Assembly: GCF_023913515.1 (NCBI RefSeq)
Contig: NZ_CP099393.1
Span: forward strand, 1 to 64,000
Length of the DNA stretch: 64,000 nucleotides
Direction of reading: 5' to 3'
Origin: Natronococcus sp. CG52
GTDB taxonomy: Archaea > Halobacteriota > Halobacteria > Halobacteriales > Natrialbaceae
This document shows positions 1 to 64,000 of this stretch, piece after piece. The position numbers and the translations under genes were made by a program. The first letter of the stretch is position 1, and each line of letters starts with the position of its first letter. A model generated the notes under the pieces. The model was not told where the DNA came from and ran no database searches. It was given only the letters and a program-made list of their open reading frames with translations.

Positions 1-3000
1 CGTGCGACTGCGGCAACAGGCGATTCGCTCGAACTGCATTATTCGATGTGAATCAGATAGAGCACTGTGAGTCCTGTGATCGTGAACTCCTTCCACAACA
101 GGAGTGTTTCTGCGATGCACCGAACACGAAGACATCAGTACGAGGATTCACACACTACAAGCAGGTCGACGAACGCGGACAAATTCGAAGTCCGACCGAT
201 TTCCCGGGTGCAGTTCCGTGCTATGACCGTGGAAAATCGTATGGGAAGTCGAACAGATACGAATCGATGCTCCGTGGACCTGGGAACACTGCGGTAACGA
301 CGTCACAATATCATCTTCGATCGGTCGTAGACCGGGACAATCCCGAATCGTTCCGGCGTGCCAAACTCCTCTCGTTCTCTGATAGCCAATCAGATATGAA
401 GGAGTTGACTCGTGATTTCAACGAACCGGAGGAAGACCTCTTTTTCACGCAACTCGTTATCTCCGCGATAGACGATTCGTGGACGTCATTAGAAACGATT
501 CAGCAGGGTGTATGGGAAGCAGCACAGGCATACGAGGAAGAACTCAAAACCGAGATAGATACAAATAGTTTCGCATTCTTGAATGATCTGACTACGTACG
601 ATGAATCAACAAAAGAGTACATCTATAACGAAGCGGCTGCACGGATCCTTTCTGGCCGGTTCAATAATCGCTGGTCGACCCGTCTGCAACTTCCGACCGA
701 TGGAATCGTAAACGTCCGACTCGACGCGGAACTGGACTCGCTCTCCGATGAGAAACGAGCTTCGTCGCCTCGCTCCATACACAGGCGAAACGATACGTCT
801 CGTCACTCTCCGAAGAAATCGATGGAGTCGGACATCACATCGACGAACTGGTTGACGACGGGCTGTTGGTGAAAGAAAATACCGACAACGGGTATCTCGT
901 CCGCTTCAACCCAGAATCCGTCGAATGCGCACTCGTTTCGGAAGCGATACCGATCGATTACGATTCTGTCGAAGAACGGTTCTATACTGAATTCGACAAA
1001 GAAGTGTCTGAGATCGATGCCGATCTATCGACGTTTACTGCCGATTACAAGGATCGGGCAGATCTCCGGCATCCATATTTTACACTGACCGCCTTCCGGA
1101 TTGCATCGTCTGATCCCGTTATGCTGTTGGGCCAATCGTACTTCGGAAACACTGAACGGAAGGATCGGCGTCGAATTGAGTATCAATTCCGCGAGGGGCG
1201 ACATCCCCACTTTCTCTCGTCCGGTCCAGCGATGGAACTCGGCGTCGACATTGGTGATCTAGATTCGCTCCTCCTCTATGGAACGCCTCCAAATGCGAAC
1301 TCGTACCTACAGCGCGTCGGACGCGCCGGTCGGAAATCCGGTTCGTCGATGATCCACTCCGTCAGCCGTCGGAATCCGATCGACTACTACTATTTCGAAC
1401 GACCTGGCGAACTCATCAGCTCTGACGCACAGCCAGTCCCGTTGAACGAAACCAACGAGGAGGTATTGACGAGATCGCTCACGTGGGCCATTTTCGATTT
1501 TATCGCTGCAACGAAATGGATGCCGTGGCGACGTGAAGCGAGCGCTCTTCAAGATGCGTTCGTCTACGATACCGACGACGGTCCAACTGAACGGAGTGAG
1601 ACCCGACCAAACGAGATCGTTACGTTCAGTTCTCTCTTGGCGAAGTCGTGTATTCAGCTTCAACCGGAGCTGACGTCTCTCCACTCGAAGGAATTCGGGA
1701 TGTCATCAGTGAACACGAAACTGAAGCACGGTTGTGGATTCAGGATCTCCTTCGCTTCAGTTATTGCCAGCAATGTGGGCGCAAACACGATGCCGGATAC
1801 GAAGGGCCATGCGCGAACGATTCGTGCACTGGGACGACAGTCTCCGCACTCGAGGAACATAGTGACGTTGTCGAGACAGCACTCGCCAATATCGAGTCAC
1901 AATTTGTCGACGCCTATGTCCGGTTCGAAAACGACCTCTATGACGAACTGGACCGGATCGAAGACCGGATCAGTGATTTGCGTCGGTCTTCACGAAGCCG
2001 CCGAAATCGAAGGAGTGGCGCTTCGGAGGGGTCCGATGATCGTGAAGAACTCGAGCGCCTTCGGGAGCGACGGACACAACTAGACGAGTTTCTCCAGCGC
2101 CTCGAGGAACAGTCGTTCGGTGATTTCCTCTCGGCTTACAGCAACGGTGCGTTTAGTTTGCGAACGGTTTCGGATACGGTAACATACGAACTCATCGGAG
2201 ATGATTTCGAACATGTCACCCAGAACGCGCTCAATCGGGAAGTGCGTATGGCGTTGTCTGAGTTACATCCTGGTGCTGCGTATCTACATTCGGACAATCA
2301 GACGTACGTGGTGACAGAGGTCATCGAGGATTCGTACGAGACACCAAAGATTCGAGAGGACCTCCCGGATGAGGCGATTTGCCTGACTTGTGGGATGGTC
2401 GATGAAATCGAAGCGGGTACCTGTGATAGTTGTGGGAGAGAACTGAAACGGCTGACAACCATCGTGCCGAAGCGTGTCAGAGCATATAAATCGAACCTCC
2501 CACTCGAGACACTGTCGACTGGTGATCAATTGACACCAAGTCGTATCTATCGAAATCATACTGAGGAAATACAGAGTACATACGCTCCGGTCGATAGTGA
2601 GGTCGTGTCGTTCGAACCTGATGCAGACAGAGCGTTCGAGATCGTCGACGGCGATGGGACACGACTCGGAACCTTCGCTCACGGTGCAGTAGAGATTCGG
2701 TCAACGACGAAGCAATTCAAGGCTTCGTACAAAGGCGGTGGGTCAGATCCACTGCCAACTGTCTTCGAACTCTGCGGAAACAACGGTTGTAATGGGGTTA
2801 TCAGCCGTGACAGCGAGACAGCCTACTGCACCCGCCACCCTGAACACGACGTGAGCGACTCCAGAGCAGTTCGATTGGCTACCGAGTTCGGAACGCAAGG
2901 TGTTCGCGTCCAATTAAATCACAAAGAACTCGAGCATACAGTTGCACACGGACTCCGGATTGCCCTTCAGTATATCGGCGGTGTTGGCGTGAGGCAGGTT

Positions 3001-3324
3001 CCTGAAACCATCGAAGAGGACGGAACGTACGTCTACGACGGTGATAAAGGGGGCAGCGGGATCACCGTACTGCTGACCGAAGGTGCCGAGGACCCCGATG
3101 GGAAGTTCCAGCGCGCACTCGAACTTGTCGAAGAGGCGTTCGAATGTGATTGCGATGATGGATGTCCGTTCTGTGTGTTTCAGTACGGCTGTACCGAGCA
3201 CAACGATCCCCAGTCGTTCGATAAAGAGGCGTTCCAATCGCTATTGGATAATGGCCTCGAACTCGATTCAATTTCGACAACTGAACTCGGAGGGGAAACA
3301 ACTGCGAGAAAGATGGATGACTGA
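1..3324 (+). pseudogene. DpdJ-like DUF1998 superfamily 2 helicase, 5' end outside window, two frameshifts
   Basis: Helicase of the DUF1998 class; the N-terminal ATPase lobe lies left of the window, and coding runs in from base 3. Visible in order: a zinc knuckle (CDCG, then CESC) at 3-90, the motif SFSDSQSD near 375-400, the strand-switch motifs MELGVDIG near 1230 and YLQRVGRAGRKSG near 1305-1345, a second zinc knuckle CQQC near 1770, a third CLTC/CDSC near 2385-2445, and the DUF1998 end with YDGDKGGSG near 3040 and CDCDDGCPFC near 3150. The reading frame drops by one base near 761 (AGC TTC GTC) and again near 1626 (ACG TTC AG); each is repaired by adding one T. Its last codons overlap the PLD gene by 8 nt. 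Helicase+DUF1998 next to a PLD protein is known from DISARM (split drmA/drmB) and Dpd (dpdJ/dpdK); the dpdA gene downstream favours Dpd. The predicted role is DNA translocation for restriction. Confidence 0.75.
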
Positions 3325-5290
3325 ACGGTTACAATCATCGGCATCAGAATTGCGAATTCGCGACCCTGAGCACGTTTGGGGCGTTTCGCTGGAAAGTGTC
3401 TACCTCGCAGCAGCAGCCATCGCTGCAGACGAATCAATGGCTCGAGGTCTCAACTCTGGTTACCGGGCGAGCATTCTTGCCACCAATACGAAACGCGATC
3501 GAACAGTCCATACAACCGTTCACGAGGTGCTACTGTCGAAGCTGGGTTTGAGAACTCGAGGGGGAAGGCTGACGAACACTGGAGTAATTCTCGTCACTTC
3601 TGATGATCCGCTCCCGTTGCTCCAGCAACTCGTCGTTACCGAATTACCTCGAGTGCGGGCATTGTTGAGACGCCTTCCAGACGATGTCCAGGGGTTCTCA
3701 CGGAGAGAATTCGAATCGTTCCTCCAAGATGAATACGACGAGACTGTCACAGCACCACTCCTCGCCTCGTTCGGTTTCGGTGACCTGGGGACATACGGAT
3801 ACGAACCCTGCACAGAGGAAGTAGCCGATGAAATACTGTATGATCGGCCCGATCAACCGCTGCCGTCATATGCCTGGACCACCGAAGTGGTTCGGGCGAT
3901 GACAGGAGTGCGTGACGAGATGTTACTGAGCCAGATCGTTGCCACACTCGAGGACGAAGACCAGCGAGTCAACGTCCCACACACGAACCACGATGTGCTC
4001 TTGGCAGAACCGAACCGAGAGCCGTGTCTGGATCCGGAAAGCATCACAGCAGCGATTTCCGTGGCTGTCGACAGATTGAATCGTGAACAGACAGTCATAC
4101 AGCAACTACTGGTCACGAACGAAGACCACCTGCGAGAGAACGGTTCGGTGATAACGATAGAGGACGTCGTTGAGACGACTGAACTCTCACGAACTGCCGC
4201 ACAATTCGTTTGTGAGACTGTGAAGACGTGTCGATCACGGGGTGTTGATCAACTTCCAGCCGAATACAGTTCGACTCGCTTGGACACTACCGTTTACAAG
4301 TCGTACAAATTGTTTTCGTCTGTCCCTGAAATAAGCTGCCAGTTGACCGAGCGAAACGGCGTTCAACTGCTACGGTTTCACGAGTTACCAGTAGTAGAAG
4401 GAGCACGTGACCAATGGGAAAACATCGTCGCGTTTCTCATCGATCGATTGCAAGATATCGAGACGAGACGCGAACAGGCCGCCAATTTGACTGTGGGTGT
4501 CGAGCCGTCTGTCCGGGAGTCGCTCGCTGTCAACCAGTTTGAACAACTTGAGGAGGGCGTTATCGAGCCGACATACTTCGCGTACACGCTCCCGGATCCA
4601 GACGTTCTCGGTGAAGAACAGATGAATGCATTCGTCGGCGATTCGACGGGGCTTCGGAAAGAACGGGCGCAGTTGAACCGGTGGTCGAAGACGAAAGGGC
4701 CGGACTCTCGTCGGTTCACCGAACTTACGGACGAGTTGGTGAGCAAGGGCCTACACGAAGAACTGGATGAACGCATCCTGCGAATTATGACGCCGTACGA
4801 CGACGACACGTTTTCGGAGTACGCATCACAGTTTCGCCAACTCCTGAGCGAGGGATACGAGATTCGGTTGCTCACACGCCATACACGGAAAAAGTGGCAG
4901 TGGGAACGATTGCGAGACAATCTGATCGGTGAACTCGATACGAATCGTGAGAACGTAACAATCCGAACCTACTCTCGCTACAAGGAGTTTGAGCGCATCA
5001 CATCCGAAACAGATGCGAGAGAACTCGCCGAATTCGGAATCCATGCAAAACTACAGGCGATCGGCCACGCCGAGGAGGGGGCGACGCTTATTGGGTCAGC
5101 AAACTTCATGGAAAACAGCTACGACTGGAATCCCGAGTGTGGTATCTACACGGAAGCGACCAACTTTGGGGCCGCCGCTCGAGAGTTCTTCGACTTCGTC
5201 TGGCAACTGTCCCAAGCAGATGAAGTGGATCTCGATCGTCTTCAAAAAATCCCGAAACAGGACTTCTACCCCACATATTACTATAAATAA
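3317..5290 (+). CDS. DpdK-like phospholipase-D-fold nuclease
   Basis: About 657 residues. One complete HKD signature sits near the C-terminus: HAKLQAI at ~5040-5060, followed by GSANFMENS at ~5095-5120 (H-x-K, then G-S-x-N). No second HKD is obvious, so the active site would form by dimerisation, as in single-HKD nucleases. The N-terminal ~400 residues are helical and unrecognised. The ATG at 3317 is chosen because it overlaps the helicase stop (3322-3324), the tight spacing of a translationally coupled pair; an ATG at 3251 is possible but would embed 70 nt in the helicase. PLD proteins accompany DUF1998 helicases in DISARM (DrmC) and Dpd (DpdK), where they act on the restriction side. The gene is intact, unlike its neighbours. 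The function is inferred from fold and context. Confidence 0.78.
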   Translation: MTERLQSSASELRIRDPEHVWGVSLESVYLAAAAIAADESMARGLNSGYRASILATNTKRDRTVHTTVHEVLLSKLGLRTRGGRLTNTGVILVTSDDPLPLLQQLVVTELPRVRALLRRLPDDVQGFSRREFESFLQDEYDETVTAPLLASFGFGDLGTYGYEPCTEEVADEILYDRPDQPLPSYAWTTEVVRAMTGVRDEMLLSQIVATLEDEDQRVNVPHTNHDVLLAEPNREPCLDPESITAAISVAVDRLNREQTVIQQLLVTNEDHLRENGSVITIEDVVETTELSRTAAQFVCETVKTCRSRGVDQLPAEYSSTRLDTTVYKSYKLFSSVPEISCQLTERNGVQLLRFHELPVVEGARDQWENIVAFLIDRLQDIETRREQAANLTVGVEPSVRESLAVNQFEQLEEGVIEPTYFAYTLPDPDVLGEEQMNAFVGDSTGLRKERAQLNRWSKTKGPDSRRFTELTDELVSKGLHEELDERILRIMTPYDDDTFSEYASQFRQLLSEGYEIRLLTRHTRKKWQWERLRDNLIGELDTNRENVTIRTYSRYKEFERITSETDARELAEFGIHAKLQAIGHAEEGATLIGSANFMENSYDWNPECGIYTEATNFGAAAREFFDFVWQLSQADEVDLDRLQKIPKQDFYPTYYYK

Positions 5291-5402
5291 TATATTATAT
5301 ATGCCTAAATGAATGGAGGGGGTAGTCGCATATATGAACATAGGTGAAGTGGGGAGATTCATATAGAAGAACGCGCAAACCTTGAGACGGTGAACACTAT
5401 CT

Positions 5403-7603
5403 GTGAGGTTCTACGTTCCTGAATGGGATGACAACGTCGATGCTTACTATGACTTCGAGCACGACGAGCACTCGGAGCTCGGGACCGAGGAGCGCGAGCA
5501 ACACTATATCTGGGATATTTTCGACTACGAAACAACCCCAATAGACGGCGTGCTCATTTCACGCGAACAGGTCGAAGAGAGCGCCACGAAATTCGATCAA
5601 CTCACATCCTATGGAGTCTACGACGAACGATCAGATCTCAATATCCCTGACTGGCTCCCGACGATCAGTGACTGCGGCGCCTGGGGCTACAAATCGCTCC
5701 CGTTCCCTCCCTACGACAACGACGAGATGCTGGCGTTCTACGAAGACCTCGGCGTCACAGTTGGCGTGACGATCGACCACCTAGTGCTCGGGTCTGGACA
5801 CGAGACCCGTCTCTATCTCGACAAACGCGCGTTCGCTGACTCCCCTCTCACGCCGAGTGACCTCCCCGAAGCGTTGACTGACGAAGTCGACGTCATGGTC
5901 GACGACTGGCCCACAGAGTGGCCGGACTACGTCGATGACTACGACCCGACGATATACGATGTATCCACCGTCGAGCCGTTCGAACAGGAAGATTTCGAGG
6001 GCGATCCGGCAGCAGTGCTCGAGCGCCTTGACGACGACCCCCGGGCCGTCTACCGAGACGACGACACGGAGTTCCGATACCAACTGACGCTCAACAACGC
6101 CGCGGAGATGAAGGAGTTGTACGACGCTAACAACTACTCCTTCCGGCTGATGGTCGCGATTCAGGGCTGGGATCCGACGTCGTACACGCGAGCAGCGGAT
6201 CAGGTACTCGACCTGGGCTATCAGTACGTCGGTATCGGCGGCGTCGCCGGGAGCAACGCTGGCAGAATTCGGGATATCGTTACCGGCGTCGGGAACGCGG
6301 TCAAAGAACACGAACGAGCCCGGAAGACGCGAGTCGATACACACGTGTTCGGGTTCGCGAAAACCGATGCGTTCGATGCGATCGGTCAAACCGGGATGAC
6401 GAGTTTCGACAGCGCGAGTATGCTCCGGTCGGCTTGGACCGGCGGTGACAACTACCACCTCGATAGCGAACGCCGCTACGACGCGCTTCGCGTCCGATTC
6501 GGCTCGAACAGGGATCCACTCGAGGAACAGATCGAAACCGCCCTCCGTGGACAGGAGTTGCTCCATTCGCTGCGAGCATTCGACGAGGATGAATCGATGT
6601 CCCAAGCGATCAGAGAGTGGGCCGCTGAGGCGGAAGACGCCCTCGACGAGTTGGCGTCCTACCTGAGAACCATCGCCACGACGACGAGTACGACCAGCGT
6701 CTACTTCGGGATGTTGAGGACCACTTCCGTGACCACTACGATCACGGTCGCGAACTGCGGGCGAGTTTCAGTCGCTCACTCCGAAAGCAGGTAATCAAAC
6801 TTCTTCGAGAGGACGACCCCGAATCCCCTGTCGAGTTCGAACAGTATCAAACGTTGATCGGGACTGCTCGAGAGAAATTTGAGGAGTTCCCTAGGATGGC
6901 AGAGACAATCGAACAAGACGAAGAGGAGATAGATGATGTTGCTACGTTCAACCAGATCAAAGAACTCGTTGAGGATTATGCGGACTGGATCGGCGATGAG
7001 CGGTTGCTCAAGGAATACGAGAAACTCCTCAAAGAAGAGCCATGGACGGAATGCGACTGTGAAATCTGTCGAGAATACGGCATCGAAGTCGCTATCTTCC
7101 GAGGGAACAATCGCAACCGTCGTCGAGGATTTCACAATACGAAACGGTTCTACGATCAGTTCCAGGAAGATCTCCCGAAAACACTTGTCGTCACACCAGC
7201 TACTGATGCGATCGCAAAAAAGAGCTCGATAGAGGGATATTTCCTTACCGAACACACAGACTTCTGGTCGAGCGTCCATGACCTACCGGTTGCCGAGGTT
7301 GGCGTGATAAGCGAAACGGGCGTTCACGAGTGGTGGGCGGACGCACCAGCGTCAGTTTCGCTCGATTCGGATGCCATGGCAGTATCCGTCGGCGAGTTCT
7401 GTGCACGATACCAGAATGTCTTCCTATACGATCCCGAGGAGACGATTCATCGTGATGTCGTCCAGAACATCGAACAACACGGCTGTGCCGTCGAGTCATA
7501 CGAGCGATCACAGGACCTTCGGGCGGCCGTTCTCGATCGACTGGGATATGACAGCGAGTTCGTGCCGGAATTTATGGTTCAAAAGGGGCTGATGGAGTTC
7601 TAA
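5403..7603 (+). pseudogene. dpdA: DpdA, DNA-guanine transglycosylase (TGT superfamily), one frameshift
   Basis: A TGT-superfamily enzyme that in bacterial Dpd systems exchanges guanine in DNA for preQ0. The GTG start gives the family-like opening RFYVPEWDDNVD. The segment SDCGAWGYKSLPFPPYD corresponds to the DSGGFQ substrate-binding loop of TGT, TIDHLVLGSGHE and YQYVGIGGVAGSNAG to core barrel strands, and MTSFDSASMLRS to the loop bearing the nucleophilic Asp. The C-terminal CDCEICREYG with a downstream H matches the TGT zinc site (C-x-C-x2-C...H, ~7055-7130). Frame 3 reads to ~6660 and frame 2 from ~6662 to the stop; adding one C in TACCTGAG restores a single protein of ~733 residues through EDALDELAS and RHDDEYDQRLL. 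The next gene starts 3 nt after the stop, so they are one transcript. If the break is real, the modification branch is dead. Confidence 0.85.
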
Positions 7604-7605
7604 TC

Positions 7606-8307
7606 ATGGACATACTCATCATCGATCAGTGTTCGAACAAGAAATCGTACCCAGACGAGAGCGCCGTCTTCGACGCGGCAGACATCGACAAGGCGGGTCT
7701 CGATACCCTTCGCGATCGTGAGGAGGCTGTCAGTCTGCCGGCACGAAAGCTCTATGGGGGGCGCCAGCAGCGGTACATTAGTGAAGCAACAGACTCCCTC
7801 CGCGCCGATCGGCATACCGTCGACCGCTATTTCATCAGTGCCGGATTCGGACTCGTCGAAGAGCGCGAGGAACTTCCGCCGTACGACGTGACCTTCGCAA
7901 AGATGACTGATAGCGAAATCGAATCCCGTTCTGCGTCACTACAGATTTCGGAGCGCACGCAGGAAGTGATCTCCGCCACCTCTTACGACGTTGTCTTTCT
8001 GGCACTTGGGAGGGATTACTATCAGGCCCTGGATGTGCCCGAGATCTTGGCTGCATTGCCCGAGACCTCGATCGGCGTGACCTTCAACCAGGAGGAGGTC
8101 GCAGATCGATACGAGAACGTTGTTTCGGTTCCCGCTCGGACCGACCAAGCGAAGGAACAGGGCACGATCGTCGTTGCGCTGAAGGGGACCTACCTGAAAA
8201 ACTTTGCAACCCGTCTCGACCCTGGTGGTGAACTCGAAACACCTGACGAAGTGGAATCAGCCTGTCTCTCTAAGCCGACCTCACAGCAGGATCTGTCTGA
8301 TTTCTAG
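7606..8307 (+). CDS. YaaA/DUF6884-fold protein, candidate DpdC counterpart
   Basis: 233 residues, starting 3 nt after the dpdA stop, so almost certainly co-transcribed and coupled to it. The N-terminal LIIDQCSNKKS is the Cys/Lys strand-loop typical of DUF6884/YaaA-like proteins. FISAGFGLVEEREELPPYDV matches the (L/I)SAxYGLv...PYd signature shared by YaaA (DUF328) and DUF6884. In Salmonella, DpdC is a DUF328-type protein needed to turn DNA-bound preQ0 into the amido form; family resemblance plus position beside dpdA suggest the same job here. That is inference. YaaA-fold proteins also act as DNA glycosylase-like or peroxide-stress proteins, so a base-processing role is the safe statement. No frameshift, signal peptide or membrane segment. 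Confidence 0.65.
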   Translation: MDILIIDQCSNKKSYPDESAVFDAADIDKAGLDTLRDREEAVSLPARKLYGGRQQRYISEATDSLRADRHTVDRYFISAGFGLVEEREELPPYDVTFAKMTDSEIESRSASLQISERTQEVISATSYDVVFLALGRDYYQALDVPEILAALPETSIGVTFNQEEVADRYENVVSVPARTDQAKEQGTIVVALKGTYLKNFATRLDPGGELETPDEVESACLSKPTSQQDLSDF

Positions 8308-8417
8308 ATCCTAACTCAGGTACTTTGTCCGTTCTCTCTATCTGTTCTAGATTAGATTTAAATATTGTAGTCTTAATATGCAAATTACTTTATTTCGGCC
8401 AACTGAGCTAAAACCCG

Positions 8418-9452
8418 ATGCTGTATCGACAGCAAGTGCTCGATCTTCCACATGGAGAACTGCATACCCCAGTTCTCTTTCCCGTCCGAAACCTTGGGAA
8501 GCGGTCGAGTGACAACACACCAGCATACGTAGACATGATCCCGGATCTCCCAACGGCGATGATCAACGCCCGTGCGATCAGAAACCGGGATCCAATGTGG
8601 GAGCGGTTGACTGATGGGGTGACGCTCAGAGAGGAGATGGGTGTTCCGGAGAACACGATCGTCTATGCCGATAGTGGTGGGTACGATTTCAGTCAGACAG
8701 CACCAGATACAACACCTCGAGAAACTCTCGAGACCCAACGGTTGTTCGATGCCGATATTTTTGGCACAGTAGACATTCCACTATCCAGAGAGAATCGGGC
8801 GGCAAAGAATCAACGTCGAATCGATCGAAGTGTTGAACTTGCGTTAGAAGCGAGCGATCGTCATAATGGGGATGAACTTCTGCTCGCAAGTGTTCACGGG
8901 TATGATCCGGAGACGATTCAAAACAGTATTCGATATCTAGAAATCCGAGGTGATTTCGATGGATATGCGCTAGGGAGTCTCGTCCCAATACGAACAGATT
9001 ACAAAAAAGTCACAAAACTCGTTTTGGCAGCCCGAACTGCGACGGAGAAACACCTCCACGTCTATGGGCTTGGCGGACTGGTCTATCAGCCCCTTTTGCT
9101 CTATCTTGGAGTGGATAGTTTCGATTCGTCTGCCTTCATTCGAAGCGCAGGCAATCGAAACTACTTGCTCCCCGGATTCGGCGGTGAAGAGCTGTGGAAT
9201 ATCGATGAGCTTGAATACCTCCCTTGTCCCTGTCCCGTCTGTGGGTCCCGAACACTCAACGATATCCGAGAGGATCGTGATGCGCTGGTTAAGCACAACC
9301 TTTGGGCACTGGCCGCGGAATTACGCCGATTTCGGTACGTCTCGGCTGCTGGCAAGGATATCGAGGACTATCTTGATCTCCGGTTCCAGGGCAACGAAGT
9401 AACACAACGAGCATACAGAACGGCCAAGCAGCAAGTTCGGAGGTTATCATGA
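8418..9452 (+). CDS. Second TGT-superfamily transglycosylase (short DpdA/TgtA paralogue)
   Basis: 344 residues with complete TGT landmarks: the N-terminal HGELHTPVLFPVRNLG (TGT consensus HG-x-I-x-TPxFMPV), DSGGYDFSQ (the DSGGFQ loop with its catalytic/base-binding Asp), the barrel strand LHVYGLGGL, DSFDSSAFIRSAG with the nucleophile Asp, and a zinc site CPCPVCGS with H further on. It lacks the PUA and extra C-terminal domains of archaeosine TGT (ArcTGT, >500 aa), so it is not the housekeeping tRNA enzyme. It overlaps the next gene by 4 nt (ATGA) and starts a three-gene operon with a winged-helix protein and an ATPase. The preceding 110 nt are AT-rich and carry a TTTAAATATT stretch near 8355-8365, suggesting its own promoter. 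A DNA substrate is inferred from the neighbouring dpdA. Confidence 0.75.
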   Translation: MLYRQQVLDLPHGELHTPVLFPVRNLGKRSSDNTPAYVDMIPDLPTAMINARAIRNRDPMWERLTDGVTLREEMGVPENTIVYADSGGYDFSQTAPDTTPRETLETQRLFDADIFGTVDIPLSRENRAAKNQRRIDRSVELALEASDRHNGDELLLASVHGYDPETIQNSIRYLEIRGDFDGYALGSLVPIRTDYKKVTKLVLAARTATEKHLHVYGLGGLVYQPLLLYLGVDSFDSSAFIRSAGNRNYLLPGFGGEELWNIDELEYLPCPCPVCGSRTLNDIREDRDALVKHNLWALAAELRRFRYVSAAGKDIEDYLDLRFQGNEVTQRAYRTAKQQVRRLS

Positions 9453-10351
9453 CCACCGAACGCGCAACGGTTCGCCCCGTGACTCTTGGCCGACTCACGG
9501 AACTTACTCACCTCTGTGAGACGATCGGGAACACGACGGCCGAGATCGAAGACGCACTGGATATCACGAATCGACGCGCCCGAGAGACGGTTCTCGAAGC
9601 CACACGGATCGGACTACTCGAAGAACACAACGCGGAAGACAGCGAGGAGGAAGCAGTCTACCGGACGACCCCTGTTGGAGAGCGGTTTCTGGACGCAATC
9701 CGTGACGAAGATTGGTCGACAGCGGATGATATTCTGACTGTTCGAAGCCCGCATTACAGTGCCTTCTCTGAGGCACTGTCCGAAATCGGGCCAATCGGCC
9801 CCGATAAACTGCTCAAACACCTCGAGGACGCACACGAATTCTCGTCCTATTCGTTCAACCAGACCGGGATCGAGGTCATTGGAAGTTGGGGTGAACGACT
9901 CGGCGGAATCCAACGGAACGCCTTCACAGGCGATTACTACGTCGTCAATCGTGTATCCCTTCCGGAGAATTTCCAGTACGTTCTCCTCGAGATCTACGAC
10001 GAACTCGAGGAGACGGCTGGTGTCAACCTTCGCCAGCGCTATCTCTCGATCCCGCGGCTCCGAGAGCGAACTTGTGAACGACTTGGATGTACTCGAGAGA
10101 CGTTCGACCGAGGACTCTCGAAACTCTGTCAGGAGAACGTCGGCAAACTCGAGTTATCAGGTGCGCCGCTGGATACGGCGGCGAAAGACTCGGCGCTGGG
10201 TATCAAAGAAATTGAACTTGCAGACGGTGACTCACTCGTTTCGACCTCGCAGTCGACTCGCCAAGTAATGGCCGGCCTCGAACAGTTCGACAAACAGTAC
10301 TACTATCTCGCGGTGTACGACCGCGAGATTACGTTCACACCAGACCAATGA
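9449..10351 (+). CDS. Winged-helix protein of the transglycosylase operon, possible DpdG-like component
   Basis: 300 residues, overlapping the gene on each side by 4 nt (ATGA), so all three are translated as a coupled unit. Residues ~10-75 read as a winged helix: TAEIEDALDITNRRARETVL as helix-turn-helix, then YRTTPVGERFLDAIR as the wing and following helix. A second HTH-like segment sits around residues 185-235 (RLGCTRETFDRGLSKLCQEN). No enzyme motif is visible. In Dpd islands a ~300-residue protein of unknown function (DpdG) precedes an NTPase, and this gene has that position. The sequence match cannot be judged here, so the equivalence is only a hypothesis. It may be the DNA-binding subunit for the ATPase encoded next. 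Confidence 0.5.
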   Translation: MTTERATVRPVTLGRLTELTHLCETIGNTTAEIEDALDITNRRARETVLEATRIGLLEEHNAEDSEEEAVYRTTPVGERFLDAIRDEDWSTADDILTVRSPHYSAFSEALSEIGPIGPDKLLKHLEDAHEFSSYSFNQTGIEVIGSWGERLGGIQRNAFTGDYYVVNRVSLPENFQYVLLEIYDELEETAGVNLRQRYLSIPRLRERTCERLGCTRETFDRGLSKLCQENVGKLELSGAPLDTAAKDSALGIKEIELADGDSLVSTSQSTRQVMAGLEQFDKQYYYLAVYDREITFTPDQ

Positions 10352-11498
10352 GCGAAGCCTTCAACATCAGCGACGAGGCACAGAACTACGATCAATTCGG
10401 ACTCGACGAGAATCCGTTTCCGTATAGTCCGGTTCCCGCGAAAAATCCAGAAATATACTGCGGGCAAGAACAAGCGACGGCTGCGATCAGTTCGACGGTC
10501 TCGACGACGCTATCAACGGGCAAATCGAAGCACCTTGTCGTCACTGGAAAGTACGGTAACGGCAAGTCTCATACACTCAAGTACACACGATCACTTCTCC
10601 GAGATCGAAAAGACGTCGTCGTCGGCTACGTCGCTCAACCCGGAGAGGGGTTCGTCGACATCTATCATGAGTTCATGTATGACCTCGGCTTCAGTGAGGT
10701 ACAGGATATCGCGTATGAGTATCTTGCATCAATTGCACGAGAGATCACCGAGACGAACCCCGTTGGTGCAAATGCGATGCGCTCGCTTATTGACGAAGGA
10801 GAGGTACTCCTATCAGAAATCATTCCAGAGACCATCAAGCGATTGAGCGACGTGACGCAGTTCGCAGACTTCGCTGAGCGATCGTGCATATGGTGTACGA
10901 GGACACGAATCTATACGCGTGGCAGTGGCTCACCGCAGAAGGAATTCGATACGAACAGCGGAAAGAAATGGAGATCCACACGGCTCTAGACGACGATACG
11001 ATGGGCGTACGAGCGTTTACAGCACTGAAGAATGTGCTCCTTGAGTTAGGATACACTGCCGTTTTTGTCTTCATCGACGAATTTGAGAGCATTGCGCGAC
11101 TCTCGTCTAAAGACGAGCAGGCAACGCTGAACAGCATTCGTCACCTGATGGATCAAAACAGTGAGGGGCTCTGTCTTTTGTTCGGTTGTGCACCCGAAGT
11201 TTGGCAGGACGTGATGAGTGAGTACCATGCATTCAGTGAGCGAATCGGTCAAGAAGTCGCCCTTCGACCGCTTACGAACGAGCATCTCCATGAGTTGGTT
11301 GAAGAGTATCTTGAACAGGAGCGCATAGGCGAAGCAGTCGGTGTACAGCCGTTTACTGAGGATGGACTAGATATGGTATTACAGCGGTCACAAGGAAATA
11401 TACGTCAGGTCCTTTCAGTCTGTAGCCGTCTTTTGGACTCCGCAGCACAGAGTCAGCAGTCTAAAATCACTGCAGAATTTGTCCAAGAATCGCTTTGA
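10348..11498 (+). pseudogene. AAA+/STAND-like P-loop ATPase of the transglycosylase operon, one frameshift
   Basis: About 383 residues when repaired. It has the Walker A GKYGNGKSHTLKYT (~10545-10590), Walker B with hydrophobic FVFIDEFESI (~11065-11095), and a sensor-like segment LCLLFGCAPEVW, as in Orc/Cdc6-, DUF2791- and BrxD-type AAA ATPases that load or remodel DNA defence complexes. The N-terminus LDENPFPYSPVPAKNPEIYCG resembles the FxxNPF..P opening of TniB/ExeA-like ATPases. Frame 1 runs to ~10876, frame 3 from ~10878; adding one G in GCTGAGCGATC joins FAE to AIVHMVYEDTNLYAW. Its start overlaps the winged-helix gene by 4 nt. Probably the motor of the second transglycosylase operon, placed where DpdH-type NTPases occur; the equivalence is unproven. 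Confidence 0.65.
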
Positions 11499-11872
11499 TC
11501 AAATCGACTAACTAATATATAGAAACAAGCCAGTTTTCGGATATATTTGAGGTTGATGACAGCGTTTAAGTAATTATCTTAGTCTAATTACTTGAATCCA
11601 ATCCTATCTGAAAAATTCTTATATCCATTAATTCACATAAATCCCTCCTAACCCAAATATTTCCTGCGAAAGGGAGAGAATTTTCAAGTTAAATTCGGAG
11701 TCCAAGGGGATATCTATGAATTCCGCAGTTCTCTGTATGACCAACCAATAAGACTATATGCTCTACCCATATTCTACAGATATGATTCCGAGAAGGACAG
11801 AAGCTACCAGAGATAGGATTCAATCATTGTTAGTGTATAACAAGAGGTTCCAGATCACGTGGGTGATTCTGC
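11499..11872. other. AT-rich intergenic stretch, no gene seen
   Basis: About 370 bases of strongly AT-rich sequence between the ATPase operon and the yhhQ-like gene. I see no open frame with family features, RNA gene or repeat. Several TTATAT and TTTAAG tracts could hold the promoter for the transporter gene. Confidence 0.5.
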
Positions 11873-12531
11873 GTGCAAATTGAAGACACTCGAGCGATCT
11901 TCACTGCCCTATTTGCAGGATCCGTCGTGCTCGCTAATGTGCTGGCAGCGAAATTAACATGGATCGAGTTACTCGGAATCGGCGGAGTCGCTATCCCGGC
12001 CGGATTCGTTGCGTTTGGCGTCGCATATCAGCGTCTGACTTGCTTGTGGAATACCACGGGCGTGAGTACGCAGCGTCGGTCGTGAACGGGACTGTCTTCA
12101 CTCTCATTGTGGCATACGTGCTGGTCTTCCTGGCGATCTGGATGCCAACAGCACCGTTCTACGAAGGTCAAACAGCGTTCGAGGCTACATTGGGTGACTC
12201 AGCATCGATTATTTTGGCATCGGTTGTGGCATTAGCAATCGCTCAACACCTGGATGTTCGACTGTTCTCGAATCTCAAGTCTCGAACCGGGGATAGCCAT
12301 CGGTGGGTACGGAACTGTGGTTCGACGGCCGCCAGTCAAGGCGTTGATACAGTTGTGTTCATCACACTCGGATTTGCGATTTTTCCCGCTCTGGGACTTG
12401 GTGGCGACCCATTATGGGGTTGGGCGCTAGTATCGATTGTCATTGGTCAGTATGTGGTCAAACTCCTGGTTGCACTCGTTGACACAATGCCGTTCTACGC
12501 AGTAACAGAAGTCGTTGAAGCGAAGGCTTGA
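11873..12531 (+). pseudogene. yhhQ: YhhQ/DUF165 (VUT family) queuosine-precursor transporter, one frameshift
   Basis: Six-segment membrane protein of the vitamin-uptake transporter/YhhQ family, which imports preQ0 or preQ1 in bacteria. Family marks: ANVLAAKLTWIELLG in helix 1-2, SDLLVEYHGREYA (the DxxxExYG loop), AQHLDVRLFSNLKSRTG and RNCGSTAASQGVDTVVFI (the D..F...K..T and R..GST..SQ..DT signatures). The N-terminal 53 codons are in frame 2, the rest in frame 1; one base is missing near 12029-12031, where TAT C?A GCG TCT GAC would restore Y-x-A-S-D. Repaired length is ~219 residues, normal for the family. Archaea make preQ0 for archaeosine, so a dedicated importer beside transglycosylase genes suggests salvage to feed the DNA modification. 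GTG at 11873 is the first usable start. Confidence 0.78.
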
Positions 12532-12945
12532 GCGGCTAAAGAAGGCGAAGTTGGGAGCAATACGCGAGGTTCTTCGGTAAATAGCAAAAGTGTAAGATGC
12601 ACGCTCAAGTAGGAGTACTGTGGGTGTGGATTCCCTTCTCTAATACGATCCTCGAGCGCGGATTCACACTCGAACAACCCGTTCAGAACGATAAAACAGC
12701 TACTGAGTCTGACCGAACTGTCGCATTTGTCCAGGGCACCAATACGTATCTGCATCGGGACTGCGGGAAAATCCCGCTACAACGTCTGCCTTGGAAAACT
12801 GATCCACTTCTGTAGCAGAAGCTGTAGCTTACGTCTCAAGCCCGCCAATCGTGATTTAGCCTGTTCCGATATCGGCTACTTCGAAATGGATAGACAGACT
12901 CATTGGAAGAAGAACATTCAACTTCCTAACGTAGCATCTAACAGT
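12532..12945. other. Gene-poor stretch
   Basis: About 410 bases between the transporter gene and the first nuclease relic. Short open frames exist on both strands but none shows composition or motifs of a real protein. A small inverted repeat is visible around 12762-12778 (CTGCGGGAAAATCCCGC-type stem), which could terminate transcription of the transporter gene. Confidence 0.4.
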
Positions 12946-13044
12946 ATGGCGAACGACCGCCGGATGACTACCGATCGCTTCTTCGGGGGCGTTGAAGAGC
13001 GACTCGAGAACCAGCTAGCACAGGTCCTCAAACGGAAATTGTGA
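12946..13044 (+). pseudogene. Relic A of PD-(D/E)XK nuclease gene (start fused to end)
   Basis: A 32-codon open frame that begins ATG with MANDRRMTTDRFFGGVEERL and ends QLAQVLKRKL plus stop. The last 12 codons are nearly identical to the end of the nuclease fragment at 17390-17890 (same LAQVLKRKL and flanking bases CAGGTCCTCAAACGGAAATTG). It therefore looks like the first ~20 and last ~12 codons of one ancestral gene, joined by an internal deletion. The sequence after the stop also resembles that after 17890 and after relic D near 23380. No function expected. Confidence 0.6.
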
Positions 13045-13302
13045 CTCAATGGCCGCCTTGAGAGAGGGAGTTTTGCCCTACACTCGAAATTCATCCTCCG
13101 AATTGGACACTGACTTAAATATAGTAGTTCGTCGATTTAGTAATACCCTCGACTTTCGATCTCTTCCAACTACGTGACCTCGGTCAGATCCCAAATCGTG
13201 CCCTCTTCGAACAGTGGAATGGAATTATGGGTGTCACATCCATCGAAGAACGATTCTACCGAATCATCGAGTGGGTCCCGAAACTCCTCGAGCCGAGTAT
13301 TA

Positions 13303-13990
13303 CTACGAACTGGTCGACACGCCATACACCTGGTCTATCGATTCATTGTAGAGTTCGTCAATAGTCGCGATCAACTCCTCGTTCTCAACTACCAAGTCAA
13401 TGAACGCTTCCTGTAACGCTGCAACATACGCGTCGAAGAAGTCCTCATGAGCGTCGACATCAATATCGTACGTTGCTACCATCATATTTCGCTTGTTACC
13501 CGTAACCTCCGCAGACGATGGATGCAAATTATCAATCACAGACTCATTCTCGTAGAACGAATCCGCGAACACATCGATAAACGCCTGACCGTTCGCCCCC
13601 ATGTTCCGAAAGCACACTTGCAGCGTTCGCACCCCAACAGCAAGGTCCCGGTTCCGTTCAAGCCGATGATGAAACCCAATCCGGACGTCGTTTCGATCAT
13701 CGGGCCGCGCGTAAATCTCTCCGTCCAACTCAGCCGTATGTCGCTACCAGCCATCCTTGAAAATCATCCCTCAGTCCGAGCTGCTCGTCCGGAACTTCCA
13801 GCTGCGACTCCCACCGGCACCGGTCTCAAGCTCAATAGTAATCAGATCCTCATCAAAATTCGAGTACGTGCCGAGCTTCTCTCGCTCAAGCGCTTCCCCC
13901 TTGACATCCCGGTGGAGATCAGCCTCACGGCTGGCCAGATACAGAGACTAGTCGATATTCGTGCGAGTACCATCGAGAAGACGGATAAGG
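13303..13990 (-). pseudogene. Relic of an unrecognised gene convergent to the nuclease relic
   Basis: The C-terminal 141 codons are open (13303-13728: ARPDDRNDVRIGFHHRL ... NMGANGQAFIDVFADSF ... ENEELIATIDELYNES). Upstream, to about 13990, the same frame continues with protein-like sequence (LYLASREADLHRDVKGEALE, SNFDEDLITIELETGAGG) but is cut by stops near 13745, 13780 and 13957. A second copy of the C-terminal ~115 codons lies at 23527-23876. I do not recognise the family. It is acidic and helical, with no catalytic motif visible. Its tail faces the tail of a nuclease relic in both places, so the two genes probably formed a convergent pair before decay. Confidence 0.6.
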
Positions 13991-14229
13991 ATTGAGAATA
14001 TCTCTACCGAATATCTAGCTGATCCGGTGTATCTCATTTTACAATCAGCTGATAGTTGTTTCGGGAGTATTAACCTTTGATCTTTTTGATCGTATAACGC
14101 TAGATCACTTACCTTATCTATCCGACTAGTTTTGGTTATGGTACATCCATACTAGTACTTGGCAAATATGTGGAAAATTCACGATGTACGTAGAACGGTT
14201 TTATCTTTATATGGGCAGTGCTATAAGCA

Positions 14230-14430
14230 ATGGCAACGACAAGCAACAACCCGGGTGAAATAATGGAATACTGTACTGATTGTAACCAAAATACGATCCA
14301 TACTGTTACCATCCAAATTCGGACAGAGAGTCATAAGCAAGAGAATGCACCCTTCTCTCGAGAGCCATATCGGGTTAGTGACTGTCTACAGTGTGGACTC
14401 CGAGAATCACTCCGTATGAATAATGCCTGA
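14230..14430 (+). CDS. Small zinc beta-ribbon protein, DUF7835-like
   Basis: 66 residues with two Cys pairs spaced for a zinc ribbon: YCTDCNQNT near residue 14 and CLQCGLRES near residue 53, separated by a strand-rich middle (HTVTIQIRTES). Such single zinc ribbons are frequent in haloarchaea (DUF7835 family by my recollection) and of unknown function; they may bind nucleic acid or partner proteins. The ATG at 14230 follows an AT-rich promoter-like stretch (TTTATCTTTATAT near 14198-14210), about 20-30 nt upstream, so a leaderless transcript is likely. A second ATG 33 nt downstream is possible. Confidence 0.7.
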   Translation: MATTSNNPGEIMEYCTDCNQNTIHTVTIQIRTESHKQENAPFSREPYRVSDCLQCGLRESLRMNNA

Positions 14431-14903
14431 CATTAGATATATTTGCGAGCGAAGGCTGTTTATCGTGGACCTGTGCCTTTCAGGTACTTGGGATTCAAGA
14501 GCAAATAAGCGACGATGTTATCAGTAGATCAAACCGCCTTGGGGTCAAACTTTGAAGAGCTTGGCCTGCTACGCTTGCGGAATTTCGACCATACAGAATG
14601 ATTCCATCGTTTACCAGAATGTTCATCAGAGAAAGGCCCTATAATTAACTTACCAGAGCCATGATTGTTTTCCAATTCGTGGCATCGAGCGGTGGTAATC
14701 AAACCAGGTTTCGGTTTTCGACTTTTCCGTCCACTCAGCGCCACACCAGAGATCCCCATATTATACAGTCTCAATTACTAAAATATTTTATATTCATTAG
14801 TGATCATAGTTGCTCACATAGATTAAAAATAATATAATATTTATATTCGAGATAGAAAATTTTAGATATTTTTAATATTCGGGGCGTCACATATGCATTT
14901 GCA
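14431..14903. other. Gene-poor, AT-rich stretch
   Basis: About 470 bases with no convincing gene. A minus-strand frame at 14529-14774 exists but is basic and low in acidic residues, unlike haloarchaeal proteins, and I do not call it. The last 130 bases are extremely AT-rich, with TTTTTAATATT near 14869-14879, a good TATA candidate for the DUF7503 gene at 14904. Confidence 0.5.
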
Positions 14904-15050
14904 ATGTCCGATGCAAAGACTTGCTCCAAGAACCAGGCCGTTGAATTCCTCAAAGATCACCCACGGATGATGGGCGTGTTGTTTACCCTCTGTCTGCTCC
15001 TGTCGCAGGCGGGAAGTGTGGCTGCGGCGAACGGCGGGGGAATCCGCTAA
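14904..15050 (+). CDS. DUF7503 small membrane peptide (48 aa)
   Basis: 48 codons, too short for routine gene finding but strongly family-like. A polar N-terminus leads into FLKDHPRMMGVLFTLCLLL, then SQAGSVAAANGGG. The conserved haloarchaeal pattern is [L/F]xxHPRxxGxLFxxxLLLSQAGxVAA, known to me as DUF7503, with one transmembrane or signal-like helix ending in AxAA. These peptides recur beside CHAT-domain protease genes, as here: the stop codon (15048-15050) abuts the stop of the convergent CHAT gene at 15051 with no base between. Possible roles are a membrane tether, a substrate or a released peptide of the protease. An AT-rich promoter region precedes it. Confidence 0.8.
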   Translation: MSDAKTCSKNQAVEFLKDHPRMMGVLFTLCLLLSQAGSVAAANGGGIR

Positions 15051-17201
15051 TCACAACTCCACGATATCGATATCGTGGCTCCAGCGTAATTCACCTTCTA
15101 TTCGAACCGGGATATCTTCGAGCAGAAGAAACTGTTGAACTTCATTGGTAGAAAGTTTGAATGTTTCGAGTGGGCCTCCAGACAGGAAGTACCTGTCGTG
15201 TGAGTCAATATAGGGGATGAACACCGTTCCCATTCCATACAAGCTAGTCGGATAGGTTTTGATTTCGACCTCGTAGCCGTCGTCAGCGGACTCGATTTCA
15301 CACATGTTTACTACGGAACTCTCCGCTTGAGCGATCGAAAATCCGCCGTCCCCGACGACACCGTATTGCCCACCCAGCAGTATCGTTTCGCGTGCGATTT
15401 CGTGAGCGGCATACAACGGGAAACCACGATTGAGCAGGCGAGCAATCGTCTGACCCATCTTTACTGCTTCACTGTCGATCAGATCTCCCAGCGTAGCGAT
15501 CCCACCAATACTTCCACCTCGGATGAGATGACAACCCTGCCTGTAAGACCGACACGCGTTCAAGAAGAACGCGTCAATGCCGACAGCGTCGAGCGTCGCC
15601 GCGTCGAGCACCCCGTCTACGCACTGGAATCCTTCGTCGTCGATATGACCGATGTAATGAAGGAAATCGGTCTGTGTTTGAAGAATTGATCGTAATTCGT
15701 CGACCGTCGGGTTCTGGTGGATGGTGATTTTGAACGGTAAGTCATCACGGGAGCCGTAGACTTCGTCGACGATATCTCTCTCGTGATCCATATTAAAATC
15801 GACATCAGTTAATACACTCGAGAGATCGATATCGTTGTAGACGACAGTAATATCGATATCGTCCTCGGTCGGTCGTCGACCGAGGCGATTGTAATATGCA
15901 TCGAGTAGCGCTTTGTTCGCTCCGAGTGGTATCCCGTTGCCAATCCATATTTCCTCAAGTGAGCCGTTGCGCTCTGGACGAATATACGGCTCAGCGAACG
16001 TTGCGGCACTCGTTTCTCGAGTTTCGTTGCTATTTCGAAGGAACTCATCGAGGAGTGCTTTTTGTTGGTTTTCCGGTGAAATCTCACGTCCGCGAGATGT
16101 TCTCACAACGGCGAGACGATGTGAAATAAAGGGTAGTACTTCGACGTGCTCGGGTTCGGGGTCGACGTGAGCAGTGACCATCCAGTCCGGGATGTGTGGC
16201 TCGATCGTCGAATACGGGACGTCGAAGTAGGCTTCGAGACGCTCAGCAGGTGAACAGCCATATAGCGAGACAGGATCGTGATCGAGATCCGGCTCTACTG
16301 CTCGACGCTCGTGGAGATCGATCGGGTGAACGCCTTCGGTTCGGACGATGCAGTCAAGGAAAAATACCTGTTTCAGTATCTTTTCGACAGTGTCCTCGAA
16401 TCGTTTCCCTGTGTCAAGGGCGTACCGGAAGCCAGATTCGGTGACCAATTGTGGCGTCTCAGCCGGAACAACATCAGCCCCGAGATAGTACGCGAGCGGA
16501 GCGGCGGCGTAGATCGATGGGTAATTAGCCGGGATTTCGAGGCGGATATCCGAATCTAAACGCTCTATACCAGCCGGAATGTGCAGCTTCTCTCCAAGCT
16601 TGACGACTGGAGGATGACCGCGGTTCGAGGGAAACGATCGTTCGGGACTTTGTGTTTTGAGTGCTGACGCGAACGTTGAGACGGCGGCCATCATATCCTG
16701 CGGATTATCGGTCGTCGTGACGGTGGCAGCTGGCTCTTCGTGGTCCGAACACGCTCCAATCAGTACTTCTGTTTCATCACCGAAATCGATGTAGGTCTGT
16801 GTAAAATTCGAAGAGATAGTGATAGCACTCTGTACCTGAAGATAGAGTGTAACCGGGGCAGAGAGTTCGAGGGTATAGACTCCCTGAGAAAACGTTTCGT
16901 GTGATGACTGCTCGAGGCTTGATACAAACGATCTTGTTCCGTCCCGTACGTGTACTGGTACAACGGTTGGCAGCGTAATCGCGTTCGTCATTATCGATAC
17001 TGCTGCGTCGACAGGAAACAAGAGTTGGTCGCTGGCTATCTGTTTCGGTGAAACGGTATTAGGTGTCCAAAGAACATACCGGTGTCGGTCGATTTGATCG
17101 AGGACCTCAACTCCACAGCCGCCTTCCACCAGCTCAAATGAGATGTCTTTCACTAATGTACTTTCATCTAAATGAAAGTGTGATTCGTCCGATACCTTCA
17201 T
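15051..17201 (-). CDS. CHAT-domain (caspase-like) cysteine protease
   Basis: 716 residues. The C-terminal third is a CHAT/caspase-fold protease: strand DFLHYIGHIDDEGF supplies the catalytic His (YIGH), and VGIDAFFLNACRSYRQG supplies the catalytic Cys (NACRS), followed by the conserved GGIATLGDLIDSEA and ARLLNRGFPLYAAH helices. The N-terminal two thirds are an unrecognised beta-rich then mixed domain (VTLYLQVQSAITIS, VLIGACSDHEEP) that probably senses or binds a partner. The ATG at 17201 is chosen; a GTG lies one codon earlier. Soluble, no signal peptide. CHAT proteases act in several prokaryotic immune systems (for example TPR-CHAT with type III-E CRISPR), and this branch of haloarchaeal CHAT proteins pairs with DUF7503 peptides. 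The gene is intact within a heavily decayed neighbourhood. Confidence 0.8.
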   Translation of the reverse strand: MKVSDESHFHLDESTLVKDISFELVEGGCGVEVLDQIDRHRYVLWTPNTVSPKQIASDQLLFPVDAAVSIMTNAITLPTVVPVHVRDGTRSFVSSLEQSSHETFSQGVYTLELSAPVTLYLQVQSAITISSNFTQTYIDFGDETEVLIGACSDHEEPAATVTTTDNPQDMMAAVSTFASALKTQSPERSFPSNRGHPPVVKLGEKLHIPAGIERLDSDIRLEIPANYPSIYAAAPLAYYLGADVVPAETPQLVTESGFRYALDTGKRFEDTVEKILKQVFFLDCIVRTEGVHPIDLHERRAVEPDLDHDPVSLYGCSPAERLEAYFDVPYSTIEPHIPDWMVTAHVDPEPEHVEVLPFISHRLAVVRTSRGREISPENQQKALLDEFLRNSNETRETSAATFAEPYIRPERNGSLEEIWIGNGIPLGANKALLDAYYNRLGRRPTEDDIDITVVYNDIDLSSVLTDVDFNMDHERDIVDEVYGSRDDLPFKITIHQNPTVDELRSILQTQTDFLHYIGHIDDEGFQCVDGVLDAATLDAVGIDAFFLNACRSYRQGCHLIRGGSIGGIATLGDLIDSEAVKMGQTIARLLNRGFPLYAAHEIARETILLGGQYGVVGDGGFSIAQAESSVVNMCEIESADDGYEVEIKTYPTSLYGMGTVFIPYIDSHDRYFLSGGPLETFKLSTNEVQQFLLLEDIPVRIEGELRWSHDIDIVEL

Positions 17202-17389
17202 CACTATCTTTTGGGGGCCGCTAGAGTAAATTTCTTAGGTTAGGTCTGTTCTATTGAGACAGAAAAATTGTATTTCTTATTGTATATAGTTAGTATTTTG
17301 TCAGTAGAAAATCACCTCTGGCAATTTGGGACGCAGAGCGCAGAAAGGTCACCGTCTGTTTAGTACCTCCGTTGGTGTTTGATCGATGA

Positions 17390-17890
17390 GTGATTGATGC
17401 GGTCGCTGCGTGTTATAATTCTGTACGCGATCGGAACCTCTCGTTTACCGCGGTTCCCGACGAGGAGGACAGCCAGTCCCGAACCGACAAGGTGCAACTC
17501 GTCGCAAAGGAGATCGCTGGCAACTATTTCGACAAGAAATACCAGGACCACACCGGGCGACCCGACGTGATCGTTCTCGAGATCATCTCGGAAGACGGCG
17601 ACCACGAGTACCTGATCGTCGAGGTGAAGAATAGCGCCAACGAGGACACGATTCGGCGAGGGATCAAGGAGACACTCGAGTATCTCGCCTTTTTGCGCCT
17701 CAACGAGGAGTACGTCTTCGGACGCGATGACGAGGAGTACTTCGGGTCCGGGTGGAACGGCCTGCTCGTGGTCCAGGATCTGCAACGCGAGACAGCGTCG
17801 CTCGAGGAACAAGCCGAGAGCGAGATTAAGATTCTGCAGGCCTCTGAGCTTGAGAACTGGCTAGCACAGGTCCTCAAACGGAAATTGTAA
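17390..17890 (+). pseudogene. PD-(D/E)XK nuclease fragment (relic B, largest copy)
   Basis: 166 open codons forming the C-terminal part of a restriction-endonuclease-fold protein: GRPDVIVLEII (Asp strand) followed by EYLIVEVKNSANED (E-V-K), the PD-(D/E)XK signature, then EYLAFLRLNEEYVFGRDDEE and the tail LEEQAESEIKILQASELE ... LAQVLKRKL. A stop codon directly precedes the GTG at 17390, so the N-terminal part is gone; relic A suggests the missing start is MANDRRMTTDRFFG. Parts of this gene recur at 12946-13044, 21841-22082 and 23310-23375. Family name unknown to me; a role in DNA cleavage is inferred from the fold only. Confidence 0.65.
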
Positions 17891-18222
17891 GCCGATAGTC
17901 CCCTCGGAGTGAAAAGTTGTGCCAGATACTCGAAATACACCCCCTGGAGCGAGTATTTGTTTAATATGGCCGCGCGCTATATTCGCAATACTCCCGATTT
18001 CCAGTTGTCTCCAACTGCACGACCTCAATCCGATCCCGAATTCTGCCATTAGTACCCGCTAAAGAGTCAAAAGCACGTGCTGATGACCTCGAGAGACGTT
18101 GGCGCTACCGCTTAGCAACGATGAGAGGATAAAGACACGTACCGCACCCGTCCACAGTAACTTATACCAGACTCCATATGGTACTATATGTGGCTTGTTA
18201 GTTGGGCTCATATCGATATTCT
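17891..18222. other. Intergenic stretch sharing the repeat that follows relics A and D
   Basis: No gene seen. The first ~170 bases align by eye with the sequence after relic A (13045-13200): both contain ACTCGAAAT, a CCTCC/CCCCCTGG block, and later GTGACCTCGGTCAGATCCC versus ACGACCTCAATCCGATCCC. The rest (18060-18222) is the upstream region of the YjiH-like gene. Confidence 0.45.
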
Positions 18223-19685
18223 ATGTTTGATCAGACTACTTGGTCGAACGACGAACAGGAAACAAAGCGGGTAGAATCGATTTCAGAACCGAAAACGATA
18301 GACGATATCGATTTGACAGAGATTCGGCGTGGACCTGTCTCGAAATTCGTACTGGCGTTCCTCGTTGGGTTCGTGTTTTTTCTGTTTCCTATCCCCTGGG
18401 ACGGGCAGGTGACGGTCCCGTTTGATATCGTCGTCAATTGGATAACCGGATCATTTCCGATGTTTGCGGGTGTCTATGCACTGCTTCTGATCATCACTGG
18501 CGGTCTCTTGACAACGATTGCAGAATTTCGGAAACGTGGTTTCCTTTCGATCGACGACGACCTTGCAGGGAAGTTGACGCTTCCGTACTGGGAAACGTCG
18601 GCACCGTTCTGGTTCTTTCGAGTTGCCGGCGCCATCCTTGCTCCCTTCCTCTTTCTCGAGGTCGGTCCAGCTGGATGATTGGACCGGAGACCGGTGGACT
18701 CGTCTGGGGGACGCTTATCTTGAGTGTCGCAGTGATTATCCCGATCGGCGCGATCTTTATCAACCTCTTCGTGGAGTTGGGTGGGCTCGAGTTCGTCGGT
18801 ACAATGGCCCGTCCGATCATGCGGCCGTTATTCAAAGTCCCCGGACGGGCAGCACTCGATAGCGTTGCCTCCTGGGTCGGCTCCTATAGCGTCGGACTCT
18901 ACATTACTCGCAATGTCTTCGATCGTGGAGAATACTCGAAACAGGATGTATACATCATCAGTACGTGCTTTGCAACGGTATCAATCGGGTTTGTCGGGGT
19001 CGTTGCTGCTACAGTGGACTTGTTAGAGCTGTTCCCAATCATCTTCCTGGCATACCTTGTCTGCATTGCGATTTCGGGAGTTATTCTGGTTCGAATCCCA
19101 CCACTAAGTAACGTGCCTGAGGAGTATATCGCCGAACCGAACCCGGAGACGCCGTTCCGGGGTTCTGTTGGAGATTACTTTCACTTTGGACTCTCTGAAG
19201 CGGTCAAAAAGGCCGAAGAAGGAGGCACCATTGTTGGAGCATCGGCTCGTGGCTTCATTGATGGACTCAAACTTGCCGTCCTCATACTTGGAACGATTCT
19301 TTCGATTGGTCTCGCAGCAGTGATTATTGCCGAGCATACACCGACGTTTGAAATCCTCTCGCAGCCGCTCGTGCCAATCATTGAACTGTTGAGGATTCCC
19401 GATGCGGAAGTCGTTGCTCCAGCAACGATTATCGGAATCACGGAGATGTTCATTCCGGCACTACTTGTCGCCGAGGCTGATGCAATGGCGCGGTTCTTTA
19501 TTGCTCTTCTCTCGATCTCCCAGCTGATTTTCTTCTCGGCAACTGCGCCGATGATGATGGATATGTTTAGCGATATTCCGATTCGGTTCCGGGACCTCGT
19601 TCTCTTGTTCGTCATGCGGACCGTGATTCTTGTGCCGATCATTGCTGCGATGACACACCTCGTTGCAGCAGTTGGTTTGCTCTGA
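18223..19685 (+). pseudogene. YjiH family nucleoside-recognition (Gate) membrane protein, one frameshift
   Basis: Polytopic membrane protein of about 487 residues when repaired. N-terminal part: SKFVLAFLVGFVFFLFPIPW, then FAGVYALLLIITGGLLTTIA. C-terminal part: VWGTLILSVAVIIPIGAIF, WVGSYSVGLYITRNVFDRG (the G-S-Y-S/x-G gate motif), ATIIGITEMFIPALL and a final MRTVILVPIIAAM helix. This layout is the YjiH/nucleoside-recognition domain family, a transporter-like group of uncertain substrate. Frame 1 ends at a stop at 18676; frame 3 continues from about 18675 (GCTGG ATG ATT). Adding one G restores LEVGPAGMIGPETGG. The ATG at 18223 is used. No operon partner is visible. Confidence 0.75.
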
Positions 19686-19826
19686 GAGCGCCAATCTCCA
19701 GTCAGCATTCTCGTTATGAAGGTTAGTCACTACTCGTACACCGTCGGTATTGGTGGAGCTATCGAATTGAACCGAGCAGCAACACCCACCACAATCTACT
19801 TTGCACTATGGATACTCTTGTTATCT

Positions 19827-20498
19827 ATGGATAATAGAAGTAGCCACAGTTCTGTTTCCATTCCGATACCCGTTCCAAACGAGGACGTTTTCAGATATAC
19901 TGCCTGCGGGCCAATTCTTTCTCTCTTAGTCGACACCCCGCATTCCTCGTTCGGAATTCGCGATCTCGGACGTGCAATTGACCGTCCTCACCGAAGTATC
20001 TCACTCGCCGTTGAAGACCTCGAGTCGCTGGGACTGGTAACCACCACAACAGAAGGTGGAAAGAAACTCGTTCAGATCAATCGCAATCGACTCACCAGCC
20101 CCGACGATCCTATCCTTCGAGTACCACAGGAAGAGTTTCGAGACCCCGTCCACAGCCTCCAAGAAAAAATTCTCGAGGAACTCGAGGACGTAGCGGGAAT
20201 CCTGCTCTTTGGAAGCGTCGCTCGAGGGAACGCAGACCGACGGAGCGACATCGATTGTTTCGTCTTAGTCGGCACGAACCGGGCAACCAATCAAAAGCGA
20301 GCTCACGAACTTGCCCAAGAGCTGGGCAGTCAACGATTCGACGGCGATCGGTACACCTTCGAAATACTAGTTGAATCCACCGAGTCGGCCGAACGACAAG
20401 CAGACCGCCTCCAAGAAATATTCGCAGACGGACTGACTCTATACGATACGGGACCGTTGAGCGACCTCAAGACAGAGGTGCTGGCCAATGGACGATAG
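19827..20498 (+). CDS. Winged-helix plus MNT nucleotidyltransferase antitoxin (MntA-type)
   Basis: 223 residues from the ATG at 19827; an earlier in-frame start at 19716 adds an unlikely 37-residue extension. Residues ~25-95 are a winged helix (SSFGIRDLGRAIDRPHRSIS). Residues ~120-220 are a minimal nucleotidyltransferase with GSVARGNADRRSDIDCFVL, the GS-x-ARG-x-AD-x2-SD-x-D active site. MNT antitoxins neutralise HEPN toxins, in some cases by AMPylating a Tyr. The 3' end overlaps the HEPN gene by 11 nt (20488-20498), the expected toxin-antitoxin coupling. The HTH fusion suggests it also represses its own promoter. Intact. Confidence 0.8.
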   Translation: MDNRSSHSSVSIPIPVPNEDVFRYTACGPILSLLVDTPHSSFGIRDLGRAIDRPHRSISLAVEDLESLGLVTTTTEGGKKLVQINRNRLTSPDDPILRVPQEEFRDPVHSLQEKILEELEDVAGILLFGSVARGNADRRSDIDCFVLVGTNRATNQKRAHELAQELGSQRFDGDRYTFEILVESTESAERQADRLQEIFADGLTLYDTGPLSDLKTEVLANGR

Positions 20499-20985
20499 CG
20501 ACGTCGACGCTGCGCTCGAAGCGGCTGAGAGAGCGTTCGAGGATACTCGTGACCAGTCACTTGAGACAGGACTCGACGTAACTGACGAGGCGCTCGTCCA
20601 ACTACGGAAAGCCTGCCGACTCCTCGAGGCCGCGACAACACTCCGTGAACGAAACGGCCACCACACCGTCGTTATCGAGACTTCGTTCGTCGCCATCGAA
20701 CGGAGCATTCAGTTCTACCTCATCCACCGCAATACTGCAGGCGGTGCAGACCTTCGGCATGATCACGCCGCAGTCTACGAACGAGCTGTAGAGATCAACC
20801 TGTTCAGCGAGTCGTTTGGAGACCGACTACTCGAGCTCTGGAAAACGAATCGGGCAGCGGTGTACTATCGGGAGGCTGCTGCGACCGCAGAACAAGCTGA
20901 TGCGATGCTCGAACTCGCAACTACCATCCACGAACACGTTCTCCGATTCTCGTCTGTTGGATACGAGTGTATCTGCAACCAATAG
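20488..20985 (+). CDS. HEPN-domain toxin partner of the MNT antitoxin
   Basis: 165 residues, all helical. It overlaps the nucleotidyltransferase gene by 11 nt. ATTLRERNGHHTVVIETSFVAI and ERSIQFYLIHRNTAGGADL, followed by ELWKTNRAAVYYREAAATAE, fit the four-helix HEPN bundle of haloarchaeal MNT-linked proteins. The canonical Rx4-6H RNase motif is not clearly placed in the last helices; R-x4-H occurs as RERNGH near residue 55 and ERSIQFYLIH has a longer spacing, so RNase activity is uncertain. YYREAAA may hold the Tyr modified by MNT partners. It ends 140 nt before the next feature. Confidence 0.75.
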   Translation: MDDSDVDAALEAAERAFEDTRDQSLETGLDVTDEALVQLRKACRLLEAATTLRERNGHHTVVIETSFVAIERSIQFYLIHRNTAGGADLRHDHAAVYERAVEINLFSESFGDRLLELWKTNRAAVYYREAAATAEQADAMLELATTIHEHVLRFSSVGYECICNQ

Positions 20986-21130
20986 ACTACGGTCCCCCAA
21001 GCTATGAGAGGCGTGAAATTTCGTGAACAGCTACAATGCCAAACTGCCAATATGGAAAGGAGCAGTGGCATACCAGTGACTCGTTAAAACCTTTCCAATC
21101 TATGTAGGGTTGGGGGTTAATGATGAGCAC

Positions 21131-21729
21131 TCACGCGTCGTCAGTCACGTTGTGATCGTTGACGTCAATCGCATCAAGCGACGCTCCCGAGTCCTCGATT
21201 TCGTAGTATTCGTGCACGATGGGTCGGAGTGCCTGAAGAATAATCTCCGCAGCCAGCGGCGAGATATCGAGATCCTGAGCCATCAGCCGATGAGTTACCT
21301 CTCCACGTTCTCGTGCGACGGCATAGGTGAGTGCCGTCGCGAGCCCGGCGACACCGTGGCGGTCGATGTAGGTATTGATGTCACCATCGGTCTCGCGACG
21401 GCCAACAGCGTCGATCAGTACCGGCGTAATCGTGTACTTGCGATCACCACCGCCTGCCGTCACGGTTAGGTCGATCTCACGGGCGGCATACTGCCGGGGC
21501 TGTTCGTCTCGCGTCATCTCAAGGACACCACCGTCGACGAGCCGGTTGACGTAGGTGTACGCCGTTCCCTGTGCGAACTCGAGTTCGTCGATGACCTCTT
21601 GGACAGTAGCTTCGCCCTCGCGAGCAAAGTACGCGTAAAGCTGGGCCAGTTGTGGCTCCTCGAGGAGGTCCGCGACCGAGAGGAAGTCACGAATGAGGTC
21701 ACCGTTAGTCCGATTCGAGTGCGTGACAT
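21131..21729 (-). pseudogene. Winged-helix transcriptional regulator (haloarchaeal), frameshift near the start
   Basis: About 199 residues. NGDLIRDFLSVADLLEEPQL and YAYFAREGEATVQEVIDELE, followed by AYTYVNRLVDGGVLEMT, form the N-terminal winged helix. A regulatory half ends in IVHEYYEIEDSGASLDAID. The family is common in haloarchaea (a DUF7437-like transcriptional regulator). The only good start, ATG at 21729 (MSRT), lies one frame off; adding one A in the CGAATCGG run (21714-21715 on the plus strand) joins MSRTR to NRTNGDL. Without that base the frame is open upstream into relic C but has no sensible start. Stands alone; targets unknown. Confidence 0.6.
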
Positions 21730-21840
21730 GGTTTCGGTCCTGATTACAGTTTACAGCAAGCAGTAAAGGGTGTTTGGACCACTTCGCCGGTATCGAGACA
21801 GGATGATCCTTTTGACGAGCAACTGAATTGGCCTTGAATA

Positions 21841-22082
21841 CCGTCGCGACTATCGTCTCATCGACCGGGTATTGCTCTGATTGGAAGCCGTCAAAATCAA
21901 CGAGGAGTACGTCTTCGGACACGATGACGAGGAGTACTTCGGATCCGGGTGGAACGGGCTGCTCGTCGTCCAGGATCTGCAACGAGAGACTGCGTCGCTC
22001 GAGGAACAGGCCGAAAGCGAGATCAAGGTACTGCAGGCCGCCGAACTCGAAGACCAGCTGCACAGGTCCTCGAGCGAAAACT
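21841..22082 (+). pseudogene. Relic C of the PD-(D/E)XK nuclease gene
   Basis: Reads DYRLIDRVLL, stop, then LEAVKINEEYVFGHDDEEYFG and on through WNGLLVVQDLQRETASLEE to VLQAAELED before drifting. It matches the C-terminal half of 17390-17890 almost base for base from AACGAGGAGTACGTCTTC onward, while the segment carrying the catalytic EVK is deleted between RLID and the Leu-rich helix. Inactive. Confidence 0.65.
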
Positions 22083-22182
22083 GTGACTACAGCTCTAATT
22101 CAGGAGCGCCTCAAATGCTGGTGTGGAACCAACATAGAAGTCGTCCGTCCCTCAGAATCCACTGATCAAGACAAATCTCGAA

Positions 22183-22593
22183 TCACTTCTCAATGGAACT
22201 GTCGTACATCTCTCCGAACGCCTGTTCGCCGCGGATCAGTTCGTCTACGCCTTCTGTAAGTGTGACCTCTCCGAAGACCGTCGCTCGATAGTAGGTGTAC
22301 AACCCATCCTGTCCCCGTTCGGTGCGTTGTCGCTTCTCAACGAGACTTACATCAAGAAGTTTGTTGAGGTGGTAGTGAAGGGTACTATCGTCGATCTGCA
22401 TTGCCTCCTCAAGCTCCTTTGGACTCATCTCTCCGCCGTGAACGAGTCGGTAGAGGATCTCGTACCGTGTCCGATGACCAACGGCAGCATGCATCTCGAG
22501 GTATTCATCCAGAGAGAGGATGCTGTCGTTGGGCAACAACTCCTCCGGATCATCTGGGAAGTCCCCATTAGCAGCGCGAGAATTCGTAGCCAT
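22183..22593 (-). CDS. ArsR-type winged-helix transcriptional regulator
   Basis: 136 residues from the ATG at 22593 (MATNSRAANGD). Residues ~35-105 form a helix-turn-helix with wing: HAAVGHRTRYEILYRLVHG, MSPKELEEAMQIDDSTLHYH, LNKLLDVSLVEKRQRTERG. Dimerising ArsR/DUF7342-like regulators of haloarchaea have this layout. The C-terminus (FGEVTLTEGVDELIRGEQAF) is a helix often used for dimerisation. It diverges from the DUF7509 gene at 22692 with a ~100-nt shared intergenic region, so it may control that gene and itself. No metal-binding Cys set is visible, so a metal sensor is unlikely. Confidence 0.75.
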   Translation of the reverse strand: MATNSRAANGDFPDDPEELLPNDSILSLDEYLEMHAAVGHRTRYEILYRLVHGGEMSPKELEEAMQIDDSTLHYHLNKLLDVSLVEKRQRTERGQDGLYTYYRATVFGEVTLTEGVDELIRGEQAFGEMYDSSIEK

Positions 22594-22691
22594 CTTGCTT
22601 CGAAAGACGAGCGGGAGACTCTTAGTCGTTGTCAAGCCAGTACTTCCCGGAAACACCGTTCTTTATATACTCTCGAAGAAGAGCAAACTCC

Positions 22692-23305
22692 ATGGAAATT
22701 ACACGAGATCGAATCACCGATCAGCGGGGGACGTCAAATACGATCGCTTCCTGTTCTATCTGATGGGCCCGTACAAGTCGTTCAATCTCAACTATATCCT
22801 GAGCGAAGAGGAGCGCCAAGAGATCGATATCGACGATCTTCCGGGACCGCTTCGGAGGCTCTTTCAGAACAAAGCCGACATCGACGAGGCACAGGCACTC
22901 TTGCGGCGAATACAAGGGGAGCTTCGAACTACGCCCGGAGTAAACGCGTTTCTGGCTCTCGACGTCGATGTGGATACGGATGATGTGGATGCAGTGACCC
23001 AGAGTATCGAGTACACCCGGTGTAGCAATGGCACCGCGTTCATCGTTCCCTTTCTTGGGCACAATTTCGGTGTCGGTGAGGAAGCTGGAAGCATCCTTGC
23101 CACTCTCGCAGAAACCCACGGTGACCGGCTTGTCTTCGTTCATGAAGACAATGTAACAAGTGCTATGATTCGGTCGGCAAAAGTACGGTGGGATCTGCGG
23201 ATCGAAACATACGACACTGAGGCTGAACTCGTCGACACCCTCCGGCGGTTCGTAGGCGAGATTATGCAACGTGAGCACCGCGGCGGTCTCGATCACCTGC
23301 AGTGA
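22692..23305 (+). pseudogene. DUF7509 family protein, one-base deletion near the start
   Basis: About 205 residues when repaired. DRFLFYLMGPYKSFNLNYIL and EERQEIDIDDLPGPLRRLFQ, then FLALDVDVDTDDVDAVTQSI, FIVPFLGHNFGVGEEAGSIL and LVFVHEDNVTSAMIRSAKVR are characteristic of haloarchaeal DUF7509 (Rossmann/TIR-like in appearance, unknown function). The natural start, ATG at 22692 (MEITRDRITDQ), is in frame 3 but the body is in frame 2; a G run of five (22726-22730) would need six to give DQRGDVKYDRF. Divergent from the ArsR-type gene. This is a clear single-base homopolymer loss. Confidence 0.7.
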
Positions 23306-23309
23306 GCGT

Positions 23310-23375
23310 CATATACTCAGGTACTGCAGGCCGCCGAACTCGAGAACTAGCTAGTATCGGTCCTCAAGCGAAAAT
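23310..23375 (+). pseudogene. Relic D of the PD-(D/E)XK nuclease gene (last codons)
   Basis: About 65 bases (GTACTGCAGGCCGCCGAACT through CGGTCCTCAAGCG and AAAATTG) that match the end of relics B and C. A stop interrupts at GAGAACTAG. The following ~100 bases also resemble those after relic A, including CTTAAATATA, and lead into the second copy of the convergent relic at 23527. Confidence 0.5.
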
Positions 23376-23526
23376 TGGGATTCGATGGCTGCCCTGAGTG
23401 AAGAGGGATTATGCACTAAGATAGAAATTCACCCTCTGGATAGAGCACTATCTTAAATATATTATTGCACAACACGTGAACAACACGATATCGAGTCGAC
23501 TCTTGAACTCTTCAAGCCGAGACTCA

Positions 23527-23876
23527 TTACGAACTAGGTGACACGCCATACACCTGGTCTATCGACTCATCGTAGAGTTCGTCAATAGTTGCGATCAACT
23601 CCTCGTTCTCAACGACCAAGTCAACGAACGCGTCCTGTAGTGCTGCAACATACGCGTCAAAGAAGCCCTCATAAGCGTCGACATCGATATCGTACGTCGC
23701 CTCTATCATATTCCGCTTATTGCCTGTGACCTCCGCAGACGATGGGAGCAGATCATCAACCACAGACTCATTCTCGTAAAACGAACCCGCGAACGTATCG
23801 ATAAACGCCTGATCATTCGCGCCCATATTTCGGAAATACACCTTCAATGTTTGCTCACCAACCGCGAGATCCCGTG
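23527..23876 (-). pseudogene. Second copy of the unrecognised convergent gene (C-terminal part)
   Basis: Matches the open part of 13303-13728 at roughly 85% by eye (NMGANDQAFIDTFAGSFYEN, DDLLPSSAEVTGNKRN, DAYVAALQDAFVDLVVENEE). The open frame runs on to 24012, but homology stops near 23876, where a plus-strand gene tail begins, so the extra N-terminal residues are read-through of unrelated DNA. With relic D at its tail it repeats the layout seen at 12946-13990: a segmental duplication or two integration scars. Confidence 0.6.
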
Positions 23877-24003
23877 GGCAGTACACGAGGTTTCCGATGA
23901 ATACGGCTACCGTGTCTCCGAGGCAGGTGAGGACCAGTTCGTACTGGGACCGAAGAACGCACGGGTCTCCTTTCGGGACCTCGAGGAATTTCTGAACCGC
24001 TGA
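23872..24003 (+). pseudogene. 3' tail of an unrecognised plus-strand gene
   Basis: About 43 codons ending in a stop: WAVHEVSDEYGYRVSEAGED followed by QFVLGPKNARVSFRDLEEFL. The composition is convincingly haloarchaeal. The 5' end is cut at the junction with the minus-strand relic. It resembles the end of a small plasmid or virus protein but I cannot name it. Confidence 0.4.
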
Positions 24004-24081
24004 GAGCCCCATGACAACGTCCCAACGACCAGCTACGGCTACGCTTACGTATCGAGAAACGACCGTCTCAGGGTGATATAG

Positions 24082-24246
24082 ATGTGGTCGTACAGCCAGA
24101 CGGTCGCAATCTTCTGTGCGAATGCCGTGACCCTCGAGTGGTCAACTGGACCGATCCACCCAGACCCAATTGCAAACGTCATCGTGAACACACTCGTGAT
24201 GATCGCCGGGGCACTCGTTGTTGCCCATGCGATGACGGTCGGGTAG
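24082..24246 (+). CDS. Possible 54-residue membrane protein
   Basis: ATG MWSYSQTVAIFCANAVTLEW, a short loop with Pro and Asp, then NVIVNTLVMIAGALVVAHAM. Two hydrophobic segments are likely membrane-spanning. A frame with a helix this clear is unlikely by chance in GC-balanced DNA, but no family is recognised. It sits in a run of small frames (24011-24797) that looks like remains of a plasmid or virus cassette. Confidence 0.4.
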   Translation: MWSYSQTVAIFCANAVTLEWSTGPIHPDPIANVIVNTLVMIAGALVVAHAMTVG

Positions 24247-24249
24247 CCG

Positions 24250-24561
24250 ATGACGGACGCCTGCCAGATCGGTGAGCTGGTCCTCGAGATGGCTGAGGCC
24301 AAGTCCATGCCTGAGCCGCTCACAGAGGAGTACAGCGACCGGGTCCAATTGGCAGTTGTCGTCTACGAGTCGCTCGAGTTCACAGCTGACCACACGAAAG
24401 TTGCTGAGTCTTCGATATCGATCCCGATCTACTCGACGAAGCTGCCTCCGACTACGAGTGGCACAGGTTTCGCAAATATCATCGTTAGACAATTGTCAAG
24501 CTATAGCCCCCAAATCCAGTTCCGAATTGACAGCCATAGATTATCATCACAAAAATATTGA
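24250..24561 (+). CDS. Possible small protein, unrecognised
   Basis: 103 codons from an ATG 4 nt after the preceding stop. The first ~50 residues (ACQIGELVLEMAEAKSMPEP, EEYSDRVQLAVVVYESLEF) look protein-like and acidic; the last 40 are less convincing (ISIPIYSTKLPPTTSG). May be truncated or frameshifted. No motif found. Confidence 0.35.
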   Translation: MTDACQIGELVLEMAEAKSMPEPLTEEYSDRVQLAVVVYESLEFTADHTKVAESSISIPIYSTKLPPTTSGTGFANIIVRQLSSYSPQIQFRIDSHRLSSQKY

Positions 24562-24587
24562 AGACGCTGTAATTGGTATGTTGTACC

Positions 24588-24797
24588 ATGAGCCCTACTA
24601 TCACACTTGAGCCGGTTGAAGATATCCCCTCTGATTCCCGAGTTTGTCACTACGATGAGCTGGCCGAAGACGCGAAGGAAGAGTTCCCGATCCTCACCGA
24701 AAACATCGACGTCTCTGTCGACAGTACAATTGCGAATGGACTCCAGGAGTGTGACCTCGTGAAATACACTGACTACTACAAGGTCTCCATTGGTTAA
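24588..24797 (+). CDS. Small conserved haloarchaeal protein (69 aa)
   Basis: MSPTITLEPVEDIPSDSRVC then HYDELAEDAKEEFPILTEN and a C-terminal ECDLVKYTDYYKVSIG. The (V)CHYDELxExAKE segment recurs in short haloarchaeal proteins (DUF7979-like by recollection). Strongly acidic, single domain, no membrane segment. The start is the ATG at 24588. The stop overlaps the stop of the convergent regulator relic by 2 nt. Function unknown. Confidence 0.6.
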   Translation: MSPTITLEPVEDIPSDSRVCHYDELAEDAKEEFPILTENIDVSVDSTIANGLQECDLVKYTDYYKVSIG

Positions 24798-25131
24798 TCC
24801 ACGTACTGTGACTCCCACTCTCGACGTTCCTCAATTGCGGTTTGCCCTGCGTCGTTGATGTCGTAGTAATTCGTCCGGCGACCGATTCCTCCAGAATTTT
24901 ATCCAGCGGACCGACTAATTGCTCTTTTCACTCGTCGGGCAGTTCGTCTCGAGGCGCCTTCGACGACACAGCATCGCGGAATTCCTTCCGTTCACGTTCG
25001 CCATCCAACTGTTCAAGCACGCACCCAGTGGTGCCCTCCATCGCCCCCAGTTTGGTTGCGACGGAGATATTGCGATCCAATATTCTTTGCCGCGTTGTAG
25101 TTGGTGTGGTATTCTTCCAGTCACCAACCAT
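24794..25131 (-). pseudogene. Dead small gene, C-terminus regulator-like
   Basis: Minus-strand coding remnant: NTTPTTTRQRILDRNISVAT ... AVSSKAPRDELPDE, stop (probably a former Trp), KEQLVGPLDKILEE, then in another frame TNYYDINDAGQTAIEERREW and ESQYVD before the stop. The ending NYYDINDAG...AIEERREWESQYV is typical of short haloarchaeal winged-helix/PadR-like regulators. Two lesions are visible, an in-frame TGA and a one-base loss near 24871. Confidence 0.5.
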
Positions 25132-25173
25132 TCAATGGAAGGATCATATAAATATATAAACGTATTAGATATA

Positions 25174-25181
25174 TTTATATA
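25174..25181 (+). promoter_or_regulatory. TATA-like box of the secreted VWA protein gene
   Basis: TTTATATA lies 26 nt before the ATG at 25207 inside a 70-nt AT-only-looking tract, right for archaeal leaderless initiation. Part of an imperfect palindrome (CGTATTAGATATATTTATATACG). Confidence 0.4.
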
Positions 25182-25206
25182 CGAATTAATCTGATTGTTA
25201 GATTGA

Positions 25207-28200
25207 ATGTCATTTAGAAGACTCATTGCTTGTTTTTCGCAGTGCTGATGGTGATGTCGTTAGTCACTACACCAGCTTTAGCAGGTTCACCAAGCGATCC
25301 TGCTCGCGATGAACAAGTCACGTCGACTCTTGGACAAGGTGCTAATGATGGTCCACCAGGAAATGGAAATGAACCGCCAGGCCACGAACGTGGAGCTGAT
25401 GCAAACGTTACTATTCCCACGATAGAGGAGAATACAACGGTCGAATTACTCTTAGATAGCCGAGATCAACTCGAGGAACTCGACATCGAAGACGAGGAGG
25501 CTGCACAAATTCGAAACGAAAGTATCGAAGCGATCGAGGCGTCAGCCGAGACGTATCGTGAGCAGGTATTTGCAGATTCCAAGGTCACCTTCGAACATCA
25601 GAACGATACCATAGCTGCTCTCGAGGAGTTGCACGAGGTCGTTACTGGGGACGACGAGCAGACCGTCGATCGTGCGAAAGCAAATGTTCTGGAAGCAAGC
25701 AACGTGAGCGCGCGTCTTGCGACGCTCAACGCGTATGAAACGGTCTACGAGTCTGAAGAGGAGTTCCGGAATCCTGGCCAACGACAAAGTGCCGGGAGTG
25801 GACTCGGCAACGCTGTAAACGCAATCGAGCGTGGTGATAACGCCGAAGCGACCGATGCGGTAACCCATTACCGCAACGCCTGGGAGCATGCGGAGCGGTC
25901 ACTCGACGTCGTCGAGAAGAACACTGATCCCGAACTCACGCTCACGCAGGGACCCGCATTCGAAGAGAATGACACAGTGACTACACCAGTCTACATTTCT
26001 CTCTCGGATGTTCGCCCGTATACGTACGAGAATGCCAAGGTGAGTATCGACGACGGCGACCCCAGAATCGTTGACTTCACAGCTGATCCGGTTGCAGGCG
26101 GTGTTGCTACAGGGAGCATTACGATCGAGTTCGATTCTGAACTCGAGAACCGGACGATCACCGTTGAAACCACCTCGACACGTGATTCCGATAGAAGTGT
26201 CACAGAGACACTCGAGATTCACGTCGACGAAGACGACATTATCTCCGAACGTCCCGATCCCGACGAGTACAACGAGATCTCGGTCACGGAATCCGATTCT
26301 GGTGTGACTGTCGGTGCAGGCGGAGACGGATTATGGGAGAATGACCTCTCGGTCACTGATAGGACACCTGATACGGACGACGTGTACCGTGCTGGACCGA
26401 TGGTACGCATCGAGAATCGAACCGCAATCAATCAAGCCGAGGTGACGATTCCGATAGAGGGTGCTGATCTGGATCGAGATGCCAACCTTTCGATCGTTAC
26501 TTGGGATCCACAGAGCGACGAGCCATGGACGCCTATCGAGACTGAAATCGACGAGGAGAACGGGACTGCAAGCGCCGAGGTCGATCACTTCTCGTTCTTC
26601 TCGGTGTTCTGGATTGGCGACTGGGAGGACCATACGAGTGATACGATCACGCTCACCGAGGACGATTTCACAGGCAACGATACGAATGTTGGTGACGGTG
26701 ATCGCGATTTCGTGAAGTCCGATTTCGTCTTTGTCATTGACGAAAGCGGTAGTATGAGCGGCGCCCCCATTCGAAATGCCCGAGAAGCCTCGAAACGGTT
26801 CGTTGGTGCACTCGAGGACGACGAACGGGGTGGACTCGTTGGTTATGCCTCGAGTGCGAGCCTAGATCATCCGCTCACACAGGATCACGACGCGTTGAAC
26901 GCGAGTATTAATAGACTCTCTGCAGGAGGTGGAACGAATACCGAAGCTGGATTACGTACTGGGCTCGATCACCTCGAGAAGAACGGCTGGGAGAACCGCT
27001 CGCAGGTGATGATCCTTCTGTCAGACGGTAAATCGAATAGTGGCTCCTACCCTGTACGAGCCGCCGAAGACGCAGCTGATCAGGGAGTCGAGATCAGCAC
27101 CGTCGGACTAGGCAATTCGATCGATGAGAACGAACTCCGGCAGATCGCCGCCGCTACTGGCGGGGATTTCTACCACGTCGAAGATGCCAGTGACCTGCCC
27201 GACACCTTCGATCGCGTTGCCGAGAATCAAACTGGGCCCGAACTAAAGGATACCAATGGTGACGGGATCCCCAACGCAGTCGCCGAAATGGACCTGCGCA
27301 TGCCGACCGGTGGTGACGGCATCGCAGGCACTCCCCTCAATCTCGATCCACTTCGAACGGATACTAGCGGTGACGGCTTGCTCGACAACGAGACCGTCGA
27401 CATCAATTACCGAGTGTTCGAGGAAAACAACGAAACGAAACTCGAGGCACAGGTCACGAATGCGATTGCTCATCCCGCCCGATATGACACCGCCAACAAT
27501 GGCCTATCAGACTACGAGGAGGTCGAGATATGGGAGACTGATCCGATGCTTGCCGATACTTCCGGGGATGGGTTTATCGATTCCGTCGATCCAGAACCGC
27601 TCGACAAAACGTTCCCTCCGGATGTTCAATTTAATTCGCAGGGATGGTTCGAACGAGAACTGGTCGTCGAAGCTCGGCACGACAACGGAATCGAATCGAT
27701 CGACGTAGAAAAGTACGTTAACCCGCTCCACCGCAGCGCTCAATGGCAGGATGCATCGTTGAAGGATGAATATGTTGATGCTGGTTGGACAGTCAATGAG
27801 TTCCAGATGCGGGATGAACGCAGGCTCGCCACGACGAAACCCGACGAACTCGAAATTACTGTTGCCGCAGAGAATGACTACGAAGTGATCCTCGAGTTCG
27901 ATAGGGAAACCAGTGAACTCTCAGTATCCACTGCATATCCCGTTGCGTCGAGACAGGTAAAAAAACGGAGCCTCGGTGTTATCCCTGTCGTTGGTACTGC
28001 CGTAGCCACAGGGCTTCTCGCATATGACGTCGGGAAATACGGGTATGGAGCGCTCACTGCTAATACTGTTAGCGGAGAGCAAAATGCCGAAGACTTCGTA
28101 CACCACATTCCACCGACGCCAAACGAAGATAAATGGGAGACGCCCGAGGGCGTCGAGATATCGCTTCCAAGTGGGGCCGCCTTCGAAAGCGATGTTCATG

Positions 28201-29336
28201 ACGGTCATGAGCGCAAGCACGGCTGGGAACAAATCCCCGAGACACCGGGTATCGATCAGCCCGACGATGTCGGCGAAATCGTCGAAAACAATGATCCGAT
28301 CGATATCGATGGCCCATTTGACTTGATAATCGGAGAGACAAATGGTCACGAACTAATCTTCTGGATCTACGAAGGCACACTAGTCTTCGCCCAGGAAACG
28401 TTCGAAAAAGAGGAGGTCGCCGAGGAATCCAGTGAGGAAATTAACGAAGAGCGAACAGGAGAAGAGCAGGTCACCGAAGAAGAAATTGAAGACACTATTG
28501 AAGAGGAGCCGGACCAGGTCCTCGATAACGACCCGTATCACAGGTACGAAATCTATCACCTCGTTGCAAAGGGTGTCCAAGTCGTCATTCGAACAACGGG
28601 TGAGAAGATAGTCGACTACTTCGTCGAAGACGTCGAACAAGAACCTCGCTGCATACTCGCCGAAGAGGATATCGACATGACGGTTCAGGAGACCGAACGA
28701 GGGGAATTTGTTGCCTCTTCGAGCGAATACACGTCGTTCCTCGGAACGTTCGAACGGACAGCCAATCCAGTAGAGACTGAGCTTCGGTGTGTCGATGATC
28801 CAGAAGCAGTGATCCAAACGTACGCCGACGACCCGACCGACATCACTGACGGCAGTCTCGGCGAGAACGTCAGCGTCGAGTTCGTTGACGAGCGCGGACT
28901 CGACCTAGAGTGGCCCGAGGATGGCTTCGACGAGGGTGACGCTACCGAAATTGGACCGGACGTCGTTGCCTACGACGAAAGCAGTGATGAGTGGCTCATC
29001 ATCGAGGCAAAAACGACGACCAACACCGAGGCCATTGGAAAGGATCTGCTGGAGACCGATGCCTACGAGGGAGATGCACAGCTCCATGATGCGTGGATCC
29101 GGAATAGTCTTGAAAAGCTAGAAGATGAAGGAAAAATCGATTCAGAAATCGTCGATGAGATTGATTTCGCGCTCACCAGTGGAACCGTTAGTAAGGAACT
29201 CGTGCTCGTAAAAGATGTTGAGGGAGCAAGTCACAGAACGTTACGAGATCCACAAAACAATGACACAGACATTAGCACCGAAGACGTTGCAGGGATTGAC
29301 AAGGCAACTATCGTCGAATTAGCTGCAAACGAATAG
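25207..29336 (+). CDS. Secreted VWA / thrombospondin-3-repeat protein with C-terminal PD-(D/E)XK-like domain (candidate polymorphic toxin)
   Basis: About 1,375 residues. The body is open from 25230; the true start is probably ATG 25207 (MSFRRLIAC), one base out of frame at a T5 run (25233-25237); a sixth T gives a Sec signal MSFRRLIACFFAVLMVMSL ending TPALAG. Order: coiled/helical N-region, beta domains, VWA domain with MIDAS residues DESGSMSG, GGGTNTEAG and LLSDGKSNSG (~residues 495-670), Ca-binding TSP3-like repeats DTNGDGIPN, DTSGDGLLD, DTSGDGFIDS (~residues 675-790), a hydrophobic hinge VIPVVGTAVATGLLAYDVG, a Glu-rich stretch (~1055-1090), and a terminal domain with GPDVVAYDESS followed by EWLIIEAKTT, a D...EAK nuclease-like signature. 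The architecture resembles exported polymorphic toxins; the gene 4 nt downstream would be immunity. Alternatively an adhesin with a protein-binding end. Confidence 0.7.
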
Positions 29337-29340
29337 AACA

Positions 29341-30102
29341 ATGGTTGAATTCACCACAGAACAACAAGAACGCGCGGCAAAACAACTCGAGCGATATCGA
29401 TCGCGAGCTGAGAAGCACGAGAAGTTGTACGAAGAAGGGAAGGTGGAACAAAAACTCTCTACGTTCTTTTCTGGGTTGGCCAGTAAATACGATAAACTTG
29501 CCATATTATCTGTGTATCACGAGCAGACGATTGAGGCGCGAGAGTACTTCGAAACTTCGGCAGAATATTATCTGCGAAGTGCCGAAGAGAGCAGCGTTAC
29601 AGTTCCAACAACACTGACACTTGCCCGTGGCCTCTACAATGCTGCTCTTGCGGGCCATTCGGACTTGATTCGAGAGTTCGCTCGACAGATCACTGAGATA
29701 ATCCAAACAGCGGACATCGACCCTGATGAGCCAGATGCTGATCGATATTATTTCTCGGGGTGTCTCGCAGGCGCCATCCTCGACGACGTCAGCGACCATC
29801 TGCTGGACGGACTTGCCACAGTCAACGAGGGGAAACCGGAGACTCATGCCTTGTATGGCAGTGGGATTCTCGCATTCACTCGCGGGATTCGTAACGACGA
29901 TATCGATCAAATCGAAGACGGAATCACCACAATGATCGAATACCATACTCGCTCTACGAACGATGAGAACGTTGTCGATCTCGTCATGGCCCCAGAGGCG
30001 ACCGCCTTACTCATCATCTCACGCTGGATGGGGTATGAACTCGAGATTGACAGCGATCATATCCCCGCGGAACTGGCCGACGAGAGCGCTTCTACCCACT
30101 AA
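29341..30102 (+). CDS. Helical protein, candidate immunity protein for the secreted toxin
   Basis: 253 residues, all-alpha, cytosolic (no signal or membrane segment). It starts 4 nt after the stop of the VWA-nuclease gene, so it is almost surely co-expressed. Repeated amphipathic helices (YDKLAILSVYHEQTIEAREY, TLARGLYNAALAGHSDLIRE, DRYYFSGCLAGAILDDVSDH) recall TPR-like or Imm49-type immunity proteins, which are ~240-residue helical inhibitors of secreted toxins. I cannot confirm the family. No other gene follows on this strand, so the operon has just the two genes. Confidence 0.6.
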   Translation: MVEFTTEQQERAAKQLERYRSRAEKHEKLYEEGKVEQKLSTFFSGLASKYDKLAILSVYHEQTIEAREYFETSAEYYLRSAEESSVTVPTTLTLARGLYNAALAGHSDLIREFARQITEIIQTADIDPDEPDADRYYFSGCLAGAILDDVSDHLLDGLATVNEGKPETHALYGSGILAFTRGIRNDDIDQIEDGITTMIEYHTRSTNDENVVDLVMAPEATALLIISRWMGYELEIDSDHIPAELADESASTH

Positions 30103-30225
30103 ATTTCCATTTCCATTTAATGGTCGAGAGTCATTGTCCGTAGCACACAATTTAGTTTCCTGGATTCCATCAAAAAATCTACTGCAAGTATGGCGGTGTC
30201 GCCAAGTCAACCGAGATCCCCAATG

Positions 30226-31119
30226 CTACTCCGTAATTAGATCGTATGACCCGAGATATCGCGTCCACTCCGTTACTGACTCGAGCCTGCAGACAACTTG
30301 CTTGGTCCGTTCGTGTTCGAAGTCCACATGGTAAATGTAGTCACCAAGTTCGGTCGTTGACGGACGGGCATCGAGACGAGTGAGATCGAGATTCATCGCT
30401 GCCAGTACCCGGAGGACTTCTGCAGGGAATCCTGGGTTATCGCTTCCTGGATACACCAGCACCGTCGACTTCGAGCCGCTGTCCTCTGTTCGTGATCTCT
30501 CAAACTTGAGAAAGCGTGTGACGTTGTTTTCCACGTCTTGGATATCGGTTGCAACCGCTTCCAGACCGAAGTCGTCAGCAAGATCAGGATGTGCAATCGC
30601 TGCGATCGATTCGTCCTCAGCGGCCATTTTGACGCCGGCAGAAGTACTGTCGATTTCTTGTTGTTCTACGTCGGGATACTTTTCTTCAAGAAACGAGCTA
30701 CTCTGGGCGAGCGCCTGTGGATGACTGGCGATTACCTCAAAATCAGCTGACTGCGCAATGAGTGTATGGCGTATCTCCTCGGTCGCCTCTGCCGTTATGA
30801 AGAGGTCTTCTTCGATGAGGATATCTAACGTGTCGATGACTGCACCCTGAATCGAGTTCTCGATCGGGAGTACCCCAGCGTCGATGTCCTCGTTCGTGAC
30901 GGCCGCCGCAACCTCAAACATCGTCTCGTAGAATTCGACGTCGTCCGACGTCTGAAGTGCCGCCCGATGGGAGTAACTTCCGGCTGGCCCCAGTGTGCCA
31001 ACCGTCTGTTGGCCAGTGTCCCCTCCACTGGTTGCTGCTGCAGATTGAGTTGATACTGCTCCGATTGCAAGCGCTGCTCCTGTCCGATTCAAGAATTTTC
31101 GACGATCGATATACTCCAT
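30226..31119 (-). CDS. pheA: Prephenate dehydratase with twin-arginine signal (exported PheA)
   Basis: Converts prephenate to phenylpyruvate. After a Tat-type signal (DRRKFLNRTGAALAIGAVS ending AAATSGG) comes a complete catalytic domain: VGTLGPAGSYSHRAAL, VLPIENSIQGAVIDTLD, ALAQSSSFLEEKYP, and the TRF motif in NNVTRFLKF. An ACT domain follows (GFPAEVLRVLAAMNLDLTRL, ARPSTTELGDYIYHVDFE), corresponding to the Phe-binding ESRP region. Normal haloarchaeal PheA is cytosolic and begins directly at the MxTLGPxG strand, so this copy is an exported paralogue, comparable in concept to periplasmic cyclohexadienyl dehydratase in bacteria. ATG at 31119 chosen; ATG 31125 also possible. The gene stands alone. 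Confidence 0.8.
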   Translation of the reverse strand: MEYIDRRKFLNRTGAALAIGAVSTQSAAATSGGDTGQQTVGTLGPAGSYSHRAALQTSDDVEFYETMFEVAAAVTNEDIDAGVLPIENSIQGAVIDTLDILIEEDLFITAEATEEIRHTLIAQSADFEVIASHPQALAQSSSFLEEKYPDVEQQEIDSTSAGVKMAAEDESIAAIAHPDLADDFGLEAVATDIQDVENNVTRFLKFERSRTEDSGSKSTVLVYPGSDNPGFPAEVLRVLAAMNLDLTRLDARPSTTELGDYIYHVDFEHERTKQVVCRLESVTEWTRYLGSYDLITE

Positions 31120-31246
31120 TAGCATATTCACGTAATACAACGATAAATTATAAACAATATCCTATCCAGAATGATATATAACTATACTTTACAGGTCACT
31201 CACCGCACCGTGTACACTTATACGTTAATCATAAGCTAGATGCTGT

Positions 31247-31360
31247 GTGCCGGTTTCGCGGGCCAAACCAATTGACCACCTCTATGAGGAATGTGCTGCG
31301 TACGATCTCGTCATTGTTTCCGACGCCCCATTAGCAAGGGCACTATTCGTACGGATATGA
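31247..31360 (+). pseudogene. Short fragment of a haloarchaeal gene (N-terminal type segment)
   Basis: 37 codons, PVSRAKPIDHLYEECAAYDL then VIVSDAPLARALFVRI and stop. The pattern I(D/E)xLYEECxxYDLVIVxDAPLAxAL is one I associate with the start of a large haloarchaeal PD-(D/E)XK/ATP-dependent nuclease. Only this piece remains within the 385-base gap 31141-31525; the rest of the gap is AT-rich with no gene. Confidence 0.4.
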
Positions 31361-31525
31361 TGAACTCAATTTCCAACATCAATACTGACTAAGCGAAGGG
31401 CAAGCAGCAGCAACCAAATTCAATATAAGTATTACTCATCATACCTGGATCCGACAGTAGATTGTGTCGGGATCAACTGCGTCTACCCATCACGGCTATT
31501 AGAGGCGCGATCAAATTCGAAGTCT

Positions 31526-32539
31526 ATGCACGTCGCAGCTTTTACCGAACTGAATGGGCCGAACGGCGTGGAACTCATCGAACGACCGACTCCAGAACCA
31601 AGTACAGACGAGGTGATCGTGGACGTGGAGGCGTGTTCGATCAACCGCCACGACCTCTGGATCCTCGAGGGTGATTCAGCGATGGTCGACGCTGACGACC
31701 TACCGTTTATTAGCGGCCTCGACGTTGCTGGCATCGTTCGGCTCGTCGGCGACAACGTGACCAGAGTCGAGCCGGGAGACCGAGTCGTCCTCTGTCCGAA
31801 CGAGACTTGCGGGACGTGTCGATTCTGTCGTGAGGGTCCCGAGAACCGCTGTGAGTCCTTCGGACTCTTTCATGGCGGACTCGCAGAAGCAGCTTGCGTC
31901 GATGCGGATCGACTCGTACGACTTCCAGACGCCGTCGACGCGACGACTGCCGCAGCGCTCCCGACCGCGTACGTAACCGCCTATCATATGCTTCAACGGG
32001 CAGGTGTTGGATCCGGCGATCTCATCTTTATCCCGGGCGCCACAGGCGGCGTCGGCATCGCATGTGTGCAGCTCGCAACCACCTTCGGCGCTAAAACCAT
32101 CGGGACGTCCTCCTCGCTGAAGAAACTCGAACAACTTGAGGCACAGGGACTGGATCACCCTATCGAGGGAACCGATCCCGAATCGCTCCACGATGCGGTG
32201 GCAGCTGTCGGACGGCCGGACGCAGTCTTGAATCACCTCGGCGGAGCATACACCGAACTTGGACAGAAACTGCTCCGGCGCGATGGCACGATGGTCGTCT
32301 GCGGACGAACCGCCGGCGCTCGCTCCGAGATTGATATTCCGGACCTCTTCCTCGGGCACAAACGGATCATTGGTAGCACAATGGGTCCACAAACCGACTT
32401 AGAGACACTCGTCGATCTCGTTGCTGATGGCGAACTCGTTCCCACGATTGACCGAACGTATCCGTTGGCGGAGACAGCCCAAGCATTCGCCGCAATGCAA
32501 GACCGCGAGAACGTTGGAAAACTCGTTATCACCGTTTAG
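31526..32539 (+). CDS. Zinc-dependent alcohol dehydrogenase (MDR family)
   Basis: 337 residues of the medium-chain dehydrogenase/reductase superfamily. Catalytic zinc region EACSINRHDLWILEG, structural zinc loop CPNETCGTCRFCREGPENRC (four Cys), Rossmann motif GATGGVGIACVQLATTFGA, then HLGGAYTELGQKLLRRDGTM. Oxidises an alcohol or reduces an aldehyde/quinone with NAD(P); the substrate cannot be read from sequence. ATG at 31526 gives the standard opening MHVAAFTELNGPNG. Monocistronic; followed directly by an IS200/IS605-type end at 32537. Confidence 0.8.
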   Translation: MHVAAFTELNGPNGVELIERPTPEPSTDEVIVDVEACSINRHDLWILEGDSAMVDADDLPFISGLDVAGIVRLVGDNVTRVEPGDRVVLCPNETCGTCRFCREGPENRCESFGLFHGGLAEAACVDADRLVRLPDAVDATTAAALPTAYVTAYHMLQRAGVGSGDLIFIPGATGGVGIACVQLATTFGAKTIGTSSSLKKLEQLEAQGLDHPIEGTDPESLHDAVAAVGRPDAVLNHLGGAYTELGQKLLRRDGTMVVCGRTAGARSEIDIPDLFLGHKRIIGSTMGPQTDLETLVDLVADGELVPTIDRTYPLAETAQAFAAMQDRENVGKLVITV

Positions 32540-32768
32540 CTTTAATCGAAGGCCTGAGCCCCTTCCTCAGTGAGCGAAGTGAGTACGGAAGAGTACACGC
32601 CCGCAAGGTGGTTTTCGTGTCAAGAGGAAGTCTGAATTCAATGGTCAGCTTCGAAGTTTCCTGGCTGGAAGCGTTGGTGTCGGGTCGTGAGATCCAACCG
32701 GTCAAGGTGAACCGAATACTCGAGTAACCAGTGAACCGTCTCGGGGTTAAGCCCCGAGGCGGTTCACA
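32537..32768 (+). mobile_element. Non-autonomous IS200/IS605-type element (PATE-like) with 3' hairpin
   Basis: Begins TTAGCTTTAATCGAAGGC with CTTCCTCAGTGAGCGAAG, the same motif as at 35301 (TTAGCCTTAATCGAAGGC, GAGCGAAGCGAG), a left end I associate with haloarchaeal IS1341/IS200-605 elements. It ends in a 37-nt hairpin (32731-32767; stem 15 of 16 paired, GTGAACCG...CGGTTCAC, loop TTAA). The hairpin top TCGGGGTTAAGCCCCGAG parallels the one 3' of tnpB (CTCGGGGCTTGACCCCGAG). No transposase inside. Matches palindrome-associated elements derived from IS605 by deletion. Confidence 0.5.
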
Positions 32769-32791
32769 TGGCGCTCGAAACGCGCTACACA

Positions 32792-33349
32792 TCAGAGATC
32801 GTCCCTCGGCTGAGGCGATCGACTCTCGCTCAAGAGGTGAGTAAGCGTTCGTTTGACGCGTTCTGGATTCGGAACACTACGGAAGGTAACGTCTTCGGTC
32901 GATGTCCCGGCAGTGTAAATGACGACATTACCGAACGAGAGCGCACGTTCGAGCGCAGACTGGTTGTACGCGGTGTTCTGCACCCTGTCGAGTCGAATCT
33001 GCGTGACGTCGCGGGAGATCAGCCCGTACTTGACGTAAATTTCCTCGTCGGTAATAACGTACAAGAGTCGAATCCAGCTGAGGTATGTCAAGCACACTTT
33101 ACCGACACCGACTAGGACCAGCACCAGCGGTAGGTAGGCAGTCCAGGACGGCGCGCCTGTGCCAGGAACGATCGTCGAGAGCCAGACCGTGAGTACGATC
33201 CCGACCGAGATGATGAGAACACCGAACGCGATCGAGGACGCGATGGTGAGCCATGACGGCCGACCCGCCCATCGAATCTGCTCGCCGTCGGTCAGATGGA
33301 GCCAGTCGGCATCAGCGAGTTCCCTGTGGGAAGACTGCATATCGTCCAT
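32792..33349 (-). CDS. YdbS-type bacterial PH-domain membrane protein
   Basis: 185 residues. N-terminal soluble segment with LTDGEQIRWAGRPSW, two adjacent membrane helices (IASSIAFGVLIISVGIVLTV and TAYLPLVLVLVGVGKVCLTY), then a bPH2 domain: YVITDEEIYVKYGLISRDVT followed by QIRLDRVQNTAYNQSALER and VVIYTAGTSTEDVTFRSV. The layout is that of YdbS/DUF304 proteins, thought to act at the membrane; molecular role unknown. Starts at 33349 or, three codons in, at 33340. Intact; no linked partner. Confidence 0.8.
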   Translation of the reverse strand: MDDMQSSHRELADADWLHLTDGEQIRWAGRPSWLTIASSIAFGVLIISVGIVLTVWLSTIVPGTGAPSWTAYLPLVLVLVGVGKVCLTYLSWIRLLYVITDEEIYVKYGLISRDVTQIRLDRVQNTAYNQSALERALSFGNVVIYTAGTSTEDVTFRSVPNPERVKRTLTHLLSESRSPQPRDDL

Positions 33350-33843
33350 CGGTTCTACTCCCCTAAGCCTTTATTCTGGTCAATCCGAACCGTGTGCCTA
33401 CTGGCGGCATCTAGACCGAACGGAAGCGAGCCGTCCTCCTTGTTCTTTGTCGGCGTTTCCGATTCGGGGCGATGCCGAACTTCGAAGCATCGATCGTCGA
33501 GGTCCACCGCTCACACAGTCCCGCGGCGCAACAACGTGTACCATTCGAGCGCGAGGACGACGTGAGCCCGAGACGCGTACTCGAATTTGGCGAAGGACTC
33601 GAGGATTGCCTAGGCGTGATCGCGTTAGAGCATCACGTCACGAACATTCTTCATGGATTGTGTTCATGAATGAACCTCATTAGTGAATAGAATGGAGTGC
33701 CAGTTCGGGATTCACAGGCGGTCGAGGCGGATGCCCCGACCTTTGAGGGCGGAGAGGAAGCTGACACTTGGGAAGAAACCCACGCAGCAAAAACAATCTG
33801 TCCTCCGATCATTAAGTAAGTACAGACAATAATGTGAAACACA
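33350..33843. other. Gene-poor stretch 5' of tnpB
   Basis: Contains an unconvincing 65-codon plus-strand frame at 33472-33669 (ASIVEVHRSHSPAAQQ ... LGVIALEHHVTNIL), which may be a gene fragment. The last ~180 bases should include the left end of the IS element, but I cannot mark it exactly. No TnpA (Y1 transposase) gene is present. Confidence 0.4.
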
Positions 33844-35061
33844 GTGAAGTACCGTCGTACCGCCGTTATCAAGCTCGACACGCCCGACGGAGCCGACCCG
33901 CTCCTCCAAGAGACTGTCGAGCAGTTCAAACACTGCGCCAACACCGCGAGCGAGTGGTGCTGGCACGGCGACGACGGCTACCATGTCACCTCGAAAGCCA
34001 AAGCCGAACGAGCCCTCTACGACCAACTCAAAGACGAAACCGACCTGACCGCGAATCTCGTCCAGAAAGGCATCCGTAGAGCGGTCGAGGCCGTCAAAAG
34101 TGGCGTCGAACGCCTCAACCGTGGAGAAAACACCTCGCAACCCTATTTCTCGGCAGACAGCGCGGTGTACGACAAGCGAAGCGCGACGTTCCACCGCGAC
34201 CGCGTATCCCTCTCCACCATAGACGGACGCATCGAGTGTGACTACATCCTCCCCGACGACTCGGAGACACCGCCGACCAAATACGTCTCCGACGAGGACT
34301 TCGAGTTTCGGATGGCTCACCTGCAGTACTACGACAACGACTGGTACCTCCACGCTTCGATGCGAAAAGTCGAGGCTGACGAGGAGATACCTGAATCCGA
34401 GTCCAAGCACAGTACAGTCCTTGGTGTGGATTTGGGCGTCAACAACCTCGCGGTTGCTTCAACGGGCCGATTCTGGTCGGCAGACGAGATCAACCACTGG
34501 CGTCGAGAATACGAGAAGCGCCGTGGGTCGCTCCAGCGGTGTGGCTCTCGTTACGCCCACGAGAACATCGAAGCCGTTGGGCGGAAAGAGTACAGGCGAT
34601 TCGAGATACATCTGCACACGCTGGCGAACGAACTCATTGAGGAAGCCGTCGAGAACGACTGCTCGCACATCGTCTTCGAGGACTTAACGTACATCCGCGA
34701 GAACATCCCCGAAGCGACGTGGCAACATGTATGGGCGTTCCGACGCCTCTACGGGTACGTTGAGTACAAGGCCGATGAGTATGGCGTCGAAGTGGTGCGG
34801 GTTGACCCTCGGAACACGTCGAACAACGCTTCGACGTGTGAGTTTACCCACGATAACAATCGGTCGGGAGAGGCGTTCGAGTGCCAAAAGTATAGGTACG
34901 AGAATCACGCCGATTACAATGCTGCGAAGAACATCGGATTGCAGTATCTCCGTCGTCGGCAAAATGCAGACGATGGAGGCGCACCCGTAGACGTGCGCTT
35001 GAATCGCGGGACGGTGAACGTGAGTGGGGAGTACGTGCCCCCTGCCTCTGCTGAGGCATAG
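33844..35061 (+). CDS. tnpB: TnpB, IS200/IS605-family RNA-guided endonuclease, altered zinc finger
   Basis: 405 residues from GTG 33844. RuvC acidic residues are present: VLGVDLGVNNLAVAS (Asp I), HIVFEDLTYIRENIP (Glu II), NHADYNAAKNIGLQ (Asp III). The zinc ribbon before Asp III is damaged: the first pair reads C-E-F-T and the second C-Q-K-Y, so two of four expected Cys are lost. TnpB cuts DNA guided by an omega RNA made from the element's right end. No tnpA is nearby, so the copy cannot transpose by itself. The C-terminal ~30 codons overlap the expected omega RNA scaffold region. Confidence 0.85.
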   Translation: MKYRRTAVIKLDTPDGADPLLQETVEQFKHCANTASEWCWHGDDGYHVTSKAKAERALYDQLKDETDLTANLVQKGIRRAVEAVKSGVERLNRGENTSQPYFSADSAVYDKRSATFHRDRVSLSTIDGRIECDYILPDDSETPPTKYVSDEDFEFRMAHLQYYDNDWYLHASMRKVEADEEIPESESKHSTVLGVDLGVNNLAVASTGRFWSADEINHWRREYEKRRGSLQRCGSRYAHENIEAVGRKEYRRFEIHLHTLANELIEEAVENDCSHIVFEDLTYIRENIPEATWQHVWAFRRLYGYVEYKADEYGVEVVRVDPRNTSNNASTCEFTHDNNRSGEAFECQKYRYENHADYNAAKNIGLQYLRRRQNADDGGAPVDVRLNRGTVNVSGEYVPPASAEA

Positions 35062-35115
35062 AACGGGAGTCCACGCGAAAGCCTCGGGGCTTGACCCCGA
35101 GGCAGTTTACATACC
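35040..35115 (+). ncRNA. Putative omega RNA 3' end / IS right end with hairpin
   Basis: Right after the tnpB stop, a perfect 10-bp stem (35081-35103, GCCTCGGGG...CCCCGAGGC) is followed by AGTTTACA, the typical end of haloarchaeal IS1341-type elements. In TnpB systems the RNA scaffold ends at the right end and the guide is the next ~16-20 bases (from about 35112). RNA boundaries are inferred. Confidence 0.5.
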
Positions 35116-35136
35116 ACCGCTTCATGTCTGTGAGCG

Positions 35137-35302
35137 GTTCGTAATCGCTAGGGACCTAGATTCGGGGTATCAACCACAACGCTGCCCATTGCTGCTACCG
35201 AGCAGAACCGAAAGGAGACTCGAGGAAGCGCTTTTCGTAATCGCACGTCAGGAGATGGGCGAAAGTCCAACGACGAACTTCGGCCGGATTATTACTCTTT
35301 AG
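35137..35302 (+). pseudogene. Possible gene tail next to the IS right end
   Basis: About 54 codons, FVIARDLDSGYQPQRCPLLL then RTERRLEEALFVIARQEMG and a final TTNFGRIITL with stop. Protein-like but unrecognised. It may be the 3' part of a gene into which the TnpB element inserted. Confidence 0.3.
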
Positions 35303-35375
35303 CCTTAATCGAAGGCACTAAGCACCCTTCCTTGGCGAGCGAAGCGAGCAGGGAGGGGACACGGACAACCAGTGA
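35301..35375 (+). repeat. Second copy of IS200/IS605 left-end motif
   Basis: TTAGCCTTAATCGAAGGC followed by CCCTTCCTTGGCGAGCGAAG and ending in ACCAGTGAAC, parallel to 32537-32736. The GAGCGAAGCGAG core can form a small hairpin. Lies directly before the thermosome fragment, so this insertion may be what truncated that gene. Confidence 0.5.
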
Positions 35376-35443
35376 ACAAAGTAGCCCCGGCTGCAATACC
35401 GGTGCATGCCTCATGTTCGCGTGTTGAGCACCGGTGGAACGAT

Positions 35444-35578
35444 CGCATCGACGACGTCATCGCAGCTGGCGATCTTAAGGGCGGTCAGGTCGACAGTGAT
35501 GATGACGACGACGCAGGCGGCCCGCCTGCCGGTAGCCCCGGCGGCGGAATGGGCGGCGGTATGGGAGGTATGATATGA
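35444..35578 (+). pseudogene. C-terminal fragment of a thermosome (group II chaperonin) subunit
   Basis: 44 codons: RIDDVIAAGDLKGGQ, an Asp run, then PGGGMGGGMGGMI and stop. RIDDVIAAGDL is the conserved last strand of archaeal thermosome subunits, and the Gly-Met tail is diagnostic. The upstream ~500 codons are absent; before it lies the IS left-end repeat. It marks the join between the mobile zone and the orderly GC-rich region. A functional thermosome must be encoded elsewhere. Confidence 0.8.
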
Positions 35579-35947
35579 ATTCCTGAAAGGAAGGAGGGAG
35601 AATAAATAAGGTATGCTACTACGCTTAATAATACGTCAAGGTAAACGAGGGCTAAAATCCCCTCCGAAGACTACTGAACCTGTGCAAATCGACAGAGACG
35701 CATTTTTGATTAGGCCGGTAGTGTCGCTCTGAACACCCTTTGTGTGCGAAATCTGACCTAGCGCAATCATCATATAATACCCTCCACAATTAGGAAACTC
35801 TTGGCCTCGAGAGCAACGAAGGATGACGGTCAACGTCCGAATCAGCACATCTCTCTCCGAGAACTCGAGCCAGTCGCCACAACTGCGCACTGATGTGTTT
35901 GAATGTGGACAAATCTTCATGGTGCTCGAGAGTATACCGCTTGTAAG

Positions 35948-37111
35948 ATGGTTCGACCCGCGATGGCGGTGCTGACGGAGTACGATGTTACCCCCACACG
36001 CGGGTTCCTCCCCGAGTCGGATCCCCTGCTCGCGTTCGAAACCAGCGAATACGATCGGGCGATAGCGAACTTCCTGCGCGAGTACGACCGTCTCGGGACC
36101 GAACTCCCCGGTCGACTCGAGGACGGGACCCTTCAGCCGGCCGTTCGCGACCTTGAGCCAGCGCCGGACGGCCTTTTCGAAGTGCTCTCCGAGCGCGAAA
36201 CGGTCCGACTGTGCCTTCTCAGCGGCTTCTTCGCGAGCGCGTACGTCCACGAGATCGGTGCAGACCCCGTCGACCGCCTTCCGGCGGGCGTGGCCGTGCC
36301 GCTGTATCGAACCTCGCGGCGGTTCGGCCGAAAACCGATCCTCTCGTACGACATGCTTTGCCTGCACAACTGGCAGCGGCGCGACCCTGACGTCGGCTTC
36401 GACGTCGACAATCTGGACACCGTCCAACAGTTCACGTCGCTGTCCGACGAGCGGTGGTTCGTCGCGATTCACGTCGCGATCGAAGCCAGGGCCGGGCCCG
36501 CGCTGACCACGTGTGCGCGGGCCCAGCGAGCCGTCCGCGACGACGATCCCGACGCACTGCTCCCGGCTCTCGAGACGATCGGCGACTCGCTCGAGGAGCA
36601 AACCGCGATCATGGGCCGGATGACCGAGAACAACGACCCCGAGGCGTTCGCCCGGAAGTACCGGCCGTACTACAACGGGTTCGACGAAATCGTCTACGAG
36701 GGCGTCGGTGAACTCGAGGGCACCCCGCGAACGTTCCGGGGTGGGTCCGGCGCCCAGAGTTCGGTGCTGCCGTCGATCGACGCCGCGCTCGGGATCGACC
36801 ACGCCGCCACGGAGCTGATTGACAAACTGCTCGACATGCGCAGCTACATGCCGGAGGCCCACCGTACCGTCATCGCCGCGTTCGACGAGGGCCCCGACGT
36901 CGGTGCCTTCGTGGCCGACAACGGTCGCGAGGAACTCTGCGCCGAGTACAATCGCTGCATGGACGAACTCGGCGCCTTCCGCGAGGTCCACTTCGGACAG
37001 GTCGCCCAGTACATCAAGGAGGTGACCGGCGACACCACCGGCACCGGCGGCACCGACTACATGCAGTTCCTCCCGATGCTGAAGGAAGAGACCGAAGCCC
37101 AGAAGATCTGA
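35948..37111 (+). CDS. Indoleamine/tryptophan 2,3-dioxygenase (IDO family)
   Basis: 387 residues; heme dioxygenase opening the indole ring of tryptophan to N-formylkynurenine. IDO marks: FRGGSGAQSSVLPSIDAALG (substrate/heme pocket), MRSYMPEAHRTVIAAF with the proximal heme His, and GTGGTDYMQFLPMLKEE (the GTGGT loop). Length fits IDO (~400) rather than TDO (~280). ATG at 35948 chosen; another at 35963. Convergent with kynureninase, with kynurenine and anthranilate genes all around, so the first step of a tryptophan-degradation block. Confidence 0.85.
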   Translation: MVRPAMAVLTEYDVTPTRGFLPESDPLLAFETSEYDRAIANFLREYDRLGTELPGRLEDGTLQPAVRDLEPAPDGLFEVLSERETVRLCLLSGFFASAYVHEIGADPVDRLPAGVAVPLYRTSRRFGRKPILSYDMLCLHNWQRRDPDVGFDVDNLDTVQQFTSLSDERWFVAIHVAIEARAGPALTTCARAQRAVRDDDPDALLPALETIGDSLEEQTAIMGRMTENNDPEAFARKYRPYYNGFDEIVYEGVGELEGTPRTFRGGSGAQSSVLPSIDAALGIDHAATELIDKLLDMRSYMPEAHRTVIAAFDEGPDVGAFVADNGREELCAEYNRCMDELGAFREVHFGQVAQYIKEVTGDTTGTGGTDYMQFLPMLKEETEAQKI

Positions 37112-37160
37112 GTCGATCTCGAGACGCTAACCCCGGTCTCTTCTCGAACCGTTTCGGTCG

Positions 37161-38486
37161 TTACGTTACCTCGCCCTGCGTCTCGTACCGTTCGTAGGTT
37201 TGCTCGTCGACGATCTCGCACAGTAGGTCGACAACTTCGCGCACGTCCTCGAACCCGACGTACAGCGGCGCCGGACAGACGCGGATGACGTTCGGCGGCC
37301 GGAAGTCCACGACGACGCCGCGATCCCGCAAGGCCTGGCTGATCCGTTCGGCTTCGGGGTGCTCGAGCGCGACGTGACCGCCGCGTCGGTCGGGATCTCG
37401 CGGTGTCCCCGCCGCGAAGCCGCGATCGGCGAGGCGCTCGTCGACGAGGAAGAGGAGGTACGACGTGAGCGTGAGGGACTTCTCGCGAATCGCCTCGATG
37501 CCGGCATCCGTGACCAGTTCGATCGAGCCGAACAACGGCGCCGCGCTGAAGACGGGAACCGTCCCGATCTGCCAGGCGCCGGCGCTGTCGGCCGGCGTGA
37601 ACTCGAGATTCAGCTCGAACTGCGTCTCCTTGTCGTGGCCCCACCAGCCCGCGAGCGCCGGCGTCGCGTCGAAGTGGCGCTCGTTGACGTACAGGCCGGC
37701 GATCGCTCCCGGCCCGGCGTTGAGGTACTTGTAGCTACACCAGACCGCGAAGTCGACGCCGATATCGGAGAGTTCGTGGGGAACGGCACCGATCGAATGC
37801 GCGAGGTCGAACCCCGCGATGATCCCCCGCTCGTGGGCCGCCTCGGTAATCCGCTCGAGGTCGAACAGTTGGCCGCTGCGGTAGAGGACGGAGGGCATGA
37901 AGACGATGCCGACGTCGCGGTCGTCCATCGCGGCGACGACGTCCTCGGTCTCGATCGTCCGGCCGTCGCGGCTTTCGACCGCGTGGAGGTGCTCGTCCGG
38001 ATCGAGTCCCCGCTGGCGAAGCTGGGCGCGGATCGCGTAGTGATCGGTGGGGAAGTCGAGTTCGTTGACCAGCACGCCGCGGGGGTCGTCCGGCCCCAAG
38101 TGATCGAGGAACGTGCCGATCAGCGTGTGAATGTTGACGGTCGTCGAGTTCCCGACGACGACCTCTTCCTCGCGGGCGCCCAACAGCGGTGCGAGTTCGT
38201 CGCCCAGTCGCTCGCCGTACCAGAACCACGGCGGCTCGGCCTCGGTCCAGCCTCGGATACCGAGTTCGCGCCACTGATCGATCGCCCGGTTCAGGGTCCG
38301 CTCGGCGTCCTCTGAGATTGGGCCGAGCGAGTTGCCGTCCATGTAGTGGTCGTCGGGGACGTCGAAGCGATCCCGGAGCGTCGCGAGCGGGTCGGCGTCG
38401 TCGCGCTCGCGGGCGTACTCGAGGCCGGTTCGGTGGTCGCCGGTGCGGCGTTCGGCGTGCGCGTCGTCGTCCGCGTTCGAGTCCAT
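37161..38486 (-). CDS. kynU: Kynureninase
   Basis: 441 residues, PLP-dependent. Cleaves kynurenine to anthranilate and alanine. Marks: YMDGNSLGPISEDAERTL, VVVGNSTTVNIHTLIGTF, GFDLAHSIGAVPHELSDIGV, and the Schiff-base Lys in WCSYKYLNAGPGAIAGLYVN; C-terminal domain ends PNVIRVCPAPLYVGFEDV. Full length. Convergent with the dioxygenase (49 nt between ends) and divergent from the hydrolase gene at 38654 across a 167-nt gap. With those two it makes tryptophan to anthranilate. Confidence 0.92.
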   Translation of the reverse strand: MDSNADDDAHAERRTGDHRTGLEYARERDDADPLATLRDRFDVPDDHYMDGNSLGPISEDAERTLNRAIDQWRELGIRGWTEAEPPWFWYGERLGDELAPLLGAREEEVVVGNSTTVNIHTLIGTFLDHLGPDDPRGVLVNELDFPTDHYAIRAQLRQRGLDPDEHLHAVESRDGRTIETEDVVAAMDDRDVGIVFMPSVLYRSGQLFDLERITEAAHERGIIAGFDLAHSIGAVPHELSDIGVDFAVWCSYKYLNAGPGAIAGLYVNERHFDATPALAGWWGHDKETQFELNLEFTPADSAGAWQIGTVPVFSAAPLFGSIELVTDAGIEAIREKSLTLTSYLLFLVDERLADRGFAAGTPRDPDRRGGHVALEHPEAERISQALRDRGVVVDFRPPNVIRVCPAPLYVGFEDVREVVDLLCEIVDEQTYERYETQGEVT

Positions 38487-38653
38487 GTGTTCCCTCTCGA
38501 GGGGAACCTACAGGAACGTTTCGACGTTTTGTGACGATTCGGCGATGCCGTTGGTGGACAAACGGTCGTCGTCGATCGCTCGATCACCGTTCCCCGTCCA
38601 TTGGATCCCCGATACGATAAAGATTAAACGTTCACTCGGTCGACATTCAGGGC

Positions 38654-39598
38654 ATGAACCACGCGAGCGACGAACTGGACCCCGAACTCGAGGACGTCGT
38701 CGACGAAATCCAGGCGGCCGGCGTCCCGCCCTGGCACTCGCTGTCGGTCGAGAGTGCTCGCCGGCTCGAGGACGAGGTGTTCTCGGCCGGCAGCGGCCCG
38801 GAGATGCGGTCGGTGCGGGACCTGCGGATCGACGGCCCTGGCGGCGACCTCCCGATCAGGGTCTGTCGTCCGGACGCCGAGGATTTACCGACGCTCCTGT
38901 TCTATCACGGCGGCGGCTGGACGCTGGGGACGCTCGACTCCGCAGACGACATCTGCCGGGAACTGGCGGCCCGCGCGGAGTGTCTCGTTCTCTCCGTCGA
39001 CTACCGCCTCGCGCCCGAACACCCCTTCCCAGCGGCGGTCGACGACGCCTACGCCGCCCTCGAGTGGGCGGCCGACTACGCCGACTCCCTGGGGGGTGAC
39101 CCCTCCCGCCTGGGCGTAGCAGGGACCAGTGCCGGCGGAAACCTCGCCGCGGCGACGGCGCTGCGGGCGCGCGATAGCGGGGCCGACGGACCGGACCTCG
39201 ACGGCCAGTTCCTGCTGTACCCGATGACGGATCGCTCGTTCGATCGCGACTCCTACCGCGAGCACGGCGACGGACCGTTGCTCACGGAAAACGGCGTGCG
39301 CTGGTTCTGGGACCAGTACCTCCGAAGCCCGGTCGACGAACACAATCCGTTCGCGACGGTGTTGCGCGCGCCGGAGCTCTCGGGTGTGGCCCCCGCGACG
39401 GTCGCGACGGCGGGACACGACGTGCTCCGGGACGAGGGTGCCGCCTACGCCGAGAAGCTGTCAGACCACGGCGTCCCGACCGAGTACGACCACTACCCGA
39501 CGCTTACGCACGGCTTCTTCAGCCTGACCGACGACGTCGAGCGGGCCGACGAGGCGATGGACGCGCTCGCCGAGAACGTTCGGTCGCGGCTCGCGTGA
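38654..39598 (+). CDS. Alpha/beta hydrolase (HSL family), candidate N-formylkynurenine formamidase
   Basis: 314 residues. Oxyanion motif YHGGGWTLG, nucleophile elbow GVAGTSAGGNLAAA, Asp region VATAGHDVLRDEGAAYAEKL, and His in PTLTHGFFSLTDD, the HSL-type esterase layout. Such enzymes serve as arylformamidases in many organisms. Its place between kynureninase and tryptophan synthase beta, in a cluster with IDO, makes formylkynurenine the natural substrate, but sequence alone only says esterase/amidase. ATG at 38654; a TTAAAC box ~25 nt upstream suggests a leaderless transcript. Confidence 0.75.
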   Translation: MNHASDELDPELEDVVDEIQAAGVPPWHSLSVESARRLEDEVFSAGSGPEMRSVRDLRIDGPGGDLPIRVCRPDAEDLPTLLFYHGGGWTLGTLDSADDICRELAARAECLVLSVDYRLAPEHPFPAAVDDAYAALEWAADYADSLGGDPSRLGVAGTSAGGNLAAATALRARDSGADGPDLDGQFLLYPMTDRSFDRDSYREHGDGPLLTENGVRWFWDQYLRSPVDEHNPFATVLRAPELSGVAPATVATAGHDVLRDEGAAYAEKLSDHGVPTEYDHYPTLTHGFFSLTDDVERADEAMDALAENVRSRLA

Positions 39599-39650
39599 GG
39601 GGTTCGAGAGGATGCGCTCGAGCGCGAACCGACCGAAAACGGCCGCGTGA

Positions 39651-40805
39651 TCAGGCGAAGTCGAACTTCTCGGCCGCGGTCTCCATGTCCTTGTCGCCGC
39701 GCCCGGAGAGGTTCACGAGGATCGTCTCGTGGTCGCCCTCCTCGGCCAACTGGATCGCTCGAGCGACACCGTGGCTCGATTCGAGCGCCGGGATGATCCC
39801 CTCGGTCTCGCTGAGTTCGCGGAACGCGGCGAGGGCCTCGTCGTCGGTGACGCCGGTGTACTCACAGCGGCCGACCTCGCGGAACATGGCATGCTCCGGC
39901 CCGACGCCGGGGTAATCCAGGCCGGCCGAGACTGAATGAACATCGACGTCGTCATCGATGACCCGGGTCTTCATGCCGTGGATGACCTCGTCTTTCCCCT
40001 TCGCGAGCGGGGCGGCGTGTTTCGTCGAGTCGGCTCCCTTCCCGCCCCCTTCGGCGCCGTAGAAGGCGACGTCGTCGTCGCGGAATGCGTGGAACAGTCC
40101 CATCGCGTTGGAGCCGCCGCCGACGCAGGCCACCGCGGCATCGGGCAGGTCGTCCGTTCGCTCGAGGAATTGTTCGCGCGCCTCCTCGCCGATGACGCTC
40201 TGGAAGTCCCGGACCATCCGCGGGAACGGGTCCGGACCGACGACGCTCCCGACGAGGTAGTGGGTGTCTTCGACGTTCTCGACGAGATCCTCGAGCGCAG
40301 CGTCGACGGCGTCGGCGAGCCCCTGCCCGCCCTGGGTGACCTCGTTGACGTCGGCACCCATCAGGCGCATCCGGAAGACGTTCATCTTCTGGCGCTCGAC
40401 GTCTTTCTTTCCCATGTAGATCTCCGTCTCGAGATTGAATAGCGCGCCGACCATCGCCGTCGCGGTGCCGTGCTGGCCGGCGCCCGTTTCCGCGATCAAC
40501 CGGTCTCTCCCGGCCTTTTTCGCGAGCAGCGCCTGGCCGAGGCAGTTGTTAATCTTGTGTGCGCCGCCGTGGAGCAGGTCCTCTCGCTTGAGGTAGATGT
40601 CGGCGTCGTACCGATCGCTCAGGTTGCCGGCGTAGTACAGCGGCGTCGGCCGCCCGGCGTACTCCTCGAGATGGCGCCGGAAGTCCGCCTGGAACCCCTC
40701 GCTCCTCCCAAGCTCGTCGTACGCGTTCGCGAGTTGCTCGAGCGGCTCGTGAAGCGGTTCCGGTACGTGGCGTCCACCGTATTCGCCGAAGTCGTCTGTC
40801 CCCAT
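39651..40805 (-). CDS. trpB: Tryptophan synthase beta chain
   Basis: 384 residues from ATG 40805 ([17 protein letters not shown]). PLP Lys in [36 protein letters not shown], phosphate loop [33 protein letters not shown]. Makes tryptophan from indole (or indole-glycerol phosphate with TrpA) and serine. No trpA nearby. It sits inside a tryptophan/anthranilate degradation block, convergent with the hydrolase and divergent from the CoA ligase. May salvage indole rather than serve biosynthesis. The upstream CTTTATTT box fits a promoter. Confidence 0.9.
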
Positions 40806-40991
40806 ACTCAAATGAACATTTCCGTCCCGGCAAATAAAGATACGGCTCGTAATCACGCGATCCGATGTACAGGATAGTACATCGAGGAACGAATTTAGCA
40901 CAACGCACGACATTTCAAACCATATCCGTCGCGGACTCATCGATACCGTACGTTTTGTCACGTCGAATCCCGCCGATGAAAATTTCGTGGG

Positions 40992-41000
40992 AATATTTAA
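40992..41000 (+). promoter_or_regulatory. TATA-like box of the aryl-CoA ligase gene
   Basis: AATATTTAA ends 30 nt before ATG 41030. The bases between (GATCACACGGTATGTGTGTA) hold a rough inverted GTG/CAC arrangement that could be a regulator site. Confidence 0.35.
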
Positions 41001-41029
41001 CACTGATCACACGGTATGTGTGTATACGG

Positions 41030-42664
41030 ATGCAAGAGAATCTGCCCGATCAGAGCAATCATTCGGATTTGTTTCACGCCGTTCCCGAAGTGCATTATCC
41101 GAAACGGCTCAACGCGGCCTACGAGATGGTCGACCGACACATTGAGGAGGGACGGAATGACGAGCCGGCCATCTACTTCGACGGGACGACTACTACCTAC
41201 GCCGAACTGCAGGAGCGGGTCGGGCGCGCCGGAAACGCGTTGCTCAAGCTCGGCGTCGAACGGGGCGACCGCGTTTTCGTCCGGTTCCCCAACCGACCGG
41301 AGTACGTCGTCACCTGCCTCGCCGTCCAGCGAATCGGGGCAATCGTCGTCCCTTCGATGAAACTCCTTCGCGCGAAGGAAATTAGCTACGTCGTCGACAA
41401 CTCCGGCTCGTCGTACGCGGTCGTCTACGACGACCTGCTCGACGAGGTCGAGATCGCGCTGGACGAGCACGGACTCGAGTCGCTCGAGGAAATCGTGGTC
41501 GTGGAGGATACCGGGGTCGACCACGACTATCACGAGTTCGATGATCTGCTCTCGGAGGCGAGTCCGGAACTCGGCGCTCCCGAGACGACCCGCGACGACC
41601 TCGTGATGATCGCCTACACGAGCGGGACGACGGGCCAGCCGAAGGGGACTGTCCACACGCACCGGCAGATGATGGCCATCACGGACACCTACGCCCGATA
41701 CTGTCTGGATCCCGACCCCTCGGACGTGTTCACGAGCAACGCGCCGATCGCGTTCACGTACGGCTACGGAATGCTCGTCGCGTTTCCCCTTCGGTTCGGC
41801 GCGGCGACCTGTATCATTCAGGACCCGACGCCGGAATCGTTACTCGACGCGATTCAGGAAGTCGACGTCTCGATTCTCGGCTCGATCCCGACGGCGTACA
41901 ATCAGATGCTGTCGGAACACGAGGACCTCATTGAGGAGTACGACCTCTCCTCGCTCCGGCGGGCGGTGAGCGCGGGCGAACCGCTTCCACCGAGCACGTA
42001 CGAGCGCGCCACGTCGAGCCTCGGGGTCAAACCGCTCGACGGAATCGGTTCGACCGAGATGCTGCACATCTTCATCAGCCACCGATACGACGACGAGGTC
42101 GATCCGACCGCGACCGGCCGCCCCGTCCCTGGGTACGAGTGCAAGGTTGTCGATCCGGAAAGCTACGAGGAACTCGATCGCGGCGAGCCCGGCCTGTTAC
42201 TCGTTCGGGGCCCGACGGGAGTCACGTACTGGGACCGGCCGGAGAAGCAGGCGGCAGGGGTACACGACGGCTGGAGCATCCCCGGGGACATCTTCGTCCA
42301 CCGGGAGGACGGCCGCTTCGAGTACAAATCGCGCCAGGACGACCTGATCATCACGAGCGGCTACAACGTCCCCGGGCCGGAGGTCGAGGACGTGCTCCTA
42401 GAGCGGGAAGCGGTGTACCAGGCTGCCGTCGTCGGCAGCCCGGACGAGGAACGAGGGCAGATCGTGAAAGCCTTCGTCGTCCTCGAGGACGGATACGAGC
42501 AAAGTCAGTCGCTGACCGACGTGCTGCAAGACTACGTCAAAGACCAGATCGCGCCATACAAGTATCCGCGGGAGATCGAGTACGTTTCGGAACTTCCGAC
42601 GACGGAAACCGGCAAAATAAAGCGTGCGACGCTCCGTGAACGGGAACGAGAGCAGGCGAACTGA
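41030..42664 (+). CDS. Aryl-CoA ligase, probable 2-aminobenzoate (anthranilate)-CoA ligase
   Basis: 544 residues of the AMP-forming acyl-CoA synthetase family. Core motifs: MIAYTSGTTGQPKGTVHTH (P-loop A3), GIGSTEMLHIFISH (A5), LITSGYNVPGPEVED (A8), and LPTTETGKIKRATLRE with the catalytic Lys (A10). The close resemblance in layout to benzoate/2-aminobenzoate-CoA ligases and the nearby fused CoA-dependent monooxygenase/reductase suggest anthranilate, with salicylate or benzoate as alternatives. ATG at 41030 (MQENLPDQSN); the longer open frame upstream is non-coding. Activates the ring acid to its CoA ester. Confidence 0.82.
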   Translation: MQENLPDQSNHSDLFHAVPEVHYPKRLNAAYEMVDRHIEEGRNDEPAIYFDGTTTTYAELQERVGRAGNALLKLGVERGDRVFVRFPNRPEYVVTCLAVQRIGAIVVPSMKLLRAKEISYVVDNSGSSYAVVYDDLLDEVEIALDEHGLESLEEIVVVEDTGVDHDYHEFDDLLSEASPELGAPETTRDDLVMIAYTSGTTGQPKGTVHTHRQMMAITDTYARYCLDPDPSDVFTSNAPIAFTYGYGMLVAFPLRFGAATCIIQDPTPESLLDAIQEVDVSILGSIPTAYNQMLSEHEDLIEEYDLSSLRRAVSAGEPLPPSTYERATSSLGVKPLDGIGSTEMLHIFISHRYDDEVDPTATGRPVPGYECKVVDPESYEELDRGEPGLLLVRGPTGVTYWDRPEKQAAGVHDGWSIPGDIFVHREDGRFEYKSRQDDLIITSGYNVPGPEVEDVLLEREAVYQAAVVGSPDEERGQIVKAFVVLEDGYEQSQSLTDVLQDYVKDQIAPYKYPREIEYVSELPTTETGKIKRATLREREREQAN

Positions 42665-42776
42665 CCTGATGGCCGGCCTCGCCACTGATACCGGTGGGGG
42701 TCACCCTCCGTACACGACACGCTGACGGTCGGATTCTCCAGTGCTGTGGCGGTAGCATCGAATTTCACAATAACGC

Positions 42777-42783
42777 TTTTTAT
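42777..42783 (+). promoter_or_regulatory. TATA-like box of the solute-binding protein gene
   Basis: TTTTTAT 24-30 nt upstream of ATG 42807, suiting a leaderless haloarchaeal transcript. Confidence 0.35.
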
Positions 42784-42806
42784 GGTTGCGATAGGTGTGT
42801 TGTACG

Positions 42807-44045
42807 ATGGCACATAGCAGCAACGAGTGTACTCGACGAGGGGGGACCCGACGACGGAGCCTCTTGCAGGGTGTCGGTGCAGCGGGTGTCGCGCTGACGG
42901 CGGGATGTCTCGGGGGGAACGGTGACGAAGACGACGACGTGATTACCATCGGGTCGTTACAGCCGCTCTCCGGTCCGTTCACGCCGTGGGGGAACGCCCA
43001 CCAGGCGGGGCTCGAGTTCGCGGTGAACGAGATAAACGAGAACGGCGGCGTCCTCGACCAGGAGTTGCGAATCGTCGAAACGGATACCGAAAGCGACGCG
43101 GGAGAAGCGGATACGATCTTTCGACGCTACGTCGAGGAGGAAAACGCCGTCGCGATGACCGGCCCGGTCTCGAGCGACGTCGGGGTTCGAACCGGCCAGA
43201 CGGCCGAACAAATGGAAGTCCCGCTTGTCTTGCACATGGCGGGATCGCACCGAATCCACACGAAGAGTTCCCAGTACACGTTCAGGATGGGCTCGCTCCC
43301 GGCCCCGATGGACCTGCAGCCACAGGCCGAACTGATCGAGGCCGAAGGGTACGAGACCGTCGGTGCGGTCAACGCCGACTACGAGTGGGGGAACACGGTC
43401 GAAGAGCAGATCGGCGAACTGTTCCCGGAGAGCGTCGATCTCGAGACGGCGATGACGCCACAGGACGAAAGCGACTTCGCGCCGTTCCTGCGGGATTTCC
43501 CGGACGAGATGGATCTCCTCGTCGCGACGGGTCACCCGCCCGCACAGAACGCGATCCACTCGCAGGCGCTCGAACTCGGATTCGAACACGAGATGACGAC
43601 CGGTTCCGGTCAGCCGCCCGGCGTCATCTACGAAGACCTTGGCGACGAGGCGGAGACGTTCGCACACCTGCACATCGCGGACGTCTACGACGACCAGTTC
43701 GTCGACGTCGCGGAGCGGTTCGCGGACGAAACCGGCGACCGAATGGATACCCACGAGGCGCTCGGTTACGTCGCGGGGGAGTTGATCGCGACCGCGATCG
43801 AAGAAGCCGACTCGACGGAGCCGGCCGAGATCGCCGACGCGATTCGAGACATCGAACTCGATACGCTCTTCGCAGCACCGTTGCAGTACAACGAGTGGGG
43901 CGAAATCGACGAGGTCGTCGCCCTCCTCAGCACGTTCGAAGCCGGCGAACCCGACTACTATCCCGACGGCGAGTTCCGCCTCGTCGAGCAGTACCGGAGC
44001 GATCCGATGAGCGCCGACCTGGTCGAACCGCTCGTCGAGGACTGA
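42807..44045 (+). CDS. ABC transporter solute-binding lipoprotein (HAAT/Leu-Ile-Val type)
   Basis: 412 residues. Tat signal with RRGGTRRRSLLQGVGAAG and lipobox ALTAGCLGG, so exported folded and lipid-anchored. The mature part is a Peripla_BP_6 fold: ITIGSLQPLSGPFTPWG, GLEFAVNEINENGGV, AMTGPVSSDVGVRTGQTAEQ. This family binds branched-chain amino acids, amides or aromatic acids; among CoA-dependent aromatic genes an aromatic acid such as anthranilate or kynurenine is likely. The permeases and ATPases follow on the opposite strand, tail-to-tail with this gene. Confidence 0.87.
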   Translation: MAHSSNECTRRGGTRRRSLLQGVGAAGVALTAGCLGGNGDEDDDVITIGSLQPLSGPFTPWGNAHQAGLEFAVNEINENGGVLDQELRIVETDTESDAGEADTIFRRYVEEENAVAMTGPVSSDVGVRTGQTAEQMEVPLVLHMAGSHRIHTKSSQYTFRMGSLPAPMDLQPQAELIEAEGYETVGAVNADYEWGNTVEEQIGELFPESVDLETAMTPQDESDFAPFLRDFPDEMDLLVATGHPPAQNAIHSQALELGFEHEMTTGSGQPPGVIYEDLGDEAETFAHLHIADVYDDQFVDVAERFADETGDRMDTHEALGYVAGELIATAIEEADSTEPAEIADAIRDIELDTLFAAPLQYNEWGEIDEVVALLSTFEAGEPDYYPDGEFRLVEQYRSDPMSADLVEPLVED

Positions 44046-44130
44046 CCTCGAGCACGCGGTTTCTCGCCGATCCCCACCCGACGATCGGTCGGTACGGATC
44101 GGGTAATCGCACTCTGGCGAGCCGCACCGA

Positions 44131-44829
44131 TCAATCGCGGAGATACACCTCCTTGATCCGATCGCTCTCGAGCAGTTCGTCCGCCGGCGCCTCCGTCGCG
44201 ATACGGCCGTTCTCGAGCAGGTACGCCCGGTCCGCGAGCTCGAGCGCCTCGTGGACGTGTTGCTCAGTCAGCAGGATCGTCGTGTCCTCGCTGATTGCCT
44301 CGACCTTCTCGAAGACCCGTCTCGCGAGCTGCGGTGCGAGTCCCACCGAGAGCTCGTCGAGGGCCAGGATCTCGGGCTCGGCCATCAGCCCGCGGCCGAC
44401 CGCGAGCATCTGCTGTTCGCCGCCGCTCAGCGTCCCTGCTGGCTGATCGCTGCGTTCCTCGAGGACGGGAAACAGGTCGTACACCTCCCGGCGATTGTCC
44501 TCGAGCCGCGCCCGTCTGGTGTACGCGCCCATCTCGAGGTTCTCACTGACGGTCATCTCGTGGAAGAGATTTCGCTCCTCGGAGACGTGAACGAAGCCGA
44601 GGTCGACGATCTCGTGGGGTGTGAGCGTCGATGCGTCGCGGCCGAACAGCTCGATCGTTCCGCTATCGACGGGGAGGAGCCCGGACAGCGTCTTCAGCAG
44701 CGTCGTCTTGCCCGCGCCGTTCGGGCCGACGAGCGCGACGACCCGGTCGTCCGTCGTGATCTCGACGGAGACGTCCCAGAGCACCTGAAGTTCGTCGTAG
44801 GAGACGTCGATGTCCTCGGCCCGGATCAT
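44131..44829 (-). CDS. HAAT ABC transporter ATPase, LivF type
   Basis: 232 residues. Walker A LVGPNGAGKTTLLKT, signature LSGGEQQMLAVGRGLM, Walker B PEILALDELSVGLAP, switch TILLTEQHVHEALELADRAY. LivF-type subunits pair with LivG beneath two permeases. Its ATG overlaps the LivG stop by 4 nt (44826-44829). Last gene of the four-gene transport operon running leftward from 47496. Confidence 0.88.
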   Translation of the reverse strand: MIRAEDIDVSYDELQVLWDVSVEITTDDRVVALVGPNGAGKTTLLKTLSGLLPVDSGTIELFGRDASTLTPHEIVDLGFVHVSEERNLFHEMTVSENLEMGAYTRRARLEDNRREVYDLFPVLEERSDQPAGTLSGGEQQMLAVGRGLMAEPEILALDELSVGLAPQLARRVFEKVEAISEDTTILLTEQHVHEALELADRAYLLENGRIATEAPADELLESDRIKEVYLRD

Positions 44830-45557
44830 CGGCTCTCACCGAGGTAGGCTCTGGTCACCTGTTCGTCGTTCTGGATCTCCGTCGGCGTTCCCTCCGCGAT
44901 GAGCTGGCCGTCGTTTAGGACGAGCACCCGATCGGTCGTCTCCATGATCGCGTCGACGACGTGCTCGATCCAGAAGATCGAGACGCCCAGTTCGTTGCGA
45001 ATGCGCTCGATCATCTCGGTCAACGTGTCGATCTCGGCGGGGGTGAGCCCGCTCCCGATCTCGTCGAGCATGAGCAGGTCCGGCTCGCAGGCCAGCCCTC
45101 GAGCCAGTTCGACGTGTTTGCGTTCGGCCATCGTCAGGCTGCTCGCCTCCACGTGTTCTTTCCCCTCGAGGCCGACGAACGAGATGTACTCCTCGGCGAC
45201 CCGTCGGGCGTCGTCAGTAGAGTACGACGCGCCGAAGAGCGCCCCCATCTGGACGTTCTCCAGGACGGTCGACTCGTCGAACGTCCGGACGATCTGGAAC
45301 GTTCTGACGATCCCCCGTCGGCAGATCGCGCTCGGCTTCTCGCCGGTGATCTGCGTGCCGTCGAACGTCACCGTTCCCGAATCCGGCGGGATGACGCCCG
45401 TGATGGTGTTGAAAAGCGTCGTCTTGCCTGCGCCGTTGGGGCCGATCAGACCGACGATCTCCTCCGAGTCGAGCGAGAAGGTCACGTCGTCGACCGCGAC
45501 TAACCCCCCGAAGATCTTGGTCACTCCGGAGATCTCGAGCATGCGATTTTCTTGCAT
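44826..45557 (-). CDS. HAAT ABC transporter ATPase, LivG type
   Basis: 243 residues from ATG 45557 (MQENRMLEISG); an internal ATG at 45542 gives MLEISGVTKIFGG. Walker A IGPNGAGKTTLFNTITG, signature SSLTMAERKHVELARGLA, which departs from the usual LSGGQ, Walker B DLLMLDEIGSGLTP, and the long LivG-type C-terminal helix region TLTEMIERIRNELGVSIF. Overlaps the LivF gene by 4 nt; 47 nt after the permease. The open frame extends further upstream to 46355 but that part is the permease gene in another frame. Confidence 0.87.
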   Translation of the reverse strand: MQENRMLEISGVTKIFGGLVAVDDVTFSLDSEEIVGLIGPNGAGKTTLFNTITGVIPPDSGTVTFDGTQITGEKPSAICRRGIVRTFQIVRTFDESTVLENVQMGALFGASYSTDDARRVAEEYISFVGLEGKEHVEASSLTMAERKHVELARGLACEPDLLMLDEIGSGLTPAEIDTLTEMIERIRNELGVSIFWIEHVVDAIMETTDRVLVLNDGQLIAEGTPTEIQNDEQVTRAYLGESR

Positions 45558-45604
45558 TCGTACTGGTTTATACTTTTGCTGCCCGCGGGAACGGGAACCG
45601 CGAG

Positions 45605-46642
45605 CTACCGAAGCCGGTCGAGGACCGACTCGGGCGCGGAGATGCGCGTCTCGCCGTTCCAGACCTCTCGTGCCTTCGGAACGATCCCCTCCCGGAAGTA
45701 GAGGAACAGCAGGATCAACAGCCCGCCGAGGATCGCGGTGCGCCACTGGCCCGCGTCCTGGAGCACTTCGTTGATGTAGATCATCAGCCCTGCACCGACG
45801 ATCGGCCCGAGCAGCGTCCGCATCCCGCCCAGCACCAACATTACCAGCACCAGCACGTCGACGGACTGGAACGCGAACATCGAGGGAAGGATGTACCCCT
45901 CCGATTGCGCGTACAGCGGGCCGACGAACCCGATGATCGCCGCGCCGGTGAACCCCGCGATGGATTTGTATTTCACGACGTCGATGCCGATGGACTCGGC
46001 GGCGATCTCGTCCTGCCGGATCGCCTTGAACGCGAAGCCGTACTTCGAGTTCATCATCCGCTTGTAGCCGACCAGGAGGACGGCGACGAACGCCAGCAGG
46101 ACGTAGTAGAGCGCGATCTGGTCGGTCGCGCCCAGCGCCGTCGCGAGCCCGCTGACGTAGAGTCCCTGGAACGGAATGCCTGTACTCCCACCGGTGATCT
46201 CCCGCGCGCCGACGAAGATTTCGCTGAACGCGAGCTGGAGCGCCAGCGTCAGGATCGCGATGACGATCACGGTCATCCCGCGCCGCGCCGAAACGTAGCT
46301 GACGAGGAGGCCGATCGAGCCGGCGACCAGTCCCGAGACGGGAACGAGAAGCCATGCCGAAACGCCGAGGCTATCGGCGAGTATCGCCGTCGTGTAGGCG
46401 CCGATCCCCGTCAGCGCGCCGACGAAGAGGAACAGTTGATCCGTGTGTCCGAAGACGACGTTCAGGGCGATCGTGAGGGCGGCGAAGATCAGGAACAGGA
46501 CGAGGAGCCTGGCCTGGTAGGTCATCCCCGCCTCGACGACGAATACCGGGAGGACGGCCAGTATCGCCAGCGTAAGTCCGATCTCCCTGTACTCGCGAGC
46601 GATGCGGCCGAGCGTTCCGTCTTCGGTAGCGATTTCGCTCAT
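45605..46642 (-). CDS. HAAT ABC transporter permease, LivM type
   Basis: 345 residues, about ten hydrophobic segments, e.g. IGLTLAILAVLPVFVVEAGM, LLVLFLIFAALTIALNVVFG, MTVIVIAILTLALQLAFSE; LivM-type loop FAFKAIRQDEIAAESIGIDV followed by YKSIAGFTGAAIIGFVGPLY. Start ATG 46642 overlaps the LivH stop by 4 nt. The frame is open further upstream to 46951, but that belongs to LivH in another frame. Forms the membrane channel with LivH. Confidence 0.87.
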   Translation of the reverse strand: MSEIATEDGTLGRIAREYREIGLTLAILAVLPVFVVEAGMTYQARLLVLFLIFAALTIALNVVFGHTDQLFLFVGALTGIGAYTTAILADSLGVSAWLLVPVSGLVAGSIGLLVSYVSARRGMTVIVIAILTLALQLAFSEIFVGAREITGGSTGIPFQGLYVSGLATALGATDQIALYYVLLAFVAVLLVGYKRMMNSKYGFAFKAIRQDEIAAESIGIDVVKYKSIAGFTGAAIIGFVGPLYAQSEGYILPSMFAFQSVDVLVLVMLVLGGMRTLLGPIVGAGLMIYINEVLQDAGQWRTAILGGLLILLFLYFREGIVPKAREVWNGETRISAPESVLDRLR

Positions 46643-47496
46643 GCGATCTCCTCCGGACGCAGGATCAACACGGTGACGACGACGGCGAACAGGATCACCA
46701 TCGAGACGTACGCGCCAACCAAGAAGTTCCCGAAGGTGATGACGAGCCCGAGGAACACGCCAGCGCCGATCGTTCCCTCGATGTTCCGAACGCCGCCGAC
46801 GATCGAGACGATAATCGCGTATATGGTGAGCTCGAAGCCCGTCGCGACCGAGACCGCCGACTGCATGCTCCAGAGCAGCCCCGCGACGCCGGCGAGGACG
46901 ACGCTCAGGACGAAGATGAGGCTCCGGATCGCCCGCGGATCGATTCCACACAGGCGCGCACCGGTTTCGTCCTGGAAGACCGTCCGTGCGGCCTTCCCGA
47001 GGTATGTCTTTCGCAGGAACACGAACAGTGCGAGCAACAGCGCGCTCGAGACGAGGAGGATGATCGACGTCGACTCCCGGACGCTAACCCCGCCCACCGA
47101 GAACGAGAGCCCGGCGTAGGGGAACGAGTAGTTCAGCGGATAGTAGACGTACAGGATTCCGTCGAGGAAGATCGCGAGCCCGAGCGTCGTGAAGATCCCG
47201 AGCAGGATGCGTTCCTCGCCAGTCGACCGGTAGACGCTCGAGAGCAGCGTCCGATCGATCGACAGCCCCAGTACGGCCACGAAGCCGAGGCCGGCGACGG
47301 CGGCGAGGGCCGCGTTCGGTACGTAGGGGACGACGGCGACGCCGGCCACGACGGCGATGACGGAGAAGACGCCGAGCGAGAGGTTCAACACGTTTCCCAG
47401 GCCGAACACCAGGGTGATGCCGGCGCCGAGCAGGGCGAACAGCAACCCCCTTGCGACCCCGTCGATCGCGATCTCTATGAGTCCTGTAATCTCCAT
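46639..47496 (-). CDS. HAAT ABC transporter permease, LivH type
   Basis: 285 residues from ATG 47496 (MEITGLIEIAIDGVARGLLF). Hydrophobic helices GAGITLVFGLGNVLNLSLGV, AVVAGVAVVPYVPNAALAAV, STSIILLVSSALLLALFVFL; LivH loop AARTVFQDETGARLCGIDP; SIVGGVRNIEGTIGAGVFLG. First gene of the leftward operon livHMGF-like; the upstream region 47497-47606 separates it from the MaoC gene on the same strand. Confidence 0.87.
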   Translation of the reverse strand: MEITGLIEIAIDGVARGLLFALLGAGITLVFGLGNVLNLSLGVFSVIAVVAGVAVVPYVPNAALAAVAGLGFVAVLGLSIDRTLLSSVYRSTGEERILLGIFTTLGLAIFLDGILYVYYPLNYSFPYAGLSFSVGGVSVRESTSIILLVSSALLLALFVFLRKTYLGKAARTVFQDETGARLCGIDPRAIRSLIFVLSVVLAGVAGLLWSMQSAVSVATGFELTIYAIIVSIVGGVRNIEGTIGAGVFLGLVITFGNFLVGAYVSMVILFAVVVTVLILRPEEIA

Positions 47497-47606
47497 TCGA
47501 TCACTGACAGAGTTTCTCACTCACTATCTTATAGTTATCCCCACAGTGGGACGTTCGAAGGTCCATTTCCCGACGCGACGACGAGTCCTCGCGCGTTTCG
47601 GAGCCA

Positions 47607-48059
47607 TCACAGCGAGTCCGACGAAGCGCGCTCGACGAGGACGAGATCCGTCCGGGTCATGACCGTCTCGTCGTCCTGGTTTCGCGTCTCGACGTCGAAG
47701 TGGACGAGCCCGTTTTGATCGTTCCACTCGTTCTTCTCGGCGACACTGACGGTGCCGCTGAGTTCGTCTCCCGGCGTGACCGGCGCCGTCCACCGGAGGT
47801 CGTCGATTCCGAGCGCGCCCGCGACGGCGACGTTCGCGAACAGTTCGTCGACGACCAACCGCATGCTGATCGACCCGGTGTGCCAGCCGCTGGCGACGAG
47901 CGTCCCGAACTGGCTCTCTCGAGCTGCCTCCTCGTCGACGTGCATCCGCTGGGGATCGTACCGTTGCGCGAAGGAGACGATCTCGTCCTTCGAGACGGTT
48001 CGCGGCCCGATAACGTGCGTTTCGCCCGACTCGAGGTCCCCGAAGTATCGGTCCGACAT
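47607..48059 (-). CDS. MaoC-type enoyl-CoA hydratase
   Basis: 150 residues, single hot-dog domain. The active-site element FAQRYDPQRMHVDEEAARES followed by GTLVASGWHT carries the conserved Asp/His of (R)-specific hydratases. Hydrates a CoA-bound enoyl intermediate. Same strand as, and close to, the acyl-CoA dehydrogenase (97 nt), so probably one transcript with it in the ring-acid degradation set. Confidence 0.85.
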   Translation of the reverse strand: MSDRYFGDLESGETHVIGPRTVSKDEIVSFAQRYDPQRMHVDEEAARESQFGTLVASGWHTGSISMRLVVDELFANVAVAGALGIDDLRWTAPVTPGDELSGTVSVAEKNEWNDQNGLVHFDVETRNQDDETVMTRTDLVLVERASSDSL

Positions 48060-48156
48060 CGCTAGCCCGGTCTACTCGAGCCGACATAAGCGTGGCCGCC
48101 GGCCGGGCGGAGCCGTCTCTCGTTCCCGGTCCGTTCGAACACGACGACCGTCGTGC

Positions 48157-49296
48157 TCAGGACTCGTACATTCGATCCGCGATCACCTGTCGATTGATCT
48201 CGTTCGTCCCCTCGTAGATCTGCATCCCCTTCGCGACCCGCATGTAACGTTCGACCGGATAGTCCGTCGAGTAGCCCCGCGAGCCGTGGATCTGGACGGC
48301 CTCCGTCGCAGCGTCCATCGCGACGTCGGTCGCGTAGGCTTTAGCCATCGCGGCTTCCTGCGTGACCCGCTCGCCCCTGTCTCGCTTGTCGGCCGCCGAC
48401 AGGGTCAACAGCCGCGCCGCTTCGACCTCGATGGCCATGTCGGCGAGTTTGAAGCCGACGCCCTGAAACTCCCTGATCGGTTTGCCGAACTGTTCCCGCT
48501 CGTCGGCGAACGCGCGGCTCGCGTCCAGGGCCGCCTGTGCGACCCCAACCCCCTGCGCGCCGGTTCCGATGCGTCCGACGTCGAGGGCCTCGAGGGCGTA
48601 CCGGAGACCCTTCCCCTTCTCCCCCACGAGGTTTTCGGCGGGGACGCGGACGTCGTCGAACGTCACCTCGCTCTCGACCGACGCCTCGCCTTCCATACAC
48701 GGAATGTCTCGGACGAGGTCCACCCCGTCTCGATCCCAGGGATCCGGCACCCCGACGAGACTGAGACTGTCCCCCGTGTTGACGACGAGGATCATGAAGT
48801 CCGCGACCGAGCCGTTGGTCATCCACACCTTGTGGCCGTCGATCACCCACTCGTCGCCGTCTCTTTCGGCGCTCGTCTCGATCGACCGTGCATCGCTTCC
48901 GGCGCCGGGCTCGGTCATCCCGAGCGCGGTGATCCACTCGCCCGTGCAGGCCTTCCGGAGCCACTCCTCGCGCTGCCACTCCTCGCCGTAGGTGTAGATC
49001 GGATAGCCGACGAGCGAGGAGACGACGTTCACCGCTCCGGCGATCAGCTTCCACGTCCGGGCGAGTTCTTCGCTCGCGATCGCGAACGATCGGAAGTCTA
49101 GACCGGCCCCGCCGTATTCGGCGTCGTACGGAATACCGACGAGTCCGCGTTCGGCGACCTGACGGACGAGATCCGCCGGGAACTCGCCGCTCGTCTCGTA
49201 CGCTTCGACGTGCGGCTCGATCTCGGATTCGCAGAACTCCCTGACCTCGTCCCGGTACGCTGCGTGGGCGGCATCCAGCTCGAACTCGCGTATCAT
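48157..49296 (-). CDS. Acyl-CoA dehydrogenase
   Basis: 379 residues, FAD-dependent. CTGEWITALGMTEPGAGSDA (flavin/substrate loop), VWMTNGSVADFMILVV, GAQGVGVAQAALDASRAFA, and IYEGTNEINRQVIADRMY with the catalytic-base Glu region. Introduces the alpha-beta double bond in a CoA thioester. The cyclic CoA product of the monooxygenase/reductase upstream on the same strand (90 nt away) is the likely substrate line. Confidence 0.9.
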   Translation of the reverse strand: MIREFELDAAHAAYRDEVREFCESEIEPHVEAYETSGEFPADLVRQVAERGLVGIPYDAEYGGAGLDFRSFAIASEELARTWKLIAGAVNVVSSLVGYPIYTYGEEWQREEWLRKACTGEWITALGMTEPGAGSDARSIETSAERDGDEWVIDGHKVWMTNGSVADFMILVVNTGDSLSLVGVPDPWDRDGVDLVRDIPCMEGEASVESEVTFDDVRVPAENLVGEKGKGLRYALEALDVGRIGTGAQGVGVAQAALDASRAFADEREQFGKPIREFQGVGFKLADMAIEVEAARLLTLSAADKRDRGERVTQEAAMAKAYATDVAMDAATEAVQIHGSRGYSTDYPVERYMRVAKGMQIYEGTNEINRQVIADRMYES

Positions 49297-49386
49297 GAGT
49301 ATGAGTTACGTATCGCACACGACGATCATAAGCGTTCGTCCGCTACCCGACCTCGGCGAGAGGGCGGGTTACCGAGCTACGTCCAG

Positions 49387-51555
49387 CTACAGCGAGTTGA
49401 CGTCGACGTTCTCTGGATACCAGTGGCAGAGATCCGCCGTGGCGCCGCCGACCTGCGTGTTCACGTCGTCCGTCGTCGTGAGGTAGTTCGTCGACATGGT
49501 CGGCACCTGAACCTCGTTGCGGATCTGCTCGCAGTAGTTCCCCAGTACGCCGGTGTCGAATTTGGGGCGATCGTTCGCCGTCGTCTGGCCGGCGACGACC
49601 GTCAACAGGTCGCAGCCGCGTTCTTTCAGCCGAGTGCCGGCGGTGAAGGCCTCGCCCATGTCGTACCCGTTCGGCGCCCAGTCGGTGGCTGGCAGTTTTA
49701 CCGTCACCGGTTTCTCGTCGGGCCAGACTGTGCGAACCGCGTCGAAGACCTCGAGCGGGTATCGGAGACGGTTCTCGAGCGCGCCGCCGTACTCGTCGTC
49801 GCGCTCGTTCGTACGGGGCGAAATGAAACTCGAGAGTAAGTATCCGTGCCCGAAATGAAGCTGGAGGAGGTCAAAGCCCGCCTGGTCGGCCAGCTCCGCG
49901 GCGTGTGCGAACTGTTCTCGAACGCGTTCCATGTCGTCCGCGTCCATCGCTTTTGGAACCTGACTGCTCGAGGTGTACGGGGTCGCGGACGCTGAGAGCA
50001 GTTCCCACGCGTCCTCTTCGGGGAGCGGGCGGTCGAGACCGTACGTCCGCGGTTTCGTCGCGCCCCGCTGCCCGGCGTGAACGAGTTCGATTCCGAGCGT
50101 CGTCCCGTCTGCGCGGTCTCGCGTCCGTTCGACGGCGCTCGCCCAGGCATCCCGGTGGTCCGCCTCATACAGGCCGGGCGTTCCGGGCGTGATCCGTCCG
50201 ATCGGTGAGACGGCGACCGGTTCGGTCATCACAAGCCCGACCCCTTCCAAACCAAGGTCGGTGAGTCGTCGAAGCTGCGGTTCTGATGGCGTTCCGTCGG
50301 TTGCGTCGGAACTGGGCGTCGGTGAAAACGCCGCCCGGTTCGGCACCGTCACGTCACGAAGCGACAGCGGCTGGTGCATCGGCGGTGTGGCGACGGTCTG
50401 TCCGGCCTCGGTCCCGTTCGAACGCCGTGCGTGCCAGCGGTCGAACTCGTCGACGTACTCCCGGTCACGGATTCCGAGTTCGTCGTACGTGATTCGGCCG
50501 CTCCGGGTTAGCATGTTGAACACGAACTGTTGGGGATCGAGGTTCGTGTACCGCTCGACGTTCTCGAAGTACTTTCTGCTGTGTCGGGAGGCCTTCTGGA
50601 GCGCCTCGACCGCCGGCCGGCGTTCCTTTTCGTACCATCTGATCGCGGCGTCTTCGTCCTCGGGGTGCTCCTCGAACCCTTCGTAGAGGGCGATCGCGTC
50701 CTCCATGGCCATCTTCGTTCCGGACCCGATCGAGAAGTGCGCCGTGTGGGCGGCGTCGCCGAGCAAGACGACGTTCTCGTCGTTGTGGTACCACGTCCGG
50801 TTCTCGACGAGCGGGAAATTGCGCCAGCCGTAGAGTTTCGACTCCAGATCGTAGCCGTTCAGGTGATCGGCGAACAGCTCCTCGAAGTACGCGAGGCCCT
50901 CGCCCTCGCTCTTTTCGTCGAGTCCGGCGTTTCGCCATGTCTCTTCGGTACACTCGACGATGAACGTGCTCTTGCGCCCCGGATACGCGTGGATTCGCCA
51001 GAGGCCGTCCTCGTTTTCGCGGAAGATGAAGGTGAAGACATCGAACGGCTTTTCCGTCCCGAACCAGGCGAACTTCGCGTTTCCGTCGGTGATTCGGGGC
51101 TTGAACTCCTCCGAGAACGTTTCGCGGGTGACGCTCTGGGCGCCGTCGGCCCCGATGAGCAGCTCGGACTCCGCCGCGAGCGCTTTCGGATCGTCGATCG
51201 CCGTGTCGAAGTGCATCTCGACGCCGACCTCGGCGCATCGTTCGCGGAGAATGTCTTTGAGATCGGCGCGCATCATGCCGGCGAATCGGTGTCCACCACA
51301 CCTGATGTATTCGCCGTCGTAGTAGACGTCGATCGGATCCCACTTGATGAACTGGTTGGTGATCTGCTGGTGGGTCTTGTAATCCGCCTCCCGGAGCGCA
51401 CTCAACGTGCTGTCCGAGAAGACGATTCCCCATCCGTACGTGTTGTCAGCGGGATCTCTCTCGTAGACCGTGATGTTCCAGTCCGGGTTCGACTTCTTCA
51501 ACAGCAGACTCGCGTACAGTCCGCCGGGTCCGCCGCCGATTACGTTAACGTTCAT
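49387..51555 (-). CDS. Fused FAD monooxygenase/old-yellow-enzyme: 2-aminobenzoyl-CoA (or salicylyl-CoA) monooxygenase/reductase
   Basis: 722 residues, two flavin domains. N-terminal ~390: VIGGGPGGLYASLLLKKSNP (FAD Rossmann), LLIGADGAQSVTRETF, VVLLGDAAHTAHFSIGSGTK (GD motif of flavin hydroxylases). C-terminal: an OYE barrel with LGIELVHAGQRGATK, LLQLHFGHGYLLSSFISPRT and DEYGGALENRLRYPLEVFDA. This fusion is known from aerobic anthranilate degradation in Azoarcus, where it hydroxylates and reduces 2-aminobenzoyl-CoA to a non-aromatic ketone. The barrel end is odd: after GGATADLCHW the protein stops within ~12 residues, where relatives continue ADLCxxGRP...; the last ~50 residues seem lost or divergent. 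Start ATG 51555 is clean. Confidence 0.85.
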   Translation of the reverse strand: MNVNVIGGGPGGLYASLLLKKSNPDWNITVYERDPADNTYGWGIVFSDSTLSALREADYKTHQQITNQFIKWDPIDVYYDGEYIRCGGHRFAGMMRADLKDILRERCAEVGVEMHFDTAIDDPKALAAESELLIGADGAQSVTRETFSEEFKPRITDGNAKFAWFGTEKPFDVFTFIFRENEDGLWRIHAYPGRKSTFIVECTEETWRNAGLDEKSEGEGLAYFEELFADHLNGYDLESKLYGWRNFPLVENRTWYHNDENVVLLGDAAHTAHFSIGSGTKMAMEDAIALYEGFEEHPEDEDAAIRWYEKERRPAVEALQKASRHSRKYFENVERYTNLDPQQFVFNMLTRSGRITYDELGIRDREYVDEFDRWHARRSNGTEAGQTVATPPMHQPLSLRDVTVPNRAAFSPTPSSDATDGTPSEPQLRRLTDLGLEGVGLVMTEPVAVSPIGRITPGTPGLYEADHRDAWASAVERTRDRADGTTLGIELVHAGQRGATKPRTYGLDRPLPEEDAWELLSASATPYTSSSQVPKAMDADDMERVREQFAHAAELADQAGFDLLQLHFGHGYLLSSFISPRTNERDDEYGGALENRLRYPLEVFDAVRTVWPDEKPVTVKLPATDWAPNGYDMGEAFTAGTRLKERGCDLLTVVAGQTTANDRPKFDTGVLGNYCEQIRNEVQVPTMSTNYLTTTDDVNTQVGGATADLCHWYPENVDVNSL

Positions 51556-51583
51556 TGTGGTATTTCACAGACCAGATCGGTGA

Positions 51584-52447
51584 TTACTCGCCAGCCCATT
51601 CGTTGCCGACGATCTCGGCTAATCGGTCGTACTGCTCCTCGTCCGCCACGGTCGGGAACAACAGGAGTTCGTCACACCCCTCCTCCTCGTACCCGCGAAT
51701 GAACTGGATGATCTCTTGCGGCGTCGTCAACAGCCCCTCCGCGATGCGTTCCGCGAACGGTCCGGTGAACTCGTAGTAATCGAGGAGGTACTCGCGGCCC
51801 CGTTCGGCCTGTTCTTCGCCGCCGAGTGCGAAGTAGCCGTGGCCCCAGAGCGTCGGCTCGCCAGGGCGGCCTTCCTCCGACCACGCCGCTCGAGCCTTCT
51901 CCGCGTCTTTCGCGAACGCACGGGGCGGGCCGCCGCCATGGATGTACCCGTCGCCGAACCGACCGACGCGTTTGAACGCCGGATCGCTCGAGCCACCGAC
52001 GAGAAGTTCTGGCCCGCCGTCTTGGGCCGGATCGGGACCGATCTCGTCTCCCTCCCAGTACGATCGGAGCTCGTCCAGTTGCTTCGTAAACCGCCGACCT
52101 CGGGTTCGGTACTCGGAGTCTGCGGCCTCATAGTCGTCCTTTCGCGCGCCGAGTGCGAGCCCGAGCGTCAACCGACCGTCGGAGAGAACGTCGAGCGTCG
52201 CCGCTTTCTTCGCCACCATCGCGTTGCTTCGGAGCGGGCCGGCGATGATCGAGGTTGAGAGTCTGATCTCCTCCGTCGCACCGGCACAGACGGCGAGCGT
52301 CTGAAATGGATCGAGACTGTCGTACACCAGCCTGTCGAAGACGCCGAGACTGGTGAACGGTCCCGCTTCGGCTTTTCGCGCCCACGACACCGTCAATTCT
52401 CTGTCGGCATTCGACAGTGTGTTAGGTAATCCTATACCAACCTGCAT
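51584..52447 (-). CDS. LLM-class (F420-type) flavin/deazaflavin oxidoreductase
   Basis: 287 residues of the luciferase-like monooxygenase superfamily: MQVGIGLPNTLSN, SLGVFDRLVYDSLDPFQTLA, LSTSIIAGPLRSNAMVAKKA, DVLSDGRLTLGLALGARKDD, and RVGRFGDGYIHGG. Haloarchaea use F420 in many LLM enzymes. It ends 28 nt before the start of the fused monooxygenase gene on the same strand, so both are likely one operon; it may reduce a ring intermediate or supply reducing steps. Confidence 0.8.
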   Translation of the reverse strand: MQVGIGLPNTLSNADRELTVSWARKAEAGPFTSLGVFDRLVYDSLDPFQTLAVCAGATEEIRLSTSIIAGPLRSNAMVAKKAATLDVLSDGRLTLGLALGARKDDYEAADSEYRTRGRRFTKQLDELRSYWEGDEIGPDPAQDGGPELLVGGSSDPAFKRVGRFGDGYIHGGGPPRAFAKDAEKARAAWSEEGRPGEPTLWGHGYFALGGEEQAERGREYLLDYYEFTGPFAERIAEGLLTTPQEIIQFIRGYEEEGCDELLLFPTVADEEQYDRLAEIVGNEWAGE

Positions 52448-52612
52448 AATCTATGGATCTTCCCACCTACATTTAGTGTTTTCCCCGATCTCGGTTCTTC
52501 GAGAGCGCACCATCGGACTGCGGATCCATCTCAACGGGCAGCCTTGATCGAGTCGTGCGCCGATCGCTTCGGCGGCCCATACTTTTACGATCGATTGCGG
52601 CGTGCCTCGAGT

Positions 52613-53386
52613 ATGGTGAACGCAGATTTCGCCGTTGATGACTATGCGGCATACATCACAGTTCGGCGCGAGGAGAAGTTGAACGCGATCGATACGCCGA
52701 CGAAGAACGAGATAATCGATCGGCTCCGGGAGTACAAGGACGACGAGGAAGTGCGGGTCGTCGTCTTCCAGAGCGAGGGTGACCGCGCGTTCTGTGCCGG
52801 CGGCGACGTCCAGGAGATCCCGGAGACGGACTACTCGCTCAAGCACTTTACCGATAGCTGGGAGGAACTGTTCACGACCATGCGGAACCTGGGGGTACCG
52901 ACGGTGGCGAAAGTCGACGGCGTCACCCTGGGCGGCGGGTTCGACTGGCTCCTCCACACTGATTTCGTTATCGCCGCGTCGGACGCCGAACTCGGTCAGC
53001 CGGAGATCGACCTCGGAATCGTGAACCACTTCTCGCCGCCGATGCTGGTAGAACAGGTCGGGTTCCGGAAGACGATGGAGTTGCTGTTGACCGGCGAGAC
53101 GATTTCTGGCGCCGAAGCGGCAGAGATCGGTCTCGTGACGCGAAGCGTTCCTCGAAAAGAACTGGACGACGAGGTTGACTCGCTGGTCAGTACGCTCGTC
53201 AACAAGAGTCCCCGTATCGCCGCGAAAGTCAAGGAGGGAATCTACACGAGCCTGGAGCTGTCGCCGTCGGCCGCCAGGTCCCACCTCGAGGACGTCTCCC
53301 TCGAGAGCGCACGTACGGATCCCGACTACCGCGAGGGGGTCGACGCGCAGTTGGAGGGTCGAGACCCCGACTGGACGGTAGAGTAA
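52613..53386 (+). CDS. Enoyl-CoA hydratase/isomerase (crotonase family)
   Basis: 257 residues from ATG 52613 (MVNADFAVDDYAAYI). Oxyanion-hole segments GDRAFCAGGDVQEIPE and VAKVDGVTLGGGFDWLLHTD, then GQPEIDLGIVNHFSPPMLVE. Acts on a CoA-bound enoyl or ring-ketone (hydration or ring hydrolysis as in the BadI-type branch). The usual second catalytic Glu position is occupied by I-V-N-H, so specialised chemistry is possible. Divergent from the LLM gene. Confidence 0.85.
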   Translation: MVNADFAVDDYAAYITVRREEKLNAIDTPTKNEIIDRLREYKDDEEVRVVVFQSEGDRAFCAGGDVQEIPETDYSLKHFTDSWEELFTTMRNLGVPTVAKVDGVTLGGGFDWLLHTDFVIAASDAELGQPEIDLGIVNHFSPPMLVEQVGFRKTMELLLTGETISGAEAAEIGLVTRSVPRKELDDEVDSLVSTLVNKSPRIAAKVKEGIYTSLELSPSAARSHLEDVSLESARTDPDYREGVDAQLEGRDPDWTVE

Positions 53387-53440
53387 GCGGCCGGACCGGG
53401 CGTTTCGGCGACCACAACGGGTCGGAATTCGCTCGGTCAG

Positions 53441-53845
53441 TTACTCGGCATCGATTGCCGCGAAGCCTTCCATCTCGACGAGGGCGTCTTCTTTGAAAAA
53501 CGCGCTCACCTCGAAGAGCGCCATCGCCGGATACTCGTCGAAGTACGACGAGAAGACCTTGCCCAGCGGCTCGAGGTTGTCCACGTACTCGTCTCGATCC
53601 GCGACGAAGACGTTTAGCTTGACGATGTCGTCCATCGTGCCATCGGCCTCTCGAACGACGGTCCGGAGGTTCTCAAGGACCTGTTCGAACTGTGCGACGA
53701 GGTCGTCCGGAGCCACGATCGTCTCGTCGGCGTTGGCGCCGTCCTGGCCGGCGAGAAACAGGATATCGTCGTCCGAAGTGAGGATTCCGTGGTTGAAACC
53801 GCGAGCCGGTGCGAGTCCCGTGGGGTTGATGATCTCTTTCGACAT
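53441..53845 (-). CDS. RidA/YjgF-family enamine-imine deaminase
   Basis: 134 residues from ATG 53845 (MSKEIINPTGLAPARGFNHG). FLAGQDGANADETIVAPDDL, QVLENLRTVVREADGTMDDI and KLNVFVADRDEYVDNLEPLG are the RidA trimer core; the substrate-site Arg usually in the R-(A/S)xxxV segment is not obvious. In an anthranilate route the reduced CoA product is an enamine, and RidA-type hydrolysis would release ammonia. Same strand as, and just downstream of, the SDR gene. Confidence 0.85.
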   Translation of the reverse strand: MSKEIINPTGLAPARGFNHGILTSDDDILFLAGQDGANADETIVAPDDLVAQFEQVLENLRTVVREADGTMDDIVKLNVFVADRDEYVDNLEPLGKVFSSYFDEYPAMALFEVSAFFKEDALVEMEGFAAIDAE

Positions 53846-53913
53846 AATGTGCGGACACATCTATTTTCTCACAGATCCTCAATAAGCGTACCGTTCCAGG
53901 AGGTCGGCGTGAC

Positions 53914-54681
53914 TCACTCCGCAGTCCACCCGCCATCGACGACCAGACACTCGCCGGTGACGTATGTCGCCATATCGCTCGCCAGGAAGAGCGCCGCGTC
54001 GGCGACCTCTTCGGGTGAGGCGAACCGATCGGCTGGAATGTCGGCGAGAATCGAACTGTGGAGTTCCTCGTTCGCTTCGATCGGCGCGGTCAGGTCAGTC
54101 GAGACGTACCCCGGGGCGATCGCGTTTACTCGAACCTCGGGCGCCCAGTCGAGTGCCACGCTCTTCGTGAGTCCGATCAGCCCGTGTTTCGACGCGACGT
54201 AAGAGTGCTGACGAGGTGTTCCAACGACTCCGGAAATACTGGCGACGTTGATCACGCTTCCGCCGTCGTTGTCCAGAAGATACTCGCCTGCCTCGTGGGT
54301 GCAGGCGAACGCGCCACGGAGGTTCACGTTGACCACATCGTCGAACGCGTCGGGCTCGAGGTCTTCCGGCCGCCCCATCGAGGAGGTCGGATTGATACCG
54401 GCGTTGTTGACGACGACGTCGACGGAACCGAGATCCTCGTCCGTTTGCTCGAACAGCCGCCGTACGGCCGACCGATCGGTCACGTCGGTCGTTACGGTGA
54501 TCGAGTCGCTTCCTCGCTCCCGAACGGCGTCGACGGCATCGCGAACGTCCTCCTCAGTTCGGGACGTCGGCACGACGTCGGCGCCGGCGCGCGCGAGCGT
54601 CTTCGTGATCGCCAGTCCGATACCGCTCGTTCCGCCCGTGACGACGGCAGTACTGCCGGAGAGATCGATCTCTACTGTCAC
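53914..54681 (-). CDS. Short-chain dehydrogenase/reductase (FabG-like)
   Basis: 255 residues. VVTGGTSGIGLAITKTLA (NAD(P) loop), VVNNAGINPTSSMG, VASISGVVGTPRQHSYVASK with Ser and Tyr-x3-Lys catalytic residues, VRVNAIAPGYVSTDL. Probably the 3-hydroxyacyl-CoA dehydrogenase step of the pathway. Followed by the RidA gene on the same strand (68 nt). Upstream 37 nt separate it from the IclR gene, also leftward, so the three could form one transcript. Confidence 0.87.
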   Translation of the reverse strand: MTVEIDLSGSTAVVTGGTSGIGLAITKTLARAGADVVPTSRTEEDVRDAVDAVRERGSDSITVTTDVTDRSAVRRLFEQTDEDLGSVDVVVNNAGINPTSSMGRPEDLEPDAFDDVVNVNLRGAFACTHEAGEYLLDNDGGSVINVASISGVVGTPRQHSYVASKHGLIGLTKSVALDWAPEVRVNAIAPGYVSTDLTAPIEANEELHSSILADIPADRFASPEEVADAALFLASDMATYVTGECLVVDGGWTAE

Positions 54682-54718
54682 GAGTCTACACTATCCGCAC
54701 ACAGGTATAAAGATTCGA

Positions 54719-55474
54719 TCACGCGACGCCGTACTCGAGACGGAGTTCGAGTTCGTTCGCCGCCCCGGAGACGAGGTTCGGGAGTTCACTGTGGAAGTAG
54801 TCGTCCCGCAGGCGGTTTTCCGGGCCGACGACGGCGATGGCGCCCTTCAGTTCGCCGTCGCAGACGACCGGCGCGGCGACGCTCCGGATGCCCTGAATGG
54901 CTTCGCCGACGTCGAACGCGACGTCACGATCCCGGACCTCCTCGAGTTCCTCGAGCAGCGCGTCGTACTCCGTGATCGTGTGTGCCGTCTTTCGGGGCAG
55001 CCCTTGCTGATCGATGATCTCTTCGATCCTGGATTCCGACATCTGTGAGAGGAGCGCTTTCCCCGGTGCGTGGTAGTGAAATCGCGTGTGGCGTCCGATG
55101 CGTCCAGCCGTCTGGACCGCACGTTCTCCCATCGCCTTCTCGAGTCCGATGGTGTAGCCCCGCTCCTCGACCATCAGCCAGACGGCTTCGTCCGTATCCG
55201 CCGCCAGCTGATCGAGAATGGGCGGCGAAATCCGCGCGATACGCAGGTTTCGCTTCGCGTGCACCCCGTGATCGAGAAATTTCAGACTCAATCGATACAC
55301 CCCATCCTCCTCGACGAGGTATCCGGACTTGACCAGCGTATCGACGTAATTGTGGGTCGTACTCTTCGCGAGATCGAGGTGGTTCGAGAGCTCCGTGTGC
55401 GTCGGCTCGTCCAGTTTCTGTACCGCTTCGATAATCGTGAACAACTTGGACGCGGTCTTTACTTTGTAGCTCAT
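54719..55474 (-). CDS. IclR-family transcriptional regulator
   Basis: 251 residues. N-terminal winged helix: LFTIIEAVQKLDEPTHTELS, LAKSTTHNYVDTLVKSGYLV. Effector domain: RISPPILDQLAADTDEAVWL, GLEKAMGERAVQTAGRIGRH, APGKALLSQMSES, IRSVAAPVVCDGELKGAIAV. Members control aromatic catabolism in haloarchaea and bacteria. A 9-bp perfect inverted repeat spans its own start (55474-55499), suggesting autoregulation; pathway genes to its left are likely targets. Confidence 0.9.
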   Translation of the reverse strand: MSYKVKTASKLFTIIEAVQKLDEPTHTELSNHLDLAKSTTHNYVDTLVKSGYLVEEDGVYRLSLKFLDHGVHAKRNLRIARISPPILDQLAADTDEAVWLMVEERGYTIGLEKAMGERAVQTAGRIGRHTRFHYHAPGKALLSQMSESRIEEIIDQQGLPRKTAHTITEYDALLEELEEVRDRDVAFDVGEAIQGIRSVAAPVVCDGELKGAIAVVGPENRLRDDYFHSELPNLVSGAANELELRLEYGVA

Positions 55475-55499
55475 ATGTGATTTGTGGTCTAATCACATA
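55474..55499. promoter_or_regulatory. Putative IclR operator
   Basis: TATGTGATT, an 8-nt spacer, then AATCACATA: perfect 9-bp arms directly at the start codon of the regulator. IclR dimers bind such palindromes. Its position over the transcription start suggests repression. Confidence 0.6.
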
Positions 55500-56324
55500 G
55501 ACGGCGGTACGAAAGTTAAAGATTTGGTAGCTCCTCCGTACGTGAGTGGGCAGCCGTTGATCAGCGTCTCAGCCGCCGTAAAGCTGATTTCACTAGTTTC
55601 GTCCGATTGATCAGATATACTGAACAGAGTTGGACCGACTACGATTTAGCAACGCCCCCACTTCAGCGATTTCAGTCGATTGGCCCCACCGGCGGTCCCG
55701 CAGAACTCGGCCGATCGGAAACCGATCGTCCCATGCGAACCCCGTCTGGAAGATACGAAATTTTGCCGGCGAAGAGCCGATGCCGGTTACGGTCTCGCCA
55801 ACCAGTTCAGCATGTCTGAACAGCTATGTGCTTGCTGCCCCTTAGATCGTTCCACGCACTTTCGTGACAGTAGCATGTGTGTAAAGGGACGATCGAACGT
55901 CGGATCTCGTCTCCCCGGGACGTACAGACGACGGCTATCGGTGCTGAGGTCGCGTTACGCCGTTTGCAGAGTCACTCACTGATATCACTAACGAACATAT
56001 TCTCATTCGTCGAAAATTTTATTACAAATGTATGGGTGTAAAGATCGGTCCGGTCTCCTGTACTGATCACAGCCACTCGGACGAGTTCGACAGGAGGCGC
56101 AAAATTCGATGGCGGAAGCGCTGTCAGGGACCGACGCCGCTGAGCAATTAACCCCGGGTGTCGTTCTTACCGGGTAACTGACGGACCTACTCGGTACGAC
56201 GTTGCCAATCGCCAGTAACGTCCCGGTGACTGCAAAACCGTCCATAATAATCGGACGAATTTCGAACGCGGGGTCGTGTTTAGTTAAGGCTGAAGGATGA
56301 GGCGGAGTGATTTTCAGCTGGTCT
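55500..56324. other. Gene-poor stretch before IS remnants
   Basis: About 820 bases with only short frames. A minus-strand frame at 56003-56338 is open but has an unlikely composition. I see no family, RNA gene or repeat. Probably decayed sequence flanking the insertion remnants. Confidence 0.45.
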
Positions 56325-56957
56325 ATGGCAGAAATCACCCGCTTCAGTGGTCATAGTGACTGGATCAAATTAGACTTTGTGGCGAGAGCGGACACCGCGT
56401 CGCTTGATGGAACTGGGTATTCGACTCCATCTGGCTTGATTATCGCTTTCGAATACAGTTTCTAGTATTGATAAGTTTGGTGTCCAGCGATCACGGAAAG
56501 CTGTCCACAACTGGGTGCAGAAGGCCGATCTACAGCCGGCCAACAGTGCAAGTCCGGATCACGTTGCGCTCGACGAGACGGTGATCCGAATCAACGGCCA
56601 GCAGTTCTGGCTGTATGCTGCTGTCGATCCCGAAACCAACAGATTCCTGCATCTGAGGCTCTTTACGACTACTACGAAAGCATTGACTTAACGGTTTCTG
56701 CGAAAACTTCGTGAGAAACACGACGTCGCTGACGCCGTGTTTCTCGTCGATCATGCCCAGCATCTAGCGACTGCACTGCAGCGAGCAGGGTTCTGATTTC
56801 AGCCTGTTCGACATGGAAATCGGAACGCTGTCGAACGTGTCTTTAGAGAAATAAAACGACGTACCTCGTCATTTAGCAATATCTTTAGCTATGTCGATTC
56901 AGCGACTGCCGAAACATGGTTGCAAGCCTTCGCCGTCTGGTGGAACTCGCTAAACTA
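56325..56957 (+). pseudogene. Degenerate IS6-type (ISH15-like) transposase
   Basis: Reads MAEITRFSGHSDWIKLDFVA, then broken, then KAVHNWVQKADLQPANSASP, HVALDETVIRINGQQFWLYA and AVDPETNRFLHLRLF, stop, RFLRKLREKHDVADAVFLVD, stop, RHGNRNAVERVFREIKRRTS and WLQAFAVWWNSLN. DDE residues (DET, AVDPE..., ERVF.E) fall in the right places, but at least three stops and a deletion of ~20 codons after LDG make it dead. IS6-family elements of this type are widespread in haloarchaea. Confidence 0.75.
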
Positions 56958-57003
56958 AACGCGATGGTGAACGGACGGCGAACACCCTGACGGGTGTCGC
57001 CGT

Positions 57004-57638
57004 CCGGCTTCACGCGGCCGGTTGTTCACTTCGAGAGATACAAGCGATTCTTTGCTTGATCGGCGCCAGATGCTCTCATCAAACGATCTGGAAATGAGTA
57101 CATCGGCTATCTAACAGAATTTCAGACCCACCGACGTCTACGAGAGCGGAGCCCTCGTGCGGCCCATCAGAACGCTCCGCGTTCTGAGGACGGCGAAGCC
57201 GTCGCGGGTCGCCAATGATGAGACTGCTGTCAAGATTAACGGTGACTGGTCTTGGGTGAATGCCGCAATCGATCTCGACTCGCGATTGGTTCTCGATGTC
57301 GCAGTCTTCGGACGGAGAGGAACTGATCCAGCCGCTGCATTCGTTCACGGACTGGCCGAGAAACACAATCTCTCCGAGGCGGTGTTTCTCGTTGATGGCT
57401 ACGGCTATCTGACTGCTCTCTCTCGATTCGGATTGAGCGGTCAGCTCGACTCCGTCGACTGAAGCCTAATCGAAAAGTGGTTTCACACCCTCAAAATGCG
57501 TGTCGACGGCTTCCATAACTCATGGGTGGCAGTCGGGCCAGCGTCAGGGAGTGGCTTGAACAGTTCGTACACTACTATAACACGCAGCGACCGCACCAGT
57601 CACTCAACGGACAGACGCCAGCGGAGATGCTAAACTAG
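57004..57638 (+). pseudogene. Degenerate transposase of a second haloarchaeal IS6-like type
   Basis: RLHAAGCSLREIQAILCLIG, gap, then DETAVKINGDWSWVNAAIDL, AVFGRRGTDPAAAFVHGLAE, NLSEAVFLVDGYGYLTALSR, stop, LIEKWFHTLKMRVDGFHNSW, frame change, ASVREWLEQFVHYYNTQRPH and SLNGQTPAEMLN. The N-terminal third is disrupted by a GC-rich inverted segment (GAGCGGAGCCC...GCTCCGC, 57143-57182). Directly follows the first dead transposase, so two insertions nested or in tandem. Confidence 0.75.
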
Positions 57639-57886
57639 ACAGTGCCCTATCGACAATCCCGTTCATACACCGTATTGGAACTGTCGTACAGACGCTATCC
57701 ACTCGTATAATTGGTGCTTCGTTTCTCATCGCTGGCGCTCGTTTTCTTTTACAGGACGCGTTCGCTCGTGTCTTCCGATGCAGGCTGACACATGATGCTG
57801 AAGACGGCCAGTTGGATGGAGAGCAGGAACGGTATCGTCGGACCGAACAAACGACCGACACGCTGATCAGCGCTGTGGGTATCGAT

Positions 57887-58569
57887 TTAGACCTCGACCT
57901 CGAGGAGGCGGACGAGATCCCAAGCCAAGCGGCCGACGGCGACGGTATTCGTCTTATCGGCGACCGTCCAGCCGTCATCCTCGTCGTAGTACGCGAAGCC
58001 TTCACGTTCGAGCGAGACGGTGACCGTCGTCGATTCGACCGACTCGAGCGAAACGCGGTCGAAGCCGACGAGTTCGCGCTCCGCCGCGTCGACCGGCGCA
58101 GCCGATTTGCCGGTGTAGACCTGGACGACCTCGGTGCCCGTCCGCTCGCCGACGTTGCTGAGTTCGATGGTCACGTCGGCGCCGTCGTCGGTCTCGGGAC
58201 GGTGCCGTCGTCGTATTCGCTCGTCGCGTACGACAGCCCGTGGCCGAACGGGAACAGCGGCTCGAGGTCGTGCTCGTCGAAGTAGCGGTAGCCGACGAAG
58301 ACGCCCTCGTCGTATCGTGCGACATCGTCGGTGGCCGGGAACGCCGCCTCGTCGGCCGTCGGATAATCGGCGGGCGACCGTCCGAACGTCACCAGGAGGC
58401 GCCCACCGGGGTCGGCGTCGCCGAACAGGACGTCTGCTAGTGCCTCGCCGTCGGTCTGGCCGGGATACCACGTCTCGAGCGTATCGACGGTACTGAAATT
58501 ACTTATATCCTCGCCTACAGCGCCGCCGAGTACGATCTCGAGTGAACGTCGCATCGGTTCGTGAGACAA
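57887..58569 (-). pseudogene. C-terminal fragment of a GH3 beta-glucosidase
   Basis: Minus strand: WYPGQTDGEALADVLFGDAD, PGGRLLVTFGRSPADYPTAD, YRYFDEHDLEPLFPFGHGLS (GH3 C-domain) and, in another frame, GADVTIELSNVGERTGTEVV, QVYTGKSAAPVDAAERELVG, the fibronectin-III-like tail. One base is missing near 58196. The catalytic N-terminal domain is absent; the frame opens at 58569 with a short unrelated lead. Dead fragment next to IS remnants. Confidence 0.75.
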
Positions 58570-59391
58570 TTCGACGCATTGCGCCGCTCGGAACTGGTCT
58601 TCGGTAACTGTACATTGGTTCCCGCCCTACTTTACACGAGTACTTTTGTAATACTATAGGGAACCGACGACCGACTCGAGTATTACTTTCAATACTCTCA
58701 GTAGCGCTTGGACCCGACCCCTTATTATCGTACTCGTCAACGCTGGGGACGAATCGTGGACGAAACCACGACCGACGAGGACGAGACGGCTTCCGTCGAA
58801 GACCGAGTCGCCGGTCTTCTCGAGCGAACGAGAGGGCGACGGCCGTTCGATAGAAACTGATACAGGTGTGCTCGCTTTTCGTGCCACCTCACTTCCAATT
58901 ATCAGTTATCTAGTGAACAGGACGATCGAATGTACCAACGATTTACCCCATCCGGTCTTGCCGGAAGATGTGCATTCTATCTCTATCAATAGATCGAGAT
59001 TATCGATCAACTGTGAATTCGATATTTGAGCGGATCACCGGACAACGCGGCGGGGTCACGGGACCCTCGGCTCGCTGACGATCCGCGAACGCCCAGATCT
59101 TTCCGACATCACCGGATACACTGTCTCGGTTCGATATTCAGCGTATCGTAAAGAACGATATTGACGACCACCCAGTCTCGAATCGGTGGTAGAACGGTGT
59201 CCGAAGCGGTTCGGGTGTAACAGCTTTGAACGGAATCCGATCCGGGAACAGAGACGGTCCGACATTGCCGGATAGCAGCTGTTTCTAGGATTCGGTACAT
59301 GAGCTCTACGGTCACTCGGGTGGCAACGCCGACCGGTGGCAGTATACGCCGTCGCGAAGATTTACTACGGAGTCTCTACAACAGTCCGCAT
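58570..59391. other. Intergenic stretch
   Basis: About 820 bases. A short acidic plus-strand piece at ~58756-58860 (VDETTTDEDETASVEDRVAG) ends in a stop and may be a gene tail. Otherwise no gene, RNA or repeat seen. Confidence 0.4.
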
Positions 59392-60261
59392 ATGCTTGAC
59401 ACCCATACGCACGCGTGGGGCGCACCGAGTCGAGACCATCCGTGGGTGAACGGGCCGCTAATGGACCTCGTCGACGGATTCGACGTCCACACCGTCTACA
59501 CCGCCGACCGGCTCCTGGCGGACATGGACCGTAACGGCGTCGGCGAGGCGGTCGTCGTCGGCTATCCGATCTGCGACTGGACCGACAACTGGTACACGCT
59601 TCAGACTGCGGCGGAGTACGATCGGCTGTACGGCATCGTGATGCTCGACCCATTCGCCGACGACGCTGCCGAACGGCTTCGTCGCTGTATGGACACCGAG
59701 GGCATTCTCGGGTTTCGTCTCGGCGCGGCCTGTCCTTCCGACGAGATGTGGGAGCGATTCGATCCCGACGTCACCTGGCTCCGGGACGCCATCGAGGAGA
59801 CCGGGTTCTGGGAGGCCGCTCTCGAGACCGACGCCGTCGTCCAGATCCTCTGTGATCACGGCCAGTTAGACCAGGCGATCGAACTCGTCGAGCGCTACCC
59901 GGAACTCACGTACCTGTTCGACCACTTCGCCCACGCAGATCCGGAGACACCGACCGACGACGGGACGTTCGCGCAATTCGCCGAGTTGGCTGAATACGAC
60001 ACCGTCGCCGTGAAAGTCTCTGAGATCGCACACATGTCCGACACGACGTTCCCCTACGCGGATATGCACGAGCACGTCCGATGGTTCCTCGAGACGTTCG
60101 GTCGCGAGCGGGTCGTCTGGGGATCGGATTATCCCAACGTCAGCGACGTCGCCAGCTACGCCGAGGCGTGCAACTGGCTCCGACAGGTCGACTCGGTCTC
60201 GAAAACGGATCGATCCTGGGTTACGGAGCGGTCGTTCCGACGCCACGTCGGCCTCGACTGA
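59392..60261 (+). CDS. Amidohydrolase-2 family metal-dependent hydrolase
   Basis: 289 residues from ATG 59392 (MLDTHTHAWGAPSRDHPWVN); HTH is the H-x-H metal motif at the first strand. ILGFRLGAACPSDEMW, CDHGQLDQAIELVERYPE and LFDHFAHAD supply further barrel His, and VVWGSDYPNVSDVASYAEAC the C-terminal Asp (GSDYP). Families with this layout include sugar lactonases (fuconolactonase-like) and ACMSD-type decarboxylases. Beside lactate-oxidation genes and a sugar ABC ATPase, a lactonase role in deoxy-sugar breakdown is plausible. Confidence 0.8.
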   Translation: MLDTHTHAWGAPSRDHPWVNGPLMDLVDGFDVHTVYTADRLLADMDRNGVGEAVVVGYPICDWTDNWYTLQTAAEYDRLYGIVMLDPFADDAAERLRRCMDTEGILGFRLGAACPSDEMWERFDPDVTWLRDAIEETGFWEAALETDAVVQILCDHGQLDQAIELVERYPELTYLFDHFAHADPETPTDDGTFAQFAELAEYDTVAVKVSEIAHMSDTTFPYADMHEHVRWFLETFGRERVVWGSDYPNVSDVASYAEACNWLRQVDSVSKTDRSWVTERSFRRHVGLD

Positions 60262-60326
60262 CGCCGGCCTCGAGTTCGAATTCGACTTTGACGGAACCGA
60301 TCACAATTACCCGACCGGCAGTTCGA

Positions 60327-62513
60327 TTACTTGATCAGCAGTTCGATCGGATGCCGCGGCCGCCGCTCTAACAGCGCGTCGATCTGTTCGAGACACGACG
60401 TCCCGCTGGCGACGACAGGCCGCTCGCGGACGCCGTCGGCCTGCAACTGCTCTCGCAATCGGTCGCCAACGTCCATACTCAGTTCGTAGTAGTCCGACTT
60501 GTAGCCGAAGGAGCCGGCCATTCCGCAACACTCCACGTCCGAGGTCACCACGTCGTAGCCGCGGTTCTCGAGGACCGCAATGGTGTGGGCCTCTAACCCG
60601 AGCGTCCGCTGCTGACAGTGGCTGTGGTATGCGATTTCGTCGCCGTCGGCGTCAGCCTCGGGGAGCGCCGATGCGTCGGCACCGTTCTCAAGGAGTCCGT
60701 AGACGTACTCCACCACCTCGTAACTGTCCTCGGCGAGCGTCGTGAACGTCGTCTCGTCGAGAAGCTTCTCGTACTCCCGCTGGAACATCGCGTAGTCGCT
60801 CGGCTCGATGACGACGACGTCGCGTCCGTCTTCGGTGTACGGAGCGAGGGTCTCGGTGACCCGCTCGGCGTGGTCGGTCGCGGTCGCGACCATCCCCTGC
60901 GAGAGCGGTGCCCGGCCGCTCGAGGGAACCGAGGGAACGACGACATCGACGCCGAGCGCCTCGAGGACCTCGACGGCGGCCTTGCCGCGCTCGACCTGTA
61001 CGTGGTTCGTGTAGAGGTCGGGATAGACGACGACGCGTCGCTGGGGGTCGTCGACCGTCGATTCTCGGTCGGCGAACCAGTCGACGAGCGTCTCCCGCTC
61101 GAACGTCGGAAGCTCGCGGCGCGGATCGATATCGAGGACGCGGGCCATGAGCTGCCGGGAAACGGTCGTATCGGCGAGCCAGTTCGAGAGCGGGGCCGTC
61201 GCGCTTCCGAGCTTCGCCACTGTCTCGAAATTCCCGAAGAACCGCTTCTGTAGTGGTGCACCTTCGTCTTCCTCGTCGGGCGTCAGGCCGTCGACGAGCC
61301 ACTCGGCCGGTGCGTCGTTCTCGCGGTTAATCCGGTCTCGAACGACGGTGTTGATCCAGGGAATGTCAATCCCGACGGGGCAGGCGTTCACACAGCGGGT
61401 ACAGCCGGTACAGAGGTCGTTGAACGCCGCGGCGACGTCCGTGCCCTCGATACCGGCCTCCCAGCCGGTCGCGATGCCGCCGGAGTACGTCTTGCCGCCG
61501 AAGGCGTGACCGCCGACGGACTGGAAGTTCGCACACGAGTTCGAACAGGCCGAACACCGGATGCAGTACAGCGTCTCGCGCAACTGATCGTCGTCGCGCA
61601 TCGCGAGTCTCCCGCCGTCGATGAGCACGAGGTGGAACTCGCGATCGTTGTCGAACTCGGAGAGCGGTGTCGTGTCGTCGTCGAAGTCGACGACTGGCGT
61701 TTCGACCGGCGGCGTCAGCAACGAGACGTAGGACGTGATATCCTGACCCGTCCCAGAGCGTCCGATGAGTTCGATGAACGAGTGGAGGTCCGCGACCGAC
61801 GGAACGATCTTCTCGACGCCGGCGACCGCAACGTGGGTGTCCGTCGCCGCCACGGACTTTCGCGCGTTACCCTCGCTCGTCACCAGCGCCATCGTCCCCG
61901 TGTCCGCCGTGATGAAGTTCGCGCCGGTGACCCCGACGTCGGCGTCGACGATCTGCTCGCCGAGCGTCTCGCGAGCGAAGTACGTCAGCTCCTCGGCCGT
62001 CTCGAGGGGCTCGTCGGGATCGAACCGCTCGTTGAACAGCTCCGCGATCGCCTCGCGGGATTTGTGGATCGCGGGCGCGACGATGTGCGAGGGCGCCTCG
62101 TCGGCCACCTGGAGGACCCACTCACCGAGGTCAGTCTCGACGACGTCGACGCCGTCCGCTTCCAGCGCGCCGTTGAGTTCGATCTCCTCGCTGGTCATCG
62201 ACTTGCTCTTGACGACCCGGTCGGCGTCGCGGTCGGCGGCGACCGATCTGATGTACTCGTTGGCGTCCGCGGCATCGTCGGCAACGTACACCGTGCCGCC
62301 GTTGTCCTCGACGGTTTCGATCAGTTGGTCAAGTAGTTCGGGGAGCCGCTCGATGGCGTCCTCTTTGATCGCCCGCGCCTCGCGCTTCAGCGCCTCGTAG
62401 TCCTCGAGGTCAGCGACTGACTCGTACCGGCCTTCGTTAAAGGCTTGCGTGTTCTCCGCGACGGCCGCTCCCTCGGTCCGCAAGAGTTCGCGAATTTCGT
62501 CTGCCGTCGCCAT
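60327..62513 (-). CDS. LutB-LutA type fused iron-sulfur lactate oxidation protein
   Basis: 728 residues from ATG 62513 (MATADEIREL). N-terminal LUD domain (ATADTGTMALVTSEGN, AVAGVEKIVPSVADLHSF), then two 4Fe-4S clusters CIRCSACSNSCANF and CTGCTRCVNACPVGIDIP, as in LutB; then a CCG-type domain with CQQRTLGLEAHT and DVECCGMAGSFGYK, as in LutA/GlpC. It thus combines LutB and LutA in one chain. Oxidises L-lactate to pyruvate with LutC. Starts one base after the lutC stop, so the two are one operon. Open to 62522 via MRK, a less likely start. Confidence 0.85.
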   Translation of the reverse strand: MATADEIRELLRTEGAAVAENTQAFNEGRYESVADLEDYEALKREARAIKEDAIERLPELLDQLIETVEDNGGTVYVADDAADANEYIRSVAADRDADRVVKSKSMTSEEIELNGALEADGVDVVETDLGEWVLQVADEAPSHIVAPAIHKSREAIAELFNERFDPDEPLETAEELTYFARETLGEQIVDADVGVTGANFITADTGTMALVTSEGNARKSVAATDTHVAVAGVEKIVPSVADLHSFIELIGRSGTGQDITSYVSLLTPPVETPVVDFDDDTTPLSEFDNDREFHLVLIDGGRLAMRDDDQLRETLYCIRCSACSNSCANFQSVGGHAFGGKTYSGGIATGWEAGIEGTDVAAAFNDLCTGCTRCVNACPVGIDIPWINTVVRDRINRENDAPAEWLVDGLTPDEEDEGAPLQKRFFGNFETVAKLGSATAPLSNWLADTTVSRQLMARVLDIDPRRELPTFERETLVDWFADRESTVDDPQRRVVVYPDLYTNHVQVERGKAAVEVLEALGVDVVVPSVPSSGRAPLSQGMVATATDHAERVTETLAPYTEDGRDVVVIEPSDYAMFQREYEKLLDETTFTTLAEDSYEVVEYVYGLLENGADASALPEADADGDEIAYHSHCQQRTLGLEAHTIAVLENRGYDVVTSDVECCGMAGSFGYKSDYYELSMDVGDRLREQLQADGVRERPVVASGTSCLEQIDALLERRPRHPIELLIK

Positions 62514-62514
62514 C

Positions 62515-63042
62515 TTACGCACCCGCCTCGAGGACGATAACGTGGACGTCTCGCGGCCCGTGAGCTCCCTTCACGAGCGCGCCCATGTCCGCCGTGGCGC
62601 TCGGTCCGGTCGCCAGAATCGCACTGTCGCTCCCGTCGGAACGGTTGAACTCCTCGTGAAGCGTGTCCATCGCGGCGTCCATGTCCGCGACGATGTCCCC
62701 CTCGCGAACCACGGCCACGTGGCGATCGACGAAGAGACTCACCAGTTCGCTGGCCCGATCGGTCAGCGACAGCACCAGCGAGCCGTAGTCGGCGACACCC
62801 AGTTGTGCCCCCGTCACGCCGGTCGTCGCCTCGCGCAGCGCCGCCGGCGTAGGATCGACCGTGACGGCCGTTTCAGTCAGCGAAAGCACTGGGTCGTCGA
62901 ACGTCTCCTCGAGCGCGACACCCACGGCGGGCGCCGCGACCGTCTCGTCGATCAGTTCGCGGAACCCGTCCTCGTCGACGCGGGTAACGCGGACGCCCAG
63001 GTCGTCGAGCGACGACTCGAGCGATGAGAGTCTGGCAGTCAT
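62515..63042 (-). CDS. lutC: LutC-type LUD-domain protein
   Basis: 175 residues from ATG 63042 (MTARLSSLESSLDDLGVRVT). LUD domain with ATTGVTGAQLGVADYGSLVL (the xxAxxGVxxxxGS segment) and AILATGPSATADMGALVKGA ending HGPRDVHVIVLE, typical of LutC/YkgG. Third component of lactate oxidation. First gene of the two-gene operon with the fused LutBA. Divergent from the ABC ATPase gene across ~246 nt, probably a shared control region. Confidence 0.87.
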   Translation of the reverse strand: MTARLSSLESSLDDLGVRVTRVDEDGFRELIDETVAAPAVGVALEETFDDPVLSLTETAVTVDPTPAALREATTGVTGAQLGVADYGSLVLSLTDRASELVSLFVDRHVAVVREGDIVADMDAAMDTLHEEFNRSDGSDSAILATGPSATADMGALVKGAHGPRDVHVIVLEAGA

Positions 63043-63246
63043 CAGTATGGAGAGACTGGTGTTACACCGCCATTTAGCTTTGGTTCGCATTCGGTTCGCA
63101 CGGCGAACATCGGAATCGACTGTTCGTTGACGAGACCACCTCACAGTTCCGTCAAGTCGAACGGCCGCTCTCTCCGCTTTCGAACCAGCGACGTTCGAAT
63201 CGTATTCGTCACGATATCGGACTCCGTGGTATCAGTCGACGAAATC

Positions 63247-63253
63247 TTTATTA
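63247..63253 (+). promoter_or_regulatory. TATA-like box of the sugar ABC ATPase gene
   Basis: TTTATTA preceded by CGAAATC (BRE-like), 36-42 nt before ATG 63289. Confidence 0.35.
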
Positions 63254-63288
63254 GATGAGACATCCGAACTCAGAGCGAGAGCACCACA

Positions 63289-64000
63289 ATGGCGACTGAT
63301 TACGACTCCGTCGAACCGCTGTTGCGAATGAAAGACATTCACAAGTGGTACGGTTCGGTCCACGCGCTGAAGGGCGTCGACTTGCAGGTGTACCCGGGCG
63401 AAATCCTCGGGCTGCTCGGCGACAACGGTGCCGGAAAGTCGACGCTGATCGAGATGATCGCCGGTGTCCACCAGCCGACGGAGGGTGATATCTTCTGGAA
63501 AGGTGAACACACCGAAATTTCGTCGGTCAACAACGCCCGGGAGCTGAGCATCGAGACCGTGTTTCAGGATCAAGCGGTCGTCGAGGGCCGGAGCGTCGCA
63601 CAGAACGTCTTCCTCGGACGCGAGTTGACGAAAGGAGTCGGGCCCGTTCATCTGCTTGATAAACCGCAGATGCGCGAGGAAGCGGAGAGCGTCACGCAGA
63701 GTCTCGGTCTGGACATCGCCTCGCCCGAACAGGAGGTCCGCTTCTGTTCCGGCGGAGAGAAACAGGGCGTCGCAATCGCTCGGGCGATGTACTTCGACGC
63801 GGAGCTCGTCATCATGGACGAGCCGACGACTGCACTGGCCATCTCCGGTGTCCGTAAGGTCCTCGATTTCATCGAACAGTTGGCGGAGTCCGGGACAGCC
63901 GTAATCTTCATTTCTCACAACCTTCCCCACGCTTACGACATCTGTGAACGGTTCGTCGTCTTCTCGCGGGGTGATAAGGTGGGCGACGTCCGGAAGGAGG
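63289..64000 (+). CDS. Sugar-type ABC transporter ATPase (RbsA/MglA-like), runs off the window
   Basis: 237 residues visible from ATG 63289 (MATDYDSVEPLLRMKDIHKW). Walker A LLGDNGAGKSTLIEMIAG, Q-loop VFQDQAVVEGRSVAQNVFLG, signature VRFCSGGEKQGVAIARAMYF, Walker B ELVIMDEPTTALAI, switch AVIFISHNLPHAYDICERFV. The FDQ/FCSGGEKQ and SHN features fit the CUT2 (ribose/xylose/galactose) class; haloarchaeal members often have one ATPase domain (~250 aa). The 3' end, permease and binding protein lie beyond the window. Confidence 0.85.
   Translation, partial: MATDYDSVEPLLRMKDIHKWYGSVHALKGVDLQVYPGEILGLLGDNGAGKSTLIEMIAGVHQPTEGDIFWKGEHTEISSVNNARELSIETVFQDQAVVEGRSVAQNVFLGRELTKGVGPVHLLDKPQMREEAESVTQSLGLDIASPEQEVRFCSGGEKQGVAIARAMYFDAELVIMDEPTTALAISGVRKVLDFIEQLAESGTAVIFISHNLPHAYDICERFVVFSRGDKVGDVRKE

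What the first reader, a model, noticed from the sequence alone, without database searches (positions are those of the whole stretch)
33844..35115. TnpB with intact RuvC residues but half its zinc-ribbon cysteines lost
DLGVNN, FEDLTY and ADYNAAKN remain, while C-x2-C pairs have become C-E-F-T and C-Q-K-Y. There is no TnpA. The 3' hairpin for the omega RNA is intact. This could be a domesticated or decaying RNA-guided nuclease in a defence-rich zone; the guide would be the bases following ~35111.
Basis: partly seen in the sequence, partly recalled or inferred. Interest (0 to 1): 0.5.

Follow-up and report, generated by a model that had tools for sequence, protein, structure and literature searches.

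The report
Transposon nuclease with broken zinc ribbon
This is one copy of a common jumping gene of salt-loving archaea whose RNA-guided DNA cutter has lost two of the four cysteines that hold a structural zinc, most likely by chance mutation on the way to becoming inactive rather than by taking on a new job.

Summary
At 33844-35061 (+) lies a 405-aa TnpB with RuvC residues D196/E279/D357 intact and two of four zinc-ribbon cysteines gone: C1 is Ala329 (C332, its partner, remains) and C4 is Tyr350. It sits in a complete TnpB-only IS200/IS605-type element: TAM TTCAC 33711-33715, body 33716-35110, guide from 35111. A near-empty site in a same-genus genome fixes the left junction and the first 15 guide bases (14/15 match). 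No relative shares this pair of losses: of 124 distinct relatives 118 read CCCC. But single losses recur in other copies by other changes (C4S twice, C1F once, one deletion of the first knuckle), while RuvC residues are kept in 118 of 118 where all three were covered. The first loss here looks like one event: six clustered substitutions equal the reverse complement of the loop of a 10-bp inverted repeat seen in relatives (a template-switch spacer inversion). The omega-RNA end is intact, no TnpA was found in the genome. Best reading: a partly inactivated TnpB in a trapped element, one of several such copies. Domestication is not supported but not excluded. 'Defence-rich' is weak: a Dpd-like cluster lies about 25 kb away.

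The parts
33499..33715 (+). left flank: matches the near-empty site L153 (same-genus genome G392) up to and including TTCAC
   Evidence: blastn 79.7% over 222 columns; alignment with the two flanks joined in a script
33711..33715 (+). TTCAC, transposon-adjacent motif (TAM) / left cleavage motif
   Evidence: TTCACAG found in 45 of 51 examined 5' flanks of relatives of at least 80% identity; same TTCAC in the near-empty site
33716..35110 (+). TnpB-only IS200/IS605-type (IS1341-like) element body
   Evidence: boundaries shared with relatives; near-empty-site junction
33734..33754 (+). left-end hairpin, mispaired compared with the family consensus but not an outlier
   Evidence: left end (first 60 nt) sixth weakest of 30 distinct by DNA folding energy, -7.6 against a median of -11.4 kcal/mol
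33844..35061 (+). tnpB, 405 aa, GTG start; RuvC D196, E279, D357 present
34814..34839 (+). 10-bp perfect inverted repeat with 6-nt loop; loop inverted relative to relatives, giving K327N, R328N, C329A
   Evidence: the central 8 nt equal the reverse complement of those of 4 of 45 relatives (1 mismatch for 33, 2 for 8); direct comparison gives 5-7 mismatches in all 45
34828..34839 (+). codons 329-332: Ala329 (first zinc cysteine lost) and Cys332 (second, kept)
34882..34893 (+). codons 347-350: Cys347 kept, Tyr350 (fourth zinc cysteine lost)
34950..35110 (+). omega-RNA scaffold (3' end of tnpB plus right-end hairpins)
   Evidence: fold z -3.71 for 34950-35130; weak full-model match to Rfam RF02657 sot2652 at 34943-35124, 15.2 bits, E 0.5, below the cut-off of 61
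35081..35103 (+). terminal right-end hairpin GCCTCGGGG-CTTGA-CCCCGAGGC
   Evidence: DNA folding energy of the last 40 nt equals the family median, -12.7 kcal/mol, n 43
35111..35130 (+). guide segment (first 20 nt after the element)
   Evidence: 14 of the first 15 positions match the near-empty site next to TTCAC
35111..35293 (+). right flank: relic of a GIY-YIG-type gene with frame breaks and stops, the insertion target
   Evidence: two frames align to residues 88-121 and 111-147 of the ORF in L152 (ORF); GIY-YIG name from the PLSDB annotation under a related match

Best explanation
A TnpB-only IS200/IS605-type element inserted 3' of a TTCAC motif in a GIY-YIG gene relic on a plasmid-like replicon of a Natronococcus-type haloarchaeon. 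Its omega-RNA end, guide and RuvC active site are still those of a working RNA-guided nuclease (shown by sequence). Private mutations then removed one ligand from each zinc knuckle: a template-switch inversion of a hairpin loop (K327N/R328N/C329A) and C350Y, which needs one G-to-A change from a TGT codon (one more, silent-type, change from TGC), beside G333E. With no intact knuckle left, the TNB zinc ribbon probably cannot hold zinc, so target cleavage, and with it the return of the element to an emptied donor site, is probably weak or lost (inferred). With no Y1 transposase found in the genome, the element is probably immobile (inferred). This is an early stage of ordinary decay, of which other copies show other examples.
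For: No one of 124 distinct relatives shares the pair of losses; 118 read CCCC. Other single copies have lost ribbon cysteines by different changes (L175, L189, L179, L232), and 29 of 114 distinct relatives of at least 70% identity carry a stop or align only in part (some of these are contig ends). Among 175 columns invariant in 45 relatives the window departs at 7, and 4 of these 7 fall in the ribbon, which has 20 of the 175 (Fisher p 0.0036; optimistic, since R328N and C329A are one event); the median sequence departs at 1. C1 loss is explained by one mutational event, of a kind described in yeast genes (PMC8604942, passages). ISDra2 TnpB coordinates zinc by four conserved Cys (PMC10097598, passages), and in a mutational scan of it 'most ZnF mutations [were] depleted' (PMC11844463, section 7). 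No TnpA found.
Against: The frame is fully open, the catalytic triad and omega-RNA are intact, and median pairwise dN/dS is 0.110 (rank 6 of 46), so most of its history was under constraint. L065, with all four Cys, has more private changes (9), so the count alone does not prove decay. RuvC residues are kept in 118 of 118 distinct relatives where all three were covered, while Cys losses recur: that could also mean that the ribbon is partly dispensable. The left-end hairpin is weak but not an outlier. Activity was not measured; the one structure prediction was of too low confidence to use (mean pLDDT 46.8).
Confidence: 0.78

Rival explanations
1. Domesticated RNA-guided DNA binder: after losing the zinc ribbon the protein still binds omega-RNA and target but no longer cuts, and is kept as a repressor or roadblock, by analogy with the TldR proteins.
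For: Open frame, intact omega-RNA and guide, low pairwise dN/dS. The GIY-YIG target relic has relatives in other genomes.
Against: The pair of Cys changes is private to this copy. RuvC triad intact, the reverse of a nuclease-dead repressor. The guide's first 16 nt match perfectly only its own flank in the genome, and the 7 of 15 other near matches whose flanks were read lack TTCAC. No regulated neighbour is apparent.
Confidence: 0.06
2. Still an active TnpB: the zinc site is rewired (for example C332, H336, C347, H355) or dispensable at molar salt, and the element keeps itself by cutting emptied sites.
For: H336 is invariant in the 45 relatives of at least 80% identity and H355 nearly invariant in a 20-row alignment, and both remain. 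Active site and guide unit intact. Other copies lose ribbon Cys while every fully covered copy keeps its RuvC residues; with five Cys substitutions and no RuvC one this is not significant by itself.
Against: Both knuckles hit, with G333E and G351R beside them. ZnF mutations mostly depleted in the ISDra2 scan. Both His are ordinary family residues, so nothing new was gained; L175, another copy with a lost Cys, has Tyr in place of H336.
Confidence: 0.13
3. Sequencing or assembly error in the zinc-ribbon codons.
For: Single assembly; contig end overlaps its start with a few differences.
Against: The overlap copy, up to base 34854, carries the same first-knuckle sequence, though from the same assembly and not covering Tyr350. 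A six-base cluster equal to an inverted loop is not a typical read error.
Confidence: 0.02

Closest known systems
Haloarchaeal TnpB-only IS200/IS605 elements with sotRNA/omega-RNA (PMC12558985, abstract and passages; IS1341-like label recalled)
   Same: many 81-89% identical proteins at nearly full length across Halobacteria, same TTCAC left motif, same right-end hairpins and TTTAC end
   Different: this copy alone, of 124 distinct relatives examined, has lost one cysteine from each knuckle
Other decayed copies of the same family: L175 and L189 (C4S), L179 (C1F fragment), L232 (first knuckle deleted)
   Same: zinc-ribbon ligands lost, RuvC residues kept where covered
   Different: one knuckle only, by other changes; L175 and L189 also carry insertions of about 20 residues
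ISDra2 TnpB (solved structures)
   Same: RuvC/TNB architecture; equivalents of D191, E278, D361 present (PMC10097598, passages; equivalence by motif order)
   Different: CCCC zinc finger there; A..C / C..Y here; the TAM read here is TTCAC, not TTGAT
TldR, RNA-guided transcription factors (PMC13418256, search listing with start of abstract; descent from TnpB and RuvC loss recalled)
   Same: TnpB-derived protein with a changed nuclease half and a guide RNA
   Different: TldRs lose RuvC residues and are conserved as a family; here RuvC is intact and the change is private
Inverted-repeat spacer inversion by template switching (PMC8604942, passages)
   Same: perfect inverted repeat with 10-bp arms, spacer replaced by its reverse complement, multi-codon change
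   Different: an archaeal element rather than yeast genes; 6 substitutions and 3 residues at once

Membership tests
TnpB (IS200/IS605 family RNA-guided endonuclease) | family profile match over the curated cut-off | tested here: met
   NF040570 145.4 bits against 100; PF07282 65.1 against 26.3; PF01385 35.3 against 30.5
TnpB (IS200/IS605 family RNA-guided endonuclease) | RuvC D-E-D catalytic residues | tested here: met
   D196, E279, D357
TnpB (IS200/IS605 family RNA-guided endonuclease) | CCCC zinc ribbon in the TNB domain | tested here: not met
   A329, C332, C347, Y350. It is a degenerate member by descent; the claim weakened is that it works, not that it descends from TnpB
TnpB (IS200/IS605 family RNA-guided endonuclease) | omega-RNA overlapping the 3' end of the gene with the guide right outside the element | tested here: met
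   conserved right end and near-empty-site match; transcription itself not testable here
TnpB (IS200/IS605 family RNA-guided endonuclease) | RNA-guided cleavage | not testable with these tools
   needs an assay
TldR-like domesticated TnpB | loss of RuvC catalytic residues (recalled) | tested here: not met
   triad intact
TldR-like domesticated TnpB | relatives with the same change | tested here: not met
   0 of 124 distinct relatives share the A..C / C..Y pair; the codon pattern for C-x-x-Y had one match without mismatch in 125 family genomes, the window
TldR-like domesticated TnpB | conservation of the changed gene at the same locus | tested here: inconclusive
   no orthologous occupied locus found in searches of 125 family genomes and of plasmids with the flanks
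Haloarchaeal sotRNA RF02657 | Rfam gathering score | tested here: not met
   15.2 bits against 61, E 0.5, though aligned over model positions 1-187

The most novel reading that the evidence does not exclude
A TnpB that binds omega-RNA and target but, lacking its zinc ribbon, does not cut, with RuvC left intact: a binding-only form reached by a different route from TldR, kept on a plasmid and able to mark or block copies of its GIY-YIG target. The recurrence of ribbon-Cys losses beside unbroken RuvC residues in other copies would then mean that the ribbon is the part TnpB elements can shed.
Probability: 0.06. Interest if true: 0.55.

Novelty: new member of a known kind. Interest (0 to 1): 0.22.

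Why it matters
It gives a clean natural snapshot of a TnpB losing function: guide, RNA and active site intact, zinc ribbon broken by one hairpin-loop inversion plus a point change. With the other Cys-deficient copies found here (L175, L189) it would serve as a natural test of whether the zinc ribbon is needed in a halophilic TnpB. As biology of the host it is ordinary transposon decay.

Tried and rejected
Uniqueness of Cys loss: my first census (48 of 48 at 80% identity or more, 82 of 84 overall, CCCC) was too favourable, because the loci were mostly the best matches. Checking the two-mismatch pattern hits and fetching 53 further copies listed changed it: at 80% or more 63 of 66 CCCC, 2 CCCS, 1 FCCC; leaving out loci brought in by the pattern, 57 of 58. 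Second genomic copy: rejected, the contig end overlaps its start (99.8-99.97% in the stretches compared; about 34.85 kb implied). Same C-x-x-Y codons elsewhere: of 20 pattern-hit loci examined 8 are TnpB relatives and none reads Tyr at C4; G174 is not TnpB. Other genomic targets of the guide: 16 places at up to 3 mismatches in 16 nt against 35 for the reversed control, so chance. Relatives in viral contigs: none confirmed. Left-end hairpin decay as proof of immobility: rejected because 5 of 30 distinct left ends are weaker; a two-sequence comparison had looked more striking. Elevated dN/dS: not found. Rfam at gathering score: no hit in the window. Orthologous empty site with both long flanks: not found; L153 covers the left flank and only 15 nt of the right. 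Structure: mean pLDDT 46.8, pTM 0.29, ribbon under 50, so no fold search was made. Literature: searches on TnpB zinc fingers, domestication and haloarchaeal TnpB listed no paper, by title or start of abstract, on natural TnpBs without a zinc ribbon; most papers were seen as listings only.

Full report
WHAT IS THERE. The window is C3:1-64000 of a three-contig, 4.74-Mb genome. One genome of the same genus code (G205) has hits at the same record positions as Natronococcus occultus SP4 NC_019976.1 (taxonomy), so the host is taken as a Natronococcus-type haloarchaeon of the Natrialbaceae; that is an inference. C3 is 378,493 bases and its end repeats its start from base 343,633 on in the stretches compared, as for a circular replicon of about 343.6 kb; the second tnpB 'copy' at its end is that overlap.

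THE GENE. ORF 33844-35061 (+) encodes 405 aa and matches the TnpB family models and solved Cas12f/TnpB-like chains. D196, E279 and D357 are in place. In relatives the zinc ribbon reads C-S-T-C ... C-Q-x-C; here it reads A329-S-T-C332 ... C347-Q-K-Y350.

ARE THE LOSSES SHARED? The first census looked clean: 103 loci with the ribbon aligned, 84 distinct, 82 of 84 CCCC and 48 of 48 at 80% identity or more. These came from 392 genomes of the order (309 with a match at E 1e-60 or better, at most 30 loci returned), 9 of the genus and a scan of one genome for each of 84,980 species (75 loci), so they were biased to the best matches. Fetching pattern hits and 53 further copies gave 164 loci, 124 distinct, 118 CCCC. 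At 80% or more: 63 of 66, with L175 and L189 CCCS and the fragment L179 FCCC. Below: L232 lacks 44 residues including the first knuckle, in an open frame; L091 and L111 contain stops, and the apparent Tyr of L111 comes from a gapped alignment. L175 and L189 are 89% identical in DNA but closer to different intact copies. None has losses in both knuckles, except what the gapped L111 row suggests, and none has Ala329 or, outside that row, Tyr350. All 118 distinct proteins with the three RuvC positions covered read DED. A codon pattern for C-x-x-Y over 125 family genomes matched without mismatch only in the window.

HOW THE LOSSES HERE AROSE. Codons 327-329 carry six substitutions against the nearest loop forms. 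They fall on the loop of a perfect 10-bp inverted repeat, 34814-34839. The central 8 nt equal the reverse complement of the same 8 nt in 4 of 45 relatives, differ from it by one base in 33 and by two in 8, whereas the direct comparison differs by 5-7 in all 45; 24 of 200,000 random 8-mers match any observed inverted segment exactly. The arms have 8-10 of 10 complementary pairs in 41 of 45 relatives. A 15-nt stretch over the window's loop occurs verbatim on the other strand of L046 (with its duplicates L023 and L130) and of L229. So Cys1 was most likely lost with K327N and R328N in one spacer inversion, a known outcome of template switching between inverted repeats; [quoted passage not shown] The test was made after the pattern was noticed. 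G333E and C350Y each contain a G-to-A change; C350Y needs only that from TGT, a codon some relatives have. G351R also occurs in L016.

IS THE GENE DECAYING? Of 175 columns invariant in the 45 other sequences, the window departs at 7, four of them in the ribbon (20 columns; Fisher p 0.0036, optimistic because two are one event); the median sequence departs at 1, L065 at 9. Median pairwise dN/dS is 0.110, rank 6 of 46: long constraint, then a local loss. The sister on an ordinary tree, with the ribbon columns left out, is L058 of Natrinema gelatinilyticum (SH-aLRT 97), which keeps CCCC. The right end differs at 1 of 63 near-invariant columns, folds well (z -3.71) and keeps the consensus helices but for one G-G mispair. 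The left-end hairpin is sixth weakest of 30. A structure prediction was unusable (mean pLDDT 46.8).

THE ELEMENT AND ITS GUIDE. In relatives of at least 80% identity, TTCACAG opens 45 of 51 examined left ends and TTTAC closes 48 of 50 right ends, with 46 distinct 20-nt guides among those 48, so most are separate insertions. In genome G392 the left flank (79.7% over 222 columns) runs through TTCAC straight into ATACCACCGCTTTAT, 14 of 15 matching the window's guide, after which the two diverge. The right flank is a GIY-YIG gene relic. In the own genome the guide's first 16 nt match perfectly only at its own flank; the 7 of 15 other near matches whose context was read lack TTCAC. No Y1 transposase was found, although the same search rings in 5 of 14 control genomes, Haloferax volcanii among them.

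SURROUNDINGS. PADLOC was run on 30 window proteins. DpdA-like (two ORFs, 5403-7600) and DpdC-like (7606-8304) genes, a TGT-family gene (8418-9449), a PLD-domain protein (3083-5287) and a helicase-domain protein (866-2080) suggest a Dpd-type DNA modification cluster about 25 kb from tnpB. Nearer are a nucleotidyltransferase pair with candidate-defence matches (19716-20982) and an ATPase-like ORF matching mad3 (44131-44829). Next to tnpB are a PH-domain protein, a dehydrogenase, a prephenate dehydratase, indoleamine dioxygenase and kynureninase.

MECHANISM. Shown: element boundaries, guide, triad, private pair of Cys losses, no detected TnpA. Inferred: zinc binding and cleavage are impaired. Support is the four-Cys zinc site of ISDra2 TnpB (PMC10097598, passages) and the depletion of most ZnF mutants in a mutational scan (PMC11844463, section 7). 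The proposed role of TnpB, cutting the emptied donor joint so that repair restores the element, is from PMC8612924 (passages). A binding-only or rewired protein is not excluded; after the corrected census I moved these two readings up slightly (the binding-only form from 0.05 to 0.06, the rewired one from 0.12 to 0.13) and the main one down to 0.78.

Noticed in passing
L175 (G414:C1:1839900-1842000) and L189 (G221:C1:2454530-2455800): Two further open TnpB copies with the fourth zinc cysteine changed to Ser, apparently independently, each also with an insertion of about 20 residues; L175 also has Tyr for the conserved His336.
   Followed up: partly
L232 (G329:C1:3972400-3973560): TnpB copy with an in-frame deletion of 44 residues that removes the first zinc knuckle.
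   Followed up: partly
window 866-9449: Dpd-like DNA modification cluster: DpdA matches split over two ORFs (5403-6791, 6854-7600), DpdC-like 7606-8304, TGT-family 8418-9449, PLD and helicase genes. The split DpdA may be a broken gene.
   Followed up: partly
C3 343633-378493 against window 1-34854: The contig end repeats its start at 99.8-99.97% identity in the stretches compared: an untrimmed circular replicon of about 343.6 kb.
   Followed up: yes
window 35444-35578: Fragment of a thermosome (thsA-like) C-terminus ending in a GGM-rich tail, without the rest of the gene in view.
   Followed up: no
window 35903-38486: Indoleamine 2,3-dioxygenase next to a convergent kynureninase, with similar DNA on plasmids of Natronosalvus halobius and Natronococcus sp. 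AD-5.
   Followed up: no
window 25230-29336: A 1368-aa VWA-domain protein beside a 253-aa protein without a Pfam match.
   Followed up: no
L044 and L045: Nearly identical element copies with nearly identical near flanks in Natrinema pallidum and Haloglomus irregulare, suggesting recent transfer of a larger segment.
   Followed up: no
L041, L046, L051, L052, L054, L068, L102, L033: Relatives with a longer stretch inserted in the right-end hairpin.
   Followed up: no
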